Assembly (NCBI RefSeq): GCF_913055165.1
Contig: NZ_CAJXJS010000021.1
Span: 1 to 63,020 of the forward strand
From: an uncultured Devosia sp.
GTDB lineage: Bacteria > Pseudomonadota > Alphaproteobacteria > Rhizobiales > Devosiaceae
DNA length: 63,020 nucleotides
Direction of reading: 5' to 3'
Shown in pieces: positions 1 to 63,020 of the stretch (within the stretch, counting starts at the first letter, position 1; each line of letters opens with the position of its first letter). The notes beneath the pieces are model-generated. The model was not told where the DNA came from and searched no databases. It worked only from the letters and a program-made list of their open reading frames with translations. Both the position numbers and the translations under genes were made by a program.

Positions 1-464
1 CCGGAGGGCTTCTGCTTGCGGATGACGATGTCGCGCGGGCCGGGTGCGATATCGGCGACGATCTCATTGCCGTCCTGTCCGTCGCTGGTCAGCAGCGGCG
101 CGGCCGCAAAAGCCTCTTCCTTGCGGCGCGAGCTTTTCCAGGCCCAGGACCCCGCATCCCATTTGTCGGGACGCTGCGTACCCGTCGTGTAGATGATCGG
201 GATGCCCTTGCCGCGGCAGGTCTCGATGAGCTTTTGCAGCACCGGCATGGCTTCCCAGGCATATTCGCCGCAGGAAGTGCGCCATTTCTTGATGCTCTCG
301 AGGATCGGCGTCGGCTTCTCGTCGCAGAAGGCGTAGTTGACGTCGATGATGAGCAGCGCCGGCCGCTTGCCCCAGTCCGCCAGCGAACCGAATCCGGAGG
401 AGGCAAAGACCGCCTTGTCTTCCTCGCTCAGATACTTGTCCCAAATACGCTCGGTCATGGTCAT
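1..464 (-). CDS. Isochorismatase-family cysteine hydrolase, N-terminal part (cut by window edge; in frame with MFS gene)
   Basis: The reading frame begins with two ATGs (464 and 458) behind a GGGAG ribosome-binding site and runs off the left edge, so only about 154 residues are visible. The protein resembles the complete hydrolase at 8437-9153: both share a W..(F/Y)LSE.DK start, KPAL-(L/V)-LID with the presumed catalytic Asp, and P-I-x-E-S around residue 55. That family (N-carbamoylsarcosine amidase and isochorismatase-like) uses an Asp-Lys-Cys triad; the Lys and Cys lie outside this window. No stop codon separates this frame from the MFS gene upstream (465-1730), so it may be made as a fusion, although the ribosome-binding site argues for separate translation. 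Substrate unknown; an amidohydrolase acting on an imported amide is inference. Confidence 0.8.
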   Translation of the reverse strand, partial: MTMTERIWDKYLSEEDKAVFASSGFGSLADWGKRPALLIIDVNYAFCDEKPTPILESIKKWRTSCGEYAWEAMPVLQKLIETCRGKGIPIIYTTGTQRPDKWDAGSWAWKSSRRKEEAFAAAPLLTSDGQDGNEIVADIAPGPRDIVIRKQKPS

Positions 465-1730
465 AGGTCTCCCAGGTTGGTGTGAAGATGGATGCTCGTG
501 TGGTCTGGTCGTCAGCAGGTGCCGGCCGCCGAGCAGGAAGACGGCACCGAAAGCGATGAGAAGCAGGGCGTTTATGAAAAGGCCGCCGTCGTAGCCGATG
601 TGGCCGACATCGACGATGATGCCGATAGCGAGCGGGCCGACCAGGTAGCCAAAGTCACCGCCGAACCGCAGCAGGCCCATGGCGGCGCCCTGCTGCCGGG
701 CCGGAACAACATCCACGGCGAGGGCGCCAATCGCCGGTCCGCCAATGCCCGAGGCAAGGCCAATGGCAATCATGCCGGCGAAGAGCATGGCGGGCGTGTC
801 GGCCAAGGCGATGCCGGTCAGGGCAGCGGCGGTGGCCAGTAGCGAGAAGCAGATGATGGCAGCGCGCGGCAGCCGGTCCACGATATAGGCCGCCACCGGC
901 AGGGACATCAGGTTGGCCACGGCCGACAGCGACATGGCCAGACCGAGTTGGTCAGGCCCGATGGCGTAACGCTGATCCGCCAGGAGGGGGATCAATTGCC
1001 ACTGCCCGGCTGTCCGGGTCAGGAAGAAGCCGAAATTGGCCAGAAGGACGCAGAGGAAGGGCAGGATCAGCAACAGACCCAGCATGCTGCGAGAGCCTGC
1101 ATGGTGAGGTTCTTCGAGATGCGACTTTCCATCCTTGAACAGCAGGAGCGGCAGCAGACCCGACAGCAATCCGATGATCGCGGCGACCCAAAATGGCCCG
1201 GAAAGGCCGAACAGATTGGCCGCCAGGCCACCGACACTGGGTCCGAAGGCCCCACCGACCAGGGTCGCCCCCTGAAACATCGACATGACCTTGCCGCGCA
1301 TACGCCGATTACTGTTCTGCGCCAGGTAGATCATGGCGGCGGTCATGAAGAGGCCTGACCCCACGCCCTGCATGATACGTCCGGCCAGGAGGACCGTGTA
1401 GTCCGGCGCAACTGCGCCCATGACGGCACCGAGGGAGCAGAGCAAGAGGCCAATGCCGAGCAGGGGCCGGATCCCCACACGCGAGGCGAAGTGCCCGGCG
1501 GGTAGGTCCGCCACCAGCCGGCCGGCGGCGAAGACCGTGATCATCAGCCCGATCTGCCAATCGGGCACGGCAAAGCTCTGCGCATAGATGGCCATCACCG
1601 GTGTCAGCATGCCGAACAGCATCATGTGCCCGGCTACAGCCACCAACGCGACCGGTAGATAGGGCATGGCCTTGAGTGTCTCTCGCCATGTGGCGGGGGA
1701 AACCGGTAGGTCGCCGAAGAGCGCGTTCAT
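465..1730 (-). CDS. MFS transporter (frame continues without stop into the hydrolase)
   Basis: The start is ATG at 1730, 3 bases past the stop of the preceding MFS gene. The roughly 420 residues are very hydrophobic, with the glycine-rich helices of a 12-helix major facilitator (for example AAGRLVADLPAG near the helix 2-3 loop and GRIMQGVGSG in helix 4). It would be an inner-membrane secondary transporter; the direction and substrate cannot be read. It is only distantly similar to the adjacent MFS protein at 1734-2999. Oddity: after the last helix (INALLLIAFGAVFLLGG) the frame passes through a short hydrophilic stretch (about 20 residues, including HPSSHQPGRP) straight into the hydrolase start at 464. 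Either a stop codon was lost, the two are truly fused, or there is a sequence error. Confidence 0.82.
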
Positions 1731-1733
1731 GCC

Positions 1734-2999
1734 CTACTCCGCTGGCTCGGCCGGCTTGGCTGGTGCCTTGAGCGGGCCCCGGCTGACCGTGACGGCGGAG
1801 AAACCGAGTACGGTCGCGACCAGCACCGCGCCCCCGCTGTAGAAGGCCGCCGTCAGACCGAAAAGCTGACCCAGAACGCCGAACATGGCCGGGCTCAGCA
1901 CCTGCGAGAAGCGATTTGCCAAAAGGCGCAGGCCCATCAGCTTGCCGCGTTCGCTTTCGCCTACTGCATCCACCATGATCATGATGCTGACCGGCAGGTT
2001 GACGCCGACCGCACCACCGATCACGGCGGCCAGCAGCAGCATGGTGACGGGACTGGTCACGGCCAGGGGCGTCAGAACGACGCCGAAAGCGGCAATCGTG
2101 CCGGCCGCCAGCAATATCCACTCGAGGGAATAGCGCTTCATCAGTCCGTTGAGGGCGAAGCGCGACAGCATGCCGGCGAGGCCCTTGAGCGAAACCGTGA
2201 CCGCGATGAGGAAGGTGGCAAAGCCATTCTGCGCGAGATAGAGCGGCAGAAAGCTCATATAGAGCGCCTGGATATACATGACGAGGAAGGTGCCGGTCAG
2301 GCCGAACTGCACGGGGCGCGATCCGGCGAGGCCAATGCCGCGCTTGTAGCTGGAAAGGATGCCCGAAGGACTGAAGGCGTCGCGCACCCGCACATTGCTG
2401 GCGTCGGGGTGCGGGTATTTGGTGCTGAGCCAGAAGAGGGCGATCATGAACAGGATGCAGGCAACCAGCGAGGCGATGAAGGCAGCGCGATAGCCATCAT
2501 TTGGGACGGCAAAGGCCGAGGCGATGAGACCGCCGATGACCGGGCCGAGCATGCCCCCGCCCGACATCCACATGGAGTATTTCTTTATCGCATCGTTGCG
2601 CCGATCCCGGTCCCCATGAGCAACCAAGACCTGGAACGAGGATGCCATGATGATGACTGAGGCGCCGATCAGCACCTGGGAGAGGGCAAGCAGCGCGATA
2701 CCGGTGGCAAAGACAGTGCAGACCAGCGAGGCCAACAAGAACCAGGAGCCGTATTTCAGCATCTTCATCGGCCCGATGGAGTCGATGAGCTGCCCGGCCG
2801 GCATGGCAATGACGATCGGCAGGAGCGCCTTGAGCGTTACCATCAGCCCCACCGCGAAGGTGGATGCCCCCAGTTCGGTCGCGTAGAGCGCAAAGAAGGG
2901 GTTGGCGAGACCCTGGATGGTAAAGAAAACACCGCCGCCGACAACGCCGAACCGGGCGAAGCGCGCTCCGGCATCATCAGACGCAAGGTTAGTGGGCAT
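1734..2999 (-). CDS. MFS transporter
   Basis: A 421-residue integral membrane protein with the length and 12-helix pattern of the major facilitator superfamily. Helix 1 begins near residue 18 (FGVVGGGVFFTIQGLANPF), and a loop with GQLIDSIGPMK lies between helices 2 and 3, at the position of the MFS motif A. The ATG start at 2999 overlaps the end of the ABC ATPase gene by 11 bases, so it is translationally coupled to the peptide-type ABC operon. An operon carrying an importer plus two MFS proteins suggests one of them exports a product or takes up a related compound; this is inference. Substrate unknown. Confidence 0.85.
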   Translation of the reverse strand: MPTNLASDDAGARFARFGVVGGGVFFTIQGLANPFFALYATELGASTFAVGLMVTLKALLPIVIAMPAGQLIDSIGPMKMLKYGSWFLLASLVCTVFATGIALLALSQVLIGASVIIMASSFQVLVAHGDRDRRNDAIKKYSMWMSGGGMLGPVIGGLIASAFAVPNDGYRAAFIASLVACILFMIALFWLSTKYPHPDASNVRVRDAFSPSGILSSYKRGIGLAGSRPVQFGLTGTFLVMYIQALYMSFLPLYLAQNGFATFLIAVTVSLKGLAGMLSRFALNGLMKRYSLEWILLAAGTIAAFGVVLTPLAVTSPVTMLLLAAVIGGAVGVNLPVSIMIMVDAVGESERGKLMGLRLLANRFSQVLSPAMFGVLGQLFGLTAAFYSGGAVLVATVLGFSAVTVSRGPLKAPAKPAEPAE

Positions 3000-4947
3000 A
3001 GTGGCAGGCTACCTGTCTTGAAAGGTCATGGTCGGGCAAGGCCGGCTTTTCGGCGCGGCAGCGATCAGTCGCCATCGGACAACGCGAGGCAAAGGCGCAG
3101 CCCTTGGGAAGGTTGAGGGGGCTGGGCAGTTCGCCCTGGAGAGGCGTTGCCGCGCGGCGGCTCTCTACCACCGGGTCGGGGACCGGGACCGCGTCGATCA
3201 GCGCGCGCGTATAGGGATGACGCGGATCGGCGAATACTTCTTCGGCCGCGCCATATTCCACCACCTCGCCCAGATACATCACGGCGATGCGGTCCGAGAT
3301 GTAGCGGACGGTCAGCAGGTCGTGGGAAATGAAAACGAAGCTGATCCCCAGCTCCTCTTTGAGATCGACCAGCAGGTTGATGATCTGGGCGCGCACCGAC
3401 ACATCGAGCGCCGAAGTGGGTTCGTCGGCCACCACGACCGATGGATTGAGCGCGAGCGCCCTGGCCACGGCCACTCGCTGACGCTGGCCGCCGCTCAGCT
3501 GGTGCGGGTAGCGCTCGACAAAGGCCGGATCGAGGCCAACCTGGCTGATCAGGCGCTTGACCGTGTCGAGTCTCTCGGCCTTGCTGCCACGTGATTTGAC
3601 CACAAGCGGCTCGGCGACGATGTCGCCGATGGTCATCTTGGGGTTGAACGAAGCCGCTGGATCCTGAAACACCATCTGCGCCAGGCCGGCGATGAAGATA
3701 TCGCCAGATGTGGGCCTCTCGAGGCCCAGCAGCATGCGGGCGACAGTGCTCTTGCCGCACCCGCTTTCGCCCACGATGCCGAGCGTCTCTCCCTTGTGGA
3801 CCCGCAAGTTGACGCCGTTGACCGCGCGTACAACCATTTTGCGCGATGTGGCGAACTGCTTCCTGAGAGCGTTGAGCTCGACCACGACGCTGCCATCGGG
3901 CTCGAACGGCTTGTTGAGCCGCGTCGCGTGCTGCTGCCCCGTCGCCAAGGCCTGCTCCAGACCATGCGGCGTCCAGCAGGCCGCCGTGTGTTCATGTCCG
4001 CGATCTGTCAGGCGCGGCGCTTCGGCAAGGCATCGGTCATGGGCGGCCGCGCATCGATCCTTGAAGGCGCAGCCCGTGATTTCGTGACGCATGTCCGGCG
4101 GCAAGCCCGAGATCTGGGGGAGCCGTTCGCTCTTGAGCATGGTTGTGCTCGGTATGGTGCCGAGCAGGCTCTGTGTGTAGGGGTGTGCCGGATTGGCAAA
4201 GATGTCTTCCACCCGGCCGAACTCGACAATGCGGCCGGCATACATGACCGCCACCTTGTGGGCGAAGCGTGCCACCAGCCCCAGATCGTGGGTGATGAAC
4301 ATCATGGCCGAGCCTGCCTCGGCAGTGAGGGTCTTGAGCACTTCGACGATTTGCGCCTGGATGGTGACATCGAGCGCTGTCGTCGGTTCGTCGGCAATCA
4401 CCAGTTGCGGGCGGCTCGCCAAAGCCATGGCGATCATGACACGCTGGCGCATGCCGCCGCTCATTTCGAAGGGATAGGCCTCGATGCGGCGTTCCGGTTC
4501 GGGAATACCCACCTTGTCCAGCCACTTGATGGCCTCGGCGCGCGCCTGGTCCCGATTGAGGCGCAAATTCCGCATGATCGGTTCGATCATTTGCCGGGAG
4601 ATGCGCATGACCGGATCGAGCGAGGACATGGGATCCTGAAAGACCGTTCCGACCAGGCGCCCCCGCACAGTGTTGAGCTGACCTTCGCTGAGGCGCGAAA
4701 TGTCTCGCCCATCGAGCAATATCTCGCCGCCCACCACCCTGCCGGGATGGGTCAGCAATCGCAGGATCGACATGGCCATGGCGCTCTTGCCCGAGCCGCT
4801 TTCACCCACGACTGCGAGGCGCTCGCCGCGCTCGATGGTGAAGGACACGCCATCCACGGCCTTGACCGTGCCGGAGGCGGTCTGAAACTGGGTGCGCAAA
4901 TCGCGCACTTCGAGCAGGGTGGTCTTGACGGGAGCCTGGTAGTTCAT
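2989..4947 (-). CDS. Fused peptide-type ABC transporter ATPase (DppD-DppF-like, two nucleotide-binding domains)
   Basis: The 652-residue protein carries two complete ABC ATPase domains in tandem, as in GsiA/YejF-type fusions. NBD1 has Walker [10 protein letters not shown], signature MSGGMRQR and Walker [13 protein letters not shown], followed by the oligopeptide-type C-terminal extension with a cysteine cluster ([15 protein letters not shown]). NBD2 has [17 protein letters not shown] and [11 protein letters not shown] and the same extension. It would energize the DppB/DppC-like permeases just upstream. The start was set at 4947, where a strong GAGGAGG lies 5 bases upstream. Oddity: in NBD2 the stretch between Walker A and the Q-loop is short (SGDIFIAG leads directly into QMVFQDP), lacking roughly 15-18 residues usual in this family. 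Confidence 0.93.
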
Positions 4948-4957
4948 GTTGGCCTCC

Positions 4958-5845
4958 TCAGTGCGAACGGGGGTCGAGCAGCTCGCGGACACCGTCCGAG
5001 AGGAAGTGCAGGCCGATGGCGATCAACAGGATGACCACGCCCGGCAGGGTCGAAATCCACCAGGCCTGTTCGAGATAGGTCTGGCCGTCGCGCACGATGT
5101 TTCCCAGCGATGGTTGGGGCGGCATGATGCCAAGGCCGAGGAAGCTGAGGCTGGCCTCAACCAGGATGGCATTGGCCGCCGCAATGCTGGCGGCCACCAG
5201 CATGGGTGCGATGGTGTTGGGGACGATGTGACGGGTCATCAGCCAATATTGGGAAGCATCCACCGTGCGGGCCGCATCGATGAAGGCGCGGGAGCGCAGG
5301 CTCAGGACCTGCGAGCGCTGCAGGCGGATGAAGCGGGGTACATCGGCCAGCGAGATAGCGAAGATGACCGGCACGATGCCTGTGCCCATCACCGAGACCA
5401 GGCCGATAGCCAGGAGCAGCGAGGGGAAGGCCAGGAAGATATCGACGACGGTCATGATCGCCCGGTCGAGCCAGCCGCCATAGAAGCCGGCAAGTGTGCC
5501 CAGCACCATGCCGAAGGTCAGGGCAATCGAGGCGACGCTGAACCCGACCAGCAGAGAGATCTGCACGCCGGCCAGGGTGCGGCTGAAGATGTCCCTTCCC
5601 ATCTTGTCGGTACCGAACACATGTTCGATCGAGGGGAACTGCATCATGGCGCGCAGATTGGTTTCGAGCGGCTTCTGGATCGGCAGGACCGGCGCGAGGA
5701 TGGTGAGAACCAGGATCGGGATCAGGATGAGCAGCGCGAGCCGCACTTTTGCATGCGACAGCAGGGGGTGGCGCGAGGCGGCCAGAAGGATGGCGAATGG
5801 ACCGGTCTTGGGTGCCGATGTCGTCGTGAGCGTGATGTCGGTCAT
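4958..5845 (-). CDS. Peptide-type ABC transporter permease (DppC-like)
   Basis: A 295-residue inner-membrane permease of the OppC/DppC type. It has an N-terminal helix (residues about 34-55), then the hallmark periplasmic segment with FGTDKMGRDIFSR, the family-typical H/F-GTDxxGRDxxSR motif, and five further helices. The cytoplasmic loop containing EAA-like ARTVDASQYWLMTRHIVPN contacts the ATPase. It pairs with the DppB-like permease upstream (15-base gap) and the fused ATPase downstream (10-base gap). The substrate is usually a peptide or another small amide or amino compound; the actual ligand is unknown. Confidence 0.93.
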   Translation of the reverse strand: MTDITLTTTSAPKTGPFAILLAASRHPLLSHAKVRLALLILIPILVLTILAPVLPIQKPLETNLRAMMQFPSIEHVFGTDKMGRDIFSRTLAGVQISLLVGFSVASIALTFGMVLGTLAGFYGGWLDRAIMTVVDIFLAFPSLLLAIGLVSVMGTGIVPVIFAISLADVPRFIRLQRSQVLSLRSRAFIDAARTVDASQYWLMTRHIVPNTIAPMLVAASIAAANAILVEASLSFLGLGIMPPQPSLGNIVRDGQTYLEQAWWISTLPGVVILLIAIGLHFLSDGVRELLDPRSH

Positions 5846-5860
5846 GGGAGGGGTCCTTGC

Positions 5861-6808
5861 CTAGAACTGCACGCGAGGATCGAGGGTCTTGTAGATGAGG
5901 TCGGTCGCGAAATTGATGACGACGAAGAGCAGCGCGTAGAACACGATCAGCGTCTGCACGAGCTGGTAGTCGCGGCTGTTGATGCCGGAGATGAGCAGGT
6001 TGCCCACACCGGGAATGGTGAAGATGAATTCGACAATCACGGTGCCGCCGAGCAGGTTGCCGAAGCTCAGGCCGACCACGGTGGCGATGGGGAGGGCGGC
6101 GTTCTTGAGCGCGTGACGGAACAGGACCCGCAACTCCGACCACCCCATGGAGCGGGCCGTCCGGACATAGTCCTCGTTGAGCACTTCAAGCACGGCGGTG
6201 CGGGTTATCCGAGCCAGAGTCGCCACTTGTGACAGGGACAGGACGATGACCGGCAGGGCCAGGCGGAGAACCAGCGCCCAGGGATCGCTCCAGTTCAGTT
6301 GCCCTGACGCGGGGAACCAGCCCAACCCCAGAGAAAAGATCAGCAGCAGAACCAGCGCCATCCAGAAGGAGGGCATGAGGTCGATGATCATGGCCGCGCC
6401 GGTGAGGCCGTTGTCGAGCCAGTTCCGGCCCTTGTGGGCCATGAAGGCCGCGAGCGTTCCAAGGGGGATGGAAATCAAAATCGAGAGGACAATCGTTGCC
6501 AACGCGATGCTGAGTGTGATGGGCAGCGCCCTCAGCAGCAGCTCGGCTATGGGAATGCGGGTGGTGATGGTTTCGCCAAGGTCCACCGTCACCAGATCGC
6601 GCAGGAAGCCCAGATACTGATTGACCAGCGGTTCATCCAGGCCCATCTGCTCACGCAGAGCCTGAAGCGCCTCGCCGGACAGGGTGTCGCCCGCCATGGC
6701 CGAAGCCGCATCACCGGGGATAAGCCGGAGGGTAAAGAACACCAGGGTGATCACACCAAGCACGGTGATGAGCATCTGGACCAGTTTCTTTGCGGTGTAT
6801 TCGGCCAT
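5861..6808 (-). CDS. Peptide-type ABC transporter permease (DppB-like)
   Basis: A 315-residue permease of the OppB/DppB family. It starts with the typical helix (KKLVQMLITVLGVITLVFF) followed by the LRLIPGD motif, and has the periplasmic GLDEPLVNQYLGFL region found in nearly all DppB proteins. The EAA-type loop is at about residues 213-232 (RTARSMGWSELRVLFRHALK), and the protein ends with the usual DPRVQF. An AGGAG site precedes the ATG. It lies 12 bases downstream of the solute-binding protein gene and forms the membrane heterodimer with the next gene. Confidence 0.94.
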   Translation of the reverse strand: MAEYTAKKLVQMLITVLGVITLVFFTLRLIPGDAASAMAGDTLSGEALQALREQMGLDEPLVNQYLGFLRDLVTVDLGETITTRIPIAELLLRALPITLSIALATIVLSILISIPLGTLAAFMAHKGRNWLDNGLTGAAMIIDLMPSFWMALVLLLIFSLGLGWFPASGQLNWSDPWALVLRLALPVIVLSLSQVATLARITRTAVLEVLNEDYVRTARSMGWSELRVLFRHALKNAALPIATVVGLSFGNLLGGTVIVEFIFTIPGVGNLLISGINSRDYQLVQTLIVFYALLFVVINFATDLIYKTLDPRVQF

Positions 6809-6820
6809 GGCAGAACGCTC

Positions 6821-8362
6821 CTATTCAGCGATGTTGACGTCGTAGAAGTTGACCTGCGCGAGGTAGTTGATGTGCACCCCGGTCACCTCTGGCTTGCCTG
6901 GCCAGAAGACGTTGTTCGAATAGGTCGCCAGATAGACGGCGTCCTCGGCCACGATCTGCTGCACCTGCTTGTACATCTCGAAGGCCTTTTCCTTGTCGGG
7001 CTCGGCGCGCGCCGCCTCGAGCAGGTTCGTGACTTCGGGATTGTCGTAGCGGGCGCCGTTCAGGCCATTGGGCACCATGTTGTCGGGGTGCAGGTAGCTG
7101 AACAGGATCATGTCGGGATTGACCGCCGGCAGCAGACGCGAGGCCATGTCGAACTCGCCCGCATTGCGCCGCTGGTTGAAGGTGGGCGTATCAACCAGTT
7201 CCATTTCCATGTTGATGCCGACTTGGCTGAGGAAATCGATCTGGAACTGCTGGAGCTCGGTAACGCCCTGCGCGGAGGTGCCCAGGTTCTTGAAGGTGAA
7301 CCCATCGGGATAGCCGGCCTCGACCAGCAGGGCCTTGGCCTTTTCAGGGTCGTATTCGTATTTGGGAACGTCGTCGGTATAGACGTCCATCCAGGGCAAT
7401 AGCATGGAGTGATGTGGCTGGGTCAGGCTGGGTGAGATGGCCTGGGTGATCGATGCATAGTCGACTGCATGGGCCATGGCCTTGCGGACCAGCGGATTGG
7501 CGAATGGCTCAAACTCGGGGTTGAGCACGCCGATGACCACGGCATAGTCTTTCACCGAATTCATGGTGAAGCCCTCGGCCTCCAGCACCTCGAGGTTTTC
7601 TTCTTTGTTGGACCGCATCACCAGGTCCACCTCTCCATTGCGCAGGGCGATGGTGGCGGTCGCTTCGTCCTTGATGATGTTGAAGACGATCGTCTCGATG
7701 GGCGCCGGGCCCTTATAGTAATCCTCGTGACGCTTGAGCACGATCTGCGAGCTGACATCGATGGATTCGAGGTAATAGGGGCCCGTGCCGATGGGCTGCC
7801 ACCGCACTTGGTCACCGGCTTCCTCGATGGCCTTCTGACTGACGATCTGGCCCTGGTGGTAATTGGCGACCGTGTGCAGGAAGTTCCCGTTCGGCGCATC
7901 CAACTCGATGATCAGCGTATAGGGATCGGGCGCTTCCATGCTGACAATGCCAGCAAGCTCCGAAGCGTATGGCGAGGCGGTCGCGGGATCCTTGATGCGA
8001 TTGAAGCTGTAGATGACGTCGGCGGCGGTGAAGTCGCCATAGTCCTTGTGGAAGGTGACCCCCTCACGCAGCTTGAAGGTCCAGGTCTTGTTGTCCGTCG
8101 TTTCCCAGGACACGGCCAGATCGGGGACGATCTCGCCGGTTTCGCCATCATAAGTGGTCAGCCCACTGAAGATGTTGAACGCGATGTTCTCGTTTTCGAT
8201 GCGGAAGATGTTGGCGGGATCGAAGCCCGCGGGGTCGTCATAGAAGCGGACTGTGAGAGTCTTGCCCTGGGCCAGGGCCGGCGACGAAATAGTGAGAACC
8301 AGCATCGTGGATGCCAGCAAGGTCAGGGTCGCGGCAAGCAGTTTGCGGATGTTGCCAATCAT
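6821..8362 (-). CDS. ABC transporter solute-binding protein, family 5 (peptide type)
   Basis: A 513-residue periplasmic binding protein. Residues 1-31 form a Sec signal peptide (hydrophobic core LLAATLTLLASTMLVL, cleavage after ALA). The mature part has the SBP family 5 layout, including FNIFSGLTTYDGETGEIVPD and the signature region W-x-F-x-L-R-E-G-V-x-F-H (TWTFKLREGVTFH, residues about 96-108). It captures the ligand for the DppB/DppC/ATPase complex encoded downstream. Many members of this family bind non-peptide ligands, so the flanking hydrolases hint at an amide or carbamoyl compound (inference). Confidence 0.94.
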   Translation of the reverse strand: MIGNIRKLLAATLTLLASTMLVLTISSPALAQGKTLTVRFYDDPAGFDPANIFRIENENIAFNIFSGLTTYDGETGEIVPDLAVSWETTDNKTWTFKLREGVTFHKDYGDFTAADVIYSFNRIKDPATASPYASELAGIVSMEAPDPYTLIIELDAPNGNFLHTVANYHQGQIVSQKAIEEAGDQVRWQPIGTGPYYLESIDVSSQIVLKRHEDYYKGPAPIETIVFNIIKDEATATIALRNGEVDLVMRSNKEENLEVLEAEGFTMNSVKDYAVVIGVLNPEFEPFANPLVRKAMAHAVDYASITQAISPSLTQPHHSMLLPWMDVYTDDVPKYEYDPEKAKALLVEAGYPDGFTFKNLGTSAQGVTELQQFQIDFLSQVGINMEMELVDTPTFNQRRNAGEFDMASRLLPAVNPDMILFSYLHPDNMVPNGLNGARYDNPEVTNLLEAARAEPDKEKAFEMYKQVQQIVAEDAVYLATYSNNVFWPGKPEVTGVHINYLAQVNFYDVNIAE

Positions 8363-8385
8363 TGTCGTTCCTCGAAGAGGTGGGT

Positions 8386-8404
8386 GGGGCGGCGACGCCG
8401 CCCC
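8386..8404 (-). promoter_or_regulatory. GC-rich hairpin between hydrolase and solute-binding protein genes
   Basis: An 8-bp perfect stem (GGGGCGGC with GCCGCCCC) closes a 3-base loop inside the 74-base gap between the hydrolase and the binding-protein gene. There is no T-run, so it is more likely an mRNA-processing or stability element, or an attenuator that separates hydrolase from transporter levels, than a full terminator. Confidence 0.4.
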
Positions 8405-8436
8405 CGTCGAGGAAGCGGCGGGGACGAAAGGTTCAG

Positions 8437-9153
8437 TCAGCTGGCCATGCGGGTCAGCGCGGGTTCGGACCCTGCTGCCAGCTTGCGGAAATAGGCCTTG
8501 GCGAATTCCGCATCGACGACATCGGCATATTTCTGATGCATGTCGTAGAGGTTCATCCAGTGTGATGCCTCGGTGCGGTCATAGGCGCAGTCCATCGGCA
8601 CGCCGACCTTGAAACGGTGCGTGGCCGCATCGACGGCACTGGCGCGCAGGCAGCCGCTGGTGGATTCACCACACAGAATGACCGTATCGATGCCCATCGA
8701 AATCAGGTGGAAGGCCAGCGGCGTCCCCTGGAAGCCGCTCGGCGCGGTCTTTTCGATCACCACTTCGCCGGCAATGGGGGCGACCTCGTCGCAGATCTGC
8801 TCGCCCTTGCGCTTCATCTCAGCGCTCATGGTGGAGGCGCGCGGCTTGCGGTGCACCCATGGCTTCATGCCATTGTTCAGCCCCTTGACGTGCACGACCG
8901 GAACGCCGGTCTCGCGGGCGACAGCCAATAGTTCGGCGGTCTTGTCCACGGCCGCCCAGCCCTCAAGACCCATGCTGCCCGGCCAGGTCTTCATCGATTC
9001 AAAGATCGGTTCGCGCGTGAGACCGACCACGCTGTAATACATGTCGATCAGCACCAGCGCTGGCTTGGTGCCGAACCCCGAAAGCTCCTTCTTGCCCCAT
9101 TGCTGATCGTGCAGCTTGTCCCGCTCGCTGAGGAAGTTTTCCCAACCATACAT
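8437..9153 (-). CDS. Isochorismatase-family cysteine hydrolase (N-carbamoylsarcosine amidase-like)
   Basis: A 238-residue cytosolic hydrolase with the full Asp-Lys-Cys triad of the family: Asp37 in ALVLIDMYY, Lys135 in VIEKTAPSGF and nucleophile Cys168 in CGESTSGCLRASAVDA. The G-x-T/S-x-x-C-L-R/V-xx-S pattern around the Cys matches N-carbamoylsarcosine amidases and maleamate/biuret-type amidohydrolases, which release ammonia from a carbamoyl or amide group. The start at 9153 has an AGGAG site 7 bases upstream. It is the first gene of the leftward operon with the peptide-type importer and is paralogous to the partial hydrolase at 1-464. Exact substrate not determined. Confidence 0.85.
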   Translation of the reverse strand: MYGWENFLSERDKLHDQQWGKKELSGFGTKPALVLIDMYYSVVGLTREPIFESMKTWPGSMGLEGWAAVDKTAELLAVARETGVPVVHVKGLNNGMKPWVHRKPRASTMSAEMKRKGEQICDEVAPIAGEVVIEKTAPSGFQGTPLAFHLISMGIDTVILCGESTSGCLRASAVDAATHRFKVGVPMDCAYDRTEASHWMNLYDMHQKYADVVDAEFAKAYFRKLAAGSEPALTRMAS

Positions 9154-9173
9154 TGCCAGTCTCCTTGTCAACG

Positions 9174-9230
9174 CCAATTTGCCTATTTCTTAGGCGATAT
9201 TTAACAGTGATTAGCGTATTGGCAATTTGG
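9174..9230. promoter_or_regulatory. Imperfect inverted repeat in the LysR/hydrolase divergent promoter region
   Basis: CCAATTTGCC (9174-9183) and GGCAATTTGG (9221-9230) are inverted repeats with one mismatch, 37 bases apart, in the 126-base gap between the hydrolase operon and the divergent LysR gene. The AT-rich centre contains several T-N11-A candidates. This is a plausible regulator/activator site pair for the LysR protein; not demonstrated. Confidence 0.35.
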
Positions 9231-9279
9231 TCCGGTTCAAGCAAAACTAACTACACTCCTTCATAAGCCGGACTAATGA

Positions 9280-10218
9280 ATGCCCCAGCCCCTGCCCTCC
9301 CTTGCGAGCCTAAGATCGTTCGAGGCCAGCGCAAGGCTCGAAAGTTTTTCCAAAGCCGCACAAGAGCTTAACCTGACGCAGGCGGCGATCAGCCAGCAAA
9401 TCCGCCTGCTCGAGGACCGCGTTGGCGGGGAATTGTTCCGCCGCGAAGCCAGGCATGTGAAATTGACAGAGCTGGGTCGCCTCTATCGCAGCCTTACCGT
9501 CGAAGCGCTGCGGGAGATGGAAAGTGCCTTTGAAACGGTGCGGGCGCTGGCTCGCCCTGACGCCCTTGTGGTCAAAGCAACCCCCACATTCGCGGCCTAC
9601 TGGCTCCTGCCCCGACTGTCGTCATTCCAGCGCGACTGGCCATCGGCAAGCCTGACCGTCACGGCGGTTGAAACAATGGGCGGACAATTCGATGGCGTGG
9701 GCGATGTGTCCATCACGACCGGCCAGCATCAATGGCCCGGCTTTCTGACCACCAAGCTGTTCGACATCGACCTGATCGCGGTGGCGTCCCCGGCGGTTGC
9801 GCGCCGGACCGACCTGGGACGGTTCCTGGCGGGCAGTACCGAAACCATTATCCACACCATGCGACGGCTGGACGATTGGCCCTTGTGGTGTGCCGGCGCT
9901 GGCGTGCCCAATTTCCCGCTCGATCGCGGAACAATCCTGTTCAACTCCGCCCTTTCCTACGGTGCCGCCGAGAAGGGAATGGGCATTGTCATCGCCGAAG
10001 AAGCCATGATCGCCGACCAGCTTGCCGACGGATCTCTCGTCGAGGTTCATTCCGCCCGCGTGCCATCTGGTCGGGGCTACTATCTGCTCGAGCCCGACCA
10101 CCGGGCCAGAAAGCCGATCGTCGACGCCTTCATCCACTGGCTGCAGAAGGAGATGAGCACAACGACCGCGCTACTTTCAGAGAGGCGCGGCCTCGGCCAT
10201 GTCATCAGCCAGGACTAA
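9280..10218 (+). CDS. LysR-family transcriptional regulator (GcvA-like)
   Basis: A 312-residue LysR regulator. The N-terminal winged helix-turn-helix spans residues about 6-64 (SLRSFEASARLESFSKAAQ, then LTQAAISQQIRLLE), in the form typical of the GcvA subgroup. The rest is the two-lobed effector-binding domain, with the GcvA-like AEEAMIADQLADGSLV near residue 245. It is transcribed divergently from the hydrolase/ABC/MFS operon and probably controls it in response to the imported compound or a product (inference from position). Confidence 0.93.
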   Translation: MPQPLPSLASLRSFEASARLESFSKAAQELNLTQAAISQQIRLLEDRVGGELFRREARHVKLTELGRLYRSLTVEALREMESAFETVRALARPDALVVKATPTFAAYWLLPRLSSFQRDWPSASLTVTAVETMGGQFDGVGDVSITTGQHQWPGFLTTKLFDIDLIAVASPAVARRTDLGRFLAGSTETIIHTMRRLDDWPLWCAGAGVPNFPLDRGTILFNSALSYGAAEKGMGIVIAEEAMIADQLADGSLVEVHSARVPSGRGYYLLEPDHRARKPIVDAFIHWLQKEMSTTTALLSERRGLGHVISQD

Positions 10219-10291
10219 GGAGACGTCCTCTTCATGCTCGATTGGCCAATCTTGGCCAGATGAAAGGAATGGCAGTCGGGAGCGTGGCTGA

Positions 10292-10930
10292 TCAGCTGGC
10301 CCGCCAAATGGCGCGCGCCGCATCAACGAGCTGGCTCGTGGTCTTGAGCAGTTGGGCGGTATCGCGCGTGGCCAGCCACTGGTTGAGGATACCGACGAAA
10401 CACGCATAGATGAAGTTGGATAGCTCGGCGATACGGGGGGCATCCTCCGCCGATACGTCGCTGCAGCGCGCCAAGCACTCCGCGTAGAGCTGCTTGATCT
10501 CGCGCTCCTTTTCGGCCGCCAGATGCGCTGCCTGAGGCACCCGCAGCACGTAGAGCGTCATTTCCTGAAGCACCAGCTGTTCACCGGGAGCACTCTCGAT
10601 CTCGCCCCAGATAAAGGCCAGCAGATCTTCGATGCGCTCATGCAGTGGCTGGGGCGCCCCGAAGCGCTCATCGAGCCGGCCGCGATAGTTCGAGGCCAGC
10701 ACGCCCATGACGCTGAGGATGATCTCTTCCTTGTCGTGGAAATGGTAGTGCAGCGTGGCGACATTGACGCCGGCGGCCTCAGCGATCTTGCGGGTCGTGG
10801 CGTTGTAGACCCCGTCCGAGATCATCACCTTGAGCGCGGCATTGACGATCTGCTCCCGGCGCCCCTCGCTGTTCGGACGCGGCCGGCTTTTGCGAGGCAA
10901 TGTTTGTTCCGCCAACTGATACTCTCCCAT
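10292..10930 (-). CDS. TetR-family transcriptional regulator
   Basis: A 212-residue protein. The N-terminal TetR helix-turn-helix is at residues about 24-70: RREQIVNAALKVM, then TTRKIAEAAGVNVATLHYHF, with the diagnostic xTLYYHF-like end of the recognition helix. The C-terminal part is helical and carries the ligand and dimer domain. The start at ATG 10930 lies 7 bases after the amidase stop, so the two are co-transcribed. It is the obvious candidate to bind the palindrome in the amidase/Liv divergent promoter and to respond to the amide substrate or its product. Confidence 0.9.
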   Translation of the reverse strand: MGEYQLAEQTLPRKSRPRPNSEGRREQIVNAALKVMISDGVYNATTRKIAEAAGVNVATLHYHFHDKEEIILSVMGVLASNYRGRLDERFGAPQPLHERIEDLLAFIWGEIESAPGEQLVLQEMTLYVLRVPQAAHLAAEKEREIKQLYAECLARCSDVSAEDAPRIAELSNFIYACFVGILNQWLATRDTAQLLKTTSQLVDAARAIWRAS

Positions 10931-10937
10931 GGCGCGG

Positions 10938-12350
10938 TCAGTGCCAGACGGGATCGATTGGCCTGATCGGGCCGACCTTCCCTTCCATGACCCTGGCGGC
11001 CGCCAGGCATCGCTCATCCATAAACCGGGCAGCGGTGATTTGCACCCCGGCCGGCACGTTCCGGGCCATTCCTGCAGGGACCGAGATGGATGGCAGGGCC
11101 AGACCCGCCGTGGACGACAAAACGCTGAATGCCCGCATGATGGTTGCCATCGTCTCAGGACCTTCCTGGTCGTGCTGCAAGGGGAACGTCGGCTGGAACG
11201 AGGTGGGCAGCAGCACAATGGGATAGGTGGCGAAGAACATCTGCCATTCACGCTGAATGGTCATTCGCCGCTCCCAGGCCTGGTGCTCGGCCGCTGCGTC
11301 GAACACGGGCAGGTTGCCGGCCGTGTCATGAAACGCCTTGCGGAAGGCATCGTCGCCCACCGAGAGCATGAACTCGCGGGTCTCGCCGCTGCATTCAGCA
11401 TAAAGGAGTGCCATCCAGAGTTCGGCCATCTCGGCCATGCGGGGCGGAGCCGCCTCCTCGACAACGTAGCCGGCTTCCTCCAGCCAGCGCGCGGCCTGTC
11501 GCAGCGCGGTGACAATTTCGGGGTCGGTGCCGAATTCAGCCTCGCCGGTGTAAAGTGCCACCCTGCAGGGCAGGTCCAGCCCGGGGCTGGCCGCCGGTGC
11601 CGGCACGAAGCCAGGGTCGCGATGATCGGGGCGCTCAAGGGCTCTGAGACCGACCTCAATATCGCGCACCGAACGCGCCAGTACACCCTCGGTGGCCGCG
11701 ATCTGCAGACACAGGGACTTCTCGGCCGCCTGGGCGGGATTGTAGCTGGGCAAGCGCCCCATGGTCGGCCGCATGCCATAGATACCGCAGGCACTGGCCG
11801 GCAGGCGGAGCGAACCGGCCACGTCGTTGCCATGCGCTATGCTGCCGATGCCCGTCGCCGAAGCGGCCGCGGCCCCGCCGCTCGACCCGCCGGGTGACAG
11901 CGATGGCCCCCAAGGATTGCGTGTTTCGCCATAGAGCGCGTTGCTGCTGAACCAGCGGTAGCAGAAGGTCGGAATATTGGTGCGCCCGACGATAACCGCG
12001 CCGGCATGCCGCAGATTGGCCACCGAGGCGCTGTCCTCCTTGGCGACCGCATCCTTGAAGGCCACGACCCCATGGGTGGTGGCATGCCCGGCCAGGTCGA
12101 CATTGACCTTGACCGTGACGGGCACCCCATGCAGAGGCCCTGTCGCCTCGCCACGAACGCTTGCCGCGTCAGCTGCATCGGCAGCGGCCAAGGCCTCGGA
12201 TTCCAAAGTTTCGGCAATGGCATTGAGCACAGGATTGACCGCGTGCATCCGGTCGATCACCGACTGCGTCGCCTCCCGGCTGGAAATGACCCCGGCGCGG
12301 ATCGCCGTGGCCGTCGCCACCGAATCCCAGGTCCAGATTTCCCCATTCAT
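10938..12350 (-). CDS. Amidase (amidase-signature family)
   Basis: A 470-residue amidase-signature enzyme that hydrolyses a carboxamide to carboxylate and ammonia. The Ser-cisSer-Lys triad is visible: Lys81 in VPVTVKVNVD, Ser156 in SPGGSSGGAAA and Ser180 in DVAGSLRLPA. The start at 12350 is preceded by GGGAGGAAAA. An in-frame upstream start at 12425 would add a poorly conserved leader and is not favoured. It is transcribed with the TetR gene and divergently from a Liv-type importer, so importer and amidase probably act on the same amide or acylated amino compound (inference). Confidence 0.92.
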   Translation of the reverse strand: MNGEIWTWDSVATATAIRAGVISSREATQSVIDRMHAVNPVLNAIAETLESEALAAADAADAASVRGEATGPLHGVPVTVKVNVDLAGHATTHGVVAFKDAVAKEDSASVANLRHAGAVIVGRTNIPTFCYRWFSSNALYGETRNPWGPSLSPGGSSGGAAAASATGIGSIAHGNDVAGSLRLPASACGIYGMRPTMGRLPSYNPAQAAEKSLCLQIAATEGVLARSVRDIEVGLRALERPDHRDPGFVPAPAASPGLDLPCRVALYTGEAEFGTDPEIVTALRQAARWLEEAGYVVEEAAPPRMAEMAELWMALLYAECSGETREFMLSVGDDAFRKAFHDTAGNLPVFDAAAEHQAWERRMTIQREWQMFFATYPIVLLPTSFQPTFPLQHDQEGPETMATIMRAFSVLSSTAGLALPSISVPAGMARNVPAGVQITAARFMDERCLAAARVMEGKVGPIRPIDPVWH

Positions 12351-12430
12351 TGCGCATTTTCCTCCCGCCCAATCGTGTTCCGCGGCGCGGGTCCTGCTTG
12401 GGACACGCCGTTTCGGCCACGCCAAGGTTA

Positions 12431-12459
12431 TTGACTCGGCAATATCTCAATCATATGAT
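12431..12459 (+). promoter_or_regulatory. Sigma-70-type promoter for the Liv-type operon
   Basis: TTGACT (12431-12436), a 17-base spacer and TATGAT (12454-12459) give a near-consensus promoter pointing at the solute-binding protein gene. The downstream leader holds the GGGAGGGG ribosome-binding site before ATG 12517. Confidence 0.65.
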
Positions 12460-12467
12460 TTGGTCAA
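12439..12467 (-). promoter_or_regulatory. Opposing sigma-70-type promoter for amidase-tetR
   Basis: On the minus strand, TTGACC (12462-12467), 17 bases and TATTGC (12439-12444) form a promoter that fully overlaps the one facing the other way. The two cannot easily be occupied together, which suggests mutual exclusion or joint repression. Confidence 0.5.
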
Positions 12468-12471
12468 TTGA
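12449..12471. promoter_or_regulatory. Candidate TetR operator palindromes
   Basis: A perfect 12-bp palindrome AATCATATGATT (12449-12460) covers the -10 element of the rightward promoter and lies in the spacer of the leftward one. A second palindrome TCAATTGA (12464-12471) overlaps the leftward -35. This is an ideal place for a TetR repressor to shut both promoters; the TetR gene lies in the leftward operon. Confidence 0.5.
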
Positions 12472-12516
12472 TTGGATCACTGAAGTGGTGGTTCACGATC
12501 CTTGGGAGGGGACTTC

Positions 12517-13848
12517 ATGACCGAGACTAAACATGCAGCTATTGCGCCCGCGACCTCGCGTCGGTCGATACTGAAAGGCTTTGCTGCGGCCGGCATAGCG
12601 ACAGCCTTCACGCTGCGCTTTCCAGCCGTACACGGCCAGGAGGCCAGCACGCTCAAGATCGGCTGGGTGGCTGCCCTGTCGGGTCCCGGCGCGCTGTTCG
12701 GCGAGGCAACCGACTTCGTCAAGGCCCAGCTCGAAGCCCGCTTTGGTGGCGGCATAGAGATCGGCGGCAAGACCTATTCAGTCGAAGTGCTGGTGCGTGA
12801 CAGCCAGAGCTCGGTCAACGTGGCCGCGCAGGTCACGACAGAACTCATGACCCGCGACAAGGTGGACCTTATCGTTGCGTCCGAGGCGCTCGCTTCGGTG
12901 GCTGGCGGCCAGATGGCAGTCATCAACCGCACGCCCATCATTTCGACCCTGTTCCCATCTGACGCCATGATTGGCGTGCGTGGTGGACCGGAGGCCTATA
13001 GCAACAACGGCACGCCCTGGACCTTCCACTTCCTGTTCGACACCGCCGATGTCGGCGCTGCCTATATGGGCATGTGGGAGCCGGTGCGCAGCCGGCTCAA
13101 TGACACGGTGGGCACCTTCTATGTAGATCAGCCGGCCGCGCAAGGCTTCGCGCATCCCGAATTCGGCCTGCCCGCCTTTCTCAACCAGGCCGGATATACA
13201 AGCGTCGAAGGCGGCATGTTCAAGGTGGAGACCGACGACTTCTCCAACCAGGTCGCGACCTTCCGGGACGGCGATGCCCAGATCCTGACGGGATTCATGT
13301 TCGCCAACCATTTCGCATCCTTCTGGCGCGGCGCGGCCCAGGGCAACTACAAGCCCGAGATCGTCACGATTGCCGGCGCCTTCCTGTTCCCCGGCGGCAT
13401 TGATGCCTTGGGCGACCGTGGCGACGGTGTTTCCACCGAGATCTGGTGGTCGCCCAAGACGCCATTCGCATCGAGCCTCACCGGCCAGACAGCCGGCGCG
13501 CTCGCTGCCGAATGGGAAACGACCACGGGCACACAGTGGACCCCGGTGCTGGGCTACACCCATGCCATCTGGGAAGTGGCGATCCAGGCCCTGGTGGCTT
13601 CCGGTGACCCCAAGGACCGCGAGGCGGTTCGCTCGGCCCTCGCGGCGACCAAGCTCGAAACCATCGTCGGTCCAGTGGATTTCACCGATACGCCCGTCCC
13701 CGGCATCACCAAGACGCCGCTGGTGGCCGGCCAGTGGCGCAAGGCCAAGTCCGGGCCGTACAATTATGACCTGGTCGTGACCTATAACGGCACCTCTGCG
13801 CCTTTTGTGGTGGACGACGAGTTCAAGCTGCTGTCCGACCTTAGCTAA
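12517..13848 (+). CDS. ABC transporter solute-binding protein, branched-chain amino acid type (Tat-exported)
   Basis: A 443-residue periplasmic binding protein of the LivJ/AmiC/UrtA type (Periplasmic binding protein 6 fold). The N-terminus has a twin-arginine signal, SRRSILKGF with Arg15-Arg16, then a hydrophobic stretch to about residue 35, so it is probably exported folded by Tat. The mature part begins with LKIGWVAALSGPGALFG, the usual family start. ATG 12517 has a strong GGGAGGGG site; a TTG at 12502 is less likely. It is the first gene of the rightward importer operon. Ligand unknown; the divergent amidase suggests an amide or urea-like compound. Confidence 0.93.
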   Translation: MTETKHAAIAPATSRRSILKGFAAAGIATAFTLRFPAVHGQEASTLKIGWVAALSGPGALFGEATDFVKAQLEARFGGGIEIGGKTYSVEVLVRDSQSSVNVAAQVTTELMTRDKVDLIVASEALASVAGGQMAVINRTPIISTLFPSDAMIGVRGGPEAYSNNGTPWTFHFLFDTADVGAAYMGMWEPVRSRLNDTVGTFYVDQPAAQGFAHPEFGLPAFLNQAGYTSVEGGMFKVETDDFSNQVATFRDGDAQILTGFMFANHFASFWRGAAQGNYKPEIVTIAGAFLFPGGIDALGDRGDGVSTEIWWSPKTPFASSLTGQTAGALAAEWETTTGTQWTPVLGYTHAIWEVAIQALVASGDPKDREAVRSALAATKLETIVGPVDFTDTPVPGITKTPLVAGQWRKAKSGPYNYDLVVTYNGTSAPFVVDDEFKLLSDLS

Positions 13849-13856
13849 ACAAGTCA

Positions 13857-13887
13857 ATGGCCGGGAGCATTGCTCGCTCCCGGCCAT
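13857..13887 (+). promoter_or_regulatory. Stable hairpin after solute-binding protein gene
   Basis: A perfect 12-bp inverted repeat (ATGGCCGGGAGC / GCTCCCGGCCAT) with a 7-base loop starts just after the stop codon. There is no following T-run. Hairpins at this place in importer operons typically protect the upstream mRNA and partly attenuate read-through, giving much more binding protein than ATPase and permease. Confidence 0.6.
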
Positions 13888-13908
13888 CCATATGCTCGGG
13901 AGGAGCCG

Positions 13909-14643
13909 GTGGTTGCTGTTCTGGACGTTGCCGACGTCTCCAAGCGCTATGGCGCCAAGCTGGTGGTCGACAAGGTGAGCCTCGCCGTTTCAACTGGCGA
14001 GTGCCTGGGCATTATCGGTCCCAATGGCGCGGGCAAGACGACCCTGTTCAATCTGCTCGATGGCTCGGCCCAATCCGATTCCGGCACCGTGAACGTGGCC
14101 GGGGAAGATATTTCGCGCTGGCCGCAATATCGCCGGGCCCGGCTGGGGGTCGGGCGCGCCTATCAGGTGCCGCGTCCCTTCACCGGTCTGACAGTCTACG
14201 AAAATGTGCTGGCCGGTATCGAACATAGTCCGGTTGCTGGCGCCCGCCCCGGCCGGCGAGCCCTTGAGGTGCTGGAAAAAGTGGGACTGGCGGATAAGCG
14301 GAACATGATTGCAGGTCGCCTGCCGCTGCTGGACCGCAAACGGCTCGAACTGGCCAAGGCGGTCAGCGTGGGCAGCAAGGTCTTGCTGCTCGATGAAGTG
14401 GCCGGGGGCCTCACTGAAGGGGAGGTATTCGAACTGGTGGAGATGGTCATCCAGCTCAAGCGCGAACATGCCGTGCTCTGGATCGAGCACATCGCGCATG
14501 CCCTGATGGCAGCGGCCGATCGCCTCCTGGTGCTGCATTTCGGCGCCAAGCTGATTGAAGGAGCACCGCAGGAGGTCATGTCGGCCCCCATCGTCAAGGA
14601 AGTCTATCTCGGGATATCGGTCGATGACGCTGCTGGCGCTTGA
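13909..14643 (+). CDS. Branched-chain-type ABC transporter ATPase (LivG-like)
   Basis: A 244-residue ATPase with Walker A GPNGAGKTT, the Q-loop region GRAYQVPRPFTGL and Walker B KVLLLDEVAGGLTEGE. The LivG-typical extra segment after Walker A is present. The ABC signature is atypical: the usual L-(A/S)-x-GQQR is LPLLDRKRLELAKA and the Walker B Pro is Val, features I recognise from one LivG subgroup rather than a sign of decay. GTG at 13909 was chosen because a GGGAGGAG site lies 5 bases before it. Its 3' end overlaps the LivF-like gene by 20 bases. Confidence 0.9.
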   Translation: MVAVLDVADVSKRYGAKLVVDKVSLAVSTGECLGIIGPNGAGKTTLFNLLDGSAQSDSGTVNVAGEDISRWPQYRRARLGVGRAYQVPRPFTGLTVYENVLAGIEHSPVAGARPGRRALEVLEKVGLADKRNMIAGRLPLLDRKRLELAKAVSVGSKVLLLDEVAGGLTEGEVFELVEMVIQLKREHAVLWIEHIAHALMAAADRLLVLHFGAKLIEGAPQEVMSAPIVKEVYLGISVDDAAGA

Positions 14644-15331
14644 GGGGGTCGATGTCTTCTACGGGGATTTGCAGGCCACTTTCGGGGTCGACCTGCATGT
14701 CGAGGAAGGCGAGGCTGTGGCGCTGATCGGTGCCAATGGCGCGGGCAAGTCGACCCTGCTCCGGGCCATGATCGGTTTGACACCCGCCCGCCGCGGCACG
14801 GTCACTTTCGATGGCGAGAATATCACTCGCCAGCGCTGCGATCTGGTGGCGCGGCGCGGCGTCGCCATCGTGCCGGAGGGCCGGCGCCTCTTTGCTTCGC
14901 TGACCGTGGAAGAAAATCTGCTCATGGGTGCAGCCCGTGCACGGCCCGGCCCGTGGACGCTGGACAGCGTCTTCGACCTCTTTCCGGCGATGCGCGATTT
15001 TCGGCATCACAACGCCGCCGAGCTTTCTGGCGGGCAGCAGCAAATGGTGGCGGTCGGACGAGCCCTGCTGACCAATCCCCGCCTCTTGCTTTGCGATGAG
15101 CTCTCGCTGGGCCTGGCGCCCAAAGTGGTGGGCGAAATCTATTCGTGCTTCGCCGGGATCAGGGAAAAAGGCGTCTCCATCATCCTGGTGGAGCAGGATA
15201 TCGCGCGGGCGCGCTCGGCTTCCAACCGGCTCTACTGTCTGCTCAAGGGTCGAGTAACGCTTGAAGGCGCGTCCGACGCCGTGTCGCTCGACGACATCAG
15301 CCACGCCTATTTCGGGGACCGGCGCCAATGA
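14624..15331 (+). CDS. Branched-chain-type ABC transporter ATPase (LivF-like)
   Basis: A 235-residue ATPase with Walker A GANGAGKST, signature LSGGQQQM, Walker B RLLLCDELSLGLAP and the LivF-typical VPEGRRLFASLTVEENL. It starts inside the end of the LivG-like gene and overlaps the next gene by ATGA, so the operon is tightly coupled. It forms the ATPase heterodimer that drives the two permeases that follow. Confidence 0.94.
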   Translation: MTLLALEGVDVFYGDLQATFGVDLHVEEGEAVALIGANGAGKSTLLRAMIGLTPARRGTVTFDGENITRQRCDLVARRGVAIVPEGRRLFASLTVEENLLMGAARARPGPWTLDSVFDLFPAMRDFRHHNAAELSGGQQQMVAVGRALLTNPRLLLCDELSLGLAPKVVGEIYSCFAGIREKGVSIILVEQDIARARSASNRLYCLLKGRVTLEGASDAVSLDDISHAYFGDRRQ

Positions 15332-16200
15332 GTTATGTCGAAGCGATCCTCAACGGCCTGATGGTGGGCGGCCTCTATGGGCTGTTCGGCCTCGGCCTGG
15401 CGCTGGCCTTTGGCATCATGCGCATCGTCAACATCGCGCATGGCGAGTTCGTCGTGCTCGCCGCCTATCTCGGCGTGACCCTACTGGCCGTTACGCCCCT
15501 GCCCTTGCCGGTTGTCGTGGTGGTGGTGGCCGCCGCCGCCTTTGCACTGGGCTGGGCCCTACAGGCCACCATGCTCAACCGGCTGCTGGGACCCAACCCG
15601 GTCCCGGCCATGGTGGTCACAATGGGTCTGTCGATCGTCTTGCGCAATGTGCTGGTGGAGCTCTACGGCGCCGATATCCAATCCATCGATATAGGTCCGC
15701 TGCAGAACATGGGCATCGGCTTTGCAGGCCTCTCCATCGGTCTCTTGCCAATCCTGATCTTCATCATTTCCGTGATCCTGTTCATTGGCGTCAACCTGCT
15801 CCTGACCCGCACCACAATCGGCCGGGCCTTTAGGGCGGCCGCAGATGACCATGAGATCCTCGAGACGCTGGGGTTCAACCGGCGGCGCATCTACAACGCT
15901 GCCTTGGGCCTTGCAGTCGCCTTGTCGGCGGTAGCGGGTTTGTTGCTGGCCATGCGCAGCTCCTTCACACCGTTTTCCGGGGTCGAGCGCCTGCTCATTG
16001 CCTTCGAAGTGGTGATCATCGGTGGTCTTGGCTCGCTGCGCGGCTGTTTCCTGGGCGGGCTCTTCCTGGGCGTGGTGCAGGTGCTTGGCCTCAAGCTCTA
16101 CCCCAATGCGGGCCCCCTGTTCGGGCACCTGGCCTTTTTCATCGTGCTGCTGGTGCGCCAAAGCAACCTTGGTTTGTTCCTTGCCTGGGGGCGCAAATGA
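15328..16200 (+). CDS. Branched-chain-type ABC transporter permease (LivH-like)
   Basis: A 290-residue inner-membrane permease. It has the LivH opening YVEAILNGLMVGGLYGLFGLGLAL and the conserved MRIVNIAHGEF motif (residues 31-41), eight or so helices, and the IGGLGSLRG motif near residue 231 that contacts the ATPases. ATGA overlaps on both sides link it to the LivF- and LivM-like genes. Confidence 0.95.
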   Translation: MSYVEAILNGLMVGGLYGLFGLGLALAFGIMRIVNIAHGEFVVLAAYLGVTLLAVTPLPLPVVVVVVAAAAFALGWALQATMLNRLLGPNPVPAMVVTMGLSIVLRNVLVELYGADIQSIDIGPLQNMGIGFAGLSIGLLPILIFIISVILFIGVNLLLTRTTIGRAFRAAADDHEILETLGFNRRRIYNAALGLAVALSAVAGLLLAMRSSFTPFSGVERLLIAFEVVIIGGLGSLRGCFLGGLFLGVVQVLGLKLYPNAGPLFGHLAFFIVLLVRQSNLGLFLAWGRK

Positions 16201-17150
16201 GTACCTTCCTGCGGTCCGGTCTGGCACTTCCCGCACTTGGCCTGGCTGTCGTCGCCGCGGCCCTGATCCTTTTGCCGATCGACCGGCGTCTGGCCATGGA
16301 GGTGCTGCTGGTGCTGGCCATGGCGCAGGGCTGGAACCTGCTCTGCGGCTACACGGGCCTATTGTCCTTCGGCCATCACGCATTTGTCGGCCTGGGTGCC
16401 TATGTCCTGTTCATGACCGTCAACACCACGGGCCTTTCGCCCGCCTGGAGCATCCTTGCCGCGGCCCTCGTCGCGCTTGTCGTGGGCCTCGGCATGTGGG
16501 CCTTGCTGCGCAAGCTCAGGGGGCCCTATTTCTCCATCGGCATCTGGGTGCTGGCCGACAGCCTGCGCCTGCTGTTCGCCCAGTGGGAATGGGTCGGCTC
16601 CTCGCGCGGGATTGTCCTCAATCCCATGAGCATCGACGCATCGACTTTCGCCGATACGGTTTTCTACCTTGCGCTGGGACTGGCCTTGGTCACAGTTCTT
16701 GGTGTCTTCGCCCTGCTGCGCAGCCGGACGGGGCTGGCACTCATGGCCATCCGCGACAATGAGGCCGGGGCCGCCAGCGTTGGCATCGCCGTGGCCCGCA
16801 ACCAGCTCGCCGCCTTCCTCATTTCGGCTGTGGTCTGTGCTGCAGCCGGCGCGATCTATTACCTCTCAGTGCTCTATGTGGACCCGAGCGGCGCCTTTGA
16901 CATCGACTGGCAGATCCGAGTGCTGTTCATCGTCATCGTGGGCGGCCTGGGCTCCATCGAAGGCCCCATCATCGGCATCGTCATCTATTTCGGCCTGCGC
17001 GAACTCTTCCGCGATGCCGGCGACCTGTTCCTGATCTTCCAGGGGCTGACAGCCTTCCTCGTGCCGCTGATCATGCCGGGAGGCATTTGGGGGCTCATCC
17101 AGTCGCGCACCGGCTGGCAATTATTCCCGACGCGCCGCATTGCCCAATAG
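16197..17150 (+). CDS. Branched-chain-type ABC transporter permease (LivM-like)
   Basis: A 317-residue permease. The family motif GYTGLLSFGHHAFVGLGAY is at residues about 48-66, and VGGLGSIEGPIIG near residue 248 is the ATPase-contact loop. Together with the preceding four genes it completes a five-gene Liv-type importer. The last gene of the operon is followed by an 83-base gap with no clear terminator before the alpha/beta hydrolase gene, so read-through is possible. Confidence 0.95.
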   Translation: MSTFLRSGLALPALGLAVVAAALILLPIDRRLAMEVLLVLAMAQGWNLLCGYTGLLSFGHHAFVGLGAYVLFMTVNTTGLSPAWSILAAALVALVVGLGMWALLRKLRGPYFSIGIWVLADSLRLLFAQWEWVGSSRGIVLNPMSIDASTFADTVFYLALGLALVTVLGVFALLRSRTGLALMAIRDNEAGAASVGIAVARNQLAAFLISAVVCAAAGAIYYLSVLYVDPSGAFDIDWQIRVLFIVIVGGLGSIEGPIIGIVIYFGLRELFRDAGDLFLIFQGLTAFLVPLIMPGGIWGLIQSRTGWQLFPTRRIAQ

Positions 17151-17233
17151 CGTCGGTGGAATTCCAAAAGTTGGCCGAGCGATCCGGCAGACAGTCATTT
17201 CAAAAAAGACTTAGCAACAGGGGGTACAATTAA

Positions 17234-18937
17234 ATGACGATCAAGAATCGGCTTTTCCATGCGGGCTGGATTATCATCCTGCTTGGTGCGCTACTGGCGC
17301 ATTTCATCCAAACATCGGGCGGGATCACTATTCGAGATCTGCGTTTCCACGGCACCAATGGCCAGGTTCTCAGTGGCCTGCTTTATGTGCCGCCTGGGGT
17401 TTCAGCCGAAAACAAGGCCCCGGCCATCCTCGCCGTTCACGGCTACTTCAACAGTCGCGAAACCCAGGGCGGCTTTGCCATTGAACTTGCCCGCCGCGGC
17501 TATGTGGTGCTGGCGCTCGATCAGGGCGGTCACGGCTATTCGGACCCGCCGGCCTTCGCCAACGGCTTTGGCGGCCCTGGAGGCCTCGCCTATTTGCGGT
17601 CGCTCGATTTCGTCGACACGGACAATATCGGTCTTGAAGGCCACTCCATGGGTGGTTGGACCGTGCTGGCCGCGGCGGCGGCCATGCCGGACGCCTATAA
17701 GGCCGTGGTGCTGCAGGGGTCGAGCACCGGTGCTCCCTTCGCCAGGGAGGCCGACACGTCATGGCCGCGCAACCTGGCCGTCGTCTTCTCCAAGTTCGAC
17801 GAATTTTCCGGGTTCATGTGGGGCGTCGAGCGTGCCCGGGACATGCCCGCGAGCACGAAGCTGCAGACAGCTTTCGGCACCACCGAGCCCGTCGTGGTTG
17901 GTCAGATCTATGGTTCCATCGACGATGGCACCGCCCGCATCCTGCATCAGCCCAACACCACCCATCCGGGCAACCATTTTTCGCCAGAGGCTATCGGCGA
18001 CGCCATTGCCTGGTTCGACCAGACCCTGCAAGGCGCCGATCCGCTGCCGCCCGGCGACCAGATCTGGCTCTGGAAGGAAATCGGCACGCTCATAGCGCTG
18101 GTGGGTTTTGTCGTCCTGCTGGCTGGCGCCTTCGATATGCTGCTCAGGACACAGGCCTTTGCGCATCTGCGCAAGGAGCCGGGCGGCGCTGCTTATGATG
18201 GGCGAAACGGCAAGTGGTGGCTGCATTTTGCTCTGGCCACACTCATCCCGGTGCTGACCTATTACCCATTCTTCTACTGGGCAACCGTGGTCTTCCCGGA
18301 ATCGGCAATCCTGCCGCAGAGCTTCACCAGCCAGATCGCCCTGTGGGCCGTGCTGAATGCGCTCATCATCGTTGCGCTGGGCTTGGTCTTCAAGGGTAAC
18401 AAGGTCGAGGGACGAGGTGATATCTGGGGCTCTGTACTGATTGCCCTGGCAACCGTCGGCATCGGCTATATCGCTGTGGCAGCAACGGACTTCCTGTTCA
18501 AGGTGGACTTCCGCTTCTGGGTCGTTGCGCTCAAGCCCTTTGACCTGGTGCGGGCCAAGATCGCGCTGGTCTATCTGGTGCCATTCACGGTCTACTTCGT
18601 GCTGGCCCTGCGCGGCCTGCACATGGGCCTCTCGGTTCGCACTGATGGCCGCGTGGCACAATATGTCTCCAACATCGCGGTGATGATTGTCGGCTTCATC
18701 CTGTTCCTCGGTTTCCAGTATCTGACGCTGCTGTTTACCGGCCACCTGTTCAGCATGAATGAGTCCCTGACCACGGTGATCGGCATGCAGTTCGTGCCGC
18801 TTCTGGCGATTGTCGCCTTCCTGTCGACCTTCGCCTGGCGGCGGACAGGCAGTTACCTGCCGGGCGCGTTCATCAATGCGCTGTTCGTCACCTGGTACAT
18901 TGTGAGCAGTCAGGCGATTCAGTTCGCGGCAAGCTGA
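17234..18937 (+). CDS. Membrane-bound alpha/beta hydrolase with C-terminal multi-helix domain
   Basis: A 567-residue protein in three parts. A signal-anchor helix lies at residues about 8-26 (AGWIIILLGALLAHFI). An alpha/beta hydrolase domain (about 35-270) carries the oxyanion HGYF, ALDQGGHGYSD, nucleophile elbow GHSMGG (Ser about 140) and a late His in TTHPGNHFS. It is followed by about eight predicted transmembrane helices (285-567). The hydrolase part would face the periplasm if the anchor is N-in. It belongs to the dienelactone-hydrolase/acyl-peptidase-like branch; substrate unknown. It follows the Liv-type operon and could be read from it. A GGGGG site precedes the ATG. Confidence 0.8.
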   Translation: MTIKNRLFHAGWIIILLGALLAHFIQTSGGITIRDLRFHGTNGQVLSGLLYVPPGVSAENKAPAILAVHGYFNSRETQGGFAIELARRGYVVLALDQGGHGYSDPPAFANGFGGPGGLAYLRSLDFVDTDNIGLEGHSMGGWTVLAAAAAMPDAYKAVVLQGSSTGAPFAREADTSWPRNLAVVFSKFDEFSGFMWGVERARDMPASTKLQTAFGTTEPVVVGQIYGSIDDGTARILHQPNTTHPGNHFSPEAIGDAIAWFDQTLQGADPLPPGDQIWLWKEIGTLIALVGFVVLLAGAFDMLLRTQAFAHLRKEPGGAAYDGRNGKWWLHFALATLIPVLTYYPFFYWATVVFPESAILPQSFTSQIALWAVLNALIIVALGLVFKGNKVEGRGDIWGSVLIALATVGIGYIAVAATDFLFKVDFRFWVVALKPFDLVRAKIALVYLVPFTVYFVLALRGLHMGLSVRTDGRVAQYVSNIAVMIVGFILFLGFQYLTLLFTGHLFSMNESLTTVIGMQFVPLLAIVAFLSTFAWRRTGSYLPGAFINALFVTWYIVSSQAIQFAAS

Positions 18938-18957
18938 TAGCGCAAAGACTTCGCCCT

Positions 18958-19015
18958 GCAGCGTCGTTGGACGTCATCCATATGGTTTCCATTGGATAGG
19001 CACCAACGGCGCTGC
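18958..19015. repeat. Imperfect 13-bp inverted repeat with nested inner repeat
   Basis: GCAGCGTCGTTGG (18958-18970) pairs with CCAACGGCGCTGC (19003-19015) with one G-T wobble. Between them ATCCA and TGGAT form an inner stem. It sits in the 219-base gap between the alpha/beta hydrolase gene and tRNA-Gln, both read toward it, and could end transcription from either side; no T-run is present. The rest of the gap shows nothing else I recognise. Confidence 0.4.
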
Positions 19016-19156
19016 GATTTCGGCCATCTTCACCCAAACAGTCAGGGTGAGGGCCGAGCCGCCGAACCGCAGGAAAACCCGATTGCTGCCGCTCGCGCCC
19101 CAGAACACCAATGCTCTGGATCGTTCAAAATCGTCGAATAGGGGAAGGGGATGGTC

Positions 19157-19231
<75 letters not shown>

Positions 19232-19402
19232 ACTTGGAGCCGGTTCCTACACGGTTCGGTGGCGCCGCGCAACACGCTCCGAACCCGCTATAAAAGGTTG
19301 TGAGAAGCGCTTGAACAGCGTGTGGACCGCGGCTATAAAGCCGCCACACCGCGACCGGGCCGACCCATCGGCTCACCAAGTCCCGAATAGTCGCGTGCCT
19401 GA

Positions 19403-19479
19403 CGGAGTATAGCGCAGCCTGGTAGCGCACCTGCTTCGGGAGCAGGGGGTCGCGTGTTCGAATCACGCTACTCCGACCA
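19403..19479 (+). tRNA. tRNA-Pro (anticodon CGG)
   Basis: The cloverleaf has acceptor stem CGGAGTA/TACTCCG, discriminator A and encoded CCA. The D-arm contains AGCGCAGCCTGGTAGCGC. The anticodon stem CCTGC/GCAGG closes loop TTCGGGA, anticodon CGG, and the T-arm has TGTTCGAATCA. It reads CCG proline codons. The 171-base gap between the two divergent tRNAs holds only their promoter region and a short GCGGCT/AGCCGC hairpin. Confidence 0.96.
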
Positions 19480-19482
19480 ATC

Positions 19483-19514
19483 AACCCCGGCATCTTCGGA
19501 TGTCGGGGTTTTTC
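19483..19514 (+). terminator. Rho-independent terminator of tRNA-Pro
   Basis: An AACCCCGGCATC stem pairs with GATGTCGGGGTT (one G-T wobble) across a UUCG tetraloop and is followed by a T-run. It starts 4 bases after the tRNA CCA end. Confidence 0.9.
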
Positions 19515-19547
19515 GTTGCAGAGGGCGGCTCTGGTCTCGCAAGCGCG

Positions 19548-19568
19548 GGCAGACCTGGCCCGTCTGCC
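19548..19568 (-). terminator. Possible terminator hairpin of the lyase/hydantoinase operon
   Basis: A GGCAGAC/GTCTGCC 7-bp stem with a 7-base loop lies just 3' of the urocanase-like gene stop on the minus strand. It lacks a U-tract, so it may only be an mRNA end-stabilizing hairpin. Confidence 0.3.
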
Positions 19569-19574
19569 GGCAAT

Positions 19575-21236
19575 TCAAGACAGGCGGATGTACGGAATGT
19601 TCTTCCGCGCGATTTCCTCGTGGCTCTCGTCATAGCCAGCGTCGGCATAGCGCATGACACCCAGTGCCGTGTCGTTGGTCAGGGCATGTGACAGGCGTTC
19701 GGCGCCTTCATCACTGCCATCGGCCACTACTGTCACACCAGCCGAGGTCATGTAGCCGGCATAGCCGCCGCCACCGGAATGCACCACGACCAGATCGGCC
19801 ATGGATGAGCAGAGCAGCATGGCATCCAGGATCGGCCAATCGGCAATGGCGTCCGAACCATCCTTCATCCGTTCGGTCATGATATTGGGATGGGCCATCG
19901 CGCCGGCATCGAGGTGATCGCGGCTGAAGGTTACCGGCCCCGCCAGCTCACCCTTGTGCACCATGTCGTTGACCGCCAATGCCAGTTGTGTGCGTTCGCC
20001 ATGACCCAGCCAGGCGATGCGGGCCGGCAGACCCTCGAACGGCACATGGCGCCGCGCCAGCTGTATCCAGTTGGTGACGATCCTGTTGTCCGGGAACATC
20101 TGCAGCAGCCGGTCGTCGATCTTGCGGATATCCTCCGGGTCGCCGGATTGCGCCATCCAGCGGAAAGGACCAATGGCCCGGGCAAACAGCGGGCGGAGAT
20201 AGGCCTCGGTGAAAATGGGAATGTCGAAGGCGTTCTTCACCCCGCCATCGTGGGCATGGGTGCGGATGAGATTGCCATTGTCGAACACTTCGGCGCCGCG
20301 CCTCTGGAATTCGAGCATGGCGATGACATGGTCGACAATCGAGGCCCGGCTGGCCGCCATCAGCTCCTCTGGGTTGGTCTCTCGCAGTTCCCGCACCTTG
20401 TCGAGCGCATAGCCCTTCGGAACATAGCCATAGACCAGGTCATGGGCGGAGGTCTGATCGGTCACGATGTCGGGCGTGATCCCGCGCCGGACGATTTCGG
20501 GGTAGATATCGGCCGCGTTTCCGACGAGGCCGATGGAGGTCGGGCGTTTTTCGCGAACGGCGGCCGCGATCATCTCGAGCGCTGTGTCGAGATCGGGCGC
20601 GATCTCTTCGAGATAGCCGATTTCCTTGCGTTTGCGGGCGCGTTCCGGGTCGATGTCGACGCAGAGGATGGCGGCGCCGGCCATGCGACCCGCCAGCGGC
20701 TGCGCCCCGCCCATGCCGCCAAGGCCGGCCGTCAGGATGAAGCGGCCCGCCAGATCGCCATCGAACCGGTTTTCGGCAATGCGCATGAAGATTTCATAGG
20801 TGCCCTGGATGACCCCCTGGCTGCCGATATATTGCCAGGCGCCGGCGGTCAGGCCTCCCCAGCAGATCAGCCCCTTGCGTTCGAGCTCGTAGAACACCTC
20901 GGCCCTGGCCCATTGGCCGACGAGATTGCAATTGGCCATGATGACCAGGGGCGCTTTAGCGTGAGTCTTGAGGAGGCCGATCGGCTTGCCCGACTGGATG
21001 ATGAGGGTCTGGTCCTCATCCATCGTCTTGAGTGCCGAGACGATGGCGTCATGGCTGGCCCAGTTGCGGGCCGCCTTGCCGAGCGCGGCATAGACCACGA
21101 GGTTGTCCGGGTCTTCACCGACGCTGAGCACATTCTCGAGCAGGCGCAGCAAAGCCTCCTGCCGCCAGCCACGGGTGCGCAGCTCGTTGCCGCCGGGAAT
21201 GGGAAAGCGCGGATGACGGGGATTTGCGGTCGGCAT
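19575..21236 (-). CDS. Urocanase-family hydratase, probable thiourocanate hydratase
   Basis: A 553-residue NAD-dependent hydratase of the urocanase fold; the length matches HutU. Family hallmarks are present: QSGKPIGLLKTH, GSQGVIQGTYE, the Rossmann segment TAGLGGMGGAQPLA and VTDQTSAHD. Active-site stretches differ from standard HutU: the usual HHGGGVGMGFSQHSG is HSGGGGYAGYMTSAG (residues about 486-500), ARICWVG is ARIAWLG, so the conserved Cys is Ala, and TAGSWIYIGSQG is TAGAWQYIGSQG. It is the last gene of an operon with a MIO-less lyase, a DUF917 protein, hydantoinase and carbamoylase and no hutI. I therefore infer that it hydrates thiourocanate to 3-(5-oxo-2-thioxoimidazolidin-4-yl)propionate. 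Plain urocanate hydratase is the alternative. Confidence 0.8.
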   Translation of the reverse strand: MPTANPRHPRFPIPGGNELRTRGWRQEALLRLLENVLSVGEDPDNLVVYAALGKAARNWASHDAIVSALKTMDEDQTLIIQSGKPIGLLKTHAKAPLVIMANCNLVGQWARAEVFYELERKGLICWGGLTAGAWQYIGSQGVIQGTYEIFMRIAENRFDGDLAGRFILTAGLGGMGGAQPLAGRMAGAAILCVDIDPERARKRKEIGYLEEIAPDLDTALEMIAAAVREKRPTSIGLVGNAADIYPEIVRRGITPDIVTDQTSAHDLVYGYVPKGYALDKVRELRETNPEELMAASRASIVDHVIAMLEFQRRGAEVFDNGNLIRTHAHDGGVKNAFDIPIFTEAYLRPLFARAIGPFRWMAQSGDPEDIRKIDDRLLQMFPDNRIVTNWIQLARRHVPFEGLPARIAWLGHGERTQLALAVNDMVHKGELAGPVTFSRDHLDAGAMAHPNIMTERMKDGSDAIADWPILDAMLLCSSMADLVVVHSGGGGYAGYMTSAGVTVVADGSDEGAERLSHALTNDTALGVMRYADAGYDESHEEIARKNIPYIRLS

Positions 21237-21239
21237 GGC

Positions 21240-22328
21240 TTAGCCCTCCCTGGACAGGGCATAGGTGGCCAGGTCGATGCCCAAGGTCTTTTCGACATGC
21301 GGATAGACGGCCGGGTCGAGCACGCTTGATGACAGCGGAATGATCGATTTGGGCACGTGCAGCACGAATATCTGCATGCCCTCCTCCAGCTGACCGACGC
21401 TCAGGGGGTCGCCCTCGGTCGACAGCGTGGTGATCACGTCCGGGAAAGTGGCCTGCCGCTGGCCGTCCTTATCATCAACCGCCATGTATTCGTTCATCAC
21501 ATGCAGCACGGCGCCTTTTTCCAGGGTCACCGTGCCGACATCGAAAGCTTCGCTGGTATAGGTCACGGCCTTCCGGCTGACCTTGCCTTCGACAAGGATC
21601 GCTCCGCCGGTCGTCTTGACGATGGTGTCGATGACCGCGCTGCCGCCCTTACCCTCTGCGGCCAGGATCGCTTCGCCGAGTTTGAGTGCCAGCGATATGC
21701 CGCCCAGCGCCGCGTGTTGACGGACATAGCTGGCGCGCACCGGGTTGCGGCAGGAGGCAATGAAGCCGCCGGACATGTCCGAGGCCGTGCGCAGGATCGG
21801 TGAGACCTTGGCCGTGGCGCCGCGGGTCACCAGTTCGATATAACGGTTCTCGTCGCGATTCCCGCCCACGGCCGTCTGGATCATCGGTTCGGGTGACCCG
21901 GCCAGGCCGATCGAGCCCATGTCGCCAGTGGGGTGGGCGCGGACATCCCCTACCGCGTCGACCACCTTGGTTCCGAGCACCGCCGAGGGCAGCCAGCCGT
22001 TGAGCGTCGAAGACTTGCCATTCTGCCCCACCATCAGGCCGGCCAGTTTTTCCCCCAGCGCATCCTCCAGCAATTGTACGGCCTTGATGTAGTCGACACC
22101 ACGCATCTCCCAGGGCGTCGTCGAGGCAGGAGCACCGATGGCCGCGGCGGTAGCGACCCAGTCATTGTCGGCCAGCTCCTCGATCGAAACCAGTTCCGGC
22201 TTGCCGATGGAGACTGCGGCATGGCCAAGCATGCGGCCATGATCGGCCCAACCGCCTCCGCCTGCCGCATAGACCGAGCCGCCCTTGACGGCCGCTTCGA
22301 CGTCCTTCTCGGTGAGGATGCGTCCCAT
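21240..22328 (-). CDS. DUF917 / S-methyl-thiohydantoin desulfurase family protein, probable thiohydantoin desulfurase
   Basis: A 362-residue protein of the DUF917 family, now named for S-methyl thiohydantoin desulfurase. The glycine-rich N-terminus (SVYAAGGGGWADHGRML) is typical of the family, and the C-terminal part resembles the hydantoinase-linked domain. ATG 22328 follows GGAGACAACATA and shares one base with the stop of the carbamoylase gene (TAATG). In the proposed pathway it replaces S by O on the thiohydantoin-propionate ring, giving hydantoin-5-propionate and sulfide. The position between the hydratase and hydantoin-opening genes fits exactly, but activity is inferred. Confidence 0.8.
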   Translation of the reverse strand: MGRILTEKDVEAAVKGGSVYAAGGGGWADHGRMLGHAAVSIGKPELVSIEELADNDWVATAAAIGAPASTTPWEMRGVDYIKAVQLLEDALGEKLAGLMVGQNGKSSTLNGWLPSAVLGTKVVDAVGDVRAHPTGDMGSIGLAGSPEPMIQTAVGGNRDENRYIELVTRGATAKVSPILRTASDMSGGFIASCRNPVRASYVRQHAALGGISLALKLGEAILAAEGKGGSAVIDTIVKTTGGAILVEGKVSRKAVTYTSEAFDVGTVTLEKGAVLHVMNEYMAVDDKDGQRQATFPDVITTLSTEGDPLSVGQLEEGMQIFVLHVPKSIIPLSSSVLDPAVYPHVEKTLGIDLATYALSREG

Positions 22329-23581
22329 TATGTTGTCTCCTGCAGGTCGTGATCGAGCCGCCGAACTGCTTCGAGCAGCACGGCAGCGCCCAGCGCGATA
22401 TCTTCGGCGCTGGCGGATTCTTCGGGGGTGTGGCTGCGACCCTCGACGCAGGGTACGAAGATCATCGCGGCCTTGGTCGCCCGCGCCATCCACGCGGTGT
22501 CGTGCCCCGCACCGGACGCCATGCGCCGATGCCGAGCGCCTGTAACGTCGCAGGCAATGTCGAGCGCCGCCAAAACGTCGGCGTCGCATGGGGTCGGCGG
22601 ATTGTCGGAGATGGTGCGCGGCTCATGTACCGAAACGCCGGTCTGGGCTGCAATTCCAGCTACGCCTTCGCGCAGTTCGGTGAGGAAATGCTCCATGTCC
22701 CGGCGCCGCTCGGCGCGGGCATCGATCAGCATGGTGACGCGGGCGGGCACGACATTGGCGGCATTGGGCTCCATTCGAAATTCGCCGACAGTGGCCGCGA
22801 AGTGAAAATCGCCACTGGCCAGATCGGTGGCGAAACGCTCCACGGCCAGAGCGATCCAGGCTGCGGCCGAGAGCGCATCCTTGCGACTGCCCATGGGCGT
22901 GGTCCCGGCGTGATCGGCCCTGCCCTCCACCACGATCTCGATCCGGGTGATGCCGGCAATGGCGGTGACCACGCCGATGTCGAGCTTTTCGTTTTCAAGC
23001 ACAGGTCCCTGCTCGATATGGAGTTCGAGGAATGCTGCGATGTCATTGCGCCGCAGCGAGGCGGCTGGATTGCCGCCGACCTCGGCGATGGCGTCGGCAA
23101 GCGTAAGGCCCTCGCTTTTTCGGGTCAGCCACTCGTCGGGCCGGGTGCCGGTGATGCCTCGGCTGCCGATGCAGGAGACACCGAAAATCGAAACCTCCTC
23201 GGCCAGGAAGTCGATGATTTCGAGGTCATGGTCGAGTTCGATGTTGCGGTCGGCCAGCGCCCGCACAACCTCAAGGGCCGCCGAGACACCGGCAATGCCG
23301 TCATAGCGCCCGCCATCCGGCACGGTATCGGAATGCGAGCCCAGCATGATCGTGCCGAGGCCGGGTTTCCGGCCGACGCGGGAGCCGACCAGATTGCCGG
23401 CGGCATCGACATGAACCTTGAGGCCGGCGGCCTCGAAGCGCTGCGAAAGCCATTCACGGCCCTTGAGAAACATGGGCGTGAAGGCGCGGCGGGTATAAGG
23501 GTGATCCGGCTCGGTGATTGCGGCGAGGGCCGAGATGTCCTCGCTTATGCGAACGGCGCTGGTGGGCAGGTTGCGGGTCAT
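22328..23581 (-). CDS. M20-family N-carbamoyl-L-amino acid hydrolase (probable N-carbamoyl-L-glutamate hydrolase)
   Basis: A 417-residue binuclear metal amidohydrolase of the HyuC/allantoate amidohydrolase group. Metal ligands are visible: His in GSHSDTVPDGG (about residue 82), Asp in GRYDG, the Glu pair in DFLAEEVS, His in LELHIEQGPVLE and His in SGAGHDTAWMA. Residues about 210-330 form the dimerization domain (GRADHAGTTPM). The reaction is N-carbamoyl-amino acid to amino acid, CO2 and ammonia. Its ATG overlaps the hydantoinase stop by four bases, so the two ring-opening steps are coupled. N-carbamoylglutamate as substrate is inferred from the neighbours. Confidence 0.88.
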   Translation of the reverse strand: MTRNLPTSAVRISEDISALAAITEPDHPYTRRAFTPMFLKGREWLSQRFEAAGLKVHVDAAGNLVGSRVGRKPGLGTIMLGSHSDTVPDGGRYDGIAGVSAALEVVRALADRNIELDHDLEIIDFLAEEVSIFGVSCIGSRGITGTRPDEWLTRKSEGLTLADAIAEVGGNPAASLRRNDIAAFLELHIEQGPVLENEKLDIGVVTAIAGITRIEIVVEGRADHAGTTPMGSRKDALSAAAWIALAVERFATDLASGDFHFAATVGEFRMEPNAANVVPARVTMLIDARAERRRDMEHFLTELREGVAGIAAQTGVSVHEPRTISDNPPTPCDADVLAALDIACDVTGARHRRMASGAGHDTAWMARATKAAMIFVPCVEGRSHTPEESASAEDIALGAAVLLEAVRRLDHDLQETT

Positions 23582-24939
23582 GCGCGCACCTCGGGTCGAA
23601 CGAAGCGACCAATGCCCGGCTGCGCCAAAACGTCTTTGCCATCAAAAGCTTGCCGCCCGCGGAGCCAGGTGCCGGCGACGGTCCAGGGCAGTTCGATGCC
23701 GTTATAGGGGCTCCAGCCGACAACGTTGTGGCCGCTGCGGGCGGCGTCATAGACCAGCGGGCGATCGACCAGAACGGTGATGTCGGCGTCCTTGCCGACC
23801 TCGAGCGCGCCTTTGGTTTGGTCGAGGCGGAAGTGGCGGGCGGGGTTGGCAGACATCAGCTGCGCGGCCCAGGTCAGGGCCAGGCCCCGGTCCAGGAGTC
23901 CCTTAATGAACAGCGGCACCATGACTTCCAGGCCCGGTACGCCCGAGGCATTGGCGAGCATGTCCGGATTGGTCTTGCGATCTTCGGACCAGCTGACATG
24001 ATCGGTCGAGATCAGCGTGACATTGCCAGCCGCGACATGCTGCCAGAGCTTCTCGACTTCTGCGCGCGGCCGGATCGGCGGGTTGATCTTGGCCTTGCCG
24101 CCGAGCCGGGCGACGTCGTTTTCCTCGTCCAGGGTCAGATAGTGGATGCAGCATTCGATGGTGGCCGCATAGCCCTGGTCGCGATAGAGGCGCGCGATCT
24201 CGTAGCCCCGTGCTAGGGAGCAATGCACGACATGGGCGGGACAGCCGGTCTGCGCGCCGGTCTCGTAGATCTGCAGCGACGCCAGAAGTTCGGTCAGCGG
24301 CGGGCGGCTCAGGCCGTGCGCACGATAGTCGGTGATGCCGGCAGCCTTCACTTTGGCCATGGCGGCGCGGACCATTTCATCGTCTTCGTTGTGAACACCT
24401 GCCGTCAGTCCGGTCCTGGCCACGGCCGCAAAGCACTCTTCGAGCAAAGCAGGCGGAATGCGCGGAAATCGGATTGGGTCGGTACCGAAGGTGGAAAATT
24501 TGAAGGCCGCAACACCTGCCTCAGCCTGCTCGGCAATGCGGGCCGCGCCCTCCTCGGGATTGATGGTGCCATAAAGGGCGAAATCCACCCGCGCCTGCGG
24601 GCTGGCATGCTCGACCTTGATGCGCACGGCCTCTGCAGAACAGACCAGATTGCCCTCGTCATAGGGCATGTCGACAATGGTGGTGACGCCACCGGCGGCG
24701 GCCGAGCGGGTCGACCAGATGAAATCTTCCTGGTTCTTTTGGCTCAGCGAATGGGTCTGTGCATCAATGGCGCCAGGCAAGATCATGGCCGTGCCCAGAT
24801 CGTGGCGCTCAGCGGCCTGCGGCCCCGCGCCCTCGCCAACCAGCGCAATCTTGCCATTGTGCACCGCCACATGGCCGCGCTCGATGACCCGGTCAGGAAG
24901 CACCACGGTGCCGGTCAGGCTGAGATCGAAATCGGACAT
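23578..24939 (-). CDS. Hydantoinase/dihydroorotase-family cyclic amidohydrolase (probable hydantoin-5-propionate hydrolase)
   Basis: A 453-residue TIM-barrel amidohydrolase. The N-terminal small domain is followed by PGAIDAQTHSLSQ, where the first metal His of D-x-H-x-H is Gln, as in some dihydroorotases. Later ligands include the carbamylated-Lys region AAFKFSTFG, the His in VVHCSLARGYE and TLISTDHVSWSED with the catalytic Asp. It opens a cyclic imide (hydantoin) to the carbamoyl amino acid. Within this operon the fitting substrate is hydantoin-5-propionate. It lies 18 bases downstream of the importer permease gene and overlaps the carbamoylase gene. Confidence 0.85.
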   Translation of the reverse strand: MSDFDLSLTGTVVLPDRVIERGHVAVHNGKIALVGEGAGPQAAERHDLGTAMILPGAIDAQTHSLSQKNQEDFIWSTRSAAAGGVTTIVDMPYDEGNLVCSAEAVRIKVEHASPQARVDFALYGTINPEEGAARIAEQAEAGVAAFKFSTFGTDPIRFPRIPPALLEECFAAVARTGLTAGVHNEDDEMVRAAMAKVKAAGITDYRAHGLSRPPLTELLASLQIYETGAQTGCPAHVVHCSLARGYEIARLYRDQGYAATIECCIHYLTLDEENDVARLGGKAKINPPIRPRAEVEKLWQHVAAGNVTLISTDHVSWSEDRKTNPDMLANASGVPGLEVMVPLFIKGLLDRGLALTWAAQLMSANPARHFRLDQTKGALEVGKDADITVLVDRPLVYDAARSGHNVVGWSPYNGIELPWTVAGTWLRGRQAFDGKDVLAQPGIGRFVRPEVRA

Positions 24940-24957
24940 TGTTCAGGTCCTTGGTTA

Positions 24958-25710
24958 TCAGGCGTTGGCGCGCGCGCCCTGCCCGGTCCGGCGGGTCAGG
25001 GCCCGCTCGATGGCCGAGAGGCCGTCATAGATGAGCACGGCGAGCGCCCCGACGATGAGGCCGCCTTGCAGCACGAATGCGGTATTGCTCGAGAGCAGCC
25101 CGGCGATGATGACTTCGCCCAGCGTCCGGGCGGCCACGGTGGAACCGATGGTTGCCGTGGCCAGGGAAATGACCGTGGAGAGGCGCACGCCGGCGAGAAT
25201 GACGGGCAGCGCCAATGGCAATTCGACACGGATGAGGCGCTGGCTGCCGGTCATGCCCATGCCACGGGCGGCTTCGGTTACCGAAGGGGGCAGACCTGTA
25301 AGGCCGGTCAGCGTGTTTTCGAAGATCGGCAACAAGCCGTACAGAAACAGGGCCACCAGGGTCGGCGCGGTGCCGAAGCCGAGCATGGGCACGGCCAATG
25401 CCAGCACGGCCACCGGCGGAAAGGTCTGTCCGACATTAGCAAGGCTTCGCGACAGCGGCAGGAACTCTGCACCAAAGGGCCGGGTCACCAATATGGCCAG
25501 ACCCACGGCTACCGCAGTGGCCAGCGTGGTGGCGATGAGGACAATCAGCAAGTGGTTGAGGGTCAGATCGAGCAGACTGCCCTGGTTGTAGATCACCGGC
25601 TGGTTGTTCTTGGCCAGGGGTTCGAAGAGAAAGGCGAAGGTCTCCGGGCTGACCAGAAACACGACCAACAGGGCCAGGACGAGCAGGCGAATGACAAGGC
25701 CAATGCTCAT
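24958..25710 (-). CDS. Betaine-type ABC transporter permease (OpuC/YehY-like)
   Basis: A 250-residue permease with five to six helices. The loop motif EAARGMGMTGSQRLIRVELP (residues about 140-159) is the ATPase-coupling EAA loop typical of glycine betaine/carnitine/choline importers. It overlaps the ATPase gene by four bases. Together with the larger permease at 26636-27826 it forms the membrane part of a YehZYXW-like importer. The operon context suggests a trimethylammonium substrate such as ergothioneine. Confidence 0.9.
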   Translation of the reverse strand: MSIGLVIRLLVLALLVVFLVSPETFAFLFEPLAKNNQPVIYNQGSLLDLTLNHLLIVLIATTLATAVAVGLAILVTRPFGAEFLPLSRSLANVGQTFPPVAVLALAVPMLGFGTAPTLVALFLYGLLPIFENTLTGLTGLPPSVTEAARGMGMTGSQRLIRVELPLALPVILAGVRLSTVISLATATIGSTVAARTLGEVIIAGLLSSNTAFVLQGGLIVGALAVLIYDGLSAIERALTRRTGQGARANA

Positions 25711-26639
25711 GACGGCCTCGCTGCAGCTCTTGCCAGGTCAGCGCGGCTGACCTGCCCAATCAACTGGCCATTGTCGCTGACCGGCAGGGCATCGCGTCCT
25801 GACCAGAGGCATTCGGCATAGGCCTCGCGCAGGCTGGCGCTGGCTTGTATAGGGGCACCCTTGGCTTCCCCCGGCTGGACCAATGATGCGACCCGGGCCA
25901 AAGACAACAGCCGGAACGGCCTGTCGCCGCCAATCAGCTCGGCGACGAAATCGGTTGCGGGGTTGGCCAGAATATCCTGGGGCGTCGCATATTGCAGCAG
26001 TTTGCCACCATCCATGACGGCAATACGGCTGCCGAGGTGAATGGCCTCCTCCATGTCGTGGGTCACCAGAACGATCGTGGTGTTGAATCGTTTCTGGATG
26101 GCGAGGAGATCCTCCTGCGCCTTGGCCCGGATGACCGGGTCGAGCGCGCCGAAAGGCTCGTCCATCAAGAGGATATTGGGCTCGGCAGCCAGGGCCCGTG
26201 CTACCCCGACGCGCTGCTGCTGGCCGCCGGAGAGTTCATTGGGCATGCGATCGCGGAACTGGGCCGGATCAAGCTGGAACAGGTCCAGCAATTCGTCGAC
26301 ACGCGCCGAAATCCGTGCCGCGTCCCACCCCAGCAGATGCGGCACGGTGCCGATGTTCTGGCCCACCGTGCGGTGCGGGAAAAGGCCGTGACCCTGAATG
26401 GCATAGCCGATGCGGCGGCGCAGTTCGTGCGCCGGAACGCTTCGTGTGTCCTGCCCGTCGATCAGGACCTTGCCCGAAGTGGGCTCGACCAGCCGGTTGA
26501 TCATGCGCAAAAGAGTGGTCTTGCCCGAGCCCGAGGTACCAACAATGGCACAGACATCGCCTGCCTCGACCGTCAAGGATACCTTGTCGACGACGGTGGT
26601 CTGGCCATAGACCTTGGTCAGCTCCTGGATATCGATCAT
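25707..26639 (-). CDS. Betaine-type ABC transporter ATPase (OpuCA/YehX-like)
   Basis: A 310-residue ATPase: Walker A GTSGSGKTT, Q-loop region YAIQGHGLFPH, signature LSGGQQQR and Walker B ILLMDEPFGALD. The C-terminal tail (about 270-310) keeps one CBS-like repeat (DALPVSDNGQLIGQVSRADL), as in quaternary-amine importers, where CBS repeats act as osmotic or nucleotide sensors. Overlaps of four bases with both permease genes show tight coupling. Confidence 0.93.
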   Translation of the reverse strand: MIDIQELTKVYGQTTVVDKVSLTVEAGDVCAIVGTSGSGKTTLLRMINRLVEPTSGKVLIDGQDTRSVPAHELRRRIGYAIQGHGLFPHRTVGQNIGTVPHLLGWDAARISARVDELLDLFQLDPAQFRDRMPNELSGGQQQRVGVARALAAEPNILLMDEPFGALDPVIRAKAQEDLLAIQKRFNTTIVLVTHDMEEAIHLGSRIAVMDGGKLLQYATPQDILANPATDFVAELIGGDRPFRLLSLARVASLVQPGEAKGAPIQASASLREAYAECLWSGRDALPVSDNGQLIGQVSRADLARAAARPS

Positions 26640-27826
26640 CGGGCACGCTCCTTGGTGCTGACCATTTCGACAAAGGCATCGAGGATGACGGCCGCCGCGA
26701 AGGCCAGCGCCACCGTTGGCACGGCGCCGAGCAGCACCAGATCCATCGCCGTCTGGCCGATGCCCTGAAAGACGAAGACGCCAAAACCGCCGCCGCCGAT
26801 CAGCGCAGCGATGGTGGCAAGGCCGATGTTCTGCACCAGCACAATGCGGATGCCGGTCAGAATGACCGGAAAGGCCAGGGGCAATTCCACCGAGACGAGT
26901 CGTTGCCGGCCGGTCATGCCCATGCCGCGGGCCGCGTCATTGGCAGCTTCGGGCACATTGACCAGGCCCACCACCGTGTTGGACACGATGGGCAGCAGCG
27001 AATAGGCAAACAGGGCCACCATGGCCGGCGCCGTGCCGATGCCCGAAATACCGATGGCGGAGGCACCGGGTATATTGGCCGCGACCCAGGCCAGAGGCGC
27101 AATCAGCAGGCCGAACAAGGCGATGGAGGGGATGGTCTGGATGATGTTGAGCGTGTTCAACACGGCCGCCCGCAGGCCTCTCACCCGGTAGAGGAGGATG
27201 CCGAGCGGCACGCCCGCAACGATGGCGAGGCCAACAGAACCAAAGGCCAGCAGCAGATGCGTTCGCGACTCTGCCCAGAAGGCGGGGGCCCTGTTGGCAT
27301 ATTCCTTGAGGATCGAGAGATCGTTCCAGGCGCCGGTCCAGAGCAGCAGGCCAAGTGCCCCCGCCACCAGAGCGAGAATGCCGATGCGCTGCCAGGGTCC
27401 GAAGCGCAACCTGGCCAGAGCATCGGTGACCATCAGCGCGAAAGCGAAGAGCAGCAGCCAGAATCCGGCGCCGGGAGACACGCGCGCAAAGGTGTTGTCG
27501 GGTGGCGTCAGATAGCTTGCGGAGCGACCGATCAACACCGCCAGGGCGGTGAGCAGAACGAAGCCCGTGATGAGCTTGATGCGGGTTCGGTCGCGCAGCA
27601 AGGCGATGACGATGCCGGCAAGGACCAGCAGGCCCAGTACGAGAGCTGGCAGCGTATCGAGCGCGGCCGGGATCGGCAGCCCCTCGCCCAGCACGATGCG
27701 ATTGGCCCGAAACACGGAAAAGGGCAGAAATGCGCCGGCCACGGCGATGAGGGCGATCAGGACCCCAAGCTTGTCCAAGGCCAAGCGGAGCGAACGGACA
27801 TTGCTGGCGATATCGGCGGTAGTCAT
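26636..27826 (-). CDS. Betaine-type ABC transporter permease, large (YehW-like)
   Basis: A 396-residue permease. The N-terminal half (about 1-175) adds several extra helices, as in the longer partner of YehW/YehY pairs. The C-terminal half is the transport domain with EAANDAARGMGMTGRQRL as the ATPase-coupling loop and SLLPIVSNTVVGL before it. ATG 27826 has a GAGGGGG site; an in-frame upstream start would add a short unlikely leader. The substrate is inferred, with its neighbours, to be ergothioneine or a related betaine. Confidence 0.9.
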   Translation of the reverse strand: MTTADIASNVRSLRLALDKLGVLIALIAVAGAFLPFSVFRANRIVLGEGLPIPAALDTLPALVLGLLVLAGIVIALLRDRTRIKLITGFVLLTALAVLIGRSASYLTPPDNTFARVSPGAGFWLLLFAFALMVTDALARLRFGPWQRIGILALVAGALGLLLWTGAWNDLSILKEYANRAPAFWAESRTHLLLAFGSVGLAIVAGVPLGILLYRVRGLRAAVLNTLNIIQTIPSIALFGLLIAPLAWVAANIPGASAIGISGIGTAPAMVALFAYSLLPIVSNTVVGLVNVPEAANDAARGMGMTGRQRLVSVELPLAFPVILTGIRIVLVQNIGLATIAALIGGGGFGVFVFQGIGQTAMDLVLLGAVPTVALAFAAAVILDAFVEMVSTKERAR

Positions 27827-27896
27827 GGCGCCCCCTCGCTGCCCCTTTGGGCGATGTGCCAGCGCGACCACCTCCTGGTCGGCCGATCCGGGAGAC

Positions 27897-27945
27897 GGCG
27901 CGCGCCAGGCGCGCCATCCCTTCTTATCGGTGCCTCATGCGAGGC
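27897..27945 (-). promoter_or_regulatory. Two hairpins between binding-protein and permease genes
   Basis: GGCGCGC/GCGCGCC (27897-27915, 5-base loop) and GCCTC/GAGGC (27932-27945, ATGC loop) lie in the 132-base gap directly after the binding-protein stop on the minus strand. As in the Liv-type operon, they probably stabilize the binding-protein mRNA and dampen downstream expression. Confidence 0.45.
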
Positions 27946-27958
27946 AAGGCCCGGTACC

Positions 27959-28870
27959 TCAGCTCAGAAAGCCGTTATTGGTGAGGAAGTCCGTGGCCAC
28001 GGCGGAAGCGGCTTCACCGCCCACCTGCACCCGGCCGTTGAGCTCCTGCAGGGTCTCCAGCGTCAGCGCTTCGAAGACCGGCTTCAGCAGTTCCTCGATC
28101 TGCGGATATTCGTTCAGCACCTCTTCCCGGATGATTGGGGCCGGCTGATAGACCGGCTGCACGCCCTTGTCGTCCTCAAGTACCTTCAGACCGGAGGGGG
28201 CGATGCCGCCGTCGGTGCCATAGACCATGGCGGCATTGGCGCCGTTGGTTCCCTGGGCGGCCGCCGCGATGGTGGCTGCCGTGTCGCCGCCCGACAGGGT
28301 GATCAGCTGATCGGGGGAGAGGGTAAACCCATAGACTTCCTGGAACTTGGGCAGGGCGGCCGGTGAGTTGACGAACTCTGCGGACGCGGCCAGCTTCACT
28401 TCACCGCCACCGGCTACATATTCGCCGAACTGGCTGAAGGTATCGAGACCGTTGGCGTCGGCGAGGTCCTGGCGAATGGCCACTGCCCAGGTGTTGTTGG
28501 CCGGCGACGGGGTCAGCCAGACGATGTTGTTGGCTTCGTAGTCGAGCTTCTTGGCTTCCTCATAGGCGGACTGGGCATTGTTCCAGAGCGGATCGTCAGC
28601 GCGCTCGAAGAAGAAGGCGGCATTGCCCGTATATTCGGGATAGATGTCGATTTCGCCCGCGGTGATGGCCTCGCGCACGATGGGCGTGCCGCCGAGCTGG
28701 ATGCGGTCTTCGACCGGAATGTCGTTGGCTTCAAGCACCTGCTTGATGATATTGCCCAGGACCCCGCCTTCGGTGTCGATCTTGGACGACACCACCACCT
28801 GCGCCTGCGCGGCGGTGATGGTCAAGGCAAGTGCGGTTGCCGCACCCACAAGCATTTTCGTTAGGCGCAT
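27959..28870 (-). CDS. Betaine-type ABC solute-binding protein (OsmF/YehZ-like), candidate ergothioneine-binding protein
   Basis: A 303-residue periplasmic protein with a clear Sec signal (residues 1-23, cleavage after AQA). The mature start VVVSSKIDTEGGVLGNII is the OsmF/YehZ pattern, and EIDIYPEYTGNA is a conserved quaternary-amine-binding-protein motif with ligand-cage aromatics nearby. ATG 28870 follows GGAGACAGTC. The related EgtU domain of EgtUV importers in Streptococcus and Helicobacter binds ergothioneine in the same fold. Here the gene is embedded between a lyase and the permeases of a putative ergothioneine operon, so that ligand is the best inference. Glycine betaine or another betaine is possible. 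Confidence 0.87.
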   Translation of the reverse strand: MRLTKMLVGAATALALTITAAQAQVVVSSKIDTEGGVLGNIIKQVLEANDIPVEDRIQLGGTPIVREAITAGEIDIYPEYTGNAAFFFERADDPLWNNAQSAYEEAKKLDYEANNIVWLTPSPANNTWAVAIRQDLADANGLDTFSQFGEYVAGGGEVKLAASAEFVNSPAALPKFQEVYGFTLSPDQLITLSGGDTAATIAAAAQGTNGANAAMVYGTDGGIAPSGLKVLEDDKGVQPVYQPAPIIREEVLNEYPQIEELLKPVFEALTLETLQELNGRVQVGGEAASAVATDFLTNNGFLS

Positions 28871-28907
28871 GACTGTCTCCTTTGTGAGCCGGATTGGCCG
28901 GCTGTCC

Positions 28908-30506
28908 CTACCCAAGTGCACTGTCAGTATTTGACAGGGGCCGTTCCGCCCCGGTCTGCGGGCCGAGCGCAAAAAACTCGTCCAATTCCATAATGGCGGA
29001 GTGCGCAATCAGTTCAGCGACAAAGCCATCGGAGGCCAAAGCGGCCTCCACCGCCTCGACTTCAGCCGATAGCGGCCTGTCATGCTCGTAGAAGGCGGCG
29101 TGTTGCCGGACGAGGTTGTAGACCATGCCCGGAACATTGCCCGGCCGGTCGCCGGAAATATCCATGGCCTGGGCCGCCAGCAGTCCCTCAAGGGCGGCAA
29201 GGCGACGCAGAGCACCGGCCTGGCGCTCGAACCGCTCGACCACCAGCGGCAGAAACGCAGCCTCGTCTTCGAGCCCATTGGCCACCACCAGGGATTGGGC
29301 CGAGATGGCGTTGGAGAGCGAGAGGCAGCGGACGAAAAGTTCGCCGGCCAGCTTGATGATGGGGCCGAAGCCGGTGGCGATGGCACCGGGTGCTACCAGA
29401 TTGACGGGCAGATTGCGCCGGCCCCCATTGCCGAGCAGCACGCAGCGATTGAACGAATTCCTGGCAACATGGGCGAGTGCCAGCTGCGCCGTCTGCAGAA
29501 AGACAGTGACATCGAGCGGCAGCGAGCCGCCGGAGGTAAGCACCTGGCCGCCAGCGACCACCGGATTGTCATCGGTGCGTCCGGTTGCGGCCAAGACGGT
29601 TCGCCCGGCCACAACGAGGCTCTCGAACGCGGTGGCGAAAACCTGGCTCATCATGCGGATCGAGAGCGGGTCCTGCACATGGGTGCCCATGGGCCAGTCC
29701 CAGCCCATGGCGTTGAAATAGAGCCAGGCACCGATACCGGCTTCGCGTTCGGTGCCGACATGGGCCACCGCTTTCCAGGGATCGCGCGATGCCCCCAGGG
29801 CGCCGGCCGTGGTCAGGCCGGTGGCCAGCATCACGCGCACTGCACTTGCGGCCTGCCGGATGGCGCGCATGGCGGCCGCATAGCCCACAGCATTGGTGGA
29901 CACCGAGGCGAGGCTATCGCGCGGCGCAAGCTTGAAGGGCCTTAGTCCGGCCCGGGCCATGGCCTCCGCGGCAGGCAGGCGCTCGCCGCGATGATAGGCT
30001 TCGCCCACGCCAGTGAGGACAGCGCCGATCTGCCCCATCAGGCCAATATCGGCGCAGCCGATGGAGCCGGTGCGGCGGACCACGGGGATAACGTCGGCTG
30101 CAAGCAGTTTCTGATAGGCCTCGACCAGATCGGGCGTGCAGCCGACGCGGCCGGTCAAAGCCATGTTGACGCGGATCGCCAAGGCGTTGCGGATGACTTC
30201 GAGCGGAAAGGCGCTGCCGGTGCCGAAATGATGCGCGCGGACGAGGCCGGTGCTGAAAGCTTCCAGATCCTCCTCGGACCAGGACACGTCCTTCATGGCC
30301 CCGACGCCGGTCGTGGCCCCATAGACCGGCTGGCCGGCATTGATGGTGTCTTCCACAACCTGGCGGGCATGCTGCACGCGTTCGAGTGCAGCCTTGTTGG
30401 CGACGATGCTGGCCTGGCGCGCGCCGATGCGGACGAAGTCGGCGAAGCTGAGGGGCTTACCCTTAAGCTCGATCGTTGCCGGGGGGATGTTCGCCTGGGC
30501 GTTCAC
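28908..30506 (-). CDS. Aromatic-ammonia-lyase-family enzyme lacking the MIO triad, probable ergothionase (ergothioneine trimethylamine-lyase)
   Basis: About 532 residues with the histidine ammonia-lyase fold. PVYGATTGVG (equivalent of the catalytic-Tyr loop YGxNTGFG) and the FHNSFNR-like RNSFNRC region are recognisable. The Ala-Ser-Gly that self-cyclizes to MIO in HutH (GSVGASGDLAPL) reads GSIGCADIGLMG here (Cys151-Ala152-Asp153), and the later LNGTQ is VSTNA. Without MIO it cannot be a normal ammonia-lyase. Ergothionases of Treponema and Burkholderia are known MIO-less members that eliminate trimethylamine from ergothioneine to give thiourocanate. It is the first gene of the operon. GTG 30506 was chosen for an AGGAG upstream; ATGs at 30527 and 30557 are alternatives. 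Confidence 0.82.
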   Translation of the reverse strand: MNAQANIPPATIELKGKPLSFADFVRIGARQASIVANKAALERVQHARQVVEDTINAGQPVYGATTGVGAMKDVSWSEEDLEAFSTGLVRAHHFGTGSAFPLEVIRNALAIRVNMALTGRVGCTPDLVEAYQKLLAADVIPVVRRTGSIGCADIGLMGQIGAVLTGVGEAYHRGERLPAAEAMARAGLRPFKLAPRDSLASVSTNAVGYAAAMRAIRQAASAVRVMLATGLTTAGALGASRDPWKAVAHVGTEREAGIGAWLYFNAMGWDWPMGTHVQDPLSIRMMSQVFATAFESLVVAGRTVLAATGRTDDNPVVAGGQVLTSGGSLPLDVTVFLQTAQLALAHVARNSFNRCVLLGNGGRRNLPVNLVAPGAIATGFGPIIKLAGELFVRCLSLSNAISAQSLVVANGLEDEAAFLPLVVERFERQAGALRRLAALEGLLAAQAMDISGDRPGNVPGMVYNLVRQHAAFYEHDRPLSAEVEAVEAALASDGFVAELIAHSAIMELDEFFALGPQTGAERPLSNTDSALG

Positions 30507-30556
30507 GTCTGTGGGGTCTCCTTGCATCGGTGACGCTATTGGAAATTTCTCGACCA

Positions 30557-30568
30557 TGGGATATCCCA
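30557..30568. promoter_or_regulatory. Perfect palindrome in the lyase/LysR divergent region
   Basis: TGGGATATCCCA is a perfect 12-bp palindrome between the divergent lyase and LysR genes. If the lyase starts at 30506, it lies in a 119-base non-coding promoter region and is a good candidate operator for the tandem-HTH LysR protein. If the lyase starts at the ATG at 30557, it would lie at the start codon. Confidence 0.4.
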
Positions 30569-30625
30569 AAAGCTGAACAGGCTATGTTCCGTCTGTGAGC
30601 GCCGGCAAGACAGAGAGGCAGCGAC

Positions 30626-31786
30626 ATGGACAGCTCGACCCTGGTCCTGGTCGATGCCATTCTCAAGGCGGGTAGTCTGCGGGCCGCTGCCCGTATCGCC
30701 GCACGGCCGGCGGCCAGCGTATCGGCCGCACTGGATCGGCTCGAAGCGAGCCTCTCGACCACCCTGTGCCAGCGGGCCGGGTCAGGGTTGATCCTGACCC
30801 TGGAGGCCAACCGCTTGGCCCCCGAGATCGCAGGGGCCGCTGCATTGGCGCGTCGTCTCTATGCCGCGCAGGCCGATCCTTTCGCATCAGGCGTGCGACT
30901 GCAAGCGCTGGGACGATTTGTTGAAGTGGCCGAGCGCGGCAGTATTCGCCAGGCGGCGCGGGCGATGATGCTCGGGCAACCACAATTGTCCCGGCAATTG
31001 GCACATCTGGAGACGGCACTGGGGCACCGGCTGATCGAGCGCGGAACGGACGGGATCAGCCTGACGCAGGCGGGGCAATCGGTTCGGGAGACCAGCGAGG
31101 CCCTGTTGCAGGTGTGGGGGCAGATTTCCCGGTCGTCCGAGGATCGCTTCCGGCGGACACAGGCGACGGTGCGGCTCGGCTCAATCATGCCGCTGGGCTA
31201 TGAGAGCGAGATCGCTCGCCAATTGGCCAGGCTGACGGCGGGCTGGATGGCGACGCATCCCAGGCAGCCGCTCTTCGTCAGCTCCACCACGGCCGAGGAA
31301 CTGCTGCGCGGACTCAAGAGCGGGGTGTTTGACGTCGCCCTGCTCGATACCGAGCAATTGCCTGCCGATCTCGAGGGCGCCCGGATCGTGACATCGCCAT
31401 TGGCCATTGTGGGTGCGGGCGGCAACGACATTGCACAGGCGCTGTCGTCCCGGCCGATTGCCCTGCCCAGCCCGAGAAGCGGACTGCGCCTGCGGATCGA
31501 CACCCTGCTGGACATGACGTTCGAGCCGCAGCAGCGCGACCGGCTGCAATTGCTCGAGATCGACTCCATTCCGGTCATCCTCAATCTGGTCTTGCACCAT
31601 GGCTTCGTGTCGGTGTTGCCTCTGGCCTCGGTGGCCAGCATCCGCCCGGAACTGCACAACATTGCGCTGCCGCCCGATTTCGACATGCATTATTGGCTGT
31701 GCTGGCCCAAATCTGCCGGGCGGCCGGATGCCGGCATGGCGGTCCTCGATGCCATCCGACGTGCAACCACACCGTCCCCGGTCTAG
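30626..31786 (+). CDS. LysR-family regulator with two tandem HTH domains
   Basis: A 386-residue protein, about 80 longer than ordinary LysR regulators. Residues about 4-60 form one LysR-like HTH (LVLVDAILKAGSLRAAARIA then ASVSAALDRLE). Residues about 90-150 form a second, more canonical one (LQALGRFVEVAERGSIRQAA then QPQLSRQLAHLETALG). The remaining 230 residues are the effector-binding fold. The ATG follows GAGAGG. It is transcribed divergently from the lyase operon and followed 64 bases later by a disulfide reductase gene, so it most likely regulates both. The effector is probably ergothioneine, thiourocanate or a hydantoin intermediate (inference). Confidence 0.85.
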   Translation: MDSSTLVLVDAILKAGSLRAAARIAARPAASVSAALDRLEASLSTTLCQRAGSGLILTLEANRLAPEIAGAAALARRLYAAQADPFASGVRLQALGRFVEVAERGSIRQAARAMMLGQPQLSRQLAHLETALGHRLIERGTDGISLTQAGQSVRETSEALLQVWGQISRSSEDRFRRTQATVRLGSIMPLGYESEIARQLARLTAGWMATHPRQPLFVSSTTAEELLRGLKSGVFDVALLDTEQLPADLEGARIVTSPLAIVGAGGNDIAQALSSRPIALPSPRSGLRLRIDTLLDMTFEPQQRDRLQLLEIDSIPVILNLVLHHGFVSVLPLASVASIRPELHNIALPPDFDMHYWLCWPKSAGRPDAGMAVLDAIRRATTPSPV

Positions 31787-31850
31787 TTGTCCCGGGGAGG
31801 GTTGCGCCGGCGCGGTGCGGCCATCGTTCGGACAAGGGAGACATCGCGTC

Positions 31851-33227
31851 ATGGATCGACATTTCGATGCCGTCATCATCGGCGCCGGCCAGGCGGGGCC
31901 GCCGCTGGCCGCGCGACTGGCTGGGGCTGGATTCGAGGTTGCGCTTGTGGAGCGGGCCCAGGTCGGCGGAACCTGCGTTAATACCGGCTGCACGCCGACC
32001 AAGGCGATGGTGGCCAGCGCCAAAATCGCGCATTCGGTTCGCCAGGCCAGCGAGCATGGCATTCACGTGTCGCGCGCGCCGATCGTCGACTTCCCCTTCA
32101 TTCTCGGTCGAGCCCGCACGATCAGCGCCAATTCGCGCAATGGTCTGGAGACGTGGCTCGGCGGCATGGACAAGCTGACGCTCCTACGCGGCCATGCGCG
32201 GTTCGAGGGGCCCCAGCGCTTGCGGATCGGCGACGACATGATTTCGGCCGAACGTATCTTTCTCAATGTCGGGGCCCGGGCGAGTATCCCCGATCTCCCA
32301 GGGCTCGACGAAATCGAGCCGCTCACCAATTCCAGCATTCTGACCCTCGATACCCTGCCGGAGCACCTTGTGATCATCGGGGGAAGCTATATCGGCCTTG
32401 AATTCGCACAGATGTTCCGGCGGTTCGGCTCGCGCGTCACTATCATCGAAAAGGGGGATCGCCTTGCCAAACACGAAGACGCAGAGGTCTCCGACTGCAT
32501 TCGCGACATCCTCGAACTGGAAGGCATAACCATCCGCACAAGTGCGGAGTGTGTGCGGTTCTCAAGCAATGGTCACGGACCCGTAGTCTCGGTCAACTGC
32601 AGCGAGGGGGAACCGGATATTTCCTGCTCCCACGTGCTGCTCGCGGTCGGCCGAACGCCCAATACGGGTGATCTCGGGCTCGATCACGCCGGGGTGGCGC
32701 TGGATGAGCATGGCTATGTGAGCGTCAATGACCGGCTCGAGACCAATGTACCGGGCGTCTGGGCGCTGGGCGATTGCAATGGCCGCGGGGCCTTCACGCA
32801 CACCTCCTACAATGACCATGAGGTGGTGGCAGGCAACCTGCTGGAGGGTGAGGACCGGAAGATCTCCGAGCGGGTTTCCACCTATGCGCTCTACATCGAC
32901 CCACCTTTGGGCCGGGCTGGTCTCTCCGAGGCGGACGCGATCGCCAAGGGACACAAGGTACTGGTCGGAAAGCGGCCGATGACCCGGGTCAGCCGCGCGG
33001 TCGAGAAGGGCGAGATCCAGGGCCTGATGAAGGTGGTGGTGGACGCAGACTCAAGAGCGATCCTGGGCGGCGCTATCCTGGGGCCAGGTGGCGATGAGGC
33101 GATCCATACCATTGTCGACATGATGCAGATGGGCGCCTCGATCGACGCGCTTCAGCGGACAATGCATATTCACCCGACCGTGGCCGAGCTGGTGCCAACT
33201 ATCGCCGGAGCCCTTGAGGAGGTCTAA
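31851..33227 (+). CDS. FAD/NAD(P)-dependent disulfide oxidoreductase (class I, mercuric-reductase-like)
   Basis: A 458-residue flavoenzyme: FAD-binding GAGQAGPPLAARLA at residues 12-25, redox disulfide GGTCVNTGCTPTK (about 40-52), NAD(P)-binding IIGGSYIGLEFAQ (about 175), second FAD motif VWALGDCNGRGAFTH, and the C-terminal dimer-interface His-Glu pair in HIHPTVAEL. The extra C-terminal Cys pair of MerA is absent, so mercury reduction is unlikely. It shares a transcription unit with the tandem-HTH LysR gene and lies next to the proposed ergothioneine operon. A role in reducing a disulfide form of ergothioneine or of a sulfur product is a testable guess. ATG 31851 follows GGGAG. Confidence 0.88.
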   Translation: MDRHFDAVIIGAGQAGPPLAARLAGAGFEVALVERAQVGGTCVNTGCTPTKAMVASAKIAHSVRQASEHGIHVSRAPIVDFPFILGRARTISANSRNGLETWLGGMDKLTLLRGHARFEGPQRLRIGDDMISAERIFLNVGARASIPDLPGLDEIEPLTNSSILTLDTLPEHLVIIGGSYIGLEFAQMFRRFGSRVTIIEKGDRLAKHEDAEVSDCIRDILELEGITIRTSAECVRFSSNGHGPVVSVNCSEGEPDISCSHVLLAVGRTPNTGDLGLDHAGVALDEHGYVSVNDRLETNVPGVWALGDCNGRGAFTHTSYNDHEVVAGNLLEGEDRKISERVSTYALYIDPPLGRAGLSEADAIAKGHKVLVGKRPMTRVSRAVEKGEIQGLMKVVVDADSRAILGGAILGPGGDEAIHTIVDMMQMGASIDALQRTMHIHPTVAELVPTIAGALEEV

Positions 33228-33347
33228 GTCATCCAGGCCGGCCGCCGGAATTGCCTCGATACCGGCAATCCTGTGGCCTTGCATTTGGGATTCGTTCATC
33301 CGAACCGGTTAGCCTTGCCCGATGATCCTCCTGGAACGGGGGCAACC

Positions 33348-34613
33348 ATGCCTGCGAGCGCCAGGCGGGGGAGTTGGCGGCGCGTGCCTTATCAAGACGA
33401 GCAATCGGTACAGGAAGAGGTCGATCGCCTGCTCTCGGGGCGGACCCGGGATATTCGCCTCAGTAGCGAATTGCAGGCGCGGTTTCGCGAGCGCTCGTTC
33501 AAGCAGACCTCCAAGATCATCCGTGCATGGATGATATGGGTGATCGTGCTCGATGTCCTGGCGATGATCGTGAACCTGCTCCTGCTGCCCCGCGAACCAG
33601 CCGTCGCGATGCTTGGCCCGGCCTTGTTGATGCCGCCTGCGGCGCTCGCCGTCTACCTGGCCTGGGCACGCAAGCTGCCCTTCGCCGCCCTTGATGCCGT
33701 CCTGACCCTGGGCATGCTGGCCATCCTGCTTTCCGTCGCTCTGATGAGCTATGTGGCCGGCGATGAGCTGCAGGAGCGCTATCTCAGCGTCATGCTGTTT
33801 GTCGCTGTCACGGCCATCATCATTTTCAACGTGCCGCAATCGGTGACCTATGCGATCTCGGGCGCCGGGCTGGCGCTTTACCTGGTCTTTCAGCTGGCCC
33901 ACCCGGCCCTCGGTACTGCCAGCGCCTTCGCGGCCTTCCTGTTTTTCGCCAGCGGTGTGACGGCCACGGTGGTGGCGCGACAGACCATGACCATCCTGGC
34001 GCACCGGACCTTCCTGCTCGAATTGCGGGACGCCCGAAGGGTGGCCGAACTCGCCAGCGCCAATGCCAAACTCGAGCAGCTCTCCCGGACCGACCCGCTT
34101 ACGGGGCTTTCGAACCGGCGCCACTCCGATGATGTCCTGGCCATGCTCTTTGACCGGGACAGGCCGTCCACATCCTCCCTGGCGCTGCTGATGTGCGACA
34201 TCGACTGCTTCAAGGCGCTCAATGACCGGCTGGGACATCTGGAAGGTGACAAGGCGCTCGCCGCTGTCGCCCGGACCATCACGCGATCGGTCCGCCCGAA
34301 GGATCATGTCGCGCGCTTTGGCGGCGAAGAGTTTTTGGTCGTGCTTGTCGATGTGAACACCCAAGAGGCGCAGTCCATCGCCCAGGACATCCGGTTGGGC
34401 GTTGAAGCACTCAAACTTGCCAATCCGGGCTCGTCCGCGGGACCGGTGCTGACCATCAGCATCGGCGTTGCCGCAGAGGTGGATCACCCCGGCTGCACAG
34501 CGTCCGAACTGCACCGGGCCGCCGACGCAGCCCTCTACCATGCCAAGAGCCAGGGCAGAAACCGCGTCGCCCTGGCTTCGGGCGGCACCGCGCAGCGCCG
34601 CCACGCCTCCTGA
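33348..34613 (+). CDS. Membrane-bound diguanylate cyclase (GGDEF domain)
   Basis: A 421-residue protein with six predicted transmembrane helices (residues about 55-230) and a short coiled link, followed by a GGDEF domain (about 255-410). The active-site loop is GGEEF in VARFGGEEFLVVL, and the inhibitory RxxD site (RPKD) sits five residues before it. Metal and substrate residues appear in LLMCDIDCFKALNDRLGH. It makes cyclic di-GMP from two GTP and should be product-inhibited. The N-terminal membrane module resembles integral sensory domains without a named ligand. ATG 33348 was chosen for the GGGGG upstream; an upstream in-frame start at 33273 is less likely. Confidence 0.9.
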   Translation: MPASARRGSWRRVPYQDEQSVQEEVDRLLSGRTRDIRLSSELQARFRERSFKQTSKIIRAWMIWVIVLDVLAMIVNLLLLPREPAVAMLGPALLMPPAALAVYLAWARKLPFAALDAVLTLGMLAILLSVALMSYVAGDELQERYLSVMLFVAVTAIIIFNVPQSVTYAISGAGLALYLVFQLAHPALGTASAFAAFLFFASGVTATVVARQTMTILAHRTFLLELRDARRVAELASANAKLEQLSRTDPLTGLSNRRHSDDVLAMLFDRDRPSTSSLALLMCDIDCFKALNDRLGHLEGDKALAAVARTITRSVRPKDHVARFGGEEFLVVLVDVNTQEAQSIAQDIRLGVEALKLANPGSSAGPVLTISIGVAAEVDHPGCTASELHRAADAALYHAKSQGRNRVALASGGTAQRRHAS

Positions 34614-34642
34614 CGGGTCCCACCGACTGAGCCTCTCGAACG

Positions 34643-34674
34643 AAAAAAGGGCCGGTGTGACCACCGGCCCTTTT
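34643..34674. terminator. Bidirectional terminator between diguanylate cyclase and bioY
   Basis: AGGGCCGGTG pairs perfectly with CACCGGCCCT around a TGAC loop. An A-run precedes it and a T-run follows it, so it can stop transcription from both convergent genes. Confidence 0.88.
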
Positions 34675-34693
34675 CGCGTCTGGAAGCGTGATT

Positions 34694-35308
34694 TCAGCGC
34701 TTGGCGCCGAACAGACCCCACAGCCCGGTCACGGTCAGGGCGGCGAAAGCCATCTTGAGCGTGTCCCACACCAGGAAGGGCTGCACGGCCTTGGCGAAGG
34801 CAGAGGCCACAACATTGGTCTGGTCAACCCAGGCGGCCTGGCCGGCCATGGCCACCAGCCACGCAAAGCCGAAGGCGTAGAGCACGGCAGAGCCCACGAG
34901 CATGGCGCCGAACAGGGTGAAGGGGCGGCCGGACGCGCCACGATCAGCGGCAGCGCCGACGATGGCAGCCAAAGCGAGGAAGCCGATGAGGAAGCCGCCA
35001 GTCGGGCCGACGAGATAGGCCAGACCGCCGCCGGTGGCGAAAACCGGCAGGCCGAGTGCGCCTTCGAGAAGATAGGCAGCAACAGTGGCAACGCCGATGC
35101 GCAGGCCAAAGGCAGCGGCCAGCGCGGCAATTGCAAAGCTCTGCAGGGTCACGGGGACCGGCCACACCGGGACATTGACCTTGGCGGCGGCCGTGATGAG
35201 CATGGTGCCGATGAGGACGATCGCAGCATTGGTTGCCAGCTTGGCGACATCGCCTTTTGGCTGGAATGCACCGAGCAGCGTGTTGGGCGTGGTCAAAGTC
35301 ACAGCCAT
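34694..35308 (-). CDS. bioY: Biotin transporter BioY
   Basis: A 204-residue, six-helix membrane protein of the BioY S-component family. The biotin-binding region VPVWPVPVTLQSFA is at residues about 44-57, with LEGALGLPVFATGGG and GPTGGFLIGF after it, all standard BioY motifs. bioM and bioN are not nearby, so it may work alone or with an ECF module elsewhere. ATG 35308 has GGAAGG upstream. No biotin-repressor site is obvious in the 93-base gap to the MBL gene. Confidence 0.95.
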   Translation of the reverse strand: MAVTLTTPNTLLGAFQPKGDVAKLATNAAIVLIGTMLITAAAKVNVPVWPVPVTLQSFAIAALAAAFGLRIGVATVAAYLLEGALGLPVFATGGGLAYLVGPTGGFLIGFLALAAIVGAAADRGASGRPFTLFGAMLVGSAVLYAFGFAWLVAMAGQAAWVDQTNVVASAFAKAVQPFLVWDTLKMAFAALTVTGLWGLFGAKR

Positions 35309-35401
35309 TTCATACCTTCCGTAATTGATAGGGACCAACCCCCTCCCCGGGGTGGTCTGGTCCGGACACAAGCTTCTTACGGTTTCGTTACCACAGGCGC
35401 A

Positions 35402-36319
35402 ATGGCCAGCACTTCCTCACCCCTTACCTTCGACACCGAATTCGTTGCCCGAACCGGCGAGGCAATTGCCGTTGCCCCTGGCGTCACCCGGGTCACGGCC
35501 CCCAACGCCTCCCCTTATACCTTTACCGGCACGAACAGTTTTCTCGTGGGGCATCATGAGGTTGCCCTGGTCGACCCCGGACCGGAAGACGGTGCGCATG
35601 AAGCTGCCCTGATTGCGGCGATCAGTGGCCGCAGGGTGACTGCTATCCTGCTTACGCATACCCATCGCGACCATAGTGCATCGGCGCAAGAACTGGCGCA
35701 GCGGCTGGACGCTCCGCTCTGGTTCGGTGGTCGCCATCGTCTGTCCCGTCCGCTGCGCCGGTTTGAGATCAATCCGATTCGCAATTCATGCGATTGGGAT
35801 CTGGTACCGGACCGGACGCTGGTGGATGGCGAGACCATGCTGGCCGGCGACATGAACCTGGTCGTTCATGCGACGCCCGGGCATTGCGCCAATCATCTCA
35901 GTTTTGGTGTCGCCGGAGGAGACATCATGCTCTCGGGCGATCATGTCATGGGCTGGAATTCTACCCTCGTCTCGGTGCCGGATGGCTCCATGGCTGATTA
36001 CTTTGCCTCGCTGGACAAGGTCATTGCCCTGCCCTACCGGCGCTACCTGCCAGCACATGGCGGCGATATCGCCAACGGCCCTGCCCATGCCGCCGCCCTC
36101 AAGGCCCATCGGCAGATGCGCAATGAACAGCTCCTCGACGCTGTCCGGCAAGGTGCACGAACCGTTCGGGCGGCGGTCGACGCGATCTATCCCGCCCAAC
36201 CGGCCCGGGTGCGCTTTGCCGCCCGCATGACCATGATGGCGCATGTGGAATATCTGGAGGGATTGGGGCAGTTGAAGGTGAAGCGGGGGGTGTTGGGGAT
36301 GCGGCTGGAGCTGGCGTAG
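35402..36319 (+). CDS. MBL-fold metallo-hydrolase
   Basis: A 305-residue metallo-beta-lactamase-fold hydrolase. The binuclear zinc motif THTHRDH is near residue 82, the second His in HATPGHCANHLSF, the bridging Asp in LSGDHVMGWNSTLV and the last His in YLPAHGGDI. The C-terminal winged-helix part (about 230-305, RRYLPAHGG onward to EYLEGLGQL) is the LACTB2-like extension that in relatives binds nucleic acid or CoA compounds. Substrate unknown. It is convergent with aroC. Confidence 0.85.
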   Translation: MASTSSPLTFDTEFVARTGEAIAVAPGVTRVTAPNASPYTFTGTNSFLVGHHEVALVDPGPEDGAHEAALIAAISGRRVTAILLTHTHRDHSASAQELAQRLDAPLWFGGRHRLSRPLRRFEINPIRNSCDWDLVPDRTLVDGETMLAGDMNLVVHATPGHCANHLSFGVAGGDIMLSGDHVMGWNSTLVSVPDGSMADYFASLDKVIALPYRRYLPAHGGDIANGPAHAAALKAHRQMRNEQLLDAVRQGARTVRAAVDAIYPAQPARVRFAARMTMMAHVEYLEGLGQLKVKRGVLGMRLELA

Positions 36320-36323
36320 GCAC

Positions 36324-36356
36324 CCTTCACCACTCCCTTTGGGGGAGAGGTGAAGG
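36324..36356. repeat. Palindromic intergenic repeat (REP-like), MBL-aroC convergent gap
   Basis: CCTTCACC/GGTGAAGG (8 bp) and inner CTCCC/GGGAG form a long interrupted hairpin that fills the 39-base gap between two convergent genes. Its C/G/A-T style matches the repeats at 40418 and 41766, so it is likely one dispersed family; it may also act as a transcription stop. Confidence 0.55.
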
Positions 36357-36358
36357 AG

Positions 36359-37474
36359 CTAGTTCCTTTGAAACCCTATTGCCCCTTCGCGACCCGTCTG
36401 CCCGCGATGCCGCAGCATGTGGTCGGCCAGGACCAATGCCATCATGGCTTCGCCCACCGGCACGGCACGGATGCCCACGCAGGGATCGTGGCGGCCCTTG
36501 GTGATGATGTCGGTGTCTTCATTGGCCGTCGTGACCGTCTGGCGCGGCGTCAGGATGGACGAGGTCGGCTTGACGGCAAAGCGGCAGACAATGGGATCGC
36601 CGTTGGAGACACCGCCCAGGATGCCGCCGGCATGGTTGGAGAGGAAATAGGGCTTATCCTCGCCCGAACGCATCTGGTCGGCGTTTTCGACCCCGGTAAG
36701 GCCAGCGGCCTCGAAACCAGCACCGATCTCCACCGCCTTCACGGCATTGATGCTCATCATGGCCGAGGCCAGGTCAGCGCTTAATTTGCCATAGATCGGG
36801 GCGCCCCAGCCGGCGGGCACACCTTCGGCCACCACCTCGATCACCGCGCCCACCGAATTGCCTTCCTTGCGCAGCGCATCGAGATAGTCAGCCCAGAGCA
36901 CGGCGGCCTTGGGATCGGCGCAGAAGAAGGGGTTCTCGCCCACCACGTCCCAGTCGAAATTGGCGTAGTCGATCTTGTGCGGGCCCATCTGCACGAGGCT
37001 GGCGCGGATGGTGACGCCGGCAAGCACCTGGCGGGCGATGGCGCCGGCCGCGACCCGGGCCGCAGTTTCGCGGGCCGAAGTGCGCCCGCCGCCACGATAG
37101 TCGCGGATGCCGTATTTCTGGTCATAGGTGTAGTCGGCATGGCCAGGACGGTATTTGTCGCGGATGTCCGAATAGTCCTTGGAGCGCTGGTCGGTATTCT
37201 CGATCAGCAGCGAGATCGGCGTGCCGGTGGTGCGGGGGCCATCGGTGCGCTCGTCCTCGAAGACGCCGGAGAGGATCTTCACCTCATCGGCCTCACGGCG
37301 CTGCGTGGTGAACTTGGACTGGCCGGGTTTGCGGCGGTCGAGATCGCGCTGGATCATTTCCGGCGTCAGCTTGAGGCCGGGCGGGCAACCATCGACCACG
37401 ACGCCCAGCGCCGGTCCGTGGCTTTCGCCCCAGGTGGTGAAACGGAAAAGATGCCCGAACGTATTGAAAGACAT
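36359..37474 (-). CDS. aroC: Chorismate synthase
   Basis: A 371-residue enzyme that converts 5-enolpyruvylshikimate-3-phosphate to chorismate in the shikimate pathway, using reduced FMN. Signature blocks include [18 protein letters not shown] at the N-terminus, [15 protein letters not shown] and [18 protein letters not shown], and [13 protein letters not shown] near the C-terminus. Length and start agree with the family. Cytosolic homotetramer. The 48 bases upstream separate it from the same-strand histidine phosphatase gene. Confidence 0.97.
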
Positions 37475-37522
37475 GGCGCGGCCCCAGTTATGCGGGCGTT
37501 TTAGGGGGCCGTGGCCAGCCGG

Positions 37523-38164
37523 TCAATCGACGCTGGCGTCCCAGGTGTTCCGGGCAGAGTGCAAGGTCATCCGGCCATTGACGAAATGGGCGATGACGCC
37601 CTGCGGCGGCGGCCAGTTGAGAACATCGCCGCGCGGGGTTCCTTCCACCAGGTGGCGCAGCACCCGCAGCACGCCGCCATGGGCGACAACCACCGCGTGA
37701 TGGGTCAGCTCACGGGCAAAATCGAGCAGGCGCGCAGCGACATCGTCGTAGTTCTCGCCATTCTCGGGCCGGAACTGCCAATAGCTCTCGTCCCGCTCGC
37801 CGGGTGCAAGGGCGGCATGCTCGCGCGCGATTTCGGCATGCAGGCGGCCCTCGAAATTGCCGAAGGAAATTTCGATCAGCCGCTTGTCGTGGATGACCGG
37901 CGGCAGCTCGATGTCGAATGCGGCGCGCATGCGGTCCATGGTTTCCGCCGCGCGGCTCAGCGGCGAGGCGAACCAGTTGAGCGAGGCCGGGTCCACCCCT
38001 TCGCGCTCCAGCAACTCGCGCAGCAGGATGCCATTGGCGTCGGCCTGCAATTGCCCGGTGCGGTTGAGCGGGATATCTCGGCTACCCTGATAGCGTTGTT
38101 CCCGGTTCCAATCGGTCTCACCGTGGCGCGCAAAGTAGAAATCGGGCCATTGGGGGGCAGTCAT
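37523..38164 (-). CDS. Histidine phosphatase family protein (phosphoglycerate mutase-like)
   Basis: A 213-residue member of the histidine phosphatase superfamily. The phosphorylated His is in FARHGETDWNREQRYQG (residue about 15), Arg and Glu of the pocket are in SPLSRAAETM and EISFGNFEG, and the second His in VVVAHGGVLR. It is probably a phosphatase on a small phosphorylated metabolite rather than a true glycolytic mutase, as most members are. ATG 38164 is preceded by GGAAG. Confidence 0.9.
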   Translation of the reverse strand: MTAPQWPDFYFARHGETDWNREQRYQGSRDIPLNRTGQLQADANGILLRELLEREGVDPASLNWFASPLSRAAETMDRMRAAFDIELPPVIHDKRLIEISFGNFEGRLHAEIAREHAALAPGERDESYWQFRPENGENYDDVAARLLDFARELTHHAVVVAHGGVLRVLRHLVEGTPRGDVLNWPPPQGVIAHFVNGRMTLHSARNTWDASVD

Positions 38165-38289
38165 GGACACTTCCGCGCGGAAAAGGCGCGGCCTTTGTTC
38201 GTCTGGAACCTGAGGCCTGCTTGTGGCACACCGTTGACCGGCTGAGCAAGCGCAACACCCTCATAGCTCATCTGTTTTGGAGTCCTGCC

Positions 38290-39705
38290 ATGCCCCTGAC
38301 CACCCCCGAGATCATCACCGCCCTCGAGGAACTGGTGGGGCGCGACAATGTTGTCGCGGACGCGGCAAAGATGGGCGCCTGGCTCAACGAGCCACGCAAA
38401 CGCTTCCACCAGAGCGCTGTCGCCGTGGTCATCCCCCCCGATGTCGCGGCGGTGCAGGCGGTCATGCGCTGGGCCAATGAACATCGTGTCGGCATCATCC
38501 CGCAGGGGGGCAATACCGGTCTCGTTGGGGCGCAGGTGCCGCTCAGCGGCAATGAAGTGATTTTGAGTCTTCAGAAACTCGACCGCATCCGCTCCATCGA
38601 TACGGCGGCCGGAGTCATGACCGCCGAGGCCGGCGTCATACTTGAGAATGCCCACAAGGCCGCCGAAGCAGAGGGCGCCATGTTCCCGCTCTGGCTCGCC
38701 TCGCAGGGGTCGGCGCGCATCGGCGGGGTACTCTCGTCCAATGCCGGGGGCGTCAATGTGTTGGCCTATGGCAATGCCCGCGAGCTCACCATGGGCGTCG
38801 AGGCGGTGCTGGCGGACGGCCGGCTCTATAACGGTCTCAATGCCCTCAAGAAGGACAATACCGGCTATGACCTCAAGGATTTGCTGGTGGGGGCGGAGGG
38901 GACGCTGGGCATCATCACGGCGGCCTCGCTAAAAATTTATCCTCTGCCCGAGGACTATGAGACCGCAATCGTCAATGTGGCCTCGCCCGAGGCGGCGCTG
39001 GAACTGTTCCAGTTGATGCGGGATCGTGCTGGCGCGCGCCTCAATGCCTTCGAACTCATCCCCTGGATCGGCCTCGACATCCAGCTGCGACACGGCATGC
39101 TCGATGCCGATCCAACCGCCAGCGCCTCGCCCTGGTATGCGCTGATCGAATTGACCCGCATGGCCGGGACCGAGCCGGGCGCGCTGCAAACTTTACTGGA
39201 AGCGGCTTTCGAGGCGGCGCTGGTTTCCGACGCCGTGGTCGCCGAATCCCTGGCCGACCGTACGCGTATGTGGGCCTTCCGCGAGCAGATGAGCGAATGT
39301 CAGAGCCGCGAAGGGGCGTCGATCAAGCACGACGTCTCGGTGCCCATTGCCGCCATACCGCGCCTGATTGCCGAAGGCTCAGCGACCGCCGAAAAGCTGG
39401 TGCCCGGCATCCGCCCGGTGCCGTTCGGGCATATGGGCGATGGGAATATCCACTTCAATTTTTCGATGCCGGTGGGTGCCGACCCCAAGGCGTTCATGGC
39501 GCAATATGACGAGGCCGTGCACGAAATCATCTATGAGGTGGTGCTGAAGCTGGGCGGCTCCGTCTCGGCCGAACATGGCATCGGTCAGTTGAAGGTGGAC
39601 CTGCTCAGGCAAGTGAAGGACCCGGTGGCACTGGAGATGATGCGGGCCATCAAGACGGCACTGGACCCCAATGGGATTCTCAATCTGGGGAAGATGCTGG
39701 GATAG
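38290..39705 (+). CDS. FAD-linked D-2-hydroxyacid dehydrogenase (D-2-hydroxyglutarate/D-lactate type)
   Basis: A 471-residue flavoprotein of the FAD_binding_4/FAD-oxidase_C family. FAD-binding residues are in GIIPQGGNTGLVGAQVP (about 75-91) and ARIGGVLSSNAGGVNVLAYG. The C-terminal domain has the metal-binding pair HMGDGNIHFNF and SAEHGIGQLK, characteristic of GlcD, DLD and D2HGDH enzymes. It oxidizes a D-2-hydroxyacid to the 2-oxoacid and passes electrons to a quinone or flavoprotein. The gene is divergent from the phosphatase. ATG 38290 follows GGAG. Confidence 0.9.
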   Translation: MPLTTPEIITALEELVGRDNVVADAAKMGAWLNEPRKRFHQSAVAVVIPPDVAAVQAVMRWANEHRVGIIPQGGNTGLVGAQVPLSGNEVILSLQKLDRIRSIDTAAGVMTAEAGVILENAHKAAEAEGAMFPLWLASQGSARIGGVLSSNAGGVNVLAYGNARELTMGVEAVLADGRLYNGLNALKKDNTGYDLKDLLVGAEGTLGIITAASLKIYPLPEDYETAIVNVASPEAALELFQLMRDRAGARLNAFELIPWIGLDIQLRHGMLDADPTASASPWYALIELTRMAGTEPGALQTLLEAAFEAALVSDAVVAESLADRTRMWAFREQMSECQSREGASIKHDVSVPIAAIPRLIAEGSATAEKLVPGIRPVPFGHMGDGNIHFNFSMPVGADPKAFMAQYDEAVHEIIYEVVLKLGGSVSAEHGIGQLKVDLLRQVKDPVALEMMRAIKTALDPNGILNLGKMLG

Positions 39706-39799
39706 CCGCTCCCGAGGCTCGATACTGATCGGTCACACTATTCCGGTCACCCCTATGTGCCTTCTTGCACCTGGGGCCTGGCCGGACCATGTGTGCCCC

Positions 39800-40363
39800 A
39801 TGCTGCTCAAAGACATCCAGTTCCTCGACGACGCCACGCGTCCCCCGATCCCCAAGCTCGAAGGCGTGACCGAGGCGCAGAAGCTGCCCGGCGAGCACCT
39901 CAGGCAAATTCATGATCACCTGCGCGACAATATGAAGGTACTGGGGCGCCTGATCGAGCGTGCCGCGGAAGGGCATGCGAGCGTCGAGGAGGTCAAGGCG
40001 GAGACTACGGAGCTCGTCATGATCTCCAATTATCGCCGCTTCGGCACCTTGTGCGGGCAATATTGCCAGTTCGTACACGGCCATCACTCGATCGAGGACT
40101 ACGCGATCTTCCCCGGCATCGCCGCCCAGGGACCCGCCTTCAAGGCCATTGCCGAGCGCCTGCAGGCCGAGCATGTGGTCGTCCATACCCTGCTCGAACG
40201 CCTCATCGATGCGCTGATCAAGTTGGCAGACAGCCCCGGACAATCCAATTTCGAGGATGCCGTGACCGTCTTCCGGGCGCTGGAGAAAGTGCTGCTCAGC
40301 CACCTGCACTATGAGGAAGAATCCATCGGCGACGCGCTGGGCTATTTCGAGATCGGGGTCTGA
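39800..40363 (+). CDS. Hemerythrin (HHE) domain protein
   Basis: A 187-residue helical protein. Histidines and acidic residues are spaced like a four-helix hemerythrin/HHE di-iron site: H in LRQIHDHLRDN, the HGHHSIEDYAIFP motif, EHVVVHTLLERL and LSHLHYEEESIGD. Such proteins bind oxygen or nitric oxide or act in iron and redox responses. No extra domain is present. An in-frame ATG at 39755 would add 15 residues; neither start has a strong ribosome-binding site. Confidence 0.85.
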   Translation: MLLKDIQFLDDATRPPIPKLEGVTEAQKLPGEHLRQIHDHLRDNMKVLGRLIERAAEGHASVEEVKAETTELVMISNYRRFGTLCGQYCQFVHGHHSIEDYAIFPGIAAQGPAFKAIAERLQAEHVVVHTLLERLIDALIKLADSPGQSNFEDAVTVFRALEKVLLSHLHYEEESIGDALGYFEIGV

Positions 40364-40417
40364 GCATCGCCGGATGAGGGGGGTGTTCGGCATGCCCGAG
40401 AGCCCAAAGCTACGCGC

Positions 40418-40477
40418 TGACCTCCCCTCACCGACCTTCGCTACGCTCCGGCCACCTGTCCCCATTGGGGAGAGGAA
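40418..40477. repeat. Palindromic intergenic repeat (REP-like)
   Basis: A 60-base C-rich then G-rich element with a TCCCCATTGGGGA core palindrome and outer CCTCCCC/GGGGAGAGG arms. It occupies the convergent gap between the hemerythrin and SRAP genes. It is related in layout to the elements at 36324 and 41766. Confidence 0.55.
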
Positions 40478-40490
40478 CAAGGCGCCGACC

Positions 40491-41240
40491 TCAGAACAAA
40501 TCCATCTGCCCGCCGCTGCCGGCAGCCTTCTTCCGCTTGGGCTTTTCTGCCGGCGGCTCGGACGTTGAGAGGTCCACCGGCTCGATCAACCCCGGGTCGT
40601 CGTCGCGGGCGGAATTGACGCGGGTCGAGACCGGATGAAACTTCAGCACGCCATCTTCGAGCGGTAGCGCCATCTGCGCGGCCTCATGGGCCCTGACGTC
40701 GCGGACGTTGAGCCAATCATCCCATTGGGCCTCCTGCATGAGGATGGCCGGCATGCGATCATGGATCACCGAGAGATGGGGGTTGGCCGCGACGGTGATG
40801 GTGGCGACGCTGTCCACCTCCTCGCCATTGGGACCGATCCAGTTGCTGTAGAGACCCGCCAGCGCCATGGGCTGCCCGTCGGCGCGGGTGATATAGTAGG
40901 GCTGCTTTTTCTTGTCGGGGCCGGTATGCCATTCATAATAGCCGCTGGCCGGCACGATGCAGCGGCCATGTTTGACGCGATCCCGAAAGGCCGGCTTTTC
41001 GGCCATGCTTTCCGCCCGCGCATTGACCAATAGCGGAAATTCCCGAGGGTCCTTGACCCAGTGGGGCACGAAACCCCAACGGGCGAAATGCGCCTCCCGT
41101 CGCCCTTCGGCCTCCCATATGGCCACGATGGGCTGTGTCGGGGCGATGTTGTAGCGGGGTACGATCTCGACGCTGTTCAGAAGCTTGAACAGCTCCTCCA
41201 TCATTTCGGGCGGCAGGGTCGAGGCATAGCGGCCACACAT
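40491..41240 (-). CDS. SOS response-associated peptidase (SRAP/YedK/HMCES family)
   Basis: A 249-residue protein that starts MCGRYAS, so after Met removal Cys2 is the nucleophile that links covalently to abasic sites in single-stranded DNA. Other family residues are YNIAPTQPIVAI (Asn and catalytic context), WGFVPHWVKDP, NARAESMAEKPAFRD, RCIVPASGYYEWH (Glu) and IHDRMPAIL (His). It shields abasic sites during replication. The C-terminal tail ends QMDLF, which resembles a beta-clamp-binding motif (QxxLF), an interesting but unproven replisome link. Confidence 0.95.
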   Translation of the reverse strand: MCGRYASTLPPEMMEELFKLLNSVEIVPRYNIAPTQPIVAIWEAEGRREAHFARWGFVPHWVKDPREFPLLVNARAESMAEKPAFRDRVKHGRCIVPASGYYEWHTGPDKKKQPYYITRADGQPMALAGLYSNWIGPNGEEVDSVATITVAANPHLSVIHDRMPAILMQEAQWDDWLNVRDVRAHEAAQMALPLEDGVLKFHPVSTRVNSARDDDPGLIEPVDLSTSEPPAEKPKRKKAAGSGGQMDLF

Positions 41241-41315
41241 AGGCGTGTCTCCTTCACCCTTGCAGAGGTAATCTCTAGGCGCCCGAATCGCAAATCACCC
41301 GGATGCACGCCCCCA

Positions 41316-41717
41316 ATGATCGAGCCTCCCAACGCCGCCAGTGTCGGCATCGTCAAGCACGGCAAGATCCTGCTCATCAAGCGTGCATTTGCGCCCTATC
41401 AGAACCTGTGGACCTTTCCCGGCGGGCGCATGGAACCTGACGAGACGGTGGAGCAATGCGCCATTCGCGAGGTGCAGGAAGAGCTGGGCCTTACCATCCG
41501 CAATCCCCGCCATGCGCTGACCCAGTCGCTCGGTCGCGACGGCAGCTATCGCCTGGCCGTGTTCACTACCACCGATTATGTGGGCCAGGTCCGGCCCTCG
41601 AGCGAGATCAGCGACCACAAATGGGTGGACCCCGGCATGCTTATCGCCCTCAGGACCACTTCAAGGCTCGATGACGTGATCAGAGAATGCTTCAAGGTCC
41701 TGGGGCAAAGCTGGTAA
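41316..41717 (+). CDS. Nudix hydrolase
   Basis: A 133-residue Nudix protein. The box GGRMEPDETVEQCAIREVQEELGL matches G-x5-E-x7-REUxEExGU and binds the metal that cleaves a nucleoside-diphosphate-linked compound. Substrate specificity cannot be read. The start is ATG 41316; a longer upstream extension would overlap the SRAP gene on the other strand and is unlikely. Confidence 0.9.
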   Translation: MIEPPNAASVGIVKHGKILLIKRAFAPYQNLWTFPGGRMEPDETVEQCAIREVQEELGLTIRNPRHALTQSLGRDGSYRLAVFTTTDYVGQVRPSSEISDHKWVDPGMLIALRTTSRLDDVIRECFKVLGQSW

Positions 41718-41725
41718 GAGGGGGC

Positions 41726-42220
41726 ATGGATGCGTTGAACTCTTCACTTCCGGCATGCGGCCCCACCCCACCCTCAGTCCCTCCCCATCGAGGGGAGGGA
41801 GGCGCAGGGTCGCAGCGCTTGGGTTCATCGTCTCCCTCCCCCTTGTGGGGAAGGATCAAGGGTGGGGGTCTGCGCGGCATACTCCTCGCCCTCCTCCTGG
41901 CCACCCCGGCCCACGCCATCGACCCGCTCTATCAGCGGCAGATGGAGCGGCTGACCGAGATCATGGGGAGCCTCTATTTCCTGGAGCCGCTGTGCGGCAA
42001 CGGACAGGAGGATTGGCGCCAGCAGGCGGCCGAACTGATCGATCTAGATGAACCGGACGATGACCGGCGGCAGCGCCTGGCCGGGGCCTTCAACACCGGC
42101 TACACCGCCTTCGCGCGCCTGCATCGGCAATGCACGCCCTCTTCCCGCGAGGCGCTGGCGCGACTGCTCGACGAAGCGAGGAGGCTGGCGCGCGACATTC
42201 ATACGCGTTTTGCCGAGTAG
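41726..42220 (+). CDS. TIGR02301-family exported protein with repeat-derived N-terminus
   Basis: A predicted 164-residue protein. From about residue 49 it has a signal-type helix (LRGILLALLLATPAHA) and then a helical domain of the TIGR02301 family, known mainly from Hyphomicrobiales, with paired Cys (EPLCGNGQEDW and HRQCTPSS). Function unknown. Residues about 13-48 are encoded by the palindromic repeat at 41766-41867 and are rich in Pro, Gly and Ser. An in-frame TTG at 41819 would give a more normal signal peptide start (GSSSPSPLWGRIKGG then the helix), so the true start may lie inside the repeat. No ATG or GTG lies between the repeat and the helix. Confidence 0.75.
   Translation: MDALNSSLPACGPTPPSVPPHRGEGGAGSQRLGSSSPSPLWGRIKGGGLRGILLALLLATPAHAIDPLYQRQMERLTEIMGSLYFLEPLCGNGQEDWRQQAAELIDLDEPDDDRRQRLAGAFNTGYTAFARLHRQCTPSSREALARLLDEARRLARDIHTRFAE
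41766..41867. repeat. Composite palindromic repeat inside a coding region
   Basis: Outer arms CCCCACCCT (41766-41774) and AGGGTGGGG (41859-41867) enclose a perfect inner hairpin CCCTCCCC/GGGGAGGG (41779-41799) and a second C-rich/G-rich hairpin near 41832-41854. The same style of element occurs at 36324 and 40418. Here it overlaps the predicted 5' coding part of the TIGR02301 gene. Confidence 0.65.
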
Positions 42221-42303
42221 ACCCGCCGGCCGGTCCGTGCAAATTGCCTACCCGCTGTTAACCTTCGGCTTACTTCCCCCTTGAGCGGAGACCCGGGCGT
42301 GCT

Positions 42304-42594
42304 ATGCCCGGAACCATGAGCACACCCAAGACCATCTTCTCGCCCGCGTCCGGGATCGGTCCGTTCGACCCGCAGCAGTCTGAACGGCAATTGGCTTTGG
42401 AGTATCTGGCCGAGGCCTGGAACAGTGCCGAAGAAGACGGCCTGGCCTCTGCTTCACTGGCACATGCCTCGCTGTTTGCCGCGCTCGCGACCTTCGTGAA
42501 GATGCATGGCGACGAAGCCACGGCGGACCTGGTCGAGCAGCTTCCCGAGCGTATTCGCAACGGCGAATACAATCTCGAACGCATTCTGCAGTAA
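42304..42594 (+). CDS. Conserved small hypothetical protein
   Basis: A 96-residue soluble protein, alpha-helical by composition. I do not recognise a named domain. The core (LEYLAEAWNSAEEDGLASASLAHASLF and LPERIRNGEYNLERI) has the look of a small helical adaptor. A second in-frame ATG at 42316 is an equally good start. It stands alone between the TIGR02301 gene and an exported hypothetical gene; coding bias and position support a real gene. Confidence 0.65.
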   Translation: MPGTMSTPKTIFSPASGIGPFDPQQSERQLALEYLAEAWNSAEEDGLASASLAHASLFAALATFVKMHGDEATADLVEQLPERIRNGEYNLERILQ

Positions 42595-42670
42595 TTATCC
42601 GGCGGCGCTGGGCCCTGCCCTCTTGCCAGGTGGAGCGTGAGGTTCAATGATCCGCGCCGGAGGATCATCC

Positions 42671-43222
42671 ATGCGCCTTGCTGCCCTGTGCCTCGCTGTT
42701 CTTGCCGCCGCGCCTGCTGTGGCGCAGGACAATGCCGAGAGCTATCCCTACCCCAAATATGAGATCAGCGCCGATCTGTCGACCTTGCCCGCGCCGGTTG
42801 CCGAGACGCGCCAGCGCCTGATCGCGGCGGCGCAGTCGGGCGATATCGAGGCGCTGCGTCCCATCATCGAGGCCCAGACCCATCCGCCCACCGTCTCCTA
42901 TGGCGGGCCGGACGATGCGGTGGACTACCTCAAAACCTACTCGGCGGATGGCGAGGGTCTGGAAAATCTCGCCATCCTGCTGGAATTGCTGGAGGCCCCC
43001 TATGCCGTTTTCGACACCGAGAGCGATGACCCCAGCTATGTCTGGCCCTATCTCGCCGTCGTCGAGGACCTGTCGGCGCTGACCCCGGCACAAAAAGTCG
43101 ATGCCTATCGCATCCTCACCCATGAGCAGCTGGCCGAGCTTGTCGAACTCGAAGCCTGGTATCACTGGCGCGTCTATATCGGCAAGGACGGCGAATGGCA
43201 GGCGTTTGTGGCCGGGGATTGA
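42671..43222 (+). CDS. Exported hypothetical protein
   Basis: A 183-residue protein with a Sec signal peptide (residues 1-19, MRLAALCLAVLAAAPAVA, then QDN). The mature part resembles an uncharacterized periplasmic domain with mixed helix and a C-terminal WYHWRVYIGKDGEWQAF segment; no catalytic motif is visible. A GGAGGA ribosome-binding site precedes ATG 42671. It ends immediately next to the convergent dihydroorotase stop, with no gap. Confidence 0.75.
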   Translation: MRLAALCLAVLAAAPAVAQDNAESYPYPKYEISADLSTLPAPVAETRQRLIAAAQSGDIEALRPIIEAQTHPPTVSYGGPDDAVDYLKTYSADGEGLENLAILLELLEAPYAVFDTESDDPSYVWPYLAVVEDLSALTPAQKVDAYRILTHEQLAELVELEAWYHWRVYIGKDGEWQAFVAGD

Positions 43223-44548
43223 TCAGCCCGCCAGCGCCTCCAGGAACCGCATCGGCTGGCCCTTGCTCGGGGTTACCAATTCGCCCTGCCACATCACACG
43301 ATTGCCGCGCACAATCGTGCCCACCGGCCAGCCGGTGACAGTGACGCCGTCATAGGGCGTCCAGCCGGCGCGGCTCCTGATCCACTCATTGGTGATGGTC
43401 TCGCGCCGCTTCATGTCCACGATAGTCAGGTCGGCATCGTAGCCCACGGCGATGCGGCCCTTGCCTGCAATGCCGAACAGGCGATTGGGGCCGTGGCTGG
43501 TCATGTCGACGAAACGCTGCAGGCTCAGACGTCCTGCGTTGACGTGGTCGAGCATGGTGGGCACCAGGGTCTGAACGCCCGTCATGCCCGAATGGCTCTG
43601 CGGGTAAGGGTGATCCTTTTCCTCGCGCGTGTGCGGCGCGTGATCCGAGCCCAGGATATCGGCAACACCATTGGCAACGCCCTTCCAGATGCCCTCGCGA
43701 TGAGCCTTGTCGCGCACTGGCGGGTTCATCTGCGCATAGGTGCCCAGGCGCGTATAGGCGGTTTCGTCCAGCGTCAAATGGTGTGGCGTCACCTCGACCG
43801 AGGCCACATCCTTGTGGTCTGCGAGATAGACGATTTCTTCCTTGGTCGAAATATGCAGCACATGGATGCGCTTGCCGGTCTTGCGGGCCAGGTTCACCAG
43901 GCGCGTGGTGCAGCTCATGGCCACCTCGGGCGAGCGCCAAACCGGGTGGCTGGAGGGGTCGCCCGGCACGCGCAGGTGCTTGCGCTCTTCAAGCATATAT
44001 TCGTCTTCCGAGTGGAAAGCGGCGCGGCGGGAGATGGCGCGCAGAATGGCTTCGACGCCATCATCGTCTTGCACCAGCAGCGAGCCGGTGGACGAGCCCA
44101 TGAACACTTTGACTCCAGCGCAGCCAGGCAGCTTTTCGAGCATGGGCAGCTCGGCGACATTTTCGTGGGTGCCGCCGATATAGAAGGCAAAGTCGCAATG
44201 CATGCGGTTGGTGCCGGCGGCGATCTTGGCTTCGAAGGTTTCGCGCGTGGTGGTCAGCGGGTTGGTATTGGGCATTTCGAAAACGCCCGTCACCCCGCCC
44301 ATGACCGCGCCGAGCGACCCGCTCTCAAGGTCTTCCTTGTGCGTCAGCCCCGGCTCGCGGAAATGCACCTGCGTATCAATGACGCCGGGCAGGATATGCA
44401 GACCCTTGCAGTCGACGACCTCGGCTGCACTGCCCTCGATGATGCCGAGCGCGACGATCTTGCCGGCCTTGACCGCGATATCGGCCAAGCCCTCACCATC
44501 CTGATTGACCACGGTGGCATTCTTGAAAATCGTGTCGTACTGCGCCAT
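43223..44548 (-). CDS. Dihydroorotase (class I, amidohydrolase family)
   Basis: A 441-residue TIM-barrel amidohydrolase. The metal motif reads GVIDTQVHFREPGLTHKED (Gln for the first His, as in several class I enzymes), with the FREPG substrate loop, the Lys region GVKVFMGSSTGSL, RIHVLHISTKEE, EVTPHHLTL and catalytic Asp in ILGSDHAPHTREEK. These fit dihydroorotase, which interconverts carbamoyl-aspartate and dihydroorotate in pyrimidine synthesis. It is not near pyrB, so an allantoinase-type or second dihydroorotase role is possible. Distinct from the hydantoinase at 23578. Confidence 0.88.
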   Translation of the reverse strand: MAQYDTIFKNATVVNQDGEGLADIAVKAGKIVALGIIEGSAAEVVDCKGLHILPGVIDTQVHFREPGLTHKEDLESGSLGAVMGGVTGVFEMPNTNPLTTTRETFEAKIAAGTNRMHCDFAFYIGGTHENVAELPMLEKLPGCAGVKVFMGSSTGSLLVQDDDGVEAILRAISRRAAFHSEDEYMLEERKHLRVPGDPSSHPVWRSPEVAMSCTTRLVNLARKTGKRIHVLHISTKEEIVYLADHKDVASVEVTPHHLTLDETAYTRLGTYAQMNPPVRDKAHREGIWKGVANGVADILGSDHAPHTREEKDHPYPQSHSGMTGVQTLVPTMLDHVNAGRLSLQRFVDMTSHGPNRLFGIAGKGRIAVGYDADLTIVDMKRRETITNEWIRSRAGWTPYDGVTVTGWPVGTIVRGNRVMWQGELVTPSKGQPMRFLEALAG

Positions 44549-44635
44549 GTCTCGGGTCCCGCTTGTCGGTTTTGTATGGTCTTGTCGATCTGCAAAACCG
44601 ACATATCGGACGGCAGCTTTGCAAGGCAAGTCACC

Positions 44636-45460
44636 ATGAGCATACATCTGCGCGCCGACCGCGCCCTCTTCCGCTTTTCGGGCCCCGAGGCGCACCGCCT
44701 GCTCAATGATGTTCTGACCGGCATCATCCCGGAGAGAGATGACGGGCTCGCCCATTGGTGGGCCTTGCTTTCGCCGCAAGGCAAGATCCTGGCCGAGGGC
44801 TTGGCGATTTGGCGCGACGAGGCCATCTGGACCGATGTGCATGTCGGCGCGGCAGACGATTTCCTCAAACGCATGCGCATGTACAAGCTACGGGCGAAGG
44901 TCGAGATCGAGGATTGCCGCGAGAGCCATCGCATGGGCTTTTCAACTGGCGCCATCGAGGGCGCGCATCAGGACAAGCGTGGTGCCGTCATACTAGGCTG
45001 GCAGGTTATTGCCTCGCTGGCCGAGGCCGAGACCTGGTCGTCCGGCGATTTGGCTTTCCAAAAGGACCGCATCGCCGCCGGCATCCTGATCCAGGGCAAT
45101 GACTTTCCAGCCAATGACGCCTTTGCCCACGATATCGGCATGGATCTCCTCGACGGCATCGACTTCGTCAAAGGCTGCTATGTGGGTCAGGAAGTCGTCT
45201 CGCGCATGAAGCATCGCGGCACGGCGCGGCGGCGGCCGGTGATCATTTCAGGGATCGAGGGCGACGCCGGTCAGCCGGTATTGGCTGGCGATCGTGAGGC
45301 GGGGACCATCGGCCAGGTGGTGGACGGCAAGGCCGTCGCCATCGTGCGGCTCGACCGGATCGCGGCCCCGACGGCGGTGACCGTGGGCGGCAAGCCGGTG
45401 CGGATCGAATTGCCAAGCTGGGCGAATTACGGTTTCGGCGGACCGGAGGGCGAGGAGTAG
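44636..45460 (+). CDS. ygfZ: YgfZ-type folate-binding iron-sulfur-cluster assembly factor
   Basis: A 274-residue GcvT-like protein. The diagnostic YgfZ motif K-G-C-Y-x-G-Q-E is present as VKGCYVGQEVVSRMKH (Cys about residue 182). The N-terminal half carries the folate-binding fold (FRFSGPEAHRLLNDVLTG). It aids repair or assembly of certain Fe-S enzymes in the cytosol. It is divergent from the dihydroorotase gene across an 87-base gap. Confidence 0.93.
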   Translation: MSIHLRADRALFRFSGPEAHRLLNDVLTGIIPERDDGLAHWWALLSPQGKILAEGLAIWRDEAIWTDVHVGAADDFLKRMRMYKLRAKVEIEDCRESHRMGFSTGAIEGAHQDKRGAVILGWQVIASLAEAETWSSGDLAFQKDRIAAGILIQGNDFPANDAFAHDIGMDLLDGIDFVKGCYVGQEVVSRMKHRGTARRRPVIISGIEGDAGQPVLAGDREAGTIGQVVDGKAVAIVRLDRIAAPTAVTVGGKPVRIELPSWANYGFGGPEGEE

Positions 45461-45489
45461 CCCTCGTTCTCGAATCGGCTCGATCTGCT

Positions 45490-46146
45490 ATGGCTAGGGC
45501 TAACAGTCTGCTAGCCCATTTGATGCCGATGTCCCGCCAAAGCACTCGTGCCTGGCAGCGTATGCTGTCCGGGCGTCGTCTCGACATTCTCGACCCCTCG
45601 CCGGTCGATGTGGAGTTGTCCGATATCGCCCATGGCCTGGCGCGCGTGGCGCGCTGGAATGGCCAAACTATTGGCGATTATCCCTTTTCCGTGGCGCAGC
45701 ACTCGGTTCTGGTGCTTGAGCTGTTCCGATCCGCCAATCCGGAGGTCGAGGCGGTCGCACAATTGCAGTGCCTTTTGCACGATGCCCCTGAATATGTGGT
45801 GGGCGACATCATCTCCCCGTTCAAGGCGGTGATCGGGGGCAGCTACAAGGAGGTCGAAAAGGGCCTGCTTGCCGCCATTTTCCTGCGTTTCTCCCTGCCT
45901 GCGACCATGCCGGCCAGCGTCAGCAAGCTGGTCAAGAAGGCCGATCAGGAAGCCGCCTTCTTTGAAGCCACCAATCTGGCCGGATTCGATCCGCCTGAGG
46001 CGCGGCGGCTGTTCGGCGTACCGGGTCAGTCCGCCTTCGACGTGGAGGCTTTCGACAAACTCATCCGGCCCTGGCCCACCCAGCAGGCGCATGAGCGATT
46101 TATGCTGGCATTCGAAGACATTAGCCGCCTCCTTCCCGCCCCCTGA
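45490..46146 (+). CDS. HD-domain hydrolase (YfbR-like)
   Basis: A 218-residue protein with an HD metal-dependent phosphohydrolase domain. Metal ligands are the early His in SVAQHSVLVLELF (about 75), the HD pair in CLLHDAPEYVVGDI (about 98-99) and a late Asp in KKADQEAAFFEA. YfbR-like members are 5'-deoxynucleotidases, but this protein aligns with a broader group and its substrate is unknown. It starts 29 bases after the ygfZ stop and is probably co-transcribed. Starts at internal Met12 or Met14 are possible. Confidence 0.88.
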   Translation: MARANSLLAHLMPMSRQSTRAWQRMLSGRRLDILDPSPVDVELSDIAHGLARVARWNGQTIGDYPFSVAQHSVLVLELFRSANPEVEAVAQLQCLLHDAPEYVVGDIISPFKAVIGGSYKEVEKGLLAAIFLRFSLPATMPASVSKLVKKADQEAAFFEATNLAGFDPPEARRLFGVPGQSAFDVEAFDKLIRPWPTQQAHERFMLAFEDISRLLPAP

Positions 46147-46260
46147 CAGTTCCTGTGCAGATTAACCCTAAAGCGGGTTTGCTGTTTCTTGGCTGGCACC
46201 GGATGGTTACTGATCCGTTAAGGCCTGTGTGCCGAAGTGGAACAGTATGGAGCGCCTGCG

Positions 46261-46710
46261 ATGAACCTGCCAAGCCGCCACATGCTCATGGGCATGACCC
46301 TGGGCGCCATCTGTGCCACCGCGCTCGCCGCGATCGGTCCGGGCTATGTTCTGGAAGCCTTCGCCGACGAAATGCCGGCCGGCTTCGACACCGACAATCT
46401 CGTCAAGTTCGACGGTCGTGACTATGAGGTCGACTATGCCGACTGGGTTTCGACCGACCCGCTTTCCTCGAGCACTGTCAAGAAGATAGAAGCCGGCAAG
46501 GTAACCTATGTCAGCATCACCACGACCGCCACGGGCACCTATTCAACGGACGGCTTGACCTCGAAGCACGTGCAATATCCGGGCATTGACGTGACCGAGG
46601 TCACGCCTGACCGCCGGAACTGGGTGCGCTTCTGGACCAATGGAAGCTGGTACAGTTTTTCGAGCCGCGCCGGTCATTCCTTCCTGCGTCTCAGCGGACC
46701 GACCCGCTGA
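46261..46710 (+). CDS. Exported hypothetical protein
   Basis: A 149-residue protein with a long N-terminal hydrophobic signal (residues about 8-34, MLMGMTLGAICATALAAIG, cleavage likely after AFA). The mature domain is polar and beta-rich, with SSTVKKIEAGKVTYVSI and RNWVRFWTNGSWYSFSSRAG. I do not recognise the family. ATG 46261 has a weak GGAG upstream; an earlier in-frame start at 46237 is possible. Confidence 0.65.
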   Translation: MNLPSRHMLMGMTLGAICATALAAIGPGYVLEAFADEMPAGFDTDNLVKFDGRDYEVDYADWVSTDPLSSSTVKKIEAGKVTYVSITTTATGTYSTDGLTSKHVQYPGIDVTEVTPDRRNWVRFWTNGSWYSFSSRAGHSFLRLSGPTR

Positions 46711-46712
46711 CG

Positions 46713-47381
46713 CTAGGCGCCCACTGCAACCGCGCGCCTGATGGGTGTGCGGCTGCGCACGATGGCCCACTGCGCCACCACAAGATTGATCGCCCAGCCG
46801 GCGCCGAGCATGAGGTCACCCACGATCGGTGTCGGCTCGCCGAACATCAGCAGCACGGTAATACCGATCAGCATTTGCGTACTGGCCCCAAGGCCCAGCG
46901 CATAGGCCCTGATCATGTGCGGACGATGTTCGTCGAAACGCCGCCGCCGCGCTGCCCGATAGCCCTGCACCAGAAACCAGAGCATGGCCAGACCGGCCGC
47001 CGTGCGGAACCAGTAGAGCAGCGGCCCTTCATTGCCCAGCAGCGGATAGAAGTTGGTAAGCCAGAGTCCGGATGTGGCAGCCAGAACTCCGGCAATGACC
47101 AGCACGCGCCCAGAGAACCTGTGCCACGGGCTGCGCCGCAAGGTCGTGGAAAACTGTAAAGCGCCGACCAGGGCAAACAAGCAGGCGCTCACGATATGCA
47201 AGACCACCGGCACGGGCATGACGAAGAAGCGCGACGTATCCGCAAGCATTTCGGGCGGCGCGCCCACGTCCGCAAAGCGCACGACCATCCGCCCGACTGC
47301 GGGCAGCAGGGGCAAGAGACCTAGTACGATCAGCAGGGCCAGCGGCACCCAGTTGCTCAGTCTGTTCGCGTTTGCCGTCAT
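46713..47381 (-). CDS. DUF2306 membrane protein
   Basis: A 222-residue integral membrane protein with six to seven helices. The pattern VVLHIVSACLFALVGALQFS, WHRFSGRVLVIAG and DEHRPHMIRAYALGLGA matches the DUF2306 family, with conserved histidines in helices that suggest a metal or haem site. Function unknown. It is convergent with the exported hypothetical gene, 2 bases apart, and followed upstream by a 100-base gap to the wall hydrolase. Confidence 0.82.
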   Translation of the reverse strand: MTANANRLSNWVPLALLIVLGLLPLLPAVGRMVVRFADVGAPPEMLADTSRFFVMPVPVVLHIVSACLFALVGALQFSTTLRRSPWHRFSGRVLVIAGVLAATSGLWLTNFYPLLGNEGPLLYWFRTAAGLAMLWFLVQGYRAARRRRFDEHRPHMIRAYALGLGASTQMLIGITVLLMFGEPTPIVGDLMLGAGWAINLVVAQWAIVRSRTPIRRAVAVGA

Positions 47382-47481
47382 TTGATGCGCTCCGTGGCCG
47401 ATTGTCCCGGAGCACACCACGAAGCGCGATCAAACAAAATTGCAGATAATTGCCGATACGTTATACATCAACGCATAAGCG

Positions 47482-48555
47482 TCAGCCGAACAGCCACCCA
47501 CGCTTGAACTTGTAGAAGACGTGCAACCCGATCTGGGTGACCTTGGTCATGCGCGGCGCCCAGGCCGGGCGGACATAGGTAGCGTGGTAGTGGGTGGCAT
47601 CGCCCACCTCGGTGAGATAGAGCTCGCCGCGCGTGACCTTGCCAGCGATTTCTTCCGCCTGCTCCCAGGGCTTGCGCTCGGTCACGGTCTCGGGAATGCC
47701 GTCGCAGGCAAAGGAGAACTGGCAGGCGTTGCGGCGGTTCTGATTCTGGAACACGACGCCGCAAATGGTGTCGGGATAGCGGTGATCCTTGACGCGATTG
47801 AGGATGACCTGGGCCACGGCGACCTGACCGCGATAGACCTCACCGCGCGCCTCGAAATAGATGCCGGTGGCGAGGCACCAAAGCTCCTTGTCGGACAGGC
47901 CGGCCATGGGTTCGCCCTGTAGTTCCGTGACGGTCGAAGGGGCCGTGGCGCGGGCATAGGCCAGTTGTTCGGGCACCGATACGGGAAGCGTCACATCGGC
48001 CAAAGTCTCGCCTTCGGCCTTGGGGGCGATGCCAGCGATAGCGTCAAGCGCGGCTGCCGCATTGGGGTGCAGGGAAGCAACCGAAATGCGCGGACCGGCC
48101 GCCGCCTCAGCGTTGACCTCTGCGTCGGCAATGCTGGACTGGCCAAAGGCGGCGGGATCGGACGGCGCGCGCAGGGCGGCAATCTGCAGACGGGCAGCCT
48201 CGAAGCTCTTCGAAATGGCCAGGGCGTCGACCGCGGGACGGATGCGGTCGGTCTTTTCGGCGCGATTGGGACCGGTGAAGCTGGCGCTGGCGAAGAGGTG
48301 ATCGACGGAGCCGGTTATGATTGGATCAACGCCGGAATAGCTCAGGCTCGCCTGGGCAATTTCGACCGGCTGGGGCTGGCCGGGCAGACCGGCAGTGCCA
48401 AGGGGGGCGGAGCCCGGACCAAAGGCTGCGCCAGCGAGGCCGACATAGGCAAGGGGGGCCAGCAATGTCATCGCAAACGTCCTTGCGACAACACCTGTTC
48501 GGCTAACCGCTCTGACCGGGCGCATGGACGCGGCCGGCCGGTGGGAAAGGGCCAT
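47482..48555 (-). CDS. SleB-type cell wall hydrolase
   Basis: A 357-residue envelope protein. A signal-type N-terminus (hydrophobic helix about residues 26-46) is followed by about 180 low-complexity, Ala-rich residues and a C-terminal Hydrolase_2 domain (about 225-357). That domain has the catalytic Glu in ATGIYFEARGE, VILNRVKDHRYPDTICGVVFQ, and the conserved CQFSFACDG and ATHYHATYVRPAW blocks. It would cleave peptidoglycan, like the germination enzyme SleB, but in this organism more likely acts in growth or division. A short gap follows before the DUF2306 gene. Confidence 0.92.
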   Translation of the reverse strand: MALSHRPAASMRPVRAVSRTGVVARTFAMTLLAPLAYVGLAGAAFGPGSAPLGTAGLPGQPQPVEIAQASLSYSGVDPIITGSVDHLFASASFTGPNRAEKTDRIRPAVDALAISKSFEAARLQIAALRAPSDPAAFGQSSIADAEVNAEAAAGPRISVASLHPNAAAALDAIAGIAPKAEGETLADVTLPVSVPEQLAYARATAPSTVTELQGEPMAGLSDKELWCLATGIYFEARGEVYRGQVAVAQVILNRVKDHRYPDTICGVVFQNQNRRNACQFSFACDGIPETVTERKPWEQAEEIAGKVTRGELYLTEVGDATHYHATYVRPAWAPRMTKVTQIGLHVFYKFKRGWLFG

Positions 48556-48734
48556 AAACTCTACTCAACGCTACGCAACACAACTCAAGCCCGGCAAATG
48601 TGACGCTCAAATGCCGACTGTCGTGATGATCGGTTATTAAGGTTAGCGCTGGGTAAATGGGGTTCGGGGCGCGCAAAGGGCGCGTTTATGGCCTCCCTGC
48701 GGCAATGGGTGCGACAAAGTGTTTCGTGATGAGC

Positions 48735-49343
48735 CTATTGTCCGCAGGCGGCCATGACCGGCGCGACTTCGTCGGCGAAGTCGGCGACGCGGAAGCGGAC
48801 GGAGAGCGAACGCGTGGTCGCCGGCGTCACCCGAACGGTCAGATTGGTGGCGCCAATCAGTCCGTCTAGAAAGCTTCTGGCATCCCGCGTGTTGTCGATC
48901 AGTATGGCGGTATTGTCTTCATTGACCGGCAGGGTCGAGCTTCTGGCGCGCTGCAAATCATACTGCAGGGTGATGCCGGTATCACTGCCCAGGGCCGACA
49001 TGGAATTGCCAGCAAAGCCGAAGGCCACCTTGAGCACATCGGCTTCGCAAAAAACGGTGATGGTCGCAGGCGCCCGGCCGCTGGGGCGGGCGGGGATGAG
49101 TTGCTCGGATTGGAGCGTCACACTTGTCGCTTCCGGAACGATCCCGCCGGGGCGGAAGATCTCGTCGTAGCAGACAAGGCGCTCGGCATCGTTGTCGATA
49201 GGCGCACATTGTGCCCCCGATTGCGCCTGGGACGGCCCAGCCAGCCCCAAAAGCACCAGCAGCGCCAAGATGAATGCAGGACTTCTCACGTACACTGGGC
49301 CCTTCCCTTGTCCCGGCACTTGCCGGCCGGCTTTATCACTCAT
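48735..49343 (-). CDS. Exported hypothetical protein (VasI-like N-terminal motif)
   Basis: A 202-residue protein with a signal peptide (hydrophobic core AFILALLVLLGLAG, cleavage near SQA). The mature start CAPIDNDAERLVCYDEIF resembles a two-Cys motif seen in some type VI secretion-associated and related exported proteins. No T6SS genes are nearby, so I assign no function. The C-terminal part looks beta-rich. The 179-base upstream gap to the SleB gene contains no feature I can support. Confidence 0.7.
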   Translation of the reverse strand: MSDKAGRQVPGQGKGPVYVRSPAFILALLVLLGLAGPSQAQSGAQCAPIDNDAERLVCYDEIFRPGGIVPEATSVTLQSEQLIPARPSGRAPATITVFCEADVLKVAFGFAGNSMSALGSDTGITLQYDLQRARSSTLPVNEDNTAILIDNTRDARSFLDGLIGATNLTVRVTPATTRSLSVRFRVADFADEVAPVMAACGQ

Positions 49344-49370
49344 CGCATATAGGCATGCGATCGCAGCTAT

Positions 49371-51659
49371 TTAAGCGGAAGCCTGCGCCAAGGTCAGCCG
49401 GGCCACCGGAACACGATAGGGTGAGCAACTGACATAGTCGACGCCCAGCCCGGCGAAGAAATTGAGCGAGGCCGGATCGCCTGCATGTTCCCCGCAAATG
49501 CCGATCTTGAGCCGTGGATTGGCCGCACGCCCCCGCGCAATGGCAATCTCGATCATCTCGCCCACGCCTTTTTCGTCAATGGTGACGAAAGGATCGCGCT
49601 CGTAGACGCCCTTGCGCTGATAGGCGGCCAAGAAGGCCGGCGCGTCATCGCGGGAGATGCCGAAGGTGGTCTGGGTCAGATCGTTGGTGCCAAAAGAGAT
49701 GAAATCGACCATGGAGGCGATGTCACCGGCGCGCAAACAGGCACGCGGCAGCTCGATCATGGTGCCGAAGGAAAAGCGGATGCGGTCCGACCGGCCGAGA
49801 CCGGCATTTTCGAGTATCGCCATGGCCCGCTCGCGGACCCAGGAGACTTCCGTGGCCGTCGAAACGAAGGGCACCATGACCTCAACCGCGACGGGTTGAT
49901 TCTGCGTTTCGCTCGCGGCGCGGGCGCCGGCCACCACTGCCTGCATCTGCATCTGCAAGATTTCGGGATAGGTGATGGCGAGGCGCACACCACGGTGGCC
50001 AAGCATGGGGTTGATCTCGGCGATACGTTCGAGCCGCAGCCGCAGCGCCCGCACCGCCACACCGAGAGAGGCTGCCGTTTCCTCGATTTCCTCGTCGGTA
50101 CGCGGCAGGAATTCGTGCAGGGGCGGATCGAACAGGCGGACCGTTACGGGCAGGCCCTGCATGGCTGAAAACAGTGCCGAATAATCCCCGGTCTGAAAAT
50201 CGACCAGGCCGGCAATGGCGCGGGAGCGGGCATCCTCGTCTTCCGACAGAATCATGCGCCTGAGCGCCACCATGCGTTCTGGCGAGAAAAACATATGTTC
50301 GGAACGCGCCAGCCCAATCCCCTCGGCTCCGAAGCTGAGGGCGGTCTGTGCCGACTCCACGGTTTCCGCATTGGTGCGCACGGCAATCTTGCGGCTGGCA
50401 TCGGACCAGCCAAGCAGCTTGCCGATCGCGCCGCCGATCTGGGGTTGGGCCAGGGGCAGTGTGCCCAGATAGACTGCACCATCGGTGCCGTCGATGGTCA
50501 GGCGGTCCCCGGCATGAAACTCGCGGTCGCCAATACGACAGACCATTTCCAATGTATCCACCGTCAGGCTGCGAACCCCGGCGACGCAGGGCTTACCGGT
50601 GATGCGCGCGATGACGCCGGCATGGCTCGACATGCCACCCCGCGCGGTGAGAATGCCGGTGGCGGCCTTCATCCCTTCGATATCGGCGGGGCCGGTTTCG
50701 TTGACCACCAGGATGCAGTGCTTGCCGCGCGCGCGCAGCCGCGCTGCATCGTCGGGGTTGAAGGTGATGATGCCACTTGCCGCGCCCGGGGACACGCCCA
50801 GCCCCATGGCTATCGGGGTCGCCTCCTCAGGAGCCTTCAGTCGCGGATGCAGCATCAGCGCCAGACGGCTGGCATCCACCCGCGACACCGCACCCTGCGG
50901 CGTCCACACCTTGCGCTCCACCCGGTCGACGGCTGCCTGCAACTCGGCGCCGGCGCTGGCCTGCACCGGCCGCGCTGACAGAAAGGTGACCTTGCCGCGG
51001 TTGATAGCCACCAAGCAGGCCATATGCCGCCCGGCCTTGGCATCAAGCAGCTCGATCAGGGCGTTGACGTCACTGGGCAGGCGCGGCAACGGGCTGCCAT
51101 CAAGCGGTGCCGGGCCCATGGCGCCGGTGGTGGCGTTGCGGCTCAGGAACTGCTCGATATCGCCTTCGGCAAAGGCCTGAACCAGAACGATCTGGCGGCT
51201 CCGGTCATCCTCGTGACGTGGCCCGGCCCAGCCGCGCCCGGAAAACCCATAGCTTTCGAATGCCTGCTTGATGGCCTTGGCCAAGGGCCGCGTGGGATCG
51301 ACCGAATCCTCCGGCGCGGCGGGCGCGGCAATGCCCAGCCGGGCCGGCGCCAATCCGCTATTGTGAGAGGATGCGGAGGTGCGCACCACCAATTGCGGCG
51401 GCGAGCCGTCCTTGGCAACGAGCTTATAAAGGCAGGCAACCCAGTGGGTGCGCAGCCGCGTGTCGCGACGGGCACGTTCGGACTGCAATTCTTCCCAGGC
51501 GGCACGCGTGATGGCGATGGTGGGAACGGTGGGGAAGCCGGCCTCGCCGACGCGAAAGATCCACCGCGCCTTCCCGGTGAGTAATTTGAGCTGGCCAGCA
51601 CTCAGGTTCGCTTTCCCCATCGCCGGGGCAATCGCAAACATTTCCTGCGCCAAACTCAC
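49371..51659 (-). CDS. PEP-utilizing enzyme related to pyruvate phosphate dikinase, with degenerate ATP-grasp
   Basis: A 762-residue protein. The central phosphohistidine domain ([19 protein letters not shown], His about 345) and C-terminal PEP-binding TIM barrel ([65 protein letters not shown]) follow pyruvate phosphate dikinase closely. The N-terminal ATP-grasp domain is short and divergent: the usual GGKGANLAEM motif and the following large ATP-binding stretch are only partly recognisable, and the protein is about 110 residues shorter than typical PpdK. It may have lost ATP binding and use PEP for another phosphotransfer, or be a regulatory paralogue. It is divergent from ispH. Confidence 0.82.
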
Positions 51660-51761
51660 CTGGAACCGTCCTGGTCAAACTATTGCGTGCATATTGCCTA
51701 TGCCCTGCCCCGGCTGCAACAGCACTTGACTTGCCGGGGCTGCGAAAGCATCTCTCCTGCC

Positions 51762-52733
51762 ATGGAAAAAAGGCCGCACCTCGATATTCTGCTCTGCGCA
51801 CCGCGCGGATTTTGCGCTGGCGTCGATCGCGCAATCCAGATTGTGGAACTGGCGCTTGAGAAATACGGGGCACCGGTCTATGTGCGCCACGCCATCGTGC
51901 ACAACAAATATGTGGTTGAGGGCCTCAAGGCCAAGGGCGCGGTGTTTGTCGAAGAACTCGACGAGATTCCAGACACCGAGGCGCCGGTGGTTTTCTCGGC
52001 CCATGGCGTGCCCAAGAGCGTGCCGGCTGAGGCCAGGACCCGCAACATGTTCTTCCTCGACGCCACCTGCCCGCTGGTGAGCAAGGTGCATGTGGAGGCC
52101 TCGCGCCATTTTGAGGAAGGCCATGAGATCGTCCTGATCGGCCATGCCGGTCACCCCGAAGTGATCGGCACGATGGGCCAGTTGCCCGAGGGGGCGGTGA
52201 CGCTGATCGAGACCGTGGAGGATGCCAACGCCTTCACCCCGCGTGACCCGGAGACCCTTGCCTTTGTGACCCAGACGACCCTGAGTGTCGACGACACACG
52301 GGAGATCGTATCGGCGCTCAAGACGCGTTTCCCCGCGATCAATGGTCCGCACAAGGAAGACATTTGCTACGCCACTACCAACCGGCAAGAGGCCATCAAA
52401 GCCGTGGCACCGCTGGTCGATGCGATGATCGTGGTGGGCTCGCCCCACTCCTCCAATTCTCAGCGTCTCGTGGAAGTGGCCCTGCGCAATGGCTGCAAGG
52501 TCGCTACGCTCGTCGACCGGGCCAGCGAGATCGACTGGTCGATCTATGGCAATATTGCCTCGCTGGGCGTCAGCGCCGGGGCCTCGGCACCGGAAAGCCT
52601 GGTCGAAGAGGTGATCGACGCTTTCGCCGAGCGGTATGACGTCAAGGTCGAGACCAAGACCACGGCCGAAGAACACATTGCCTTCAACATTCCCCGCGTG
52701 CTGCGCAATCTCGAAGCGGCCTCGGGGCGATGA
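51762..52733 (+). CDS. ispH: 4-hydroxy-3-methylbut-2-enyl diphosphate reductase
   Basis: A 323-residue enzyme for the last step of the MEP isoprenoid pathway. The three Fe-S-ligand Cys regions are present: [18 protein letters not shown] (ligand Cys18), [12 protein letters not shown] and [12 protein letters not shown], with the [19 protein letters not shown] and [10 protein letters not shown] active-site loops. An upstream GTG at 51687 would add 25 poorly conserved residues, so ATG 51762 is preferred. Its stop overlaps the GNAT gene by four bases. Confidence 0.97.
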
Positions 52734-53254
52734 GCCTGGATCTGTTCGAGACCGAGCGGCTGGTGCTATCCGGCTGGCGGATGGATCAGCTTGACGATCT
52801 GGTCGCCCTGCATGGCAATCCCAATGTGTCGCGATATCTGACCGCGAGCGGAGCGCCTTGGACGCGGGAGCAGGCGGAGGCCGCCCTCAGCGGCTGGATC
52901 GAACTGTTCGAAACGCGGCAACTGGGCAAGCTGCGCCTGACCCGAAAAAGCGATGGGAAATTCATTGGCCGTGCCGGCTACGGCATTTATCCCCGTACCG
53001 GAGAACCCGAGATAGGCTTTGCCCTGTTCGAGGAGCATCACGGGGCGGGTTATGCGACGGAAGCGGCGGCGGGCTTGCGGGACTGGATCTTCCGGGAGAC
53101 CAGTGCCAACCACTTTATCGGCTTTGCCGACACCAGGAACGCCCCGTCCCTCGCCGTCCTTAAAAGGATCGGCATGGAAGAAACGCATGTCGAGACTGAA
53201 CCGCACGGGCTCATCTGCCAGTTCCACATCTACTACCGGCCGGCCGATGTCTGA
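52730..53254 (+). CDS. GNAT-family N-acetyltransferase (RimJ/RimL-like)
   Basis: A 174-residue acetyltransferase. The start [20 protein letters not shown] and acetyl-CoA-binding [36 protein letters not shown] are typical of the RimJ/RimL group, and [22 protein letters not shown] is the C-terminal family motif. Acceptor unknown (protein N-terminus or small molecule). It is coupled to ispH by an ATGA overlap and to rnhA by an 8-base overlap. Confidence 0.92.
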
Positions 53255-53717
53255 CAGGGTCACTATCCACACCGATGGCGCCTGTTCGGGCAATCCGGGC
53301 CCCGGCGGCTGGGGCGCCATCCTGCAGTTCGGCAAGCACCGCAAGGAATTGAACGGCGGCGAGGCGCTGACCACCAACAACAAGATGGAATTGACCGCCG
53401 CCATCGAAGCGCTCAACGCGCTCACCCGGCCTTGCGCCGTGGACCTTCATACCGACAGCCAATATGTCAAGAATGGCGTGCAGAGCTGGATCCACGGCTG
53501 GAAGCGCAATGGCTGGCGCACCGCCGACAAGAAGCCAGTCAAGAACGTGGAACTGTGGCAGGCGCTGGACGAGGCCACCAAGCGGCACGATATCACCTGG
53601 CACTGGGTCAAGGGCCACGCCGGAGACGAACTCAACGAACGCGCCGACGAGCTGGCGCGCGACGGCATGGCGCCGTTCAAGAAAAAGAAGGTCGAGGGCT
53701 TTACGCCGCCGTTTTAG
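53247..53717 (+). CDS. rnhA: Ribonuclease HI
   Basis: A 156-residue type 1 RNase H that degrades RNA in RNA-DNA hybrids. The catalytic acidic residues are Asp10 ([17 protein letters not shown]), Glu ([13 protein letters not shown]), Asp ([12 protein letters not shown]) and the last Asp ([10 protein letters not shown]), with the basic-protrusion region [17 protein letters not shown]. Length matches the family. The 3' end overlaps the convergent DUF808 gene by 17 bases. Confidence 0.97.
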
Positions 53718-54693
53718 GCCGCTTGGGCAAGAGTTTCTTGATGGTGGCCCAGACCGGACTGATGACGTAGCCCACTACCGGGATCAGCAGCGCGCCAAGC
53801 GCCAGGCCGATGACGAAATCCACCAAAGCGGTGGCCAGCCACCCGGCCACCTCGGCAATGGCCGGGAATGCCTGTTCGGCCCAGTGGGCAGCGGCTTCGA
53901 TGACATGTTCCGGGCCGGCGATGCCGAATTCGTAAAGGCCATGGGCGATGATGGAACCACCGACCCAGGTCATGGCGGCAGTGCCGACGAGACTGAGGCC
54001 CTGCATGAAGACCGGCATGGCGACGACGATGCCGCGCCCCGCGGACCGGCCGACGCCCGTTCGCGCGGTTTTGGCCAGCCACAACCCGAAATCGTCGGCC
54101 TTGATGATCAGCGCCACTGCGCCATAGACCAGAACGGTGATCCCCACCCCGGCGACCGCCAGAATGGCGGCGCGGGACCAGAAGTCGGGGACTTCAATGG
54201 CGGCGAGAATGATGGTCATGATCTCGGCCGAGAGGATGAAGTCGGTCTTGATCGCCCCGGCGATCTTCTGCTCTTCCAGCGAGTCCGGTGCGATGGCTGT
54301 ATGCTCGATCGCGGCCTCGTGCTTTTCCGCCTCGTGCGGCGCGAAGAGGTGGAAGACCTTCTCGGCGCCCTCGTAGCAAAGATAGGCGCCGCCGACCATC
54401 AGAAGCGGTGTGATCAGCCAGGGCAGGAAGACGGAAAGCAGCAGCGCTGCTGGAAGCAGGAACAGCAATTTGTTCCTGATCGAACCCCAGGCGATCCTGC
54501 CGATGATGGGCAGCTCGCGTTCGGCCGTGAAGCCCTTGACATAGCTCGGGGTGACGGCCGCGTCGTCGATCACCGCCCCGGCGGCCTTGGCGCTGGCCTT
54601 GGCAGCCTGCCCCGCCACGTCGTCCAGCGAGGCCGCCGCCACCTTCACCAGGCCTGCAACGTCATCGAGGAGTGCGAGAAGGCCGACCGACAT
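53701..54693 (-). CDS. DUF808 membrane protein
   Basis: A 330-residue inner-membrane protein of the DUF808 family. It starts [20 protein letters not shown], the usual motif, followed by [22 protein letters not shown] and about seven helices. Family members occur in many proteobacteria without assigned function. It is located between rnhA (convergent) and glyS (same strand, 63-base gap). Confidence 0.9.
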
Positions 54694-54756
54694 GAATGCC
54701 CCGCTTGGCTATTGGTGGAAGACAAGAGCCGGACCGCGTGTGCCCGGCTCCCGATG

Positions 54757-56781
54757 CTATCCGGCAACCTTCCCGAAATCGGCCACCAGATGCATGGTAT
54801 CGCGCAAGCGGGCCAGAAGATTGAGGCGATTGGCGCGGACCGCCGGGTCGACATCATTGACCAGAACCGCCTCGAAGAAGGCATCGACAGGCGCGCGCAG
54901 GGTGGCCAGCTCGGCCATGGCGCCCTTGTAGTCGTCTTTTGCCACATGGGCCGCCACGGCCGCATGAACGCCATCGATCGCGAACGCCAGCGCGGTTTCT
55001 TCGGGCTGCTTCAGCGCCGACAGATCGACGGAGCCGTCATAGGCCTTGCCGTCCTTCTTTTCTTCAGCGGCCAGGATATTGGCGGCGCGCTTGTAGCCGG
55101 CCAGCAGATTGGCGCCATCGTCGCTGGACAAGAGCGACGAGAGGGCCTCAGCCCGCTGGGTAATCTGCAAGATGTCATTGCTCTCGGCCGAAATCACCGC
55201 ATCGACGAGGTCGTGGCGCGCGCCGGCATCGCGCAGCGTGACCTTCAGGCGATCATGGAAGAAGGCCAGAAGGTCCGGCTCAACCTCAAGCGGGAACTTC
55301 AGCCCATTCTCGGTGATGATGCGAATGACACCCAGCGCTGCGCGACGCAATGCGAAGGGATCGCGCGAGCCGGTCGGCTTTTCATCGATCGACCAGAAAC
55401 CGGACAGCACATTGAGCTTGTCGGCCAAGGCTACTGCGATCGAGACCGGTTCGGTCGGCACGCGGTCGGAGGGGCCCAGCGGCTTGTAGTGCATCTCGAT
55501 GGCATTGGCGATGGCGGTCGGCTCCTTCTGGGCGGTCGCATAATAGCGCCCCATCAGGCCCTGCAGTTCGGGGAACTCGCCGACCATGCCGGTGACGAGA
55601 TCGGCCTTGGCCAACATGGCGGCACGCTTGGCCAGTTCGACATCGGCCCCCACCTTGGGCGCTATTTCGGCAGCCAGGTGGACAAGACGCTCGACCATGG
55701 CAAACTGGCTGCCCAACTTGGCGTGGAACACCATATCTTCCAGCTTGGGCAGGCCATGCTCCAGCGGAATGGCCAGATCGCCCTGATAGAAGAAGGCGGC
55801 GTCGGAAAGGCGGGCGCGGATGACGCGCTCATTGCCAGCCACCACAACGGCGCCACCATCGGCGGGGATGGTGTTGGCGGTGATGATGAAATTGGGCGCA
55901 AGCTTGCCTGAGGCGTCGCGCAGGCAGAAGCATTTCTGGTTGGCGCGAATGGTGGCGATAATGACTTCCTCGGGCAGTTTTAGGAAATCAGGGTCGAACG
56001 ACCCCATCATCACATTGGGCCACTCGACCAGGCCCGCCACCTCTTCGAGCAGGCCTTCGTCGTGGATGACGGTCAGGCCCTGTGCGAAGGCGAGATTGTC
56101 GGCGTCGGTGCGGATGATGTCCTTGCGGCGATCAATATCGAGCACGACCTTGGCGCGCTCGAGGGCGGTCTGGTAGTCGTCCAGACGCTTCACGCGAATG
56201 GCGTCGGGCGACAGGAAGCGATGGCCGAAGGTGGTTTGCCCCGATTCCAGCCCGGCCACGGAAAACGGCACCACGACGGGTTCATCATTCTCGGTGCCGA
56301 ACGTGGCAGTGACGGCACGCAGGGGACGCACCCAGTTGAAGCTGCCCGAACCCCAGCGCATGGATTTGGCCCAGCCGAAATCGGTCATCACCTTGGGCAG
56401 GATGCCAGACAACAGGTCCACGGCGTCGGCGCCCGGCCGCTCGATAACCGCCACGTAGAAATCGCCCTTTTTCGGGTCGCTTTCGATCTTCGCCTGGTCG
56501 ATCGAGCTCAGCCCAGCCGAGCGCAGGAAACCGTCAATGGCCGGTTGCGGCGCGCCGACCTTGGGACCTTTCTTTTCCTCGCGCGTATCGGGTGAGCGCG
56601 CAGGCAGGCCCGACACCGAAAGCGCCAGACGGCGCGGCGTGACAAAGGCCTTGGCGCCTTCATAGACCAGGCCCACATCGACAAGTGCGTTGGTGACGGC
56701 TTTCTTGAGGTCCTCGGCCGCACGGCGCTGGAAGCGGGCGGGAATTTCCTCGGAGAAGAGTTCGAGCAGCAGTTCGGGCAT
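54757..56781 (-). CDS. glyS: Glycine-tRNA ligase beta subunit
   Basis: A 674-residue beta subunit of the bacterial alpha2-beta2 glycyl-tRNA synthetase. The N-terminal [40 protein letters not shown] and [19 protein letters not shown] are standard, and the C-terminal part is the helical tRNA-binding/HD-like region ending with [21 protein letters not shown] 56781 was preferred; the in-frame TTG at 56790 is only nine bases longer. The partner glyQ is unusually distant, at 60180-61103 on the same strand. Confidence 0.97.
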
Positions 56782-56861
56782 GAAGGGCAACCGGTTGTCT
56801 TGGGCGTGTGCGTGATTAGCGCGGGGGCGCGGGGATGTCTATCGGCTGGGGAACGCTTTGG

Positions 56862-58775
56862 CTACCAGCCGCCGCCACCGCCGCCGCCACCTCCACCGCC
56901 TGACGAGCCGCCGCCGCCGGAGCCGGATGAGCTGGCCTGGACCGGCTGGGCGGCCACCATGGCGGCCGCCATGCCGGATGATGCCGTTGCCACGGCCTTG
57001 GCGATATTACCGGAATTGAACGAGCGGCTGCCGGAATACCAGTGTGGCGAATAGGAACCGCCTTCGGCATCGCTGACCGCATGGCGGGCCAGTTCGGCCT
57101 CGAAATGCTCCGACCACGGCTTTTCCACGCCCAGCGCGATGGCGTAGGGCAGGATGCGCTCGAAGCGTTCGACGGTCATGGGCGGTTCATTGACGATATT
57201 GAGGCGGTTCTTCTCGGCCGTTTCGAGGTAGAGCTTGAAGCCATCGATCTCGTCCATGACCTTGCGCCCCTGCACCGTGGGCGCCCGCATGAGCACGGCG
57301 AAGACGACGCAGATCAATACCATCGACCCAGCGGCCAGGGCGGCCGAGTTGATGGTGAAACCGGTAAAGGTTTCGAGCAGTCCGCCCCCCATGTTGAAGG
57401 CAAATATGCCGACGAAGATCAGTGTGATGAAGCGCTGGATGGCGCCGCCTGACCGGATGACGCCGAAGATGACCCCGCCGATGACACCCATAAAGACGCC
57501 ACCGAAAACGGCGGCGAAGAGCCAGATAGGCTCAAGCACGTCGAACACCACCATGCCCACGATCATCGCGGCGGCGAGCACGAAGCCGAAGCCGGCAAAG
57601 CCCCAATTGTTGTTGAACCAGACCTGGCGGTTCTCGCTCTCTATGGCGCTGGTAAATTCGGTGCGCTTGGTGCCCAGATCCTTGCCATTGGCCTTGTCGA
57701 ACGTCACGGCGCCGCGGCTGTCGAAATAGGAGAACAGCACCTGTTCGCCGACTGGCAGTTTGGCTTCAGGTCGCTTGCCGGTCACCGAGACCGTCAGCGT
57801 CTTGCCTGGATTGCGGACGGAAACCAGGCCCTTCACCCCGAGATTGAAGATGGCCGCGGTCATGGCTGTCCAGCCCGCGTTGGAAAAGCCCCATTTGTGC
57901 ACATAATGGGTCAGCGCCGGGGAGAAGTCGCGGGGCGGATGAAACAGCGGAATGATCGTGCCCTTGGGCGGATCGCGGCCGACGCGCATCCAGGCGGTGA
58001 AGCTGTAGACCAGCAACAGGATGACGGCCAGAACTGGCAGCCAGGCCTCGCGCAGGTCTGAAGCGGTCTGCAACAGGGCATCCATTCCCTCTGGATAGCT
58101 GACCACGCCCTTCTGGAAGGAAACGGCAAAGCTCATGCCTTCCCCGGGCGCCAGCACCCTCTGGGTCCTGAAGATCGCAGTGGTGTCGCTTTCCCGGGTC
58201 ATTGATACGGCGCGTTCCCGCGAGCCAACAGCACCGGTATAGGCGGCCATATCCTCGATCACGGCGGCTTCGGGCAGGCGTACGCGCGCCACCGAGGTCA
58301 ATATGGGAAAGTCCCAGTAATTGCCGGTGGCGTTCCAATACACTTCATCGCCCATGCCATCGGCCGTGGGCCGCGCCATCCGGTTCATGGTGTAGTTGAT
58401 GGTGTAGCGGTGCTCGCCGGTGCGCAGAAAGACATCCGGGTCGCCGATCCAGATGCGCTGGAAATCCCCCATGCGCTCGACCCGGAACATTTCGGGTTGG
58501 CCATCGCGCGTGACGGCCTCGACATCGAGATCGATGCGGATCTTGTTGCCGCTTTCGCCCAGCATGGTCACGGGAATGTCGCGATAGATGCCGCGCCGGA
58601 TCTGGTTGCCCTCGGCATTGACGTCGATGGTTTCCAGAACGTCGACAGACCCGTCGGTGCGCAATTGCACATCGGACGCGAAGGCGCGGATTTCCTCGCG
58701 GGCCATGGCGGGCATGGCGAGGGCGAGAATGGCCAGCAGGATGGCGAACAGGCGGGGGAACATGGAGAGTTTCAT
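56862..58775 (-). CDS. DUF2207 predicted membrane protein
   Basis: A 637-residue protein. A signal peptide (about residues 5-22, LFAILLAILALAMPAMA) precedes a periplasmic DUF2207 domain (about 25-240: AFASDVQLRTDGSVDVLETIDV and QIRRGIYRDIPV). Then follow a helix at about 255-275, a cytoplasmic part, a helix cluster near 390-480 and a polar segment ending in a glycine-rich tail (GGGGSSGGGGGG then W). This domain order is typical of DUF2207 proteins, often paired with LemA, as here. Function unknown; envelope role likely. ATG 58775 has GAGGA upstream. Confidence 0.9.
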   Translation of the reverse strand: MKLSMFPRLFAILLAILALAMPAMAREEIRAFASDVQLRTDGSVDVLETIDVNAEGNQIRRGIYRDIPVTMLGESGNKIRIDLDVEAVTRDGQPEMFRVERMGDFQRIWIGDPDVFLRTGEHRYTINYTMNRMARPTADGMGDEVYWNATGNYWDFPILTSVARVRLPEAAVIEDMAAYTGAVGSRERAVSMTRESDTTAIFRTQRVLAPGEGMSFAVSFQKGVVSYPEGMDALLQTASDLREAWLPVLAVILLLVYSFTAWMRVGRDPPKGTIIPLFHPPRDFSPALTHYVHKWGFSNAGWTAMTAAIFNLGVKGLVSVRNPGKTLTVSVTGKRPEAKLPVGEQVLFSYFDSRGAVTFDKANGKDLGTKRTEFTSAIESENRQVWFNNNWGFAGFGFVLAAAMIVGMVVFDVLEPIWLFAAVFGGVFMGVIGGVIFGVIRSGGAIQRFITLIFVGIFAFNMGGGLLETFTGFTINSAALAAGSMVLICVVFAVLMRAPTVQGRKVMDEIDGFKLYLETAEKNRLNIVNEPPMTVERFERILPYAIALGVEKPWSEHFEAELARHAVSDAEGGSYSPHWYSGSRSFNSGNIAKAVATASSGMAAAMVAAQPVQASSSGSGGGGSSGGGGGGGGGGGW

Positions 58776-58803
58776 GGGTGCCGGTGTTTCCTCACACTCG
58801 TAA

Positions 58804-58872
58804 GCATCCCGGCCTGAAGCCGGAATCCATCTCGATATCTCAGGATGGCCCCCCGCCTTCACCAGGGTGACA
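58804..58872. repeat. REP-like dispersed repeat, DUF2207-lemA gap
   Basis: CATCCCGGCCTGAAGCCGG contains a CCGGC/GCCGG hairpin (58809-58823), followed by GGATGG and a C-rich end with CACCAGGGTGA. The sequence style is that of short palindromic repeats widespread in alphaproteobacterial intergenic DNA. Confidence 0.6.
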
Positions 58873-58897
58873 GCCAGTGGGCATGGCCGCCGCTGTG

Positions 58898-59452
58898 CTA
58901 GAACTTGACCTGCGGGACGGCGCGGTCGGCTTCGTTCTCGAGTTCGAAATATTCTGCCTGCTCGAACTTGAACGCATTGGCGATCAGGTTCGAGGGGAAG
59001 CTTTCGACCTGGATATTAAGGTTGCGCACCGCGCCATTGTAGTAGCGGCGCGACATCTGGATTTCGTCTTCCACCTGCTGCAGAGCCGTCTGGAATTCGA
59101 GGAACGTGGTGTTGGCCTTGAGGTCGGGGTAGGCCTCAGCAACGGCGAGCAATCGGCCCAGAGCCGCGGAGAGCTCGCCTTCGGCCTTGGCGCGGGCTTC
59201 AGGGCCCGCCGAGGCGGCGCTGGTGGCCTTGGCACGGGCATTCACAACAGCTTCGAGCGTCTCGCGCTCATGGGCCATATAGCCCTTCACCGTCTCCATG
59301 AGATTGGGAATGAGGTCGGTGCGGCGCTTCAATTGCACATCGATGCCCGACCAGCCCTCGCGCACCATTTGCCTGTTGGAGACCAGCGAATTGTAGATGA
59401 CGATGGCGTAGCCGACCACGCCAACAACGAGAAGAAGAATGACCCATTCCAT
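58898..59452 (-). CDS. LemA-family protein
   Basis: A 184-residue protein with an N-terminal transmembrane helix (ILLLVVGVVGYAIVIYNSL, residues 4-22) and a helical bundle with the LemA motifs NRQMVREGWSGIDVQLKRRTDLIPNL and VEAYPDLKANTTFLEFQTALQQVEDEI. It is anchored in the inner membrane facing the periplasm. It is upstream of the DUF2207 gene and probably functions with it. Role not known. Confidence 0.93.
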   Translation of the reverse strand: MEWVILLLVVGVVGYAIVIYNSLVSNRQMVREGWSGIDVQLKRRTDLIPNLMETVKGYMAHERETLEAVVNARAKATSAASAGPEARAKAEGELSAALGRLLAVAEAYPDLKANTTFLEFQTALQQVEDEIQMSRRYYNGAVRNLNIQVESFPSNLIANAFKFEQAEYFELENEADRAVPQVKF

Positions 59453-59756
59453 GATTGCGCTCCCTCAAGCGATATGCGGCGCAAACTGGCATTGTGGCCG
59501 GGGCTTTGCAACGCTTGCGTGGCCATGGCCTTGACTTCCCGCCGCCAATCCCTAGCTTTTAAGGCATGAACACGCGCCACTGGCATCGCTGCAGCTTCCT
59601 TCACGCAAGCTAACCACCCTAGGCATGCCCGCGCCGGAGCCTGCTTAGGGCTCCCGAACATCATGTTCTTACGCCGGCGCCCCGTTCCCAAAGACATTCT
59701 GGCCCACCGATTGCAGCGCTTTCGAGCGCGCCGGGGCATTCATAAAGGAAAGACCA
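59453..59756. promoter_or_regulatory. 304-base divergent lemA/rnk leader region with candidate leader peptide
   Basis: On the plus strand a TTGACT (59531-59536) with a 16-base spacer and TAGCTT (59553-59558) would start transcription at about 59566, where ATG begins a 15-codon reading frame (59566-59613: MNTRHWHRCSFLHAS), so it would be leaderless. Downstream, GGAGCC/GGCTCC (59636-59654) and GCGCCGG/CCGGCGC (59631-59680) are mutually exclusive stems, and AACATCATGTT is a small palindrome. This layout resembles a transcription attenuator or leader-peptide control of rnk; it is suggestive only. Confidence 0.4.
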
Positions 59757-60164
59757 ATGACTGAAATCCGCCGCGACCTGACCCCGCCCCTGACCCTGGG
59801 CAAGGCCGACCACGCCAAGCTCTATGCCCTGGGCGAAGCCGGGCTTGATCGCAATCCCGACCTGGCAGAGATCCTGCTCACCGAGCTCGATCGCGCCAAG
59901 GTGGTCAGCGATGCCAAGCTGCCCGACGGCGTGGTCCGCATGGGCTCGCGCGTTACCTATGAGACCAATTCGGGCCAGGAGCAGACCGTTACCCTGGTCT
60001 ATCCGGCCGACGCCGATATCGAGGCGGGCCGCATCTCGGTGATGACCCCGATCGGCGTCGCCCTGATCGGCCTCAAGGCCGGGCAGTCGATCACCTGGCA
60101 CGACCGCGCCGACAAGCGGCACAAGCTGACGGTGATCAAGGTCGAGGCACCTGTGGCGGCCTGA
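59757..60164 (+). CDS. rnk: Nucleoside diphosphate kinase regulator (Rnk, GreA/GreB C-terminal fold)
   Basis: A 135-residue protein: a short N-terminal coiled segment (about 1-45) and a GreA/B-like FKBP domain (about 50-135) with RMGSRVTYETNSGQEQTVTLVYP and ISVMTPIGVALIGLKAGQSI. Rnk proteins bind RNA polymerase near the secondary channel but lack the long coiled-coil tip. A long 5' leader with possible attenuation structures precedes it. Start ATG 59757 follows AAAGGAAAGA. Confidence 0.92.
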   Translation: MTEIRRDLTPPLTLGKADHAKLYALGEAGLDRNPDLAEILLTELDRAKVVSDAKLPDGVVRMGSRVTYETNSGQEQTVTLVYPADADIEAGRISVMTPIGVALIGLKAGQSITWHDRADKRHKLTVIKVEAPVAA

Positions 60165-60170
60165 TATCAA

Positions 60171-60193
60171 GCGGCGCGGTTATTCCGCGCCGC
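60171..60193. terminator. Hairpin at rnk/glyQ convergent junction
   Basis: A perfect 9-bp stem GCGGCGCGG/CCGCGCCGC with a 5-base loop TTATT, whose TTA is the complement of the glyQ stop codon. It fills the 15-base gap between two convergent genes. No T-tract, so termination may be factor-dependent. Confidence 0.45.
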
Positions 60194-61103
60194 CGCCGGC
60201 AGTTTGCAGCCAGGCTTCGCCGCAGGCCTTGGCCAGTTCGCGGATGCGCAGGATGTAGCTCTGGCGTTCGGTGACCGAGATCACGCCGCGCGCATCGAGC
60301 ATGTTGAAATTGTGCGAGGCCTTGACGACGTGCTCATAGGCCGGGATCGCCATGGTCTGGCGGTTGCCCTCGGCACCCTTTTCGAGAATTGAACGGCATT
60401 CCTTTTCCGCATCCTCGAAATGGCGGAACAGCATTTCGGTATCGGCCGCCTCGAAATTGTACTTCGAACTTTCCTGCTCGTTTTGCAGGAAGACATCACC
60501 ATAGGTGACCTTCTCGTCGCCGGTCCGGCCGTTGAAATTGAGGTCGTAGACGTTTTCCACGCCCTGCACATACATGGCGAGGCGTTCCAGACCATAGGTG
60601 ATCTCGCCCGGCACGGGGGAGCACTCAAAGCCGGCGACCTGCTGGAAATAGGTGAACTGGCTGACTTCCATGCCATCGCACCAGCACTCCCAACCCAGCC
60701 CCCAGGCCCCCAGGGTCGGGCTTTCCCAATCGTCCTCGACGAAGCGGATATCGTGCGCGGAGGCGTCGAGCCCGATGGCGGCCAGCGAGTCGAGATAGAG
60801 CTGCTGGATATTGTCGGGCGACGGCTTCAGGATGACCTGAAACTGATAGTAATGCTGCAGGCGATTGGGGTTCTCGCCATAGCGCCCATCGGTGGGCCGG
60901 CGGCTGGGCTGCACATAGGCGGCCTTCCAGTGCTTCGGACCCAGGGCGCGCAGAGTCGTGGCCGTGTGAAAGGTGCCAGCGCCCATCTGCATGTCATAGG
61001 GCTGCAGGACCACACAGCCCTGCTCGGCCCAGAAGTGCTGCAGCGTAAGAATCAGGCCCTGAAACGAATTCTTCGGGTCCATATGGGCGGGGCGAGCGGT
61101 CAT
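60180..61103 (-). CDS. glyQ: Glycine-tRNA ligase alpha subunit
   Basis: A 307-residue catalytic alpha subunit that makes glycyl-adenylate and charges tRNA-Gly with GlyS. Class II features are clear: [56 protein letters not shown] and the motif [25 protein letters not shown] 61103 is the usual start. It lies near sppA and a small membrane protein gene and is about 3.4 kb from glyS with rnk, lemA and DUF2207 between. Confidence 0.97.
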
Positions 61104-61158
61104 GTCAGAAGTCCTGCAATTATGCGGGACAAAGCTCTAGTGGCGCAGGCCGAAGCGG

Positions 61159-61392
61159 TCAATGCCGCTTGTCCGCATCGCTCCCATCCTTGGGTCGATA
61201 GGTTCCGTCTTCGTCGCGCTTGAGGTCGATGACGCCCGGCTGGGCGCGCTCGGCGCGGTCGCGTTCCCGCGCCAGGCGCTTCGCCTCCTCGGCGTCCTGG
61301 TTGAACTTGGTCGACCAGTCTTTCCAGATGCGGCGCACGCCGAAATAGATCAGCAGGCCCAGTCCGACAAACAGCAATATGCGCAGCAGCAT
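61159..61392 (-). CDS. Small single-helix membrane protein
   Basis: A 77-residue protein with one N-terminal transmembrane helix (LLRILLFVGLGLLIYFGVR) followed by a charged coiled region (WKDWSTKFNQDAEEAKRLARERDRAER). It lies between sppA (9-base gap) and glyQ. Small proteins of this kind are commonly found at this place in Hyphomicrobiales. Function unknown. Confidence 0.75.
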   Translation of the reverse strand: MLLRILLFVGLGLLIYFGVRRIWKDWSTKFNQDAEEAKRLARERDRAERAQPGVIDLKRDEDGTYRPKDGSDADKRH

Positions 61393-61401
61393 CAGCGGCC
61401 C

Positions 61402-62244
61402 CTAAAGTCCCAGACGCGCCCACCAGGCGCGATCCTCAAGGGAGGTGGTGAGGTCATCTACCACGCCCTGGGCAGAAAATCCCAGCCGGGGCAGCGCGAA
61501 GAAGGGGCGCCTGGGTGCGATCGGCTTGAGCACAACGTCCGGGCCGAAGCGTTCGCGCAGGGTGGCGTGGAGGTCGCCGATGCCGTCGACAAGCCCCAGC
61601 TCGACACCCCTGATCCCGGTCCACCATTCCCCGGTAAACAATGTATCGTCCTCCGCCTTAAGCCGGCCCTGGCGGCCTGCCTTGACGTGGTCGATGAAGA
61701 CCTCGTGAATATCCAGTTCGAAGCGTTTGATACGTTCCACATCCTCGGCCTTTTCGGGCAGGAACGGGTCGAGCGTGGACTTGTTGCGTCCAGCGGTATG
61801 GACGCGGCGCTCGATGCCGAGCTTGTCGATGGCGCCGACGAAACCGAAGGTTGCCATGATCACGCCGATGGAACCGACAATGGATGAGGGATCGACGAAG
61901 ATCTCGTCGCCGGCCACGGCGATGAAATAGCCGCCCGAGGCCGCCGCGTCCTCCACGAACACCAGAACGGGCTTGTTGTGCTGATTGGCGAGGTCGCGGA
62001 TACGCTTGGAAATCAGCCGGCTCTGCACCGGGGAGCCGCCAGGCGAGTTGATGACGACAGCCACCGCCGGCGCCGCCTTGACGGCGAATGCCTTGGCCAG
62101 GAGCGGCTCAACCGTGGCGATATTGAGCCGTCCGGGGCGCTGCTCGGCGGCGATGACGCCCTGCAGGCGCACGACAGGCACGACCGGCGGGCGATGAATG
62201 AGGCGGCTGAGCCAATTGCGCTTGCCGGCAGGCGTATCGGACAT
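61402..62244 (-). CDS. sppA: S49-family signal peptide peptidase (SppA-like)
   Basis: A 280-residue serine protease of the S49 family. The substrate-binding GGSPVQSRLISKRI and catalytic Ser in VEDAAASGGYFIAVAGDEIF (about residue 110), with the Lys about 50 residues later in TAGRNKSTLDPF, form the Ser-Lys dyad. It is shorter than E. coli SppA (one domain, not two), like the SohB/short SppA class, and degrades cleaved signal peptides in or near the membrane. ATG 62244 has CGGAG upstream. Confidence 0.92.
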   Translation of the reverse strand: MSDTPAGKRNWLSRLIHRPPVVPVVRLQGVIAAEQRPGRLNIATVEPLLAKAFAVKAAPAVAVVINSPGGSPVQSRLISKRIRDLANQHNKPVLVFVEDAAASGGYFIAVAGDEIFVDPSSIVGSIGVIMATFGFVGAIDKLGIERRVHTAGRNKSTLDPFLPEKAEDVERIKRFELDIHEVFIDHVKAGRQGRLKAEDDTLFTGEWWTGIRGVELGLVDGIGDLHATLRERFGPDVVLKPIAPRRPFFALPRLGFSAQGVVDDLTTSLEDRAWWARLGL

Positions 62245-62291
62245 GTCCACTCCGTTGGATTTTCTCGTCATTTAGGCAGAGGGGCCGCCCA

Positions 62292-63020
62292 TTACCAGTC
62301 CAGCACCGCTGCGCCGCGGAGAATGGCATCGAATTCCGGGGTGAAGGCATTGCCGTCCGGACCGTGCAAAGGGCGGGAGGGCAACAGGGTCAGCGGCGCG
62401 CGTGACCCCTTGACCCCGCGCAGAATGACACGCGAAGCCGGTGCGCCGGGCCGTGGGGAAAGCGGCAATATGGTGATGTCGCCAAAGCGGCGGTCGAAGG
62501 CACCAAGCAGCGCCGCCAGGCCCTGTGCGGGATAGATGAATATGGCCATGCCAGCAGCCCTGGTGGCCGAGGCGGCGCATTTGACCCAGAGTTCGATCGC
62601 CTCGGTTTCCATATGCCGGGCATTGGCGCGGGCCGTATCCGCCGCCTGCGTACCGGCGCCGAAAAAGGGTGGGTTGGCGATCACCACATCATAGCCGTTG
62701 TCTGCCAAACCGGCCGCACGGCGCTCCGCGCCTTTGGCCGCAATGTCGACCGCGAGCAGACGGGCCCGCGCGCCAAAGCCGTTCACGTCAATATTGATCC
62801 GCGCAAGCGCCAGCGTCGGCTCGTCCCGCTCGGCCAGATCGGCGGCGCCTGCGCGATCCATGGCCAGTGCGACCAAGCCCGCGGTGCCCACCCCGGCACC
62901 CAGATCGAGCAGCCTGGCGGTGCCGGCCGGCACCGACGCTCCCAGCAACACGCTATCGAGCCCGGCCCGAAAGCCCTTTTTGGGCTGCGACACAGTGAGC
63001 CGCCCGCCCAAAAAGGCGTC
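62292..63020 (-). CDS. TrmN6-like N6-adenine methyltransferase (partial, runs off right edge)
   Basis: At least 242 residues of a class I SAM-dependent methyltransferase; the N-terminus is beyond the window (the frame is open to 63020, reading DAFLGGRLTVSQPKKGFRAG). SAM-binding LLDLGAGVGTAGLVALAM and the catalytic NPPF motif (DVVIANPPFFG) are present. The pattern DAFLGGRL followed by PKKGFRAGLDSVLL is that of tRNA1(Val) A37-N6 methyltransferase (TrmN6/YfiC) homologues in alphaproteobacteria. The true tRNA target is assumed from family. Confidence 0.88.
   Translation of the reverse strand, partial: DAFLGGRLTVSQPKKGFRAGLDSVLLGASVPAGTARLLDLGAGVGTAGLVALAMDRAGAADLAERDEPTLALARINIDVNGFGARARLLAVDIAAKGAERRAAGLADNGYDVVIANPPFFGAGTQAADTARANARHMETEAIELWVKCAASATRAAGMAIFIYPAQGLAALLGAFDRRFGDITILPLSPRPGAPASRVILRGVKGSRAPLTLLPSRPLHGPDGNAFTPEFDAILRGAAVLDW

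Follow-up and report, generated by a model that had tools for sequence, protein, structure and literature searches.

Does the cluster of lyase, hydratase, hydantoinase and transport genes carried by a Devosia-like bacterium serve the breakdown of ergothioneine, and does it also bring the means of importing this compound and of controlling its use? Ergothioneine is a widespread dietary thiol, known as a mushroom antioxidant, whose breakdown by bacteria yields trimethylamine. The window (the whole stretch of DNA that was analysed, 63,020 nucleotides) belongs to a draft genome that is 94% complete. Our answer is that it very probably holds a predicted ergothioneine-catabolic operon with an importer and a LysR switch. 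The preliminary description had taken it for a complete locus of import, degradation and control; the enzymes and the control hold, the importer holds in part, and a disulfide reductase has to be set aside.

Organization of the locus

According to the coordinates of the open reading frames, nine genes on the minus strand form one leftward operon (19575-30506), which encodes a MIO-less lyase, an OsmF-type ABC importer, a hydantoinase, a carbamoylase, a DUF917 protein and a urocanase. From the lyase to the carbamoylase the intergenic gaps are 37, 132, -4, -4, 18 and -4 nt; the carbamoylase and DUF917 genes are joined by a stop/start overlap, and 3 nt separate the DUF917 gene from that of the hydratase. 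All the genes named in the preliminary description were located where it had put them, with some corrections. The DUF917 gene starts at about 22328 rather than 22589. Two genes that had been counted in the same cluster, those of the regulator (30626-31786) and of the disulfide reductase (31851-33227), are on the plus strand, divergent from the operon.

To see how far this arrangement recurs, we used the desulfurase, a relative of which is encoded in 401 stretches, and took the best 80 of the 401; the remaining 321 may include other subfamilies. Of these best 80, 70 loci span 20 kb or more, and 67 of the 70 carry all five enzymes. Such a recurrence places the grouping far beyond chance, and it also implies that the pathway itself is already known. 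The FAD/NAD(P) disulfide oxidoreductase (31851..33227, plus strand; NF004992, 738 bits) had been proposed as part of the system. It adjoins the locus in only 3 of the 80 loci, and in none of the 51 in which a divergent LysR is followed by 1.6 kb or more of sequence, so it is probably a lineage-specific neighbour outside the core.

The enzymes

The predicted ergothionase is a lyase of family PF00221 (28908..30506, minus strand; 274 bits), whose open frame reaches 30569. Its start is probably the GTG at 30506, preceded by AAGGAGA; we preferred it since the other candidate, the ATG at 30557, lies right against the conserved operator described below. The best match in the PDB was the T. denticola ergothionase (6s7j) with 182 bits, against 128 bits for HAL, and the fold search separated the two narrowly (E 3.0e-25 for ergothionase, E 4.4e-24 for HAL 1gkj). 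The identity to the T. denticola enzyme is only about 26%, but the two proteins have in common the loss of the MIO residues, where the Ala-Ser-Gly triad is replaced in our lyase by Cys-Ala with a one-residue deletion that the T. denticola enzyme has at the same place, and the lysine of a GxxxK motif, which HAL lacks. They also form one clade apart from HAL (support 97/96), in a tree where the T. denticola row is a long branch. Among the curated families scanned, no NCBIfam ergothionase model matched the lyase. In Vibrio natriegens, deletion of hutH slowed the loss of ergothioneine (PMC13276445). HutH-type enzymes may also act on ergothioneine, which calls for some caution.

The other four enzymes passed the NCBIfam cut-offs for ergothioneine use. 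The thiourocanate hydratase (19575..21236, minus strand) scored 1050 bits with NF058530 (cut-off 930), the thiohydantoin desulfurase, an S-Me-THD-like/DUF917 protein (21240..22328, minus strand), 601 bits with NF058529 (cut-off 440), the hydantoin-5-propionate amidohydrolase ErtD (23578..24939, minus strand) 783 bits with NF058538 (cut-off 600), and the N-carbamoyl-glutamate amidohydrolase ErtE (22328..23581, minus strand) 595 bits with NF058540 (cut-off 520). ErtE obtains a better score, 653 bits, with a general model of Zn hydrolases.

Could these genes be an ordinary histidine-utilization (hut) cluster in which HutH and HutU have diverged? The lyase and the hydratase are homologous to those families, and the hydratase passes the hutU model (706 bits, cut-off 375). 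Nevertheless, the score with the thiourocanate model exceeds that by 344 bits, the lyase has no MIO residues, and in the operon a hydantoinase route replaces HutI/HutG. The preliminary description had let its case hang in part on whether trees would place the hydratase within true HutU: in our tree of 48 rows it falls outside, in a clade with PDB 7ned that is separate from HutU, both sides being supported at 100/99. This clade has a motif of its own, HSGGGGYAGxMTS. The entry 7ned is named urocanate hydratase in the PDB; we take it to be a thiourocanate hydratase. A literature search on thiourocanate hydratase by name returned nothing. The whole draft genome contains a single PF00221 gene, the operon lyase, and a single PF01175 gene, the operon hydratase, which supports a lack of the ordinary entry into histidine use; an MIO-bearing HutH accompanied by a HutU-clade urocanase is not found in it. 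On the MIO loss and the trees we rejected the hut reading, which we regard as extremely improbable.

It is also unlikely, if less so, that the substrate is a derivative of ergothioneine, oxidised or otherwise modified (ergothioneine sulfonate, for example, or S-methyl-ergothioneine), instead of ergothioneine itself. The S-methyl models are the next-best matches of the hydratase and the desulfurase, and a bacterial pathway for ergothioneine sulfonate has reportedly been reconstituted, cited for A. radiobacter in PMC13405746. Against this, both S-methyl models fall far below their cut-offs (753 bits on the hydratase, cut-off 880; 284 bits on the DUF917 protein, cut-off 450) while the thio models pass, and a dedicated thiohydantoin desulfurase would suit a thione. 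On the cut-offs we rejected the S-methyl pathway; we saw no sulfonate-specific model among the families scanned, so the cut-offs speak to the S-methyl form alone. The earlier enzyme assignments are borne out, at the level of sequence, by the family cut-offs, the common MIO loss, the trees and the conservation of the locus.

The OsmF-type importer

The importer is made of a substrate-binding protein (27959..28870; NF049931, 497 bits, cut-off 400; signal peptide judged by eye), two permeases with PF00528 domains (permease 1, 26636..27826; permease 2, 24958..25710) and an ATPase with PF00005 (25707..26639), whose best NCBIfam match, proV, stays below its cut-off (294 bits, cut-off 327). All four are on the minus strand. 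We compared the binding protein with EgtUC at the 13 ligand contacts given in the accessible text of PMC9732360. Seven are identical (K242, I243, T275, N339, E375, Y419 and Y443), two are aromatic swaps (F293 to Tyr and Y341 to Trp) and four are changed (G244, T274, T296 and R379). On the same contacts E. coli OsmF, which is named for glycine betaine, is the better match (9 of 13).

A reading that we find quite conceivable, though short of probable, is that the enzymes use ergothioneine and the importer is a general betaine/osmoprotectant importer that merely sits in the same operon. The curated model from which the OsmF annotation comes and the changed specificity residues favour it, as do the genomes: OsmF occurs without the desulfurase in 6 of 25 genomes of the genus, six congeners in which the importer stands alone, and no OsmF match was found in 15 of 26 chosen ert genomes that lack an in-operon importer. 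In the OsmF tree, ert-linked and stand-alone proteins are intermixed, for which reason we dropped the idea of an ert-specific lineage. On the other side, each of the 13 genus genomes with both OsmF and the desulfurase has a single OsmF, less than 7 kb from the desulfurase; loci L192 and L194, which come from different families within the class, hold an OsmF importer in the same operon slot; and in five Rhizobium genomes OsmF is next to the regulator gene. Against a dedicated role again, the desulfurase occurs without OsmF in 2 of the 15 genus genomes that have it, and nine other OsmF genes in the chosen ert genomes had no operator within 1.5 kb. A transporter near the Sinorhizobium locus L061, considered as a substitute importer, turned out to be of the polyamine type (PotD/PotA-like). 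The earlier claim of a dedicated ergothioneine importer thus survives as to the binding cage, which is retained, and is weakened by the differing specificity residues and by the six congeners that have the importer without the desulfurase.

The LysR regulator and its putative operator

The divergent gene encodes a LysR-type regulator (30626..31786, plus strand) with two N-terminal HTH_1 domains, which scored 38.6 and 62.6 bits when the protein halves were scanned apart. In the gap between it and the operon we found a conserved putative operator, GGGATATCCCAAAAGCTGAACA (30558..30579, no strand assigned), whose full pattern has exactly one match in the genome. Its core, ATATCCCA, is present in 72 of 87 upstream regions and in 62 of the 63 loci with an adjacent LysR; the LysR is divergent in 57 of the 70 long loci. 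Where the core is present and an adjacent LysR is absent, a LysR was found elsewhere in all six genomes tested, and where the core is absent a homologue was found in none of five (E 1e-30 or better in both cases). Five of those six genomes are Rhizobium, and in them the distant LysR and an OsmF gene are transcribed divergently from either side of a variant operator. As to exceptions, locus L121 has an adjacent LysR and a changed core; L119 and L189 were scored as lacking both, and L189 has a co-directional LysR and a GGGATATCCC palindrome elsewhere in its cluster. This pairing of regulator and operator across loci gives good support to the earlier view that the regulator is part of the system.

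A further reading, conceivable though short of probable, is an ergothioneine regulon of separable modules, in which a two-HTH LysR acting on GGGATATC-N8-YGAACA (Devosia, Rhizobium) would command the catabolic operon together with an importer of the OsmF family. On this reading the OsmF importers of Alphaproteobacteria would carry ergothioneine, and species without the catabolic genes would retain them to take it up as an antioxidant.

Proposed pathway and its significance

What we computed is gene content and order, family membership above cut-offs, the loss of the MIO residues, positions in trees, how far the operator is conserved and how it pairs with the regulator; from these we infer each reaction, the substrate of the importer, the inducer, whether control is positive or negative, and what becomes of the trimethylamine. 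The OsmF-type importer of the operon would take up the betaine, and the lyase would split it into trimethylamine and thiourocanate. The four curated-family enzymes would then convert thiourocanate into glutamate by way of thiohydantoin-propionate, hydantoin-propionate and N-carbamoylglutamate, a route likely to give off H2S, CO2 and ammonia. The two-HTH LysR would bind the predicted operator at 30558-30579, beside the likely promoter of the operon, and turn the operon on in the presence of ergothioneine or thiourocanate.

Linked desulfurase and hydratase genes would offer a second marker of bacterial ergothioneine breakdown, and a defined operator and regulator would open induction and uptake to direct test. 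OsmF-type importers, named for glycine betaine by the curated model, would gain a substrate hypothesis.

Comparison with known systems

Control by a divergent two-HTH LysR and a conserved operator looks new: in our literature searches, mostly without subscription papers, no title or abstract opening described such a regulator or importer. The S-methyl thiourocanate/thiohydantoin pathway (NF058531, NF058532) has a homologous hydratase and desulfurase, but both of its models are below cut-off on the Devosia proteins. EgtU of Streptococcus pneumoniae has a homologous binding protein, of which, at the contacts compared, the aromatic cage and the Asn are retained; its permease and binding domain are fused, whereas the Devosia importer is encoded by four separate genes. 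A phylum-wide sample of 398 genomes, in which we looked for copies from Burkholderiales, gave matches at E 1e-100 in only 6, the Devosia genome included, and all six belong to the same order. Burkholderia sp. HME13 reportedly degrades ergothioneine by an enzyme route that is already known. As far as is known, the enzyme set of our locus is that of the HME13 route and of the NCBIfam Ert families, four of the five enzymes passing the models. What appears to set the locus apart is an alphaproteobacterial operon that includes an OsmF importer of its own and is accompanied by a tandem-HTH LysR. The enzyme route is known; the probable importer and the probable genetic switch with its conserved site would be the new elements.

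Operon Structure and Enzymes

All the reading frames and families named in the preliminary description were found in the window. The leftward operon comprises the genes for the lyase (28908-30506), the binding protein (27959-28870), permease (26636-27826), ATPase (25707-26639), and second permease (24958-25710) of the importer, and the hydantoinase (23578-24939), carbamoylase (22328-23581), desulfurase (21240-22328), and hydratase (19575-21236), with a widest intergenic gap of 132 nt. A LysR regulator gene (30626-31786) and a disulfide reductase gene lie on the + strand and are transcribed away from the operon. The probable GTG start of the lyase at 30506 is preceded by AAGGAGA (30517-30523), and another candidate, ATG 30557, directly adjoins the operator and is conserved among close relatives but absent from loci L051, L106, and L215. 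At 14555-18937, genes for a branched-chain/urea type ABC transporter (below cut-offs) and an alpha/beta hydrolase-like ORF converge on the operon, and no connection between the two was seen.

Four of the operon proteins passed the NCBIfam cut-offs for ergothioneine use, so the route is already curated knowledge and not new; unlike these partners, the lyase has no model in that set. An S-methyl pathway was rejected, both S-methyl NCBIfam models being below cut-off. The genome carries one PF01175 and one PF00221 gene. In a tree of 48 hydratase rows (45 distinct sequences), one clade (100/99) united PDB 7ned with the ert hydratases, separate from the 25 rows of HutU type (100/99), which places the window enzyme, previously described as a divergent urocanase, outside the HutU clade. 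Grouping of the hydratase with true HutU enzymes was one of the outcomes that the preliminary description named as refuting it, so the locus withstood that check. The L191 sequence lies on a very long branch beside the ert clade, and its placement is unsure.

The nearest named relatives of the lyase are from Devosia and Pelagibacterium, and its top solved relative is the Treponema denticola ergothionase (182 bits vs. 128 for histidine ammonia-lyase, HAL). This enzyme (6s7j) was also the top structural match of the AlphaFold model (mean pLDDT 82.7), with HAL little behind. Nineteen lyases, from the window and 18 chosen loci, were compared in a 21-row alignment, and every one carries Cys-Ala plus a deletion in place of the Ala-Ser-Gly of HAL. 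The T. denticola enzyme is one residue shorter at this position, and L194, a more distant lyase, shows Cys-Gly. The lyases also share with T. denticola a GxxxK lysine, which we take to be catalytic and which HAL lacks. The 15 ergothionase-like rows of a 31-row tree, in which several rows have long branches, formed a single clade (97/96, recovered in 97% of bootstrap trees).

Two lyase types occur with the same kinds of partner enzymes: QDPLS/EDEA, as in the window, and HDPLS/EEEA, about 52% identical and found in L056 and its relatives (Ensifer, Shinella, and many Rhizobium). At L190 (6562-8697), a HAL-like lyase with MIO immediately precedes thiohydantoin desulfurase and thiourocanate hydratase genes, so the thio route may there start from non-methylated thiohistidine. 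In genome G086, which has seven urocanase matches, several PF00221 paralogues lack MIO and carry (A/P/S)G-E and QAPV(S/G)(W/Y/F)R motifs; they are perhaps a betaine lyase family. Such paralogues occur on its stretches L246 (1-17001), L247, L248, and L250 and on L253 of G037; in L246, five lie in tandem, adjoining the diverged hydratase/desulfurase pair of L191 (51 and 35% identity).

Distribution of the Locus

With this genome counted, the desulfurase model scored above cut-off in 15 of 25 genomes of the genus, 5 of 289 of the class (weaker or equal matches in 26), and 6 of 398 of the phylum. A scan of genome contigs gave 401 desulfurase relatives, and among the best 80 of these, which were fetched, 67 of the 70 loci spanning 20 kb or more encode the complete five-enzyme set, each with at least 35% identity; L079 lacks both hydrolases nearby, and L094 and L105 the lyase. 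PF10017, the family of EgtD, had no match in any of the 25 genus genomes, so members look like consumers rather than makers of ergothioneine; the family is broader than EgtD and also matches in E. coli.

In Sinorhizobium L061, the cluster lies next to a region (583-3035) that encodes carnitine 3-dehydrogenase (911 bits, cut-off 592) along with a product resembling beta-keto acid cleavage enzymes (below cut-off), and a small TfoX_N-domain protein is encoded between desulfurase and hydratase (11111-11440). A 1.0 Mb Ochrobactrum plasmid record (L294, 10001-11656) also carries a relative of the lyase (65% identity) and, about 5 kb from it, one of the hydratase (83%).

The disulfide reductase, earlier counted as part of the system, is not supported as a member by conservation: it is adjacent in only 3 of the 80 loci (L047, L048, L050), in none of the 51 with a divergent LysR and sufficient sequence, and in three (L204, L207, L209) of 14 more genus stretches (L203-L216). 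In the small group that has it, it might conceivably reduce ergothioneine disulfide.

The Importer

In 11 of the 70 long loci the importer genes fall between those for lyase and desulfurase, a placement shared by L192 and L194, which belong to other families of the class. Thirteen of the 15 desulfurase genomes of the genus have one OsmF binding protein, every time on the same contig and less than 7 kb away, and two have none; six further genus genomes carry OsmF without desulfurase, as a stand-alone four-gene operon. Linked and stand-alone proteins intermixed in a 27-row tree. Against the 13 EgtUC contact residues listed in PMC9732360, all of which had the expected letter in the EgtUC row, the window OsmF has seven identical, two aromatic swaps, and four changed, and E. 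coli OsmF has nine identical. Except at the T274 position, which is Gly or Ala in both sets, this pattern is common to linked and stand-alone proteins and so does not single out the former. Among 26 ert genomes chosen for lacking an in-operon importer, OsmF scored over cut-off elsewhere in 11 and had no match in 15. Given these mixed results, uptake of ergothioneine by this importer is only plausible, and the dedicated ergothioneine importer of the preliminary description is partly supported.

The Regulator and Its Predicted Operator

Two HTH_1 domains are present in the LysR protein (halves scanned separately: 38.6 and 62.6 bits), whose N-terminal half occurs in 54 and the remainder in 57 of the 70 long loci. 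The divergent gap contains GGGATATCCCAAAAGCTGAACA at 30558-30579, which recurs across loci. Of 87 upstream regions, each 450 bp long, 72 contain its ATATCCCA core, whose frequency in the same loci would predict 0.007 per region; many Rhizobiaceae have TATATCCCA plus a weaker second half. By eye, CCAATAG, which may be a -10 element, sits between operator and lyase start and is retained in most of the Devosia gaps examined.

In the 81 loci that remained after six were dropped for short upstream sequence, the core accompanies 62 of 63 adjacent LysR genes and occurs in 9 of 18 loci without one; the sole exception, L121, has a core altered by one base. All six genomes examined of the nine with core but no adjacent LysR encode one full-length homologue elsewhere (34-46% identity, E 1e-30 or better), and at this threshold none was found in five genomes, four of the nine with neither core nor adjacent LysR plus L104, whose upstream region lacks the core. 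L119 and L189 are also among those nine; in L189, a LysR gene of 38% identity runs in the direction of the lyase gene, and the hydantoinase is preceded by the palindrome GGGATATCCC.

The full operator pattern matched 14 sites in 13 of 16 genomes, 13 at the ert promoter and one additional in G698, with a single match in this genome; the reversed-pattern control gave one site. There was none in G262, where the site is changed, or in the chosen negatives L052 and L054. As the pattern derives from these loci, matches at the ert promoter follow from its design, and the finding is how seldom it occurs elsewhere.

In five Rhizobium genomes (L114, L116, L120, L123, L125), a distant regulator (34-36% identity) is divergent from an OsmF gene (61-62% identity), the whole importer being present in all three stretches read over 20 kb. 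The gap contains GGGATATCTTTTTTC-N2-GAACAC in all five, and the L119 genome has this site beside its OsmF gene; in a sixth genome, G015, no importer adjoins the distant regulator. No such site lies within 1.5 kb of nine further OsmF genes taken from ert genomes. A 4 kb stretch holds on average about 0.18 matches to the loose operator pattern, but the form with GGGATATC and GAACAC is far stricter; six stand-alone Devosia OsmF stretches gave one loose match in total (L183), without that form, and a weaker OsmF-like gene (L292) also had one. This unlinked arrangement, confined to one Rhizobium group, makes the strongest case for a single regulon of regulator, importer, and enzymes.

The enzyme activities, the LysR inducer, and the fate of trimethylamine are all predictions from sequence. 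Unlike the catabolic route, the putative importer and regulatory system had no description in the literature searched; the locus itself is well supported as a new occurrence of a known route, predicted ergothioneine catabolism.
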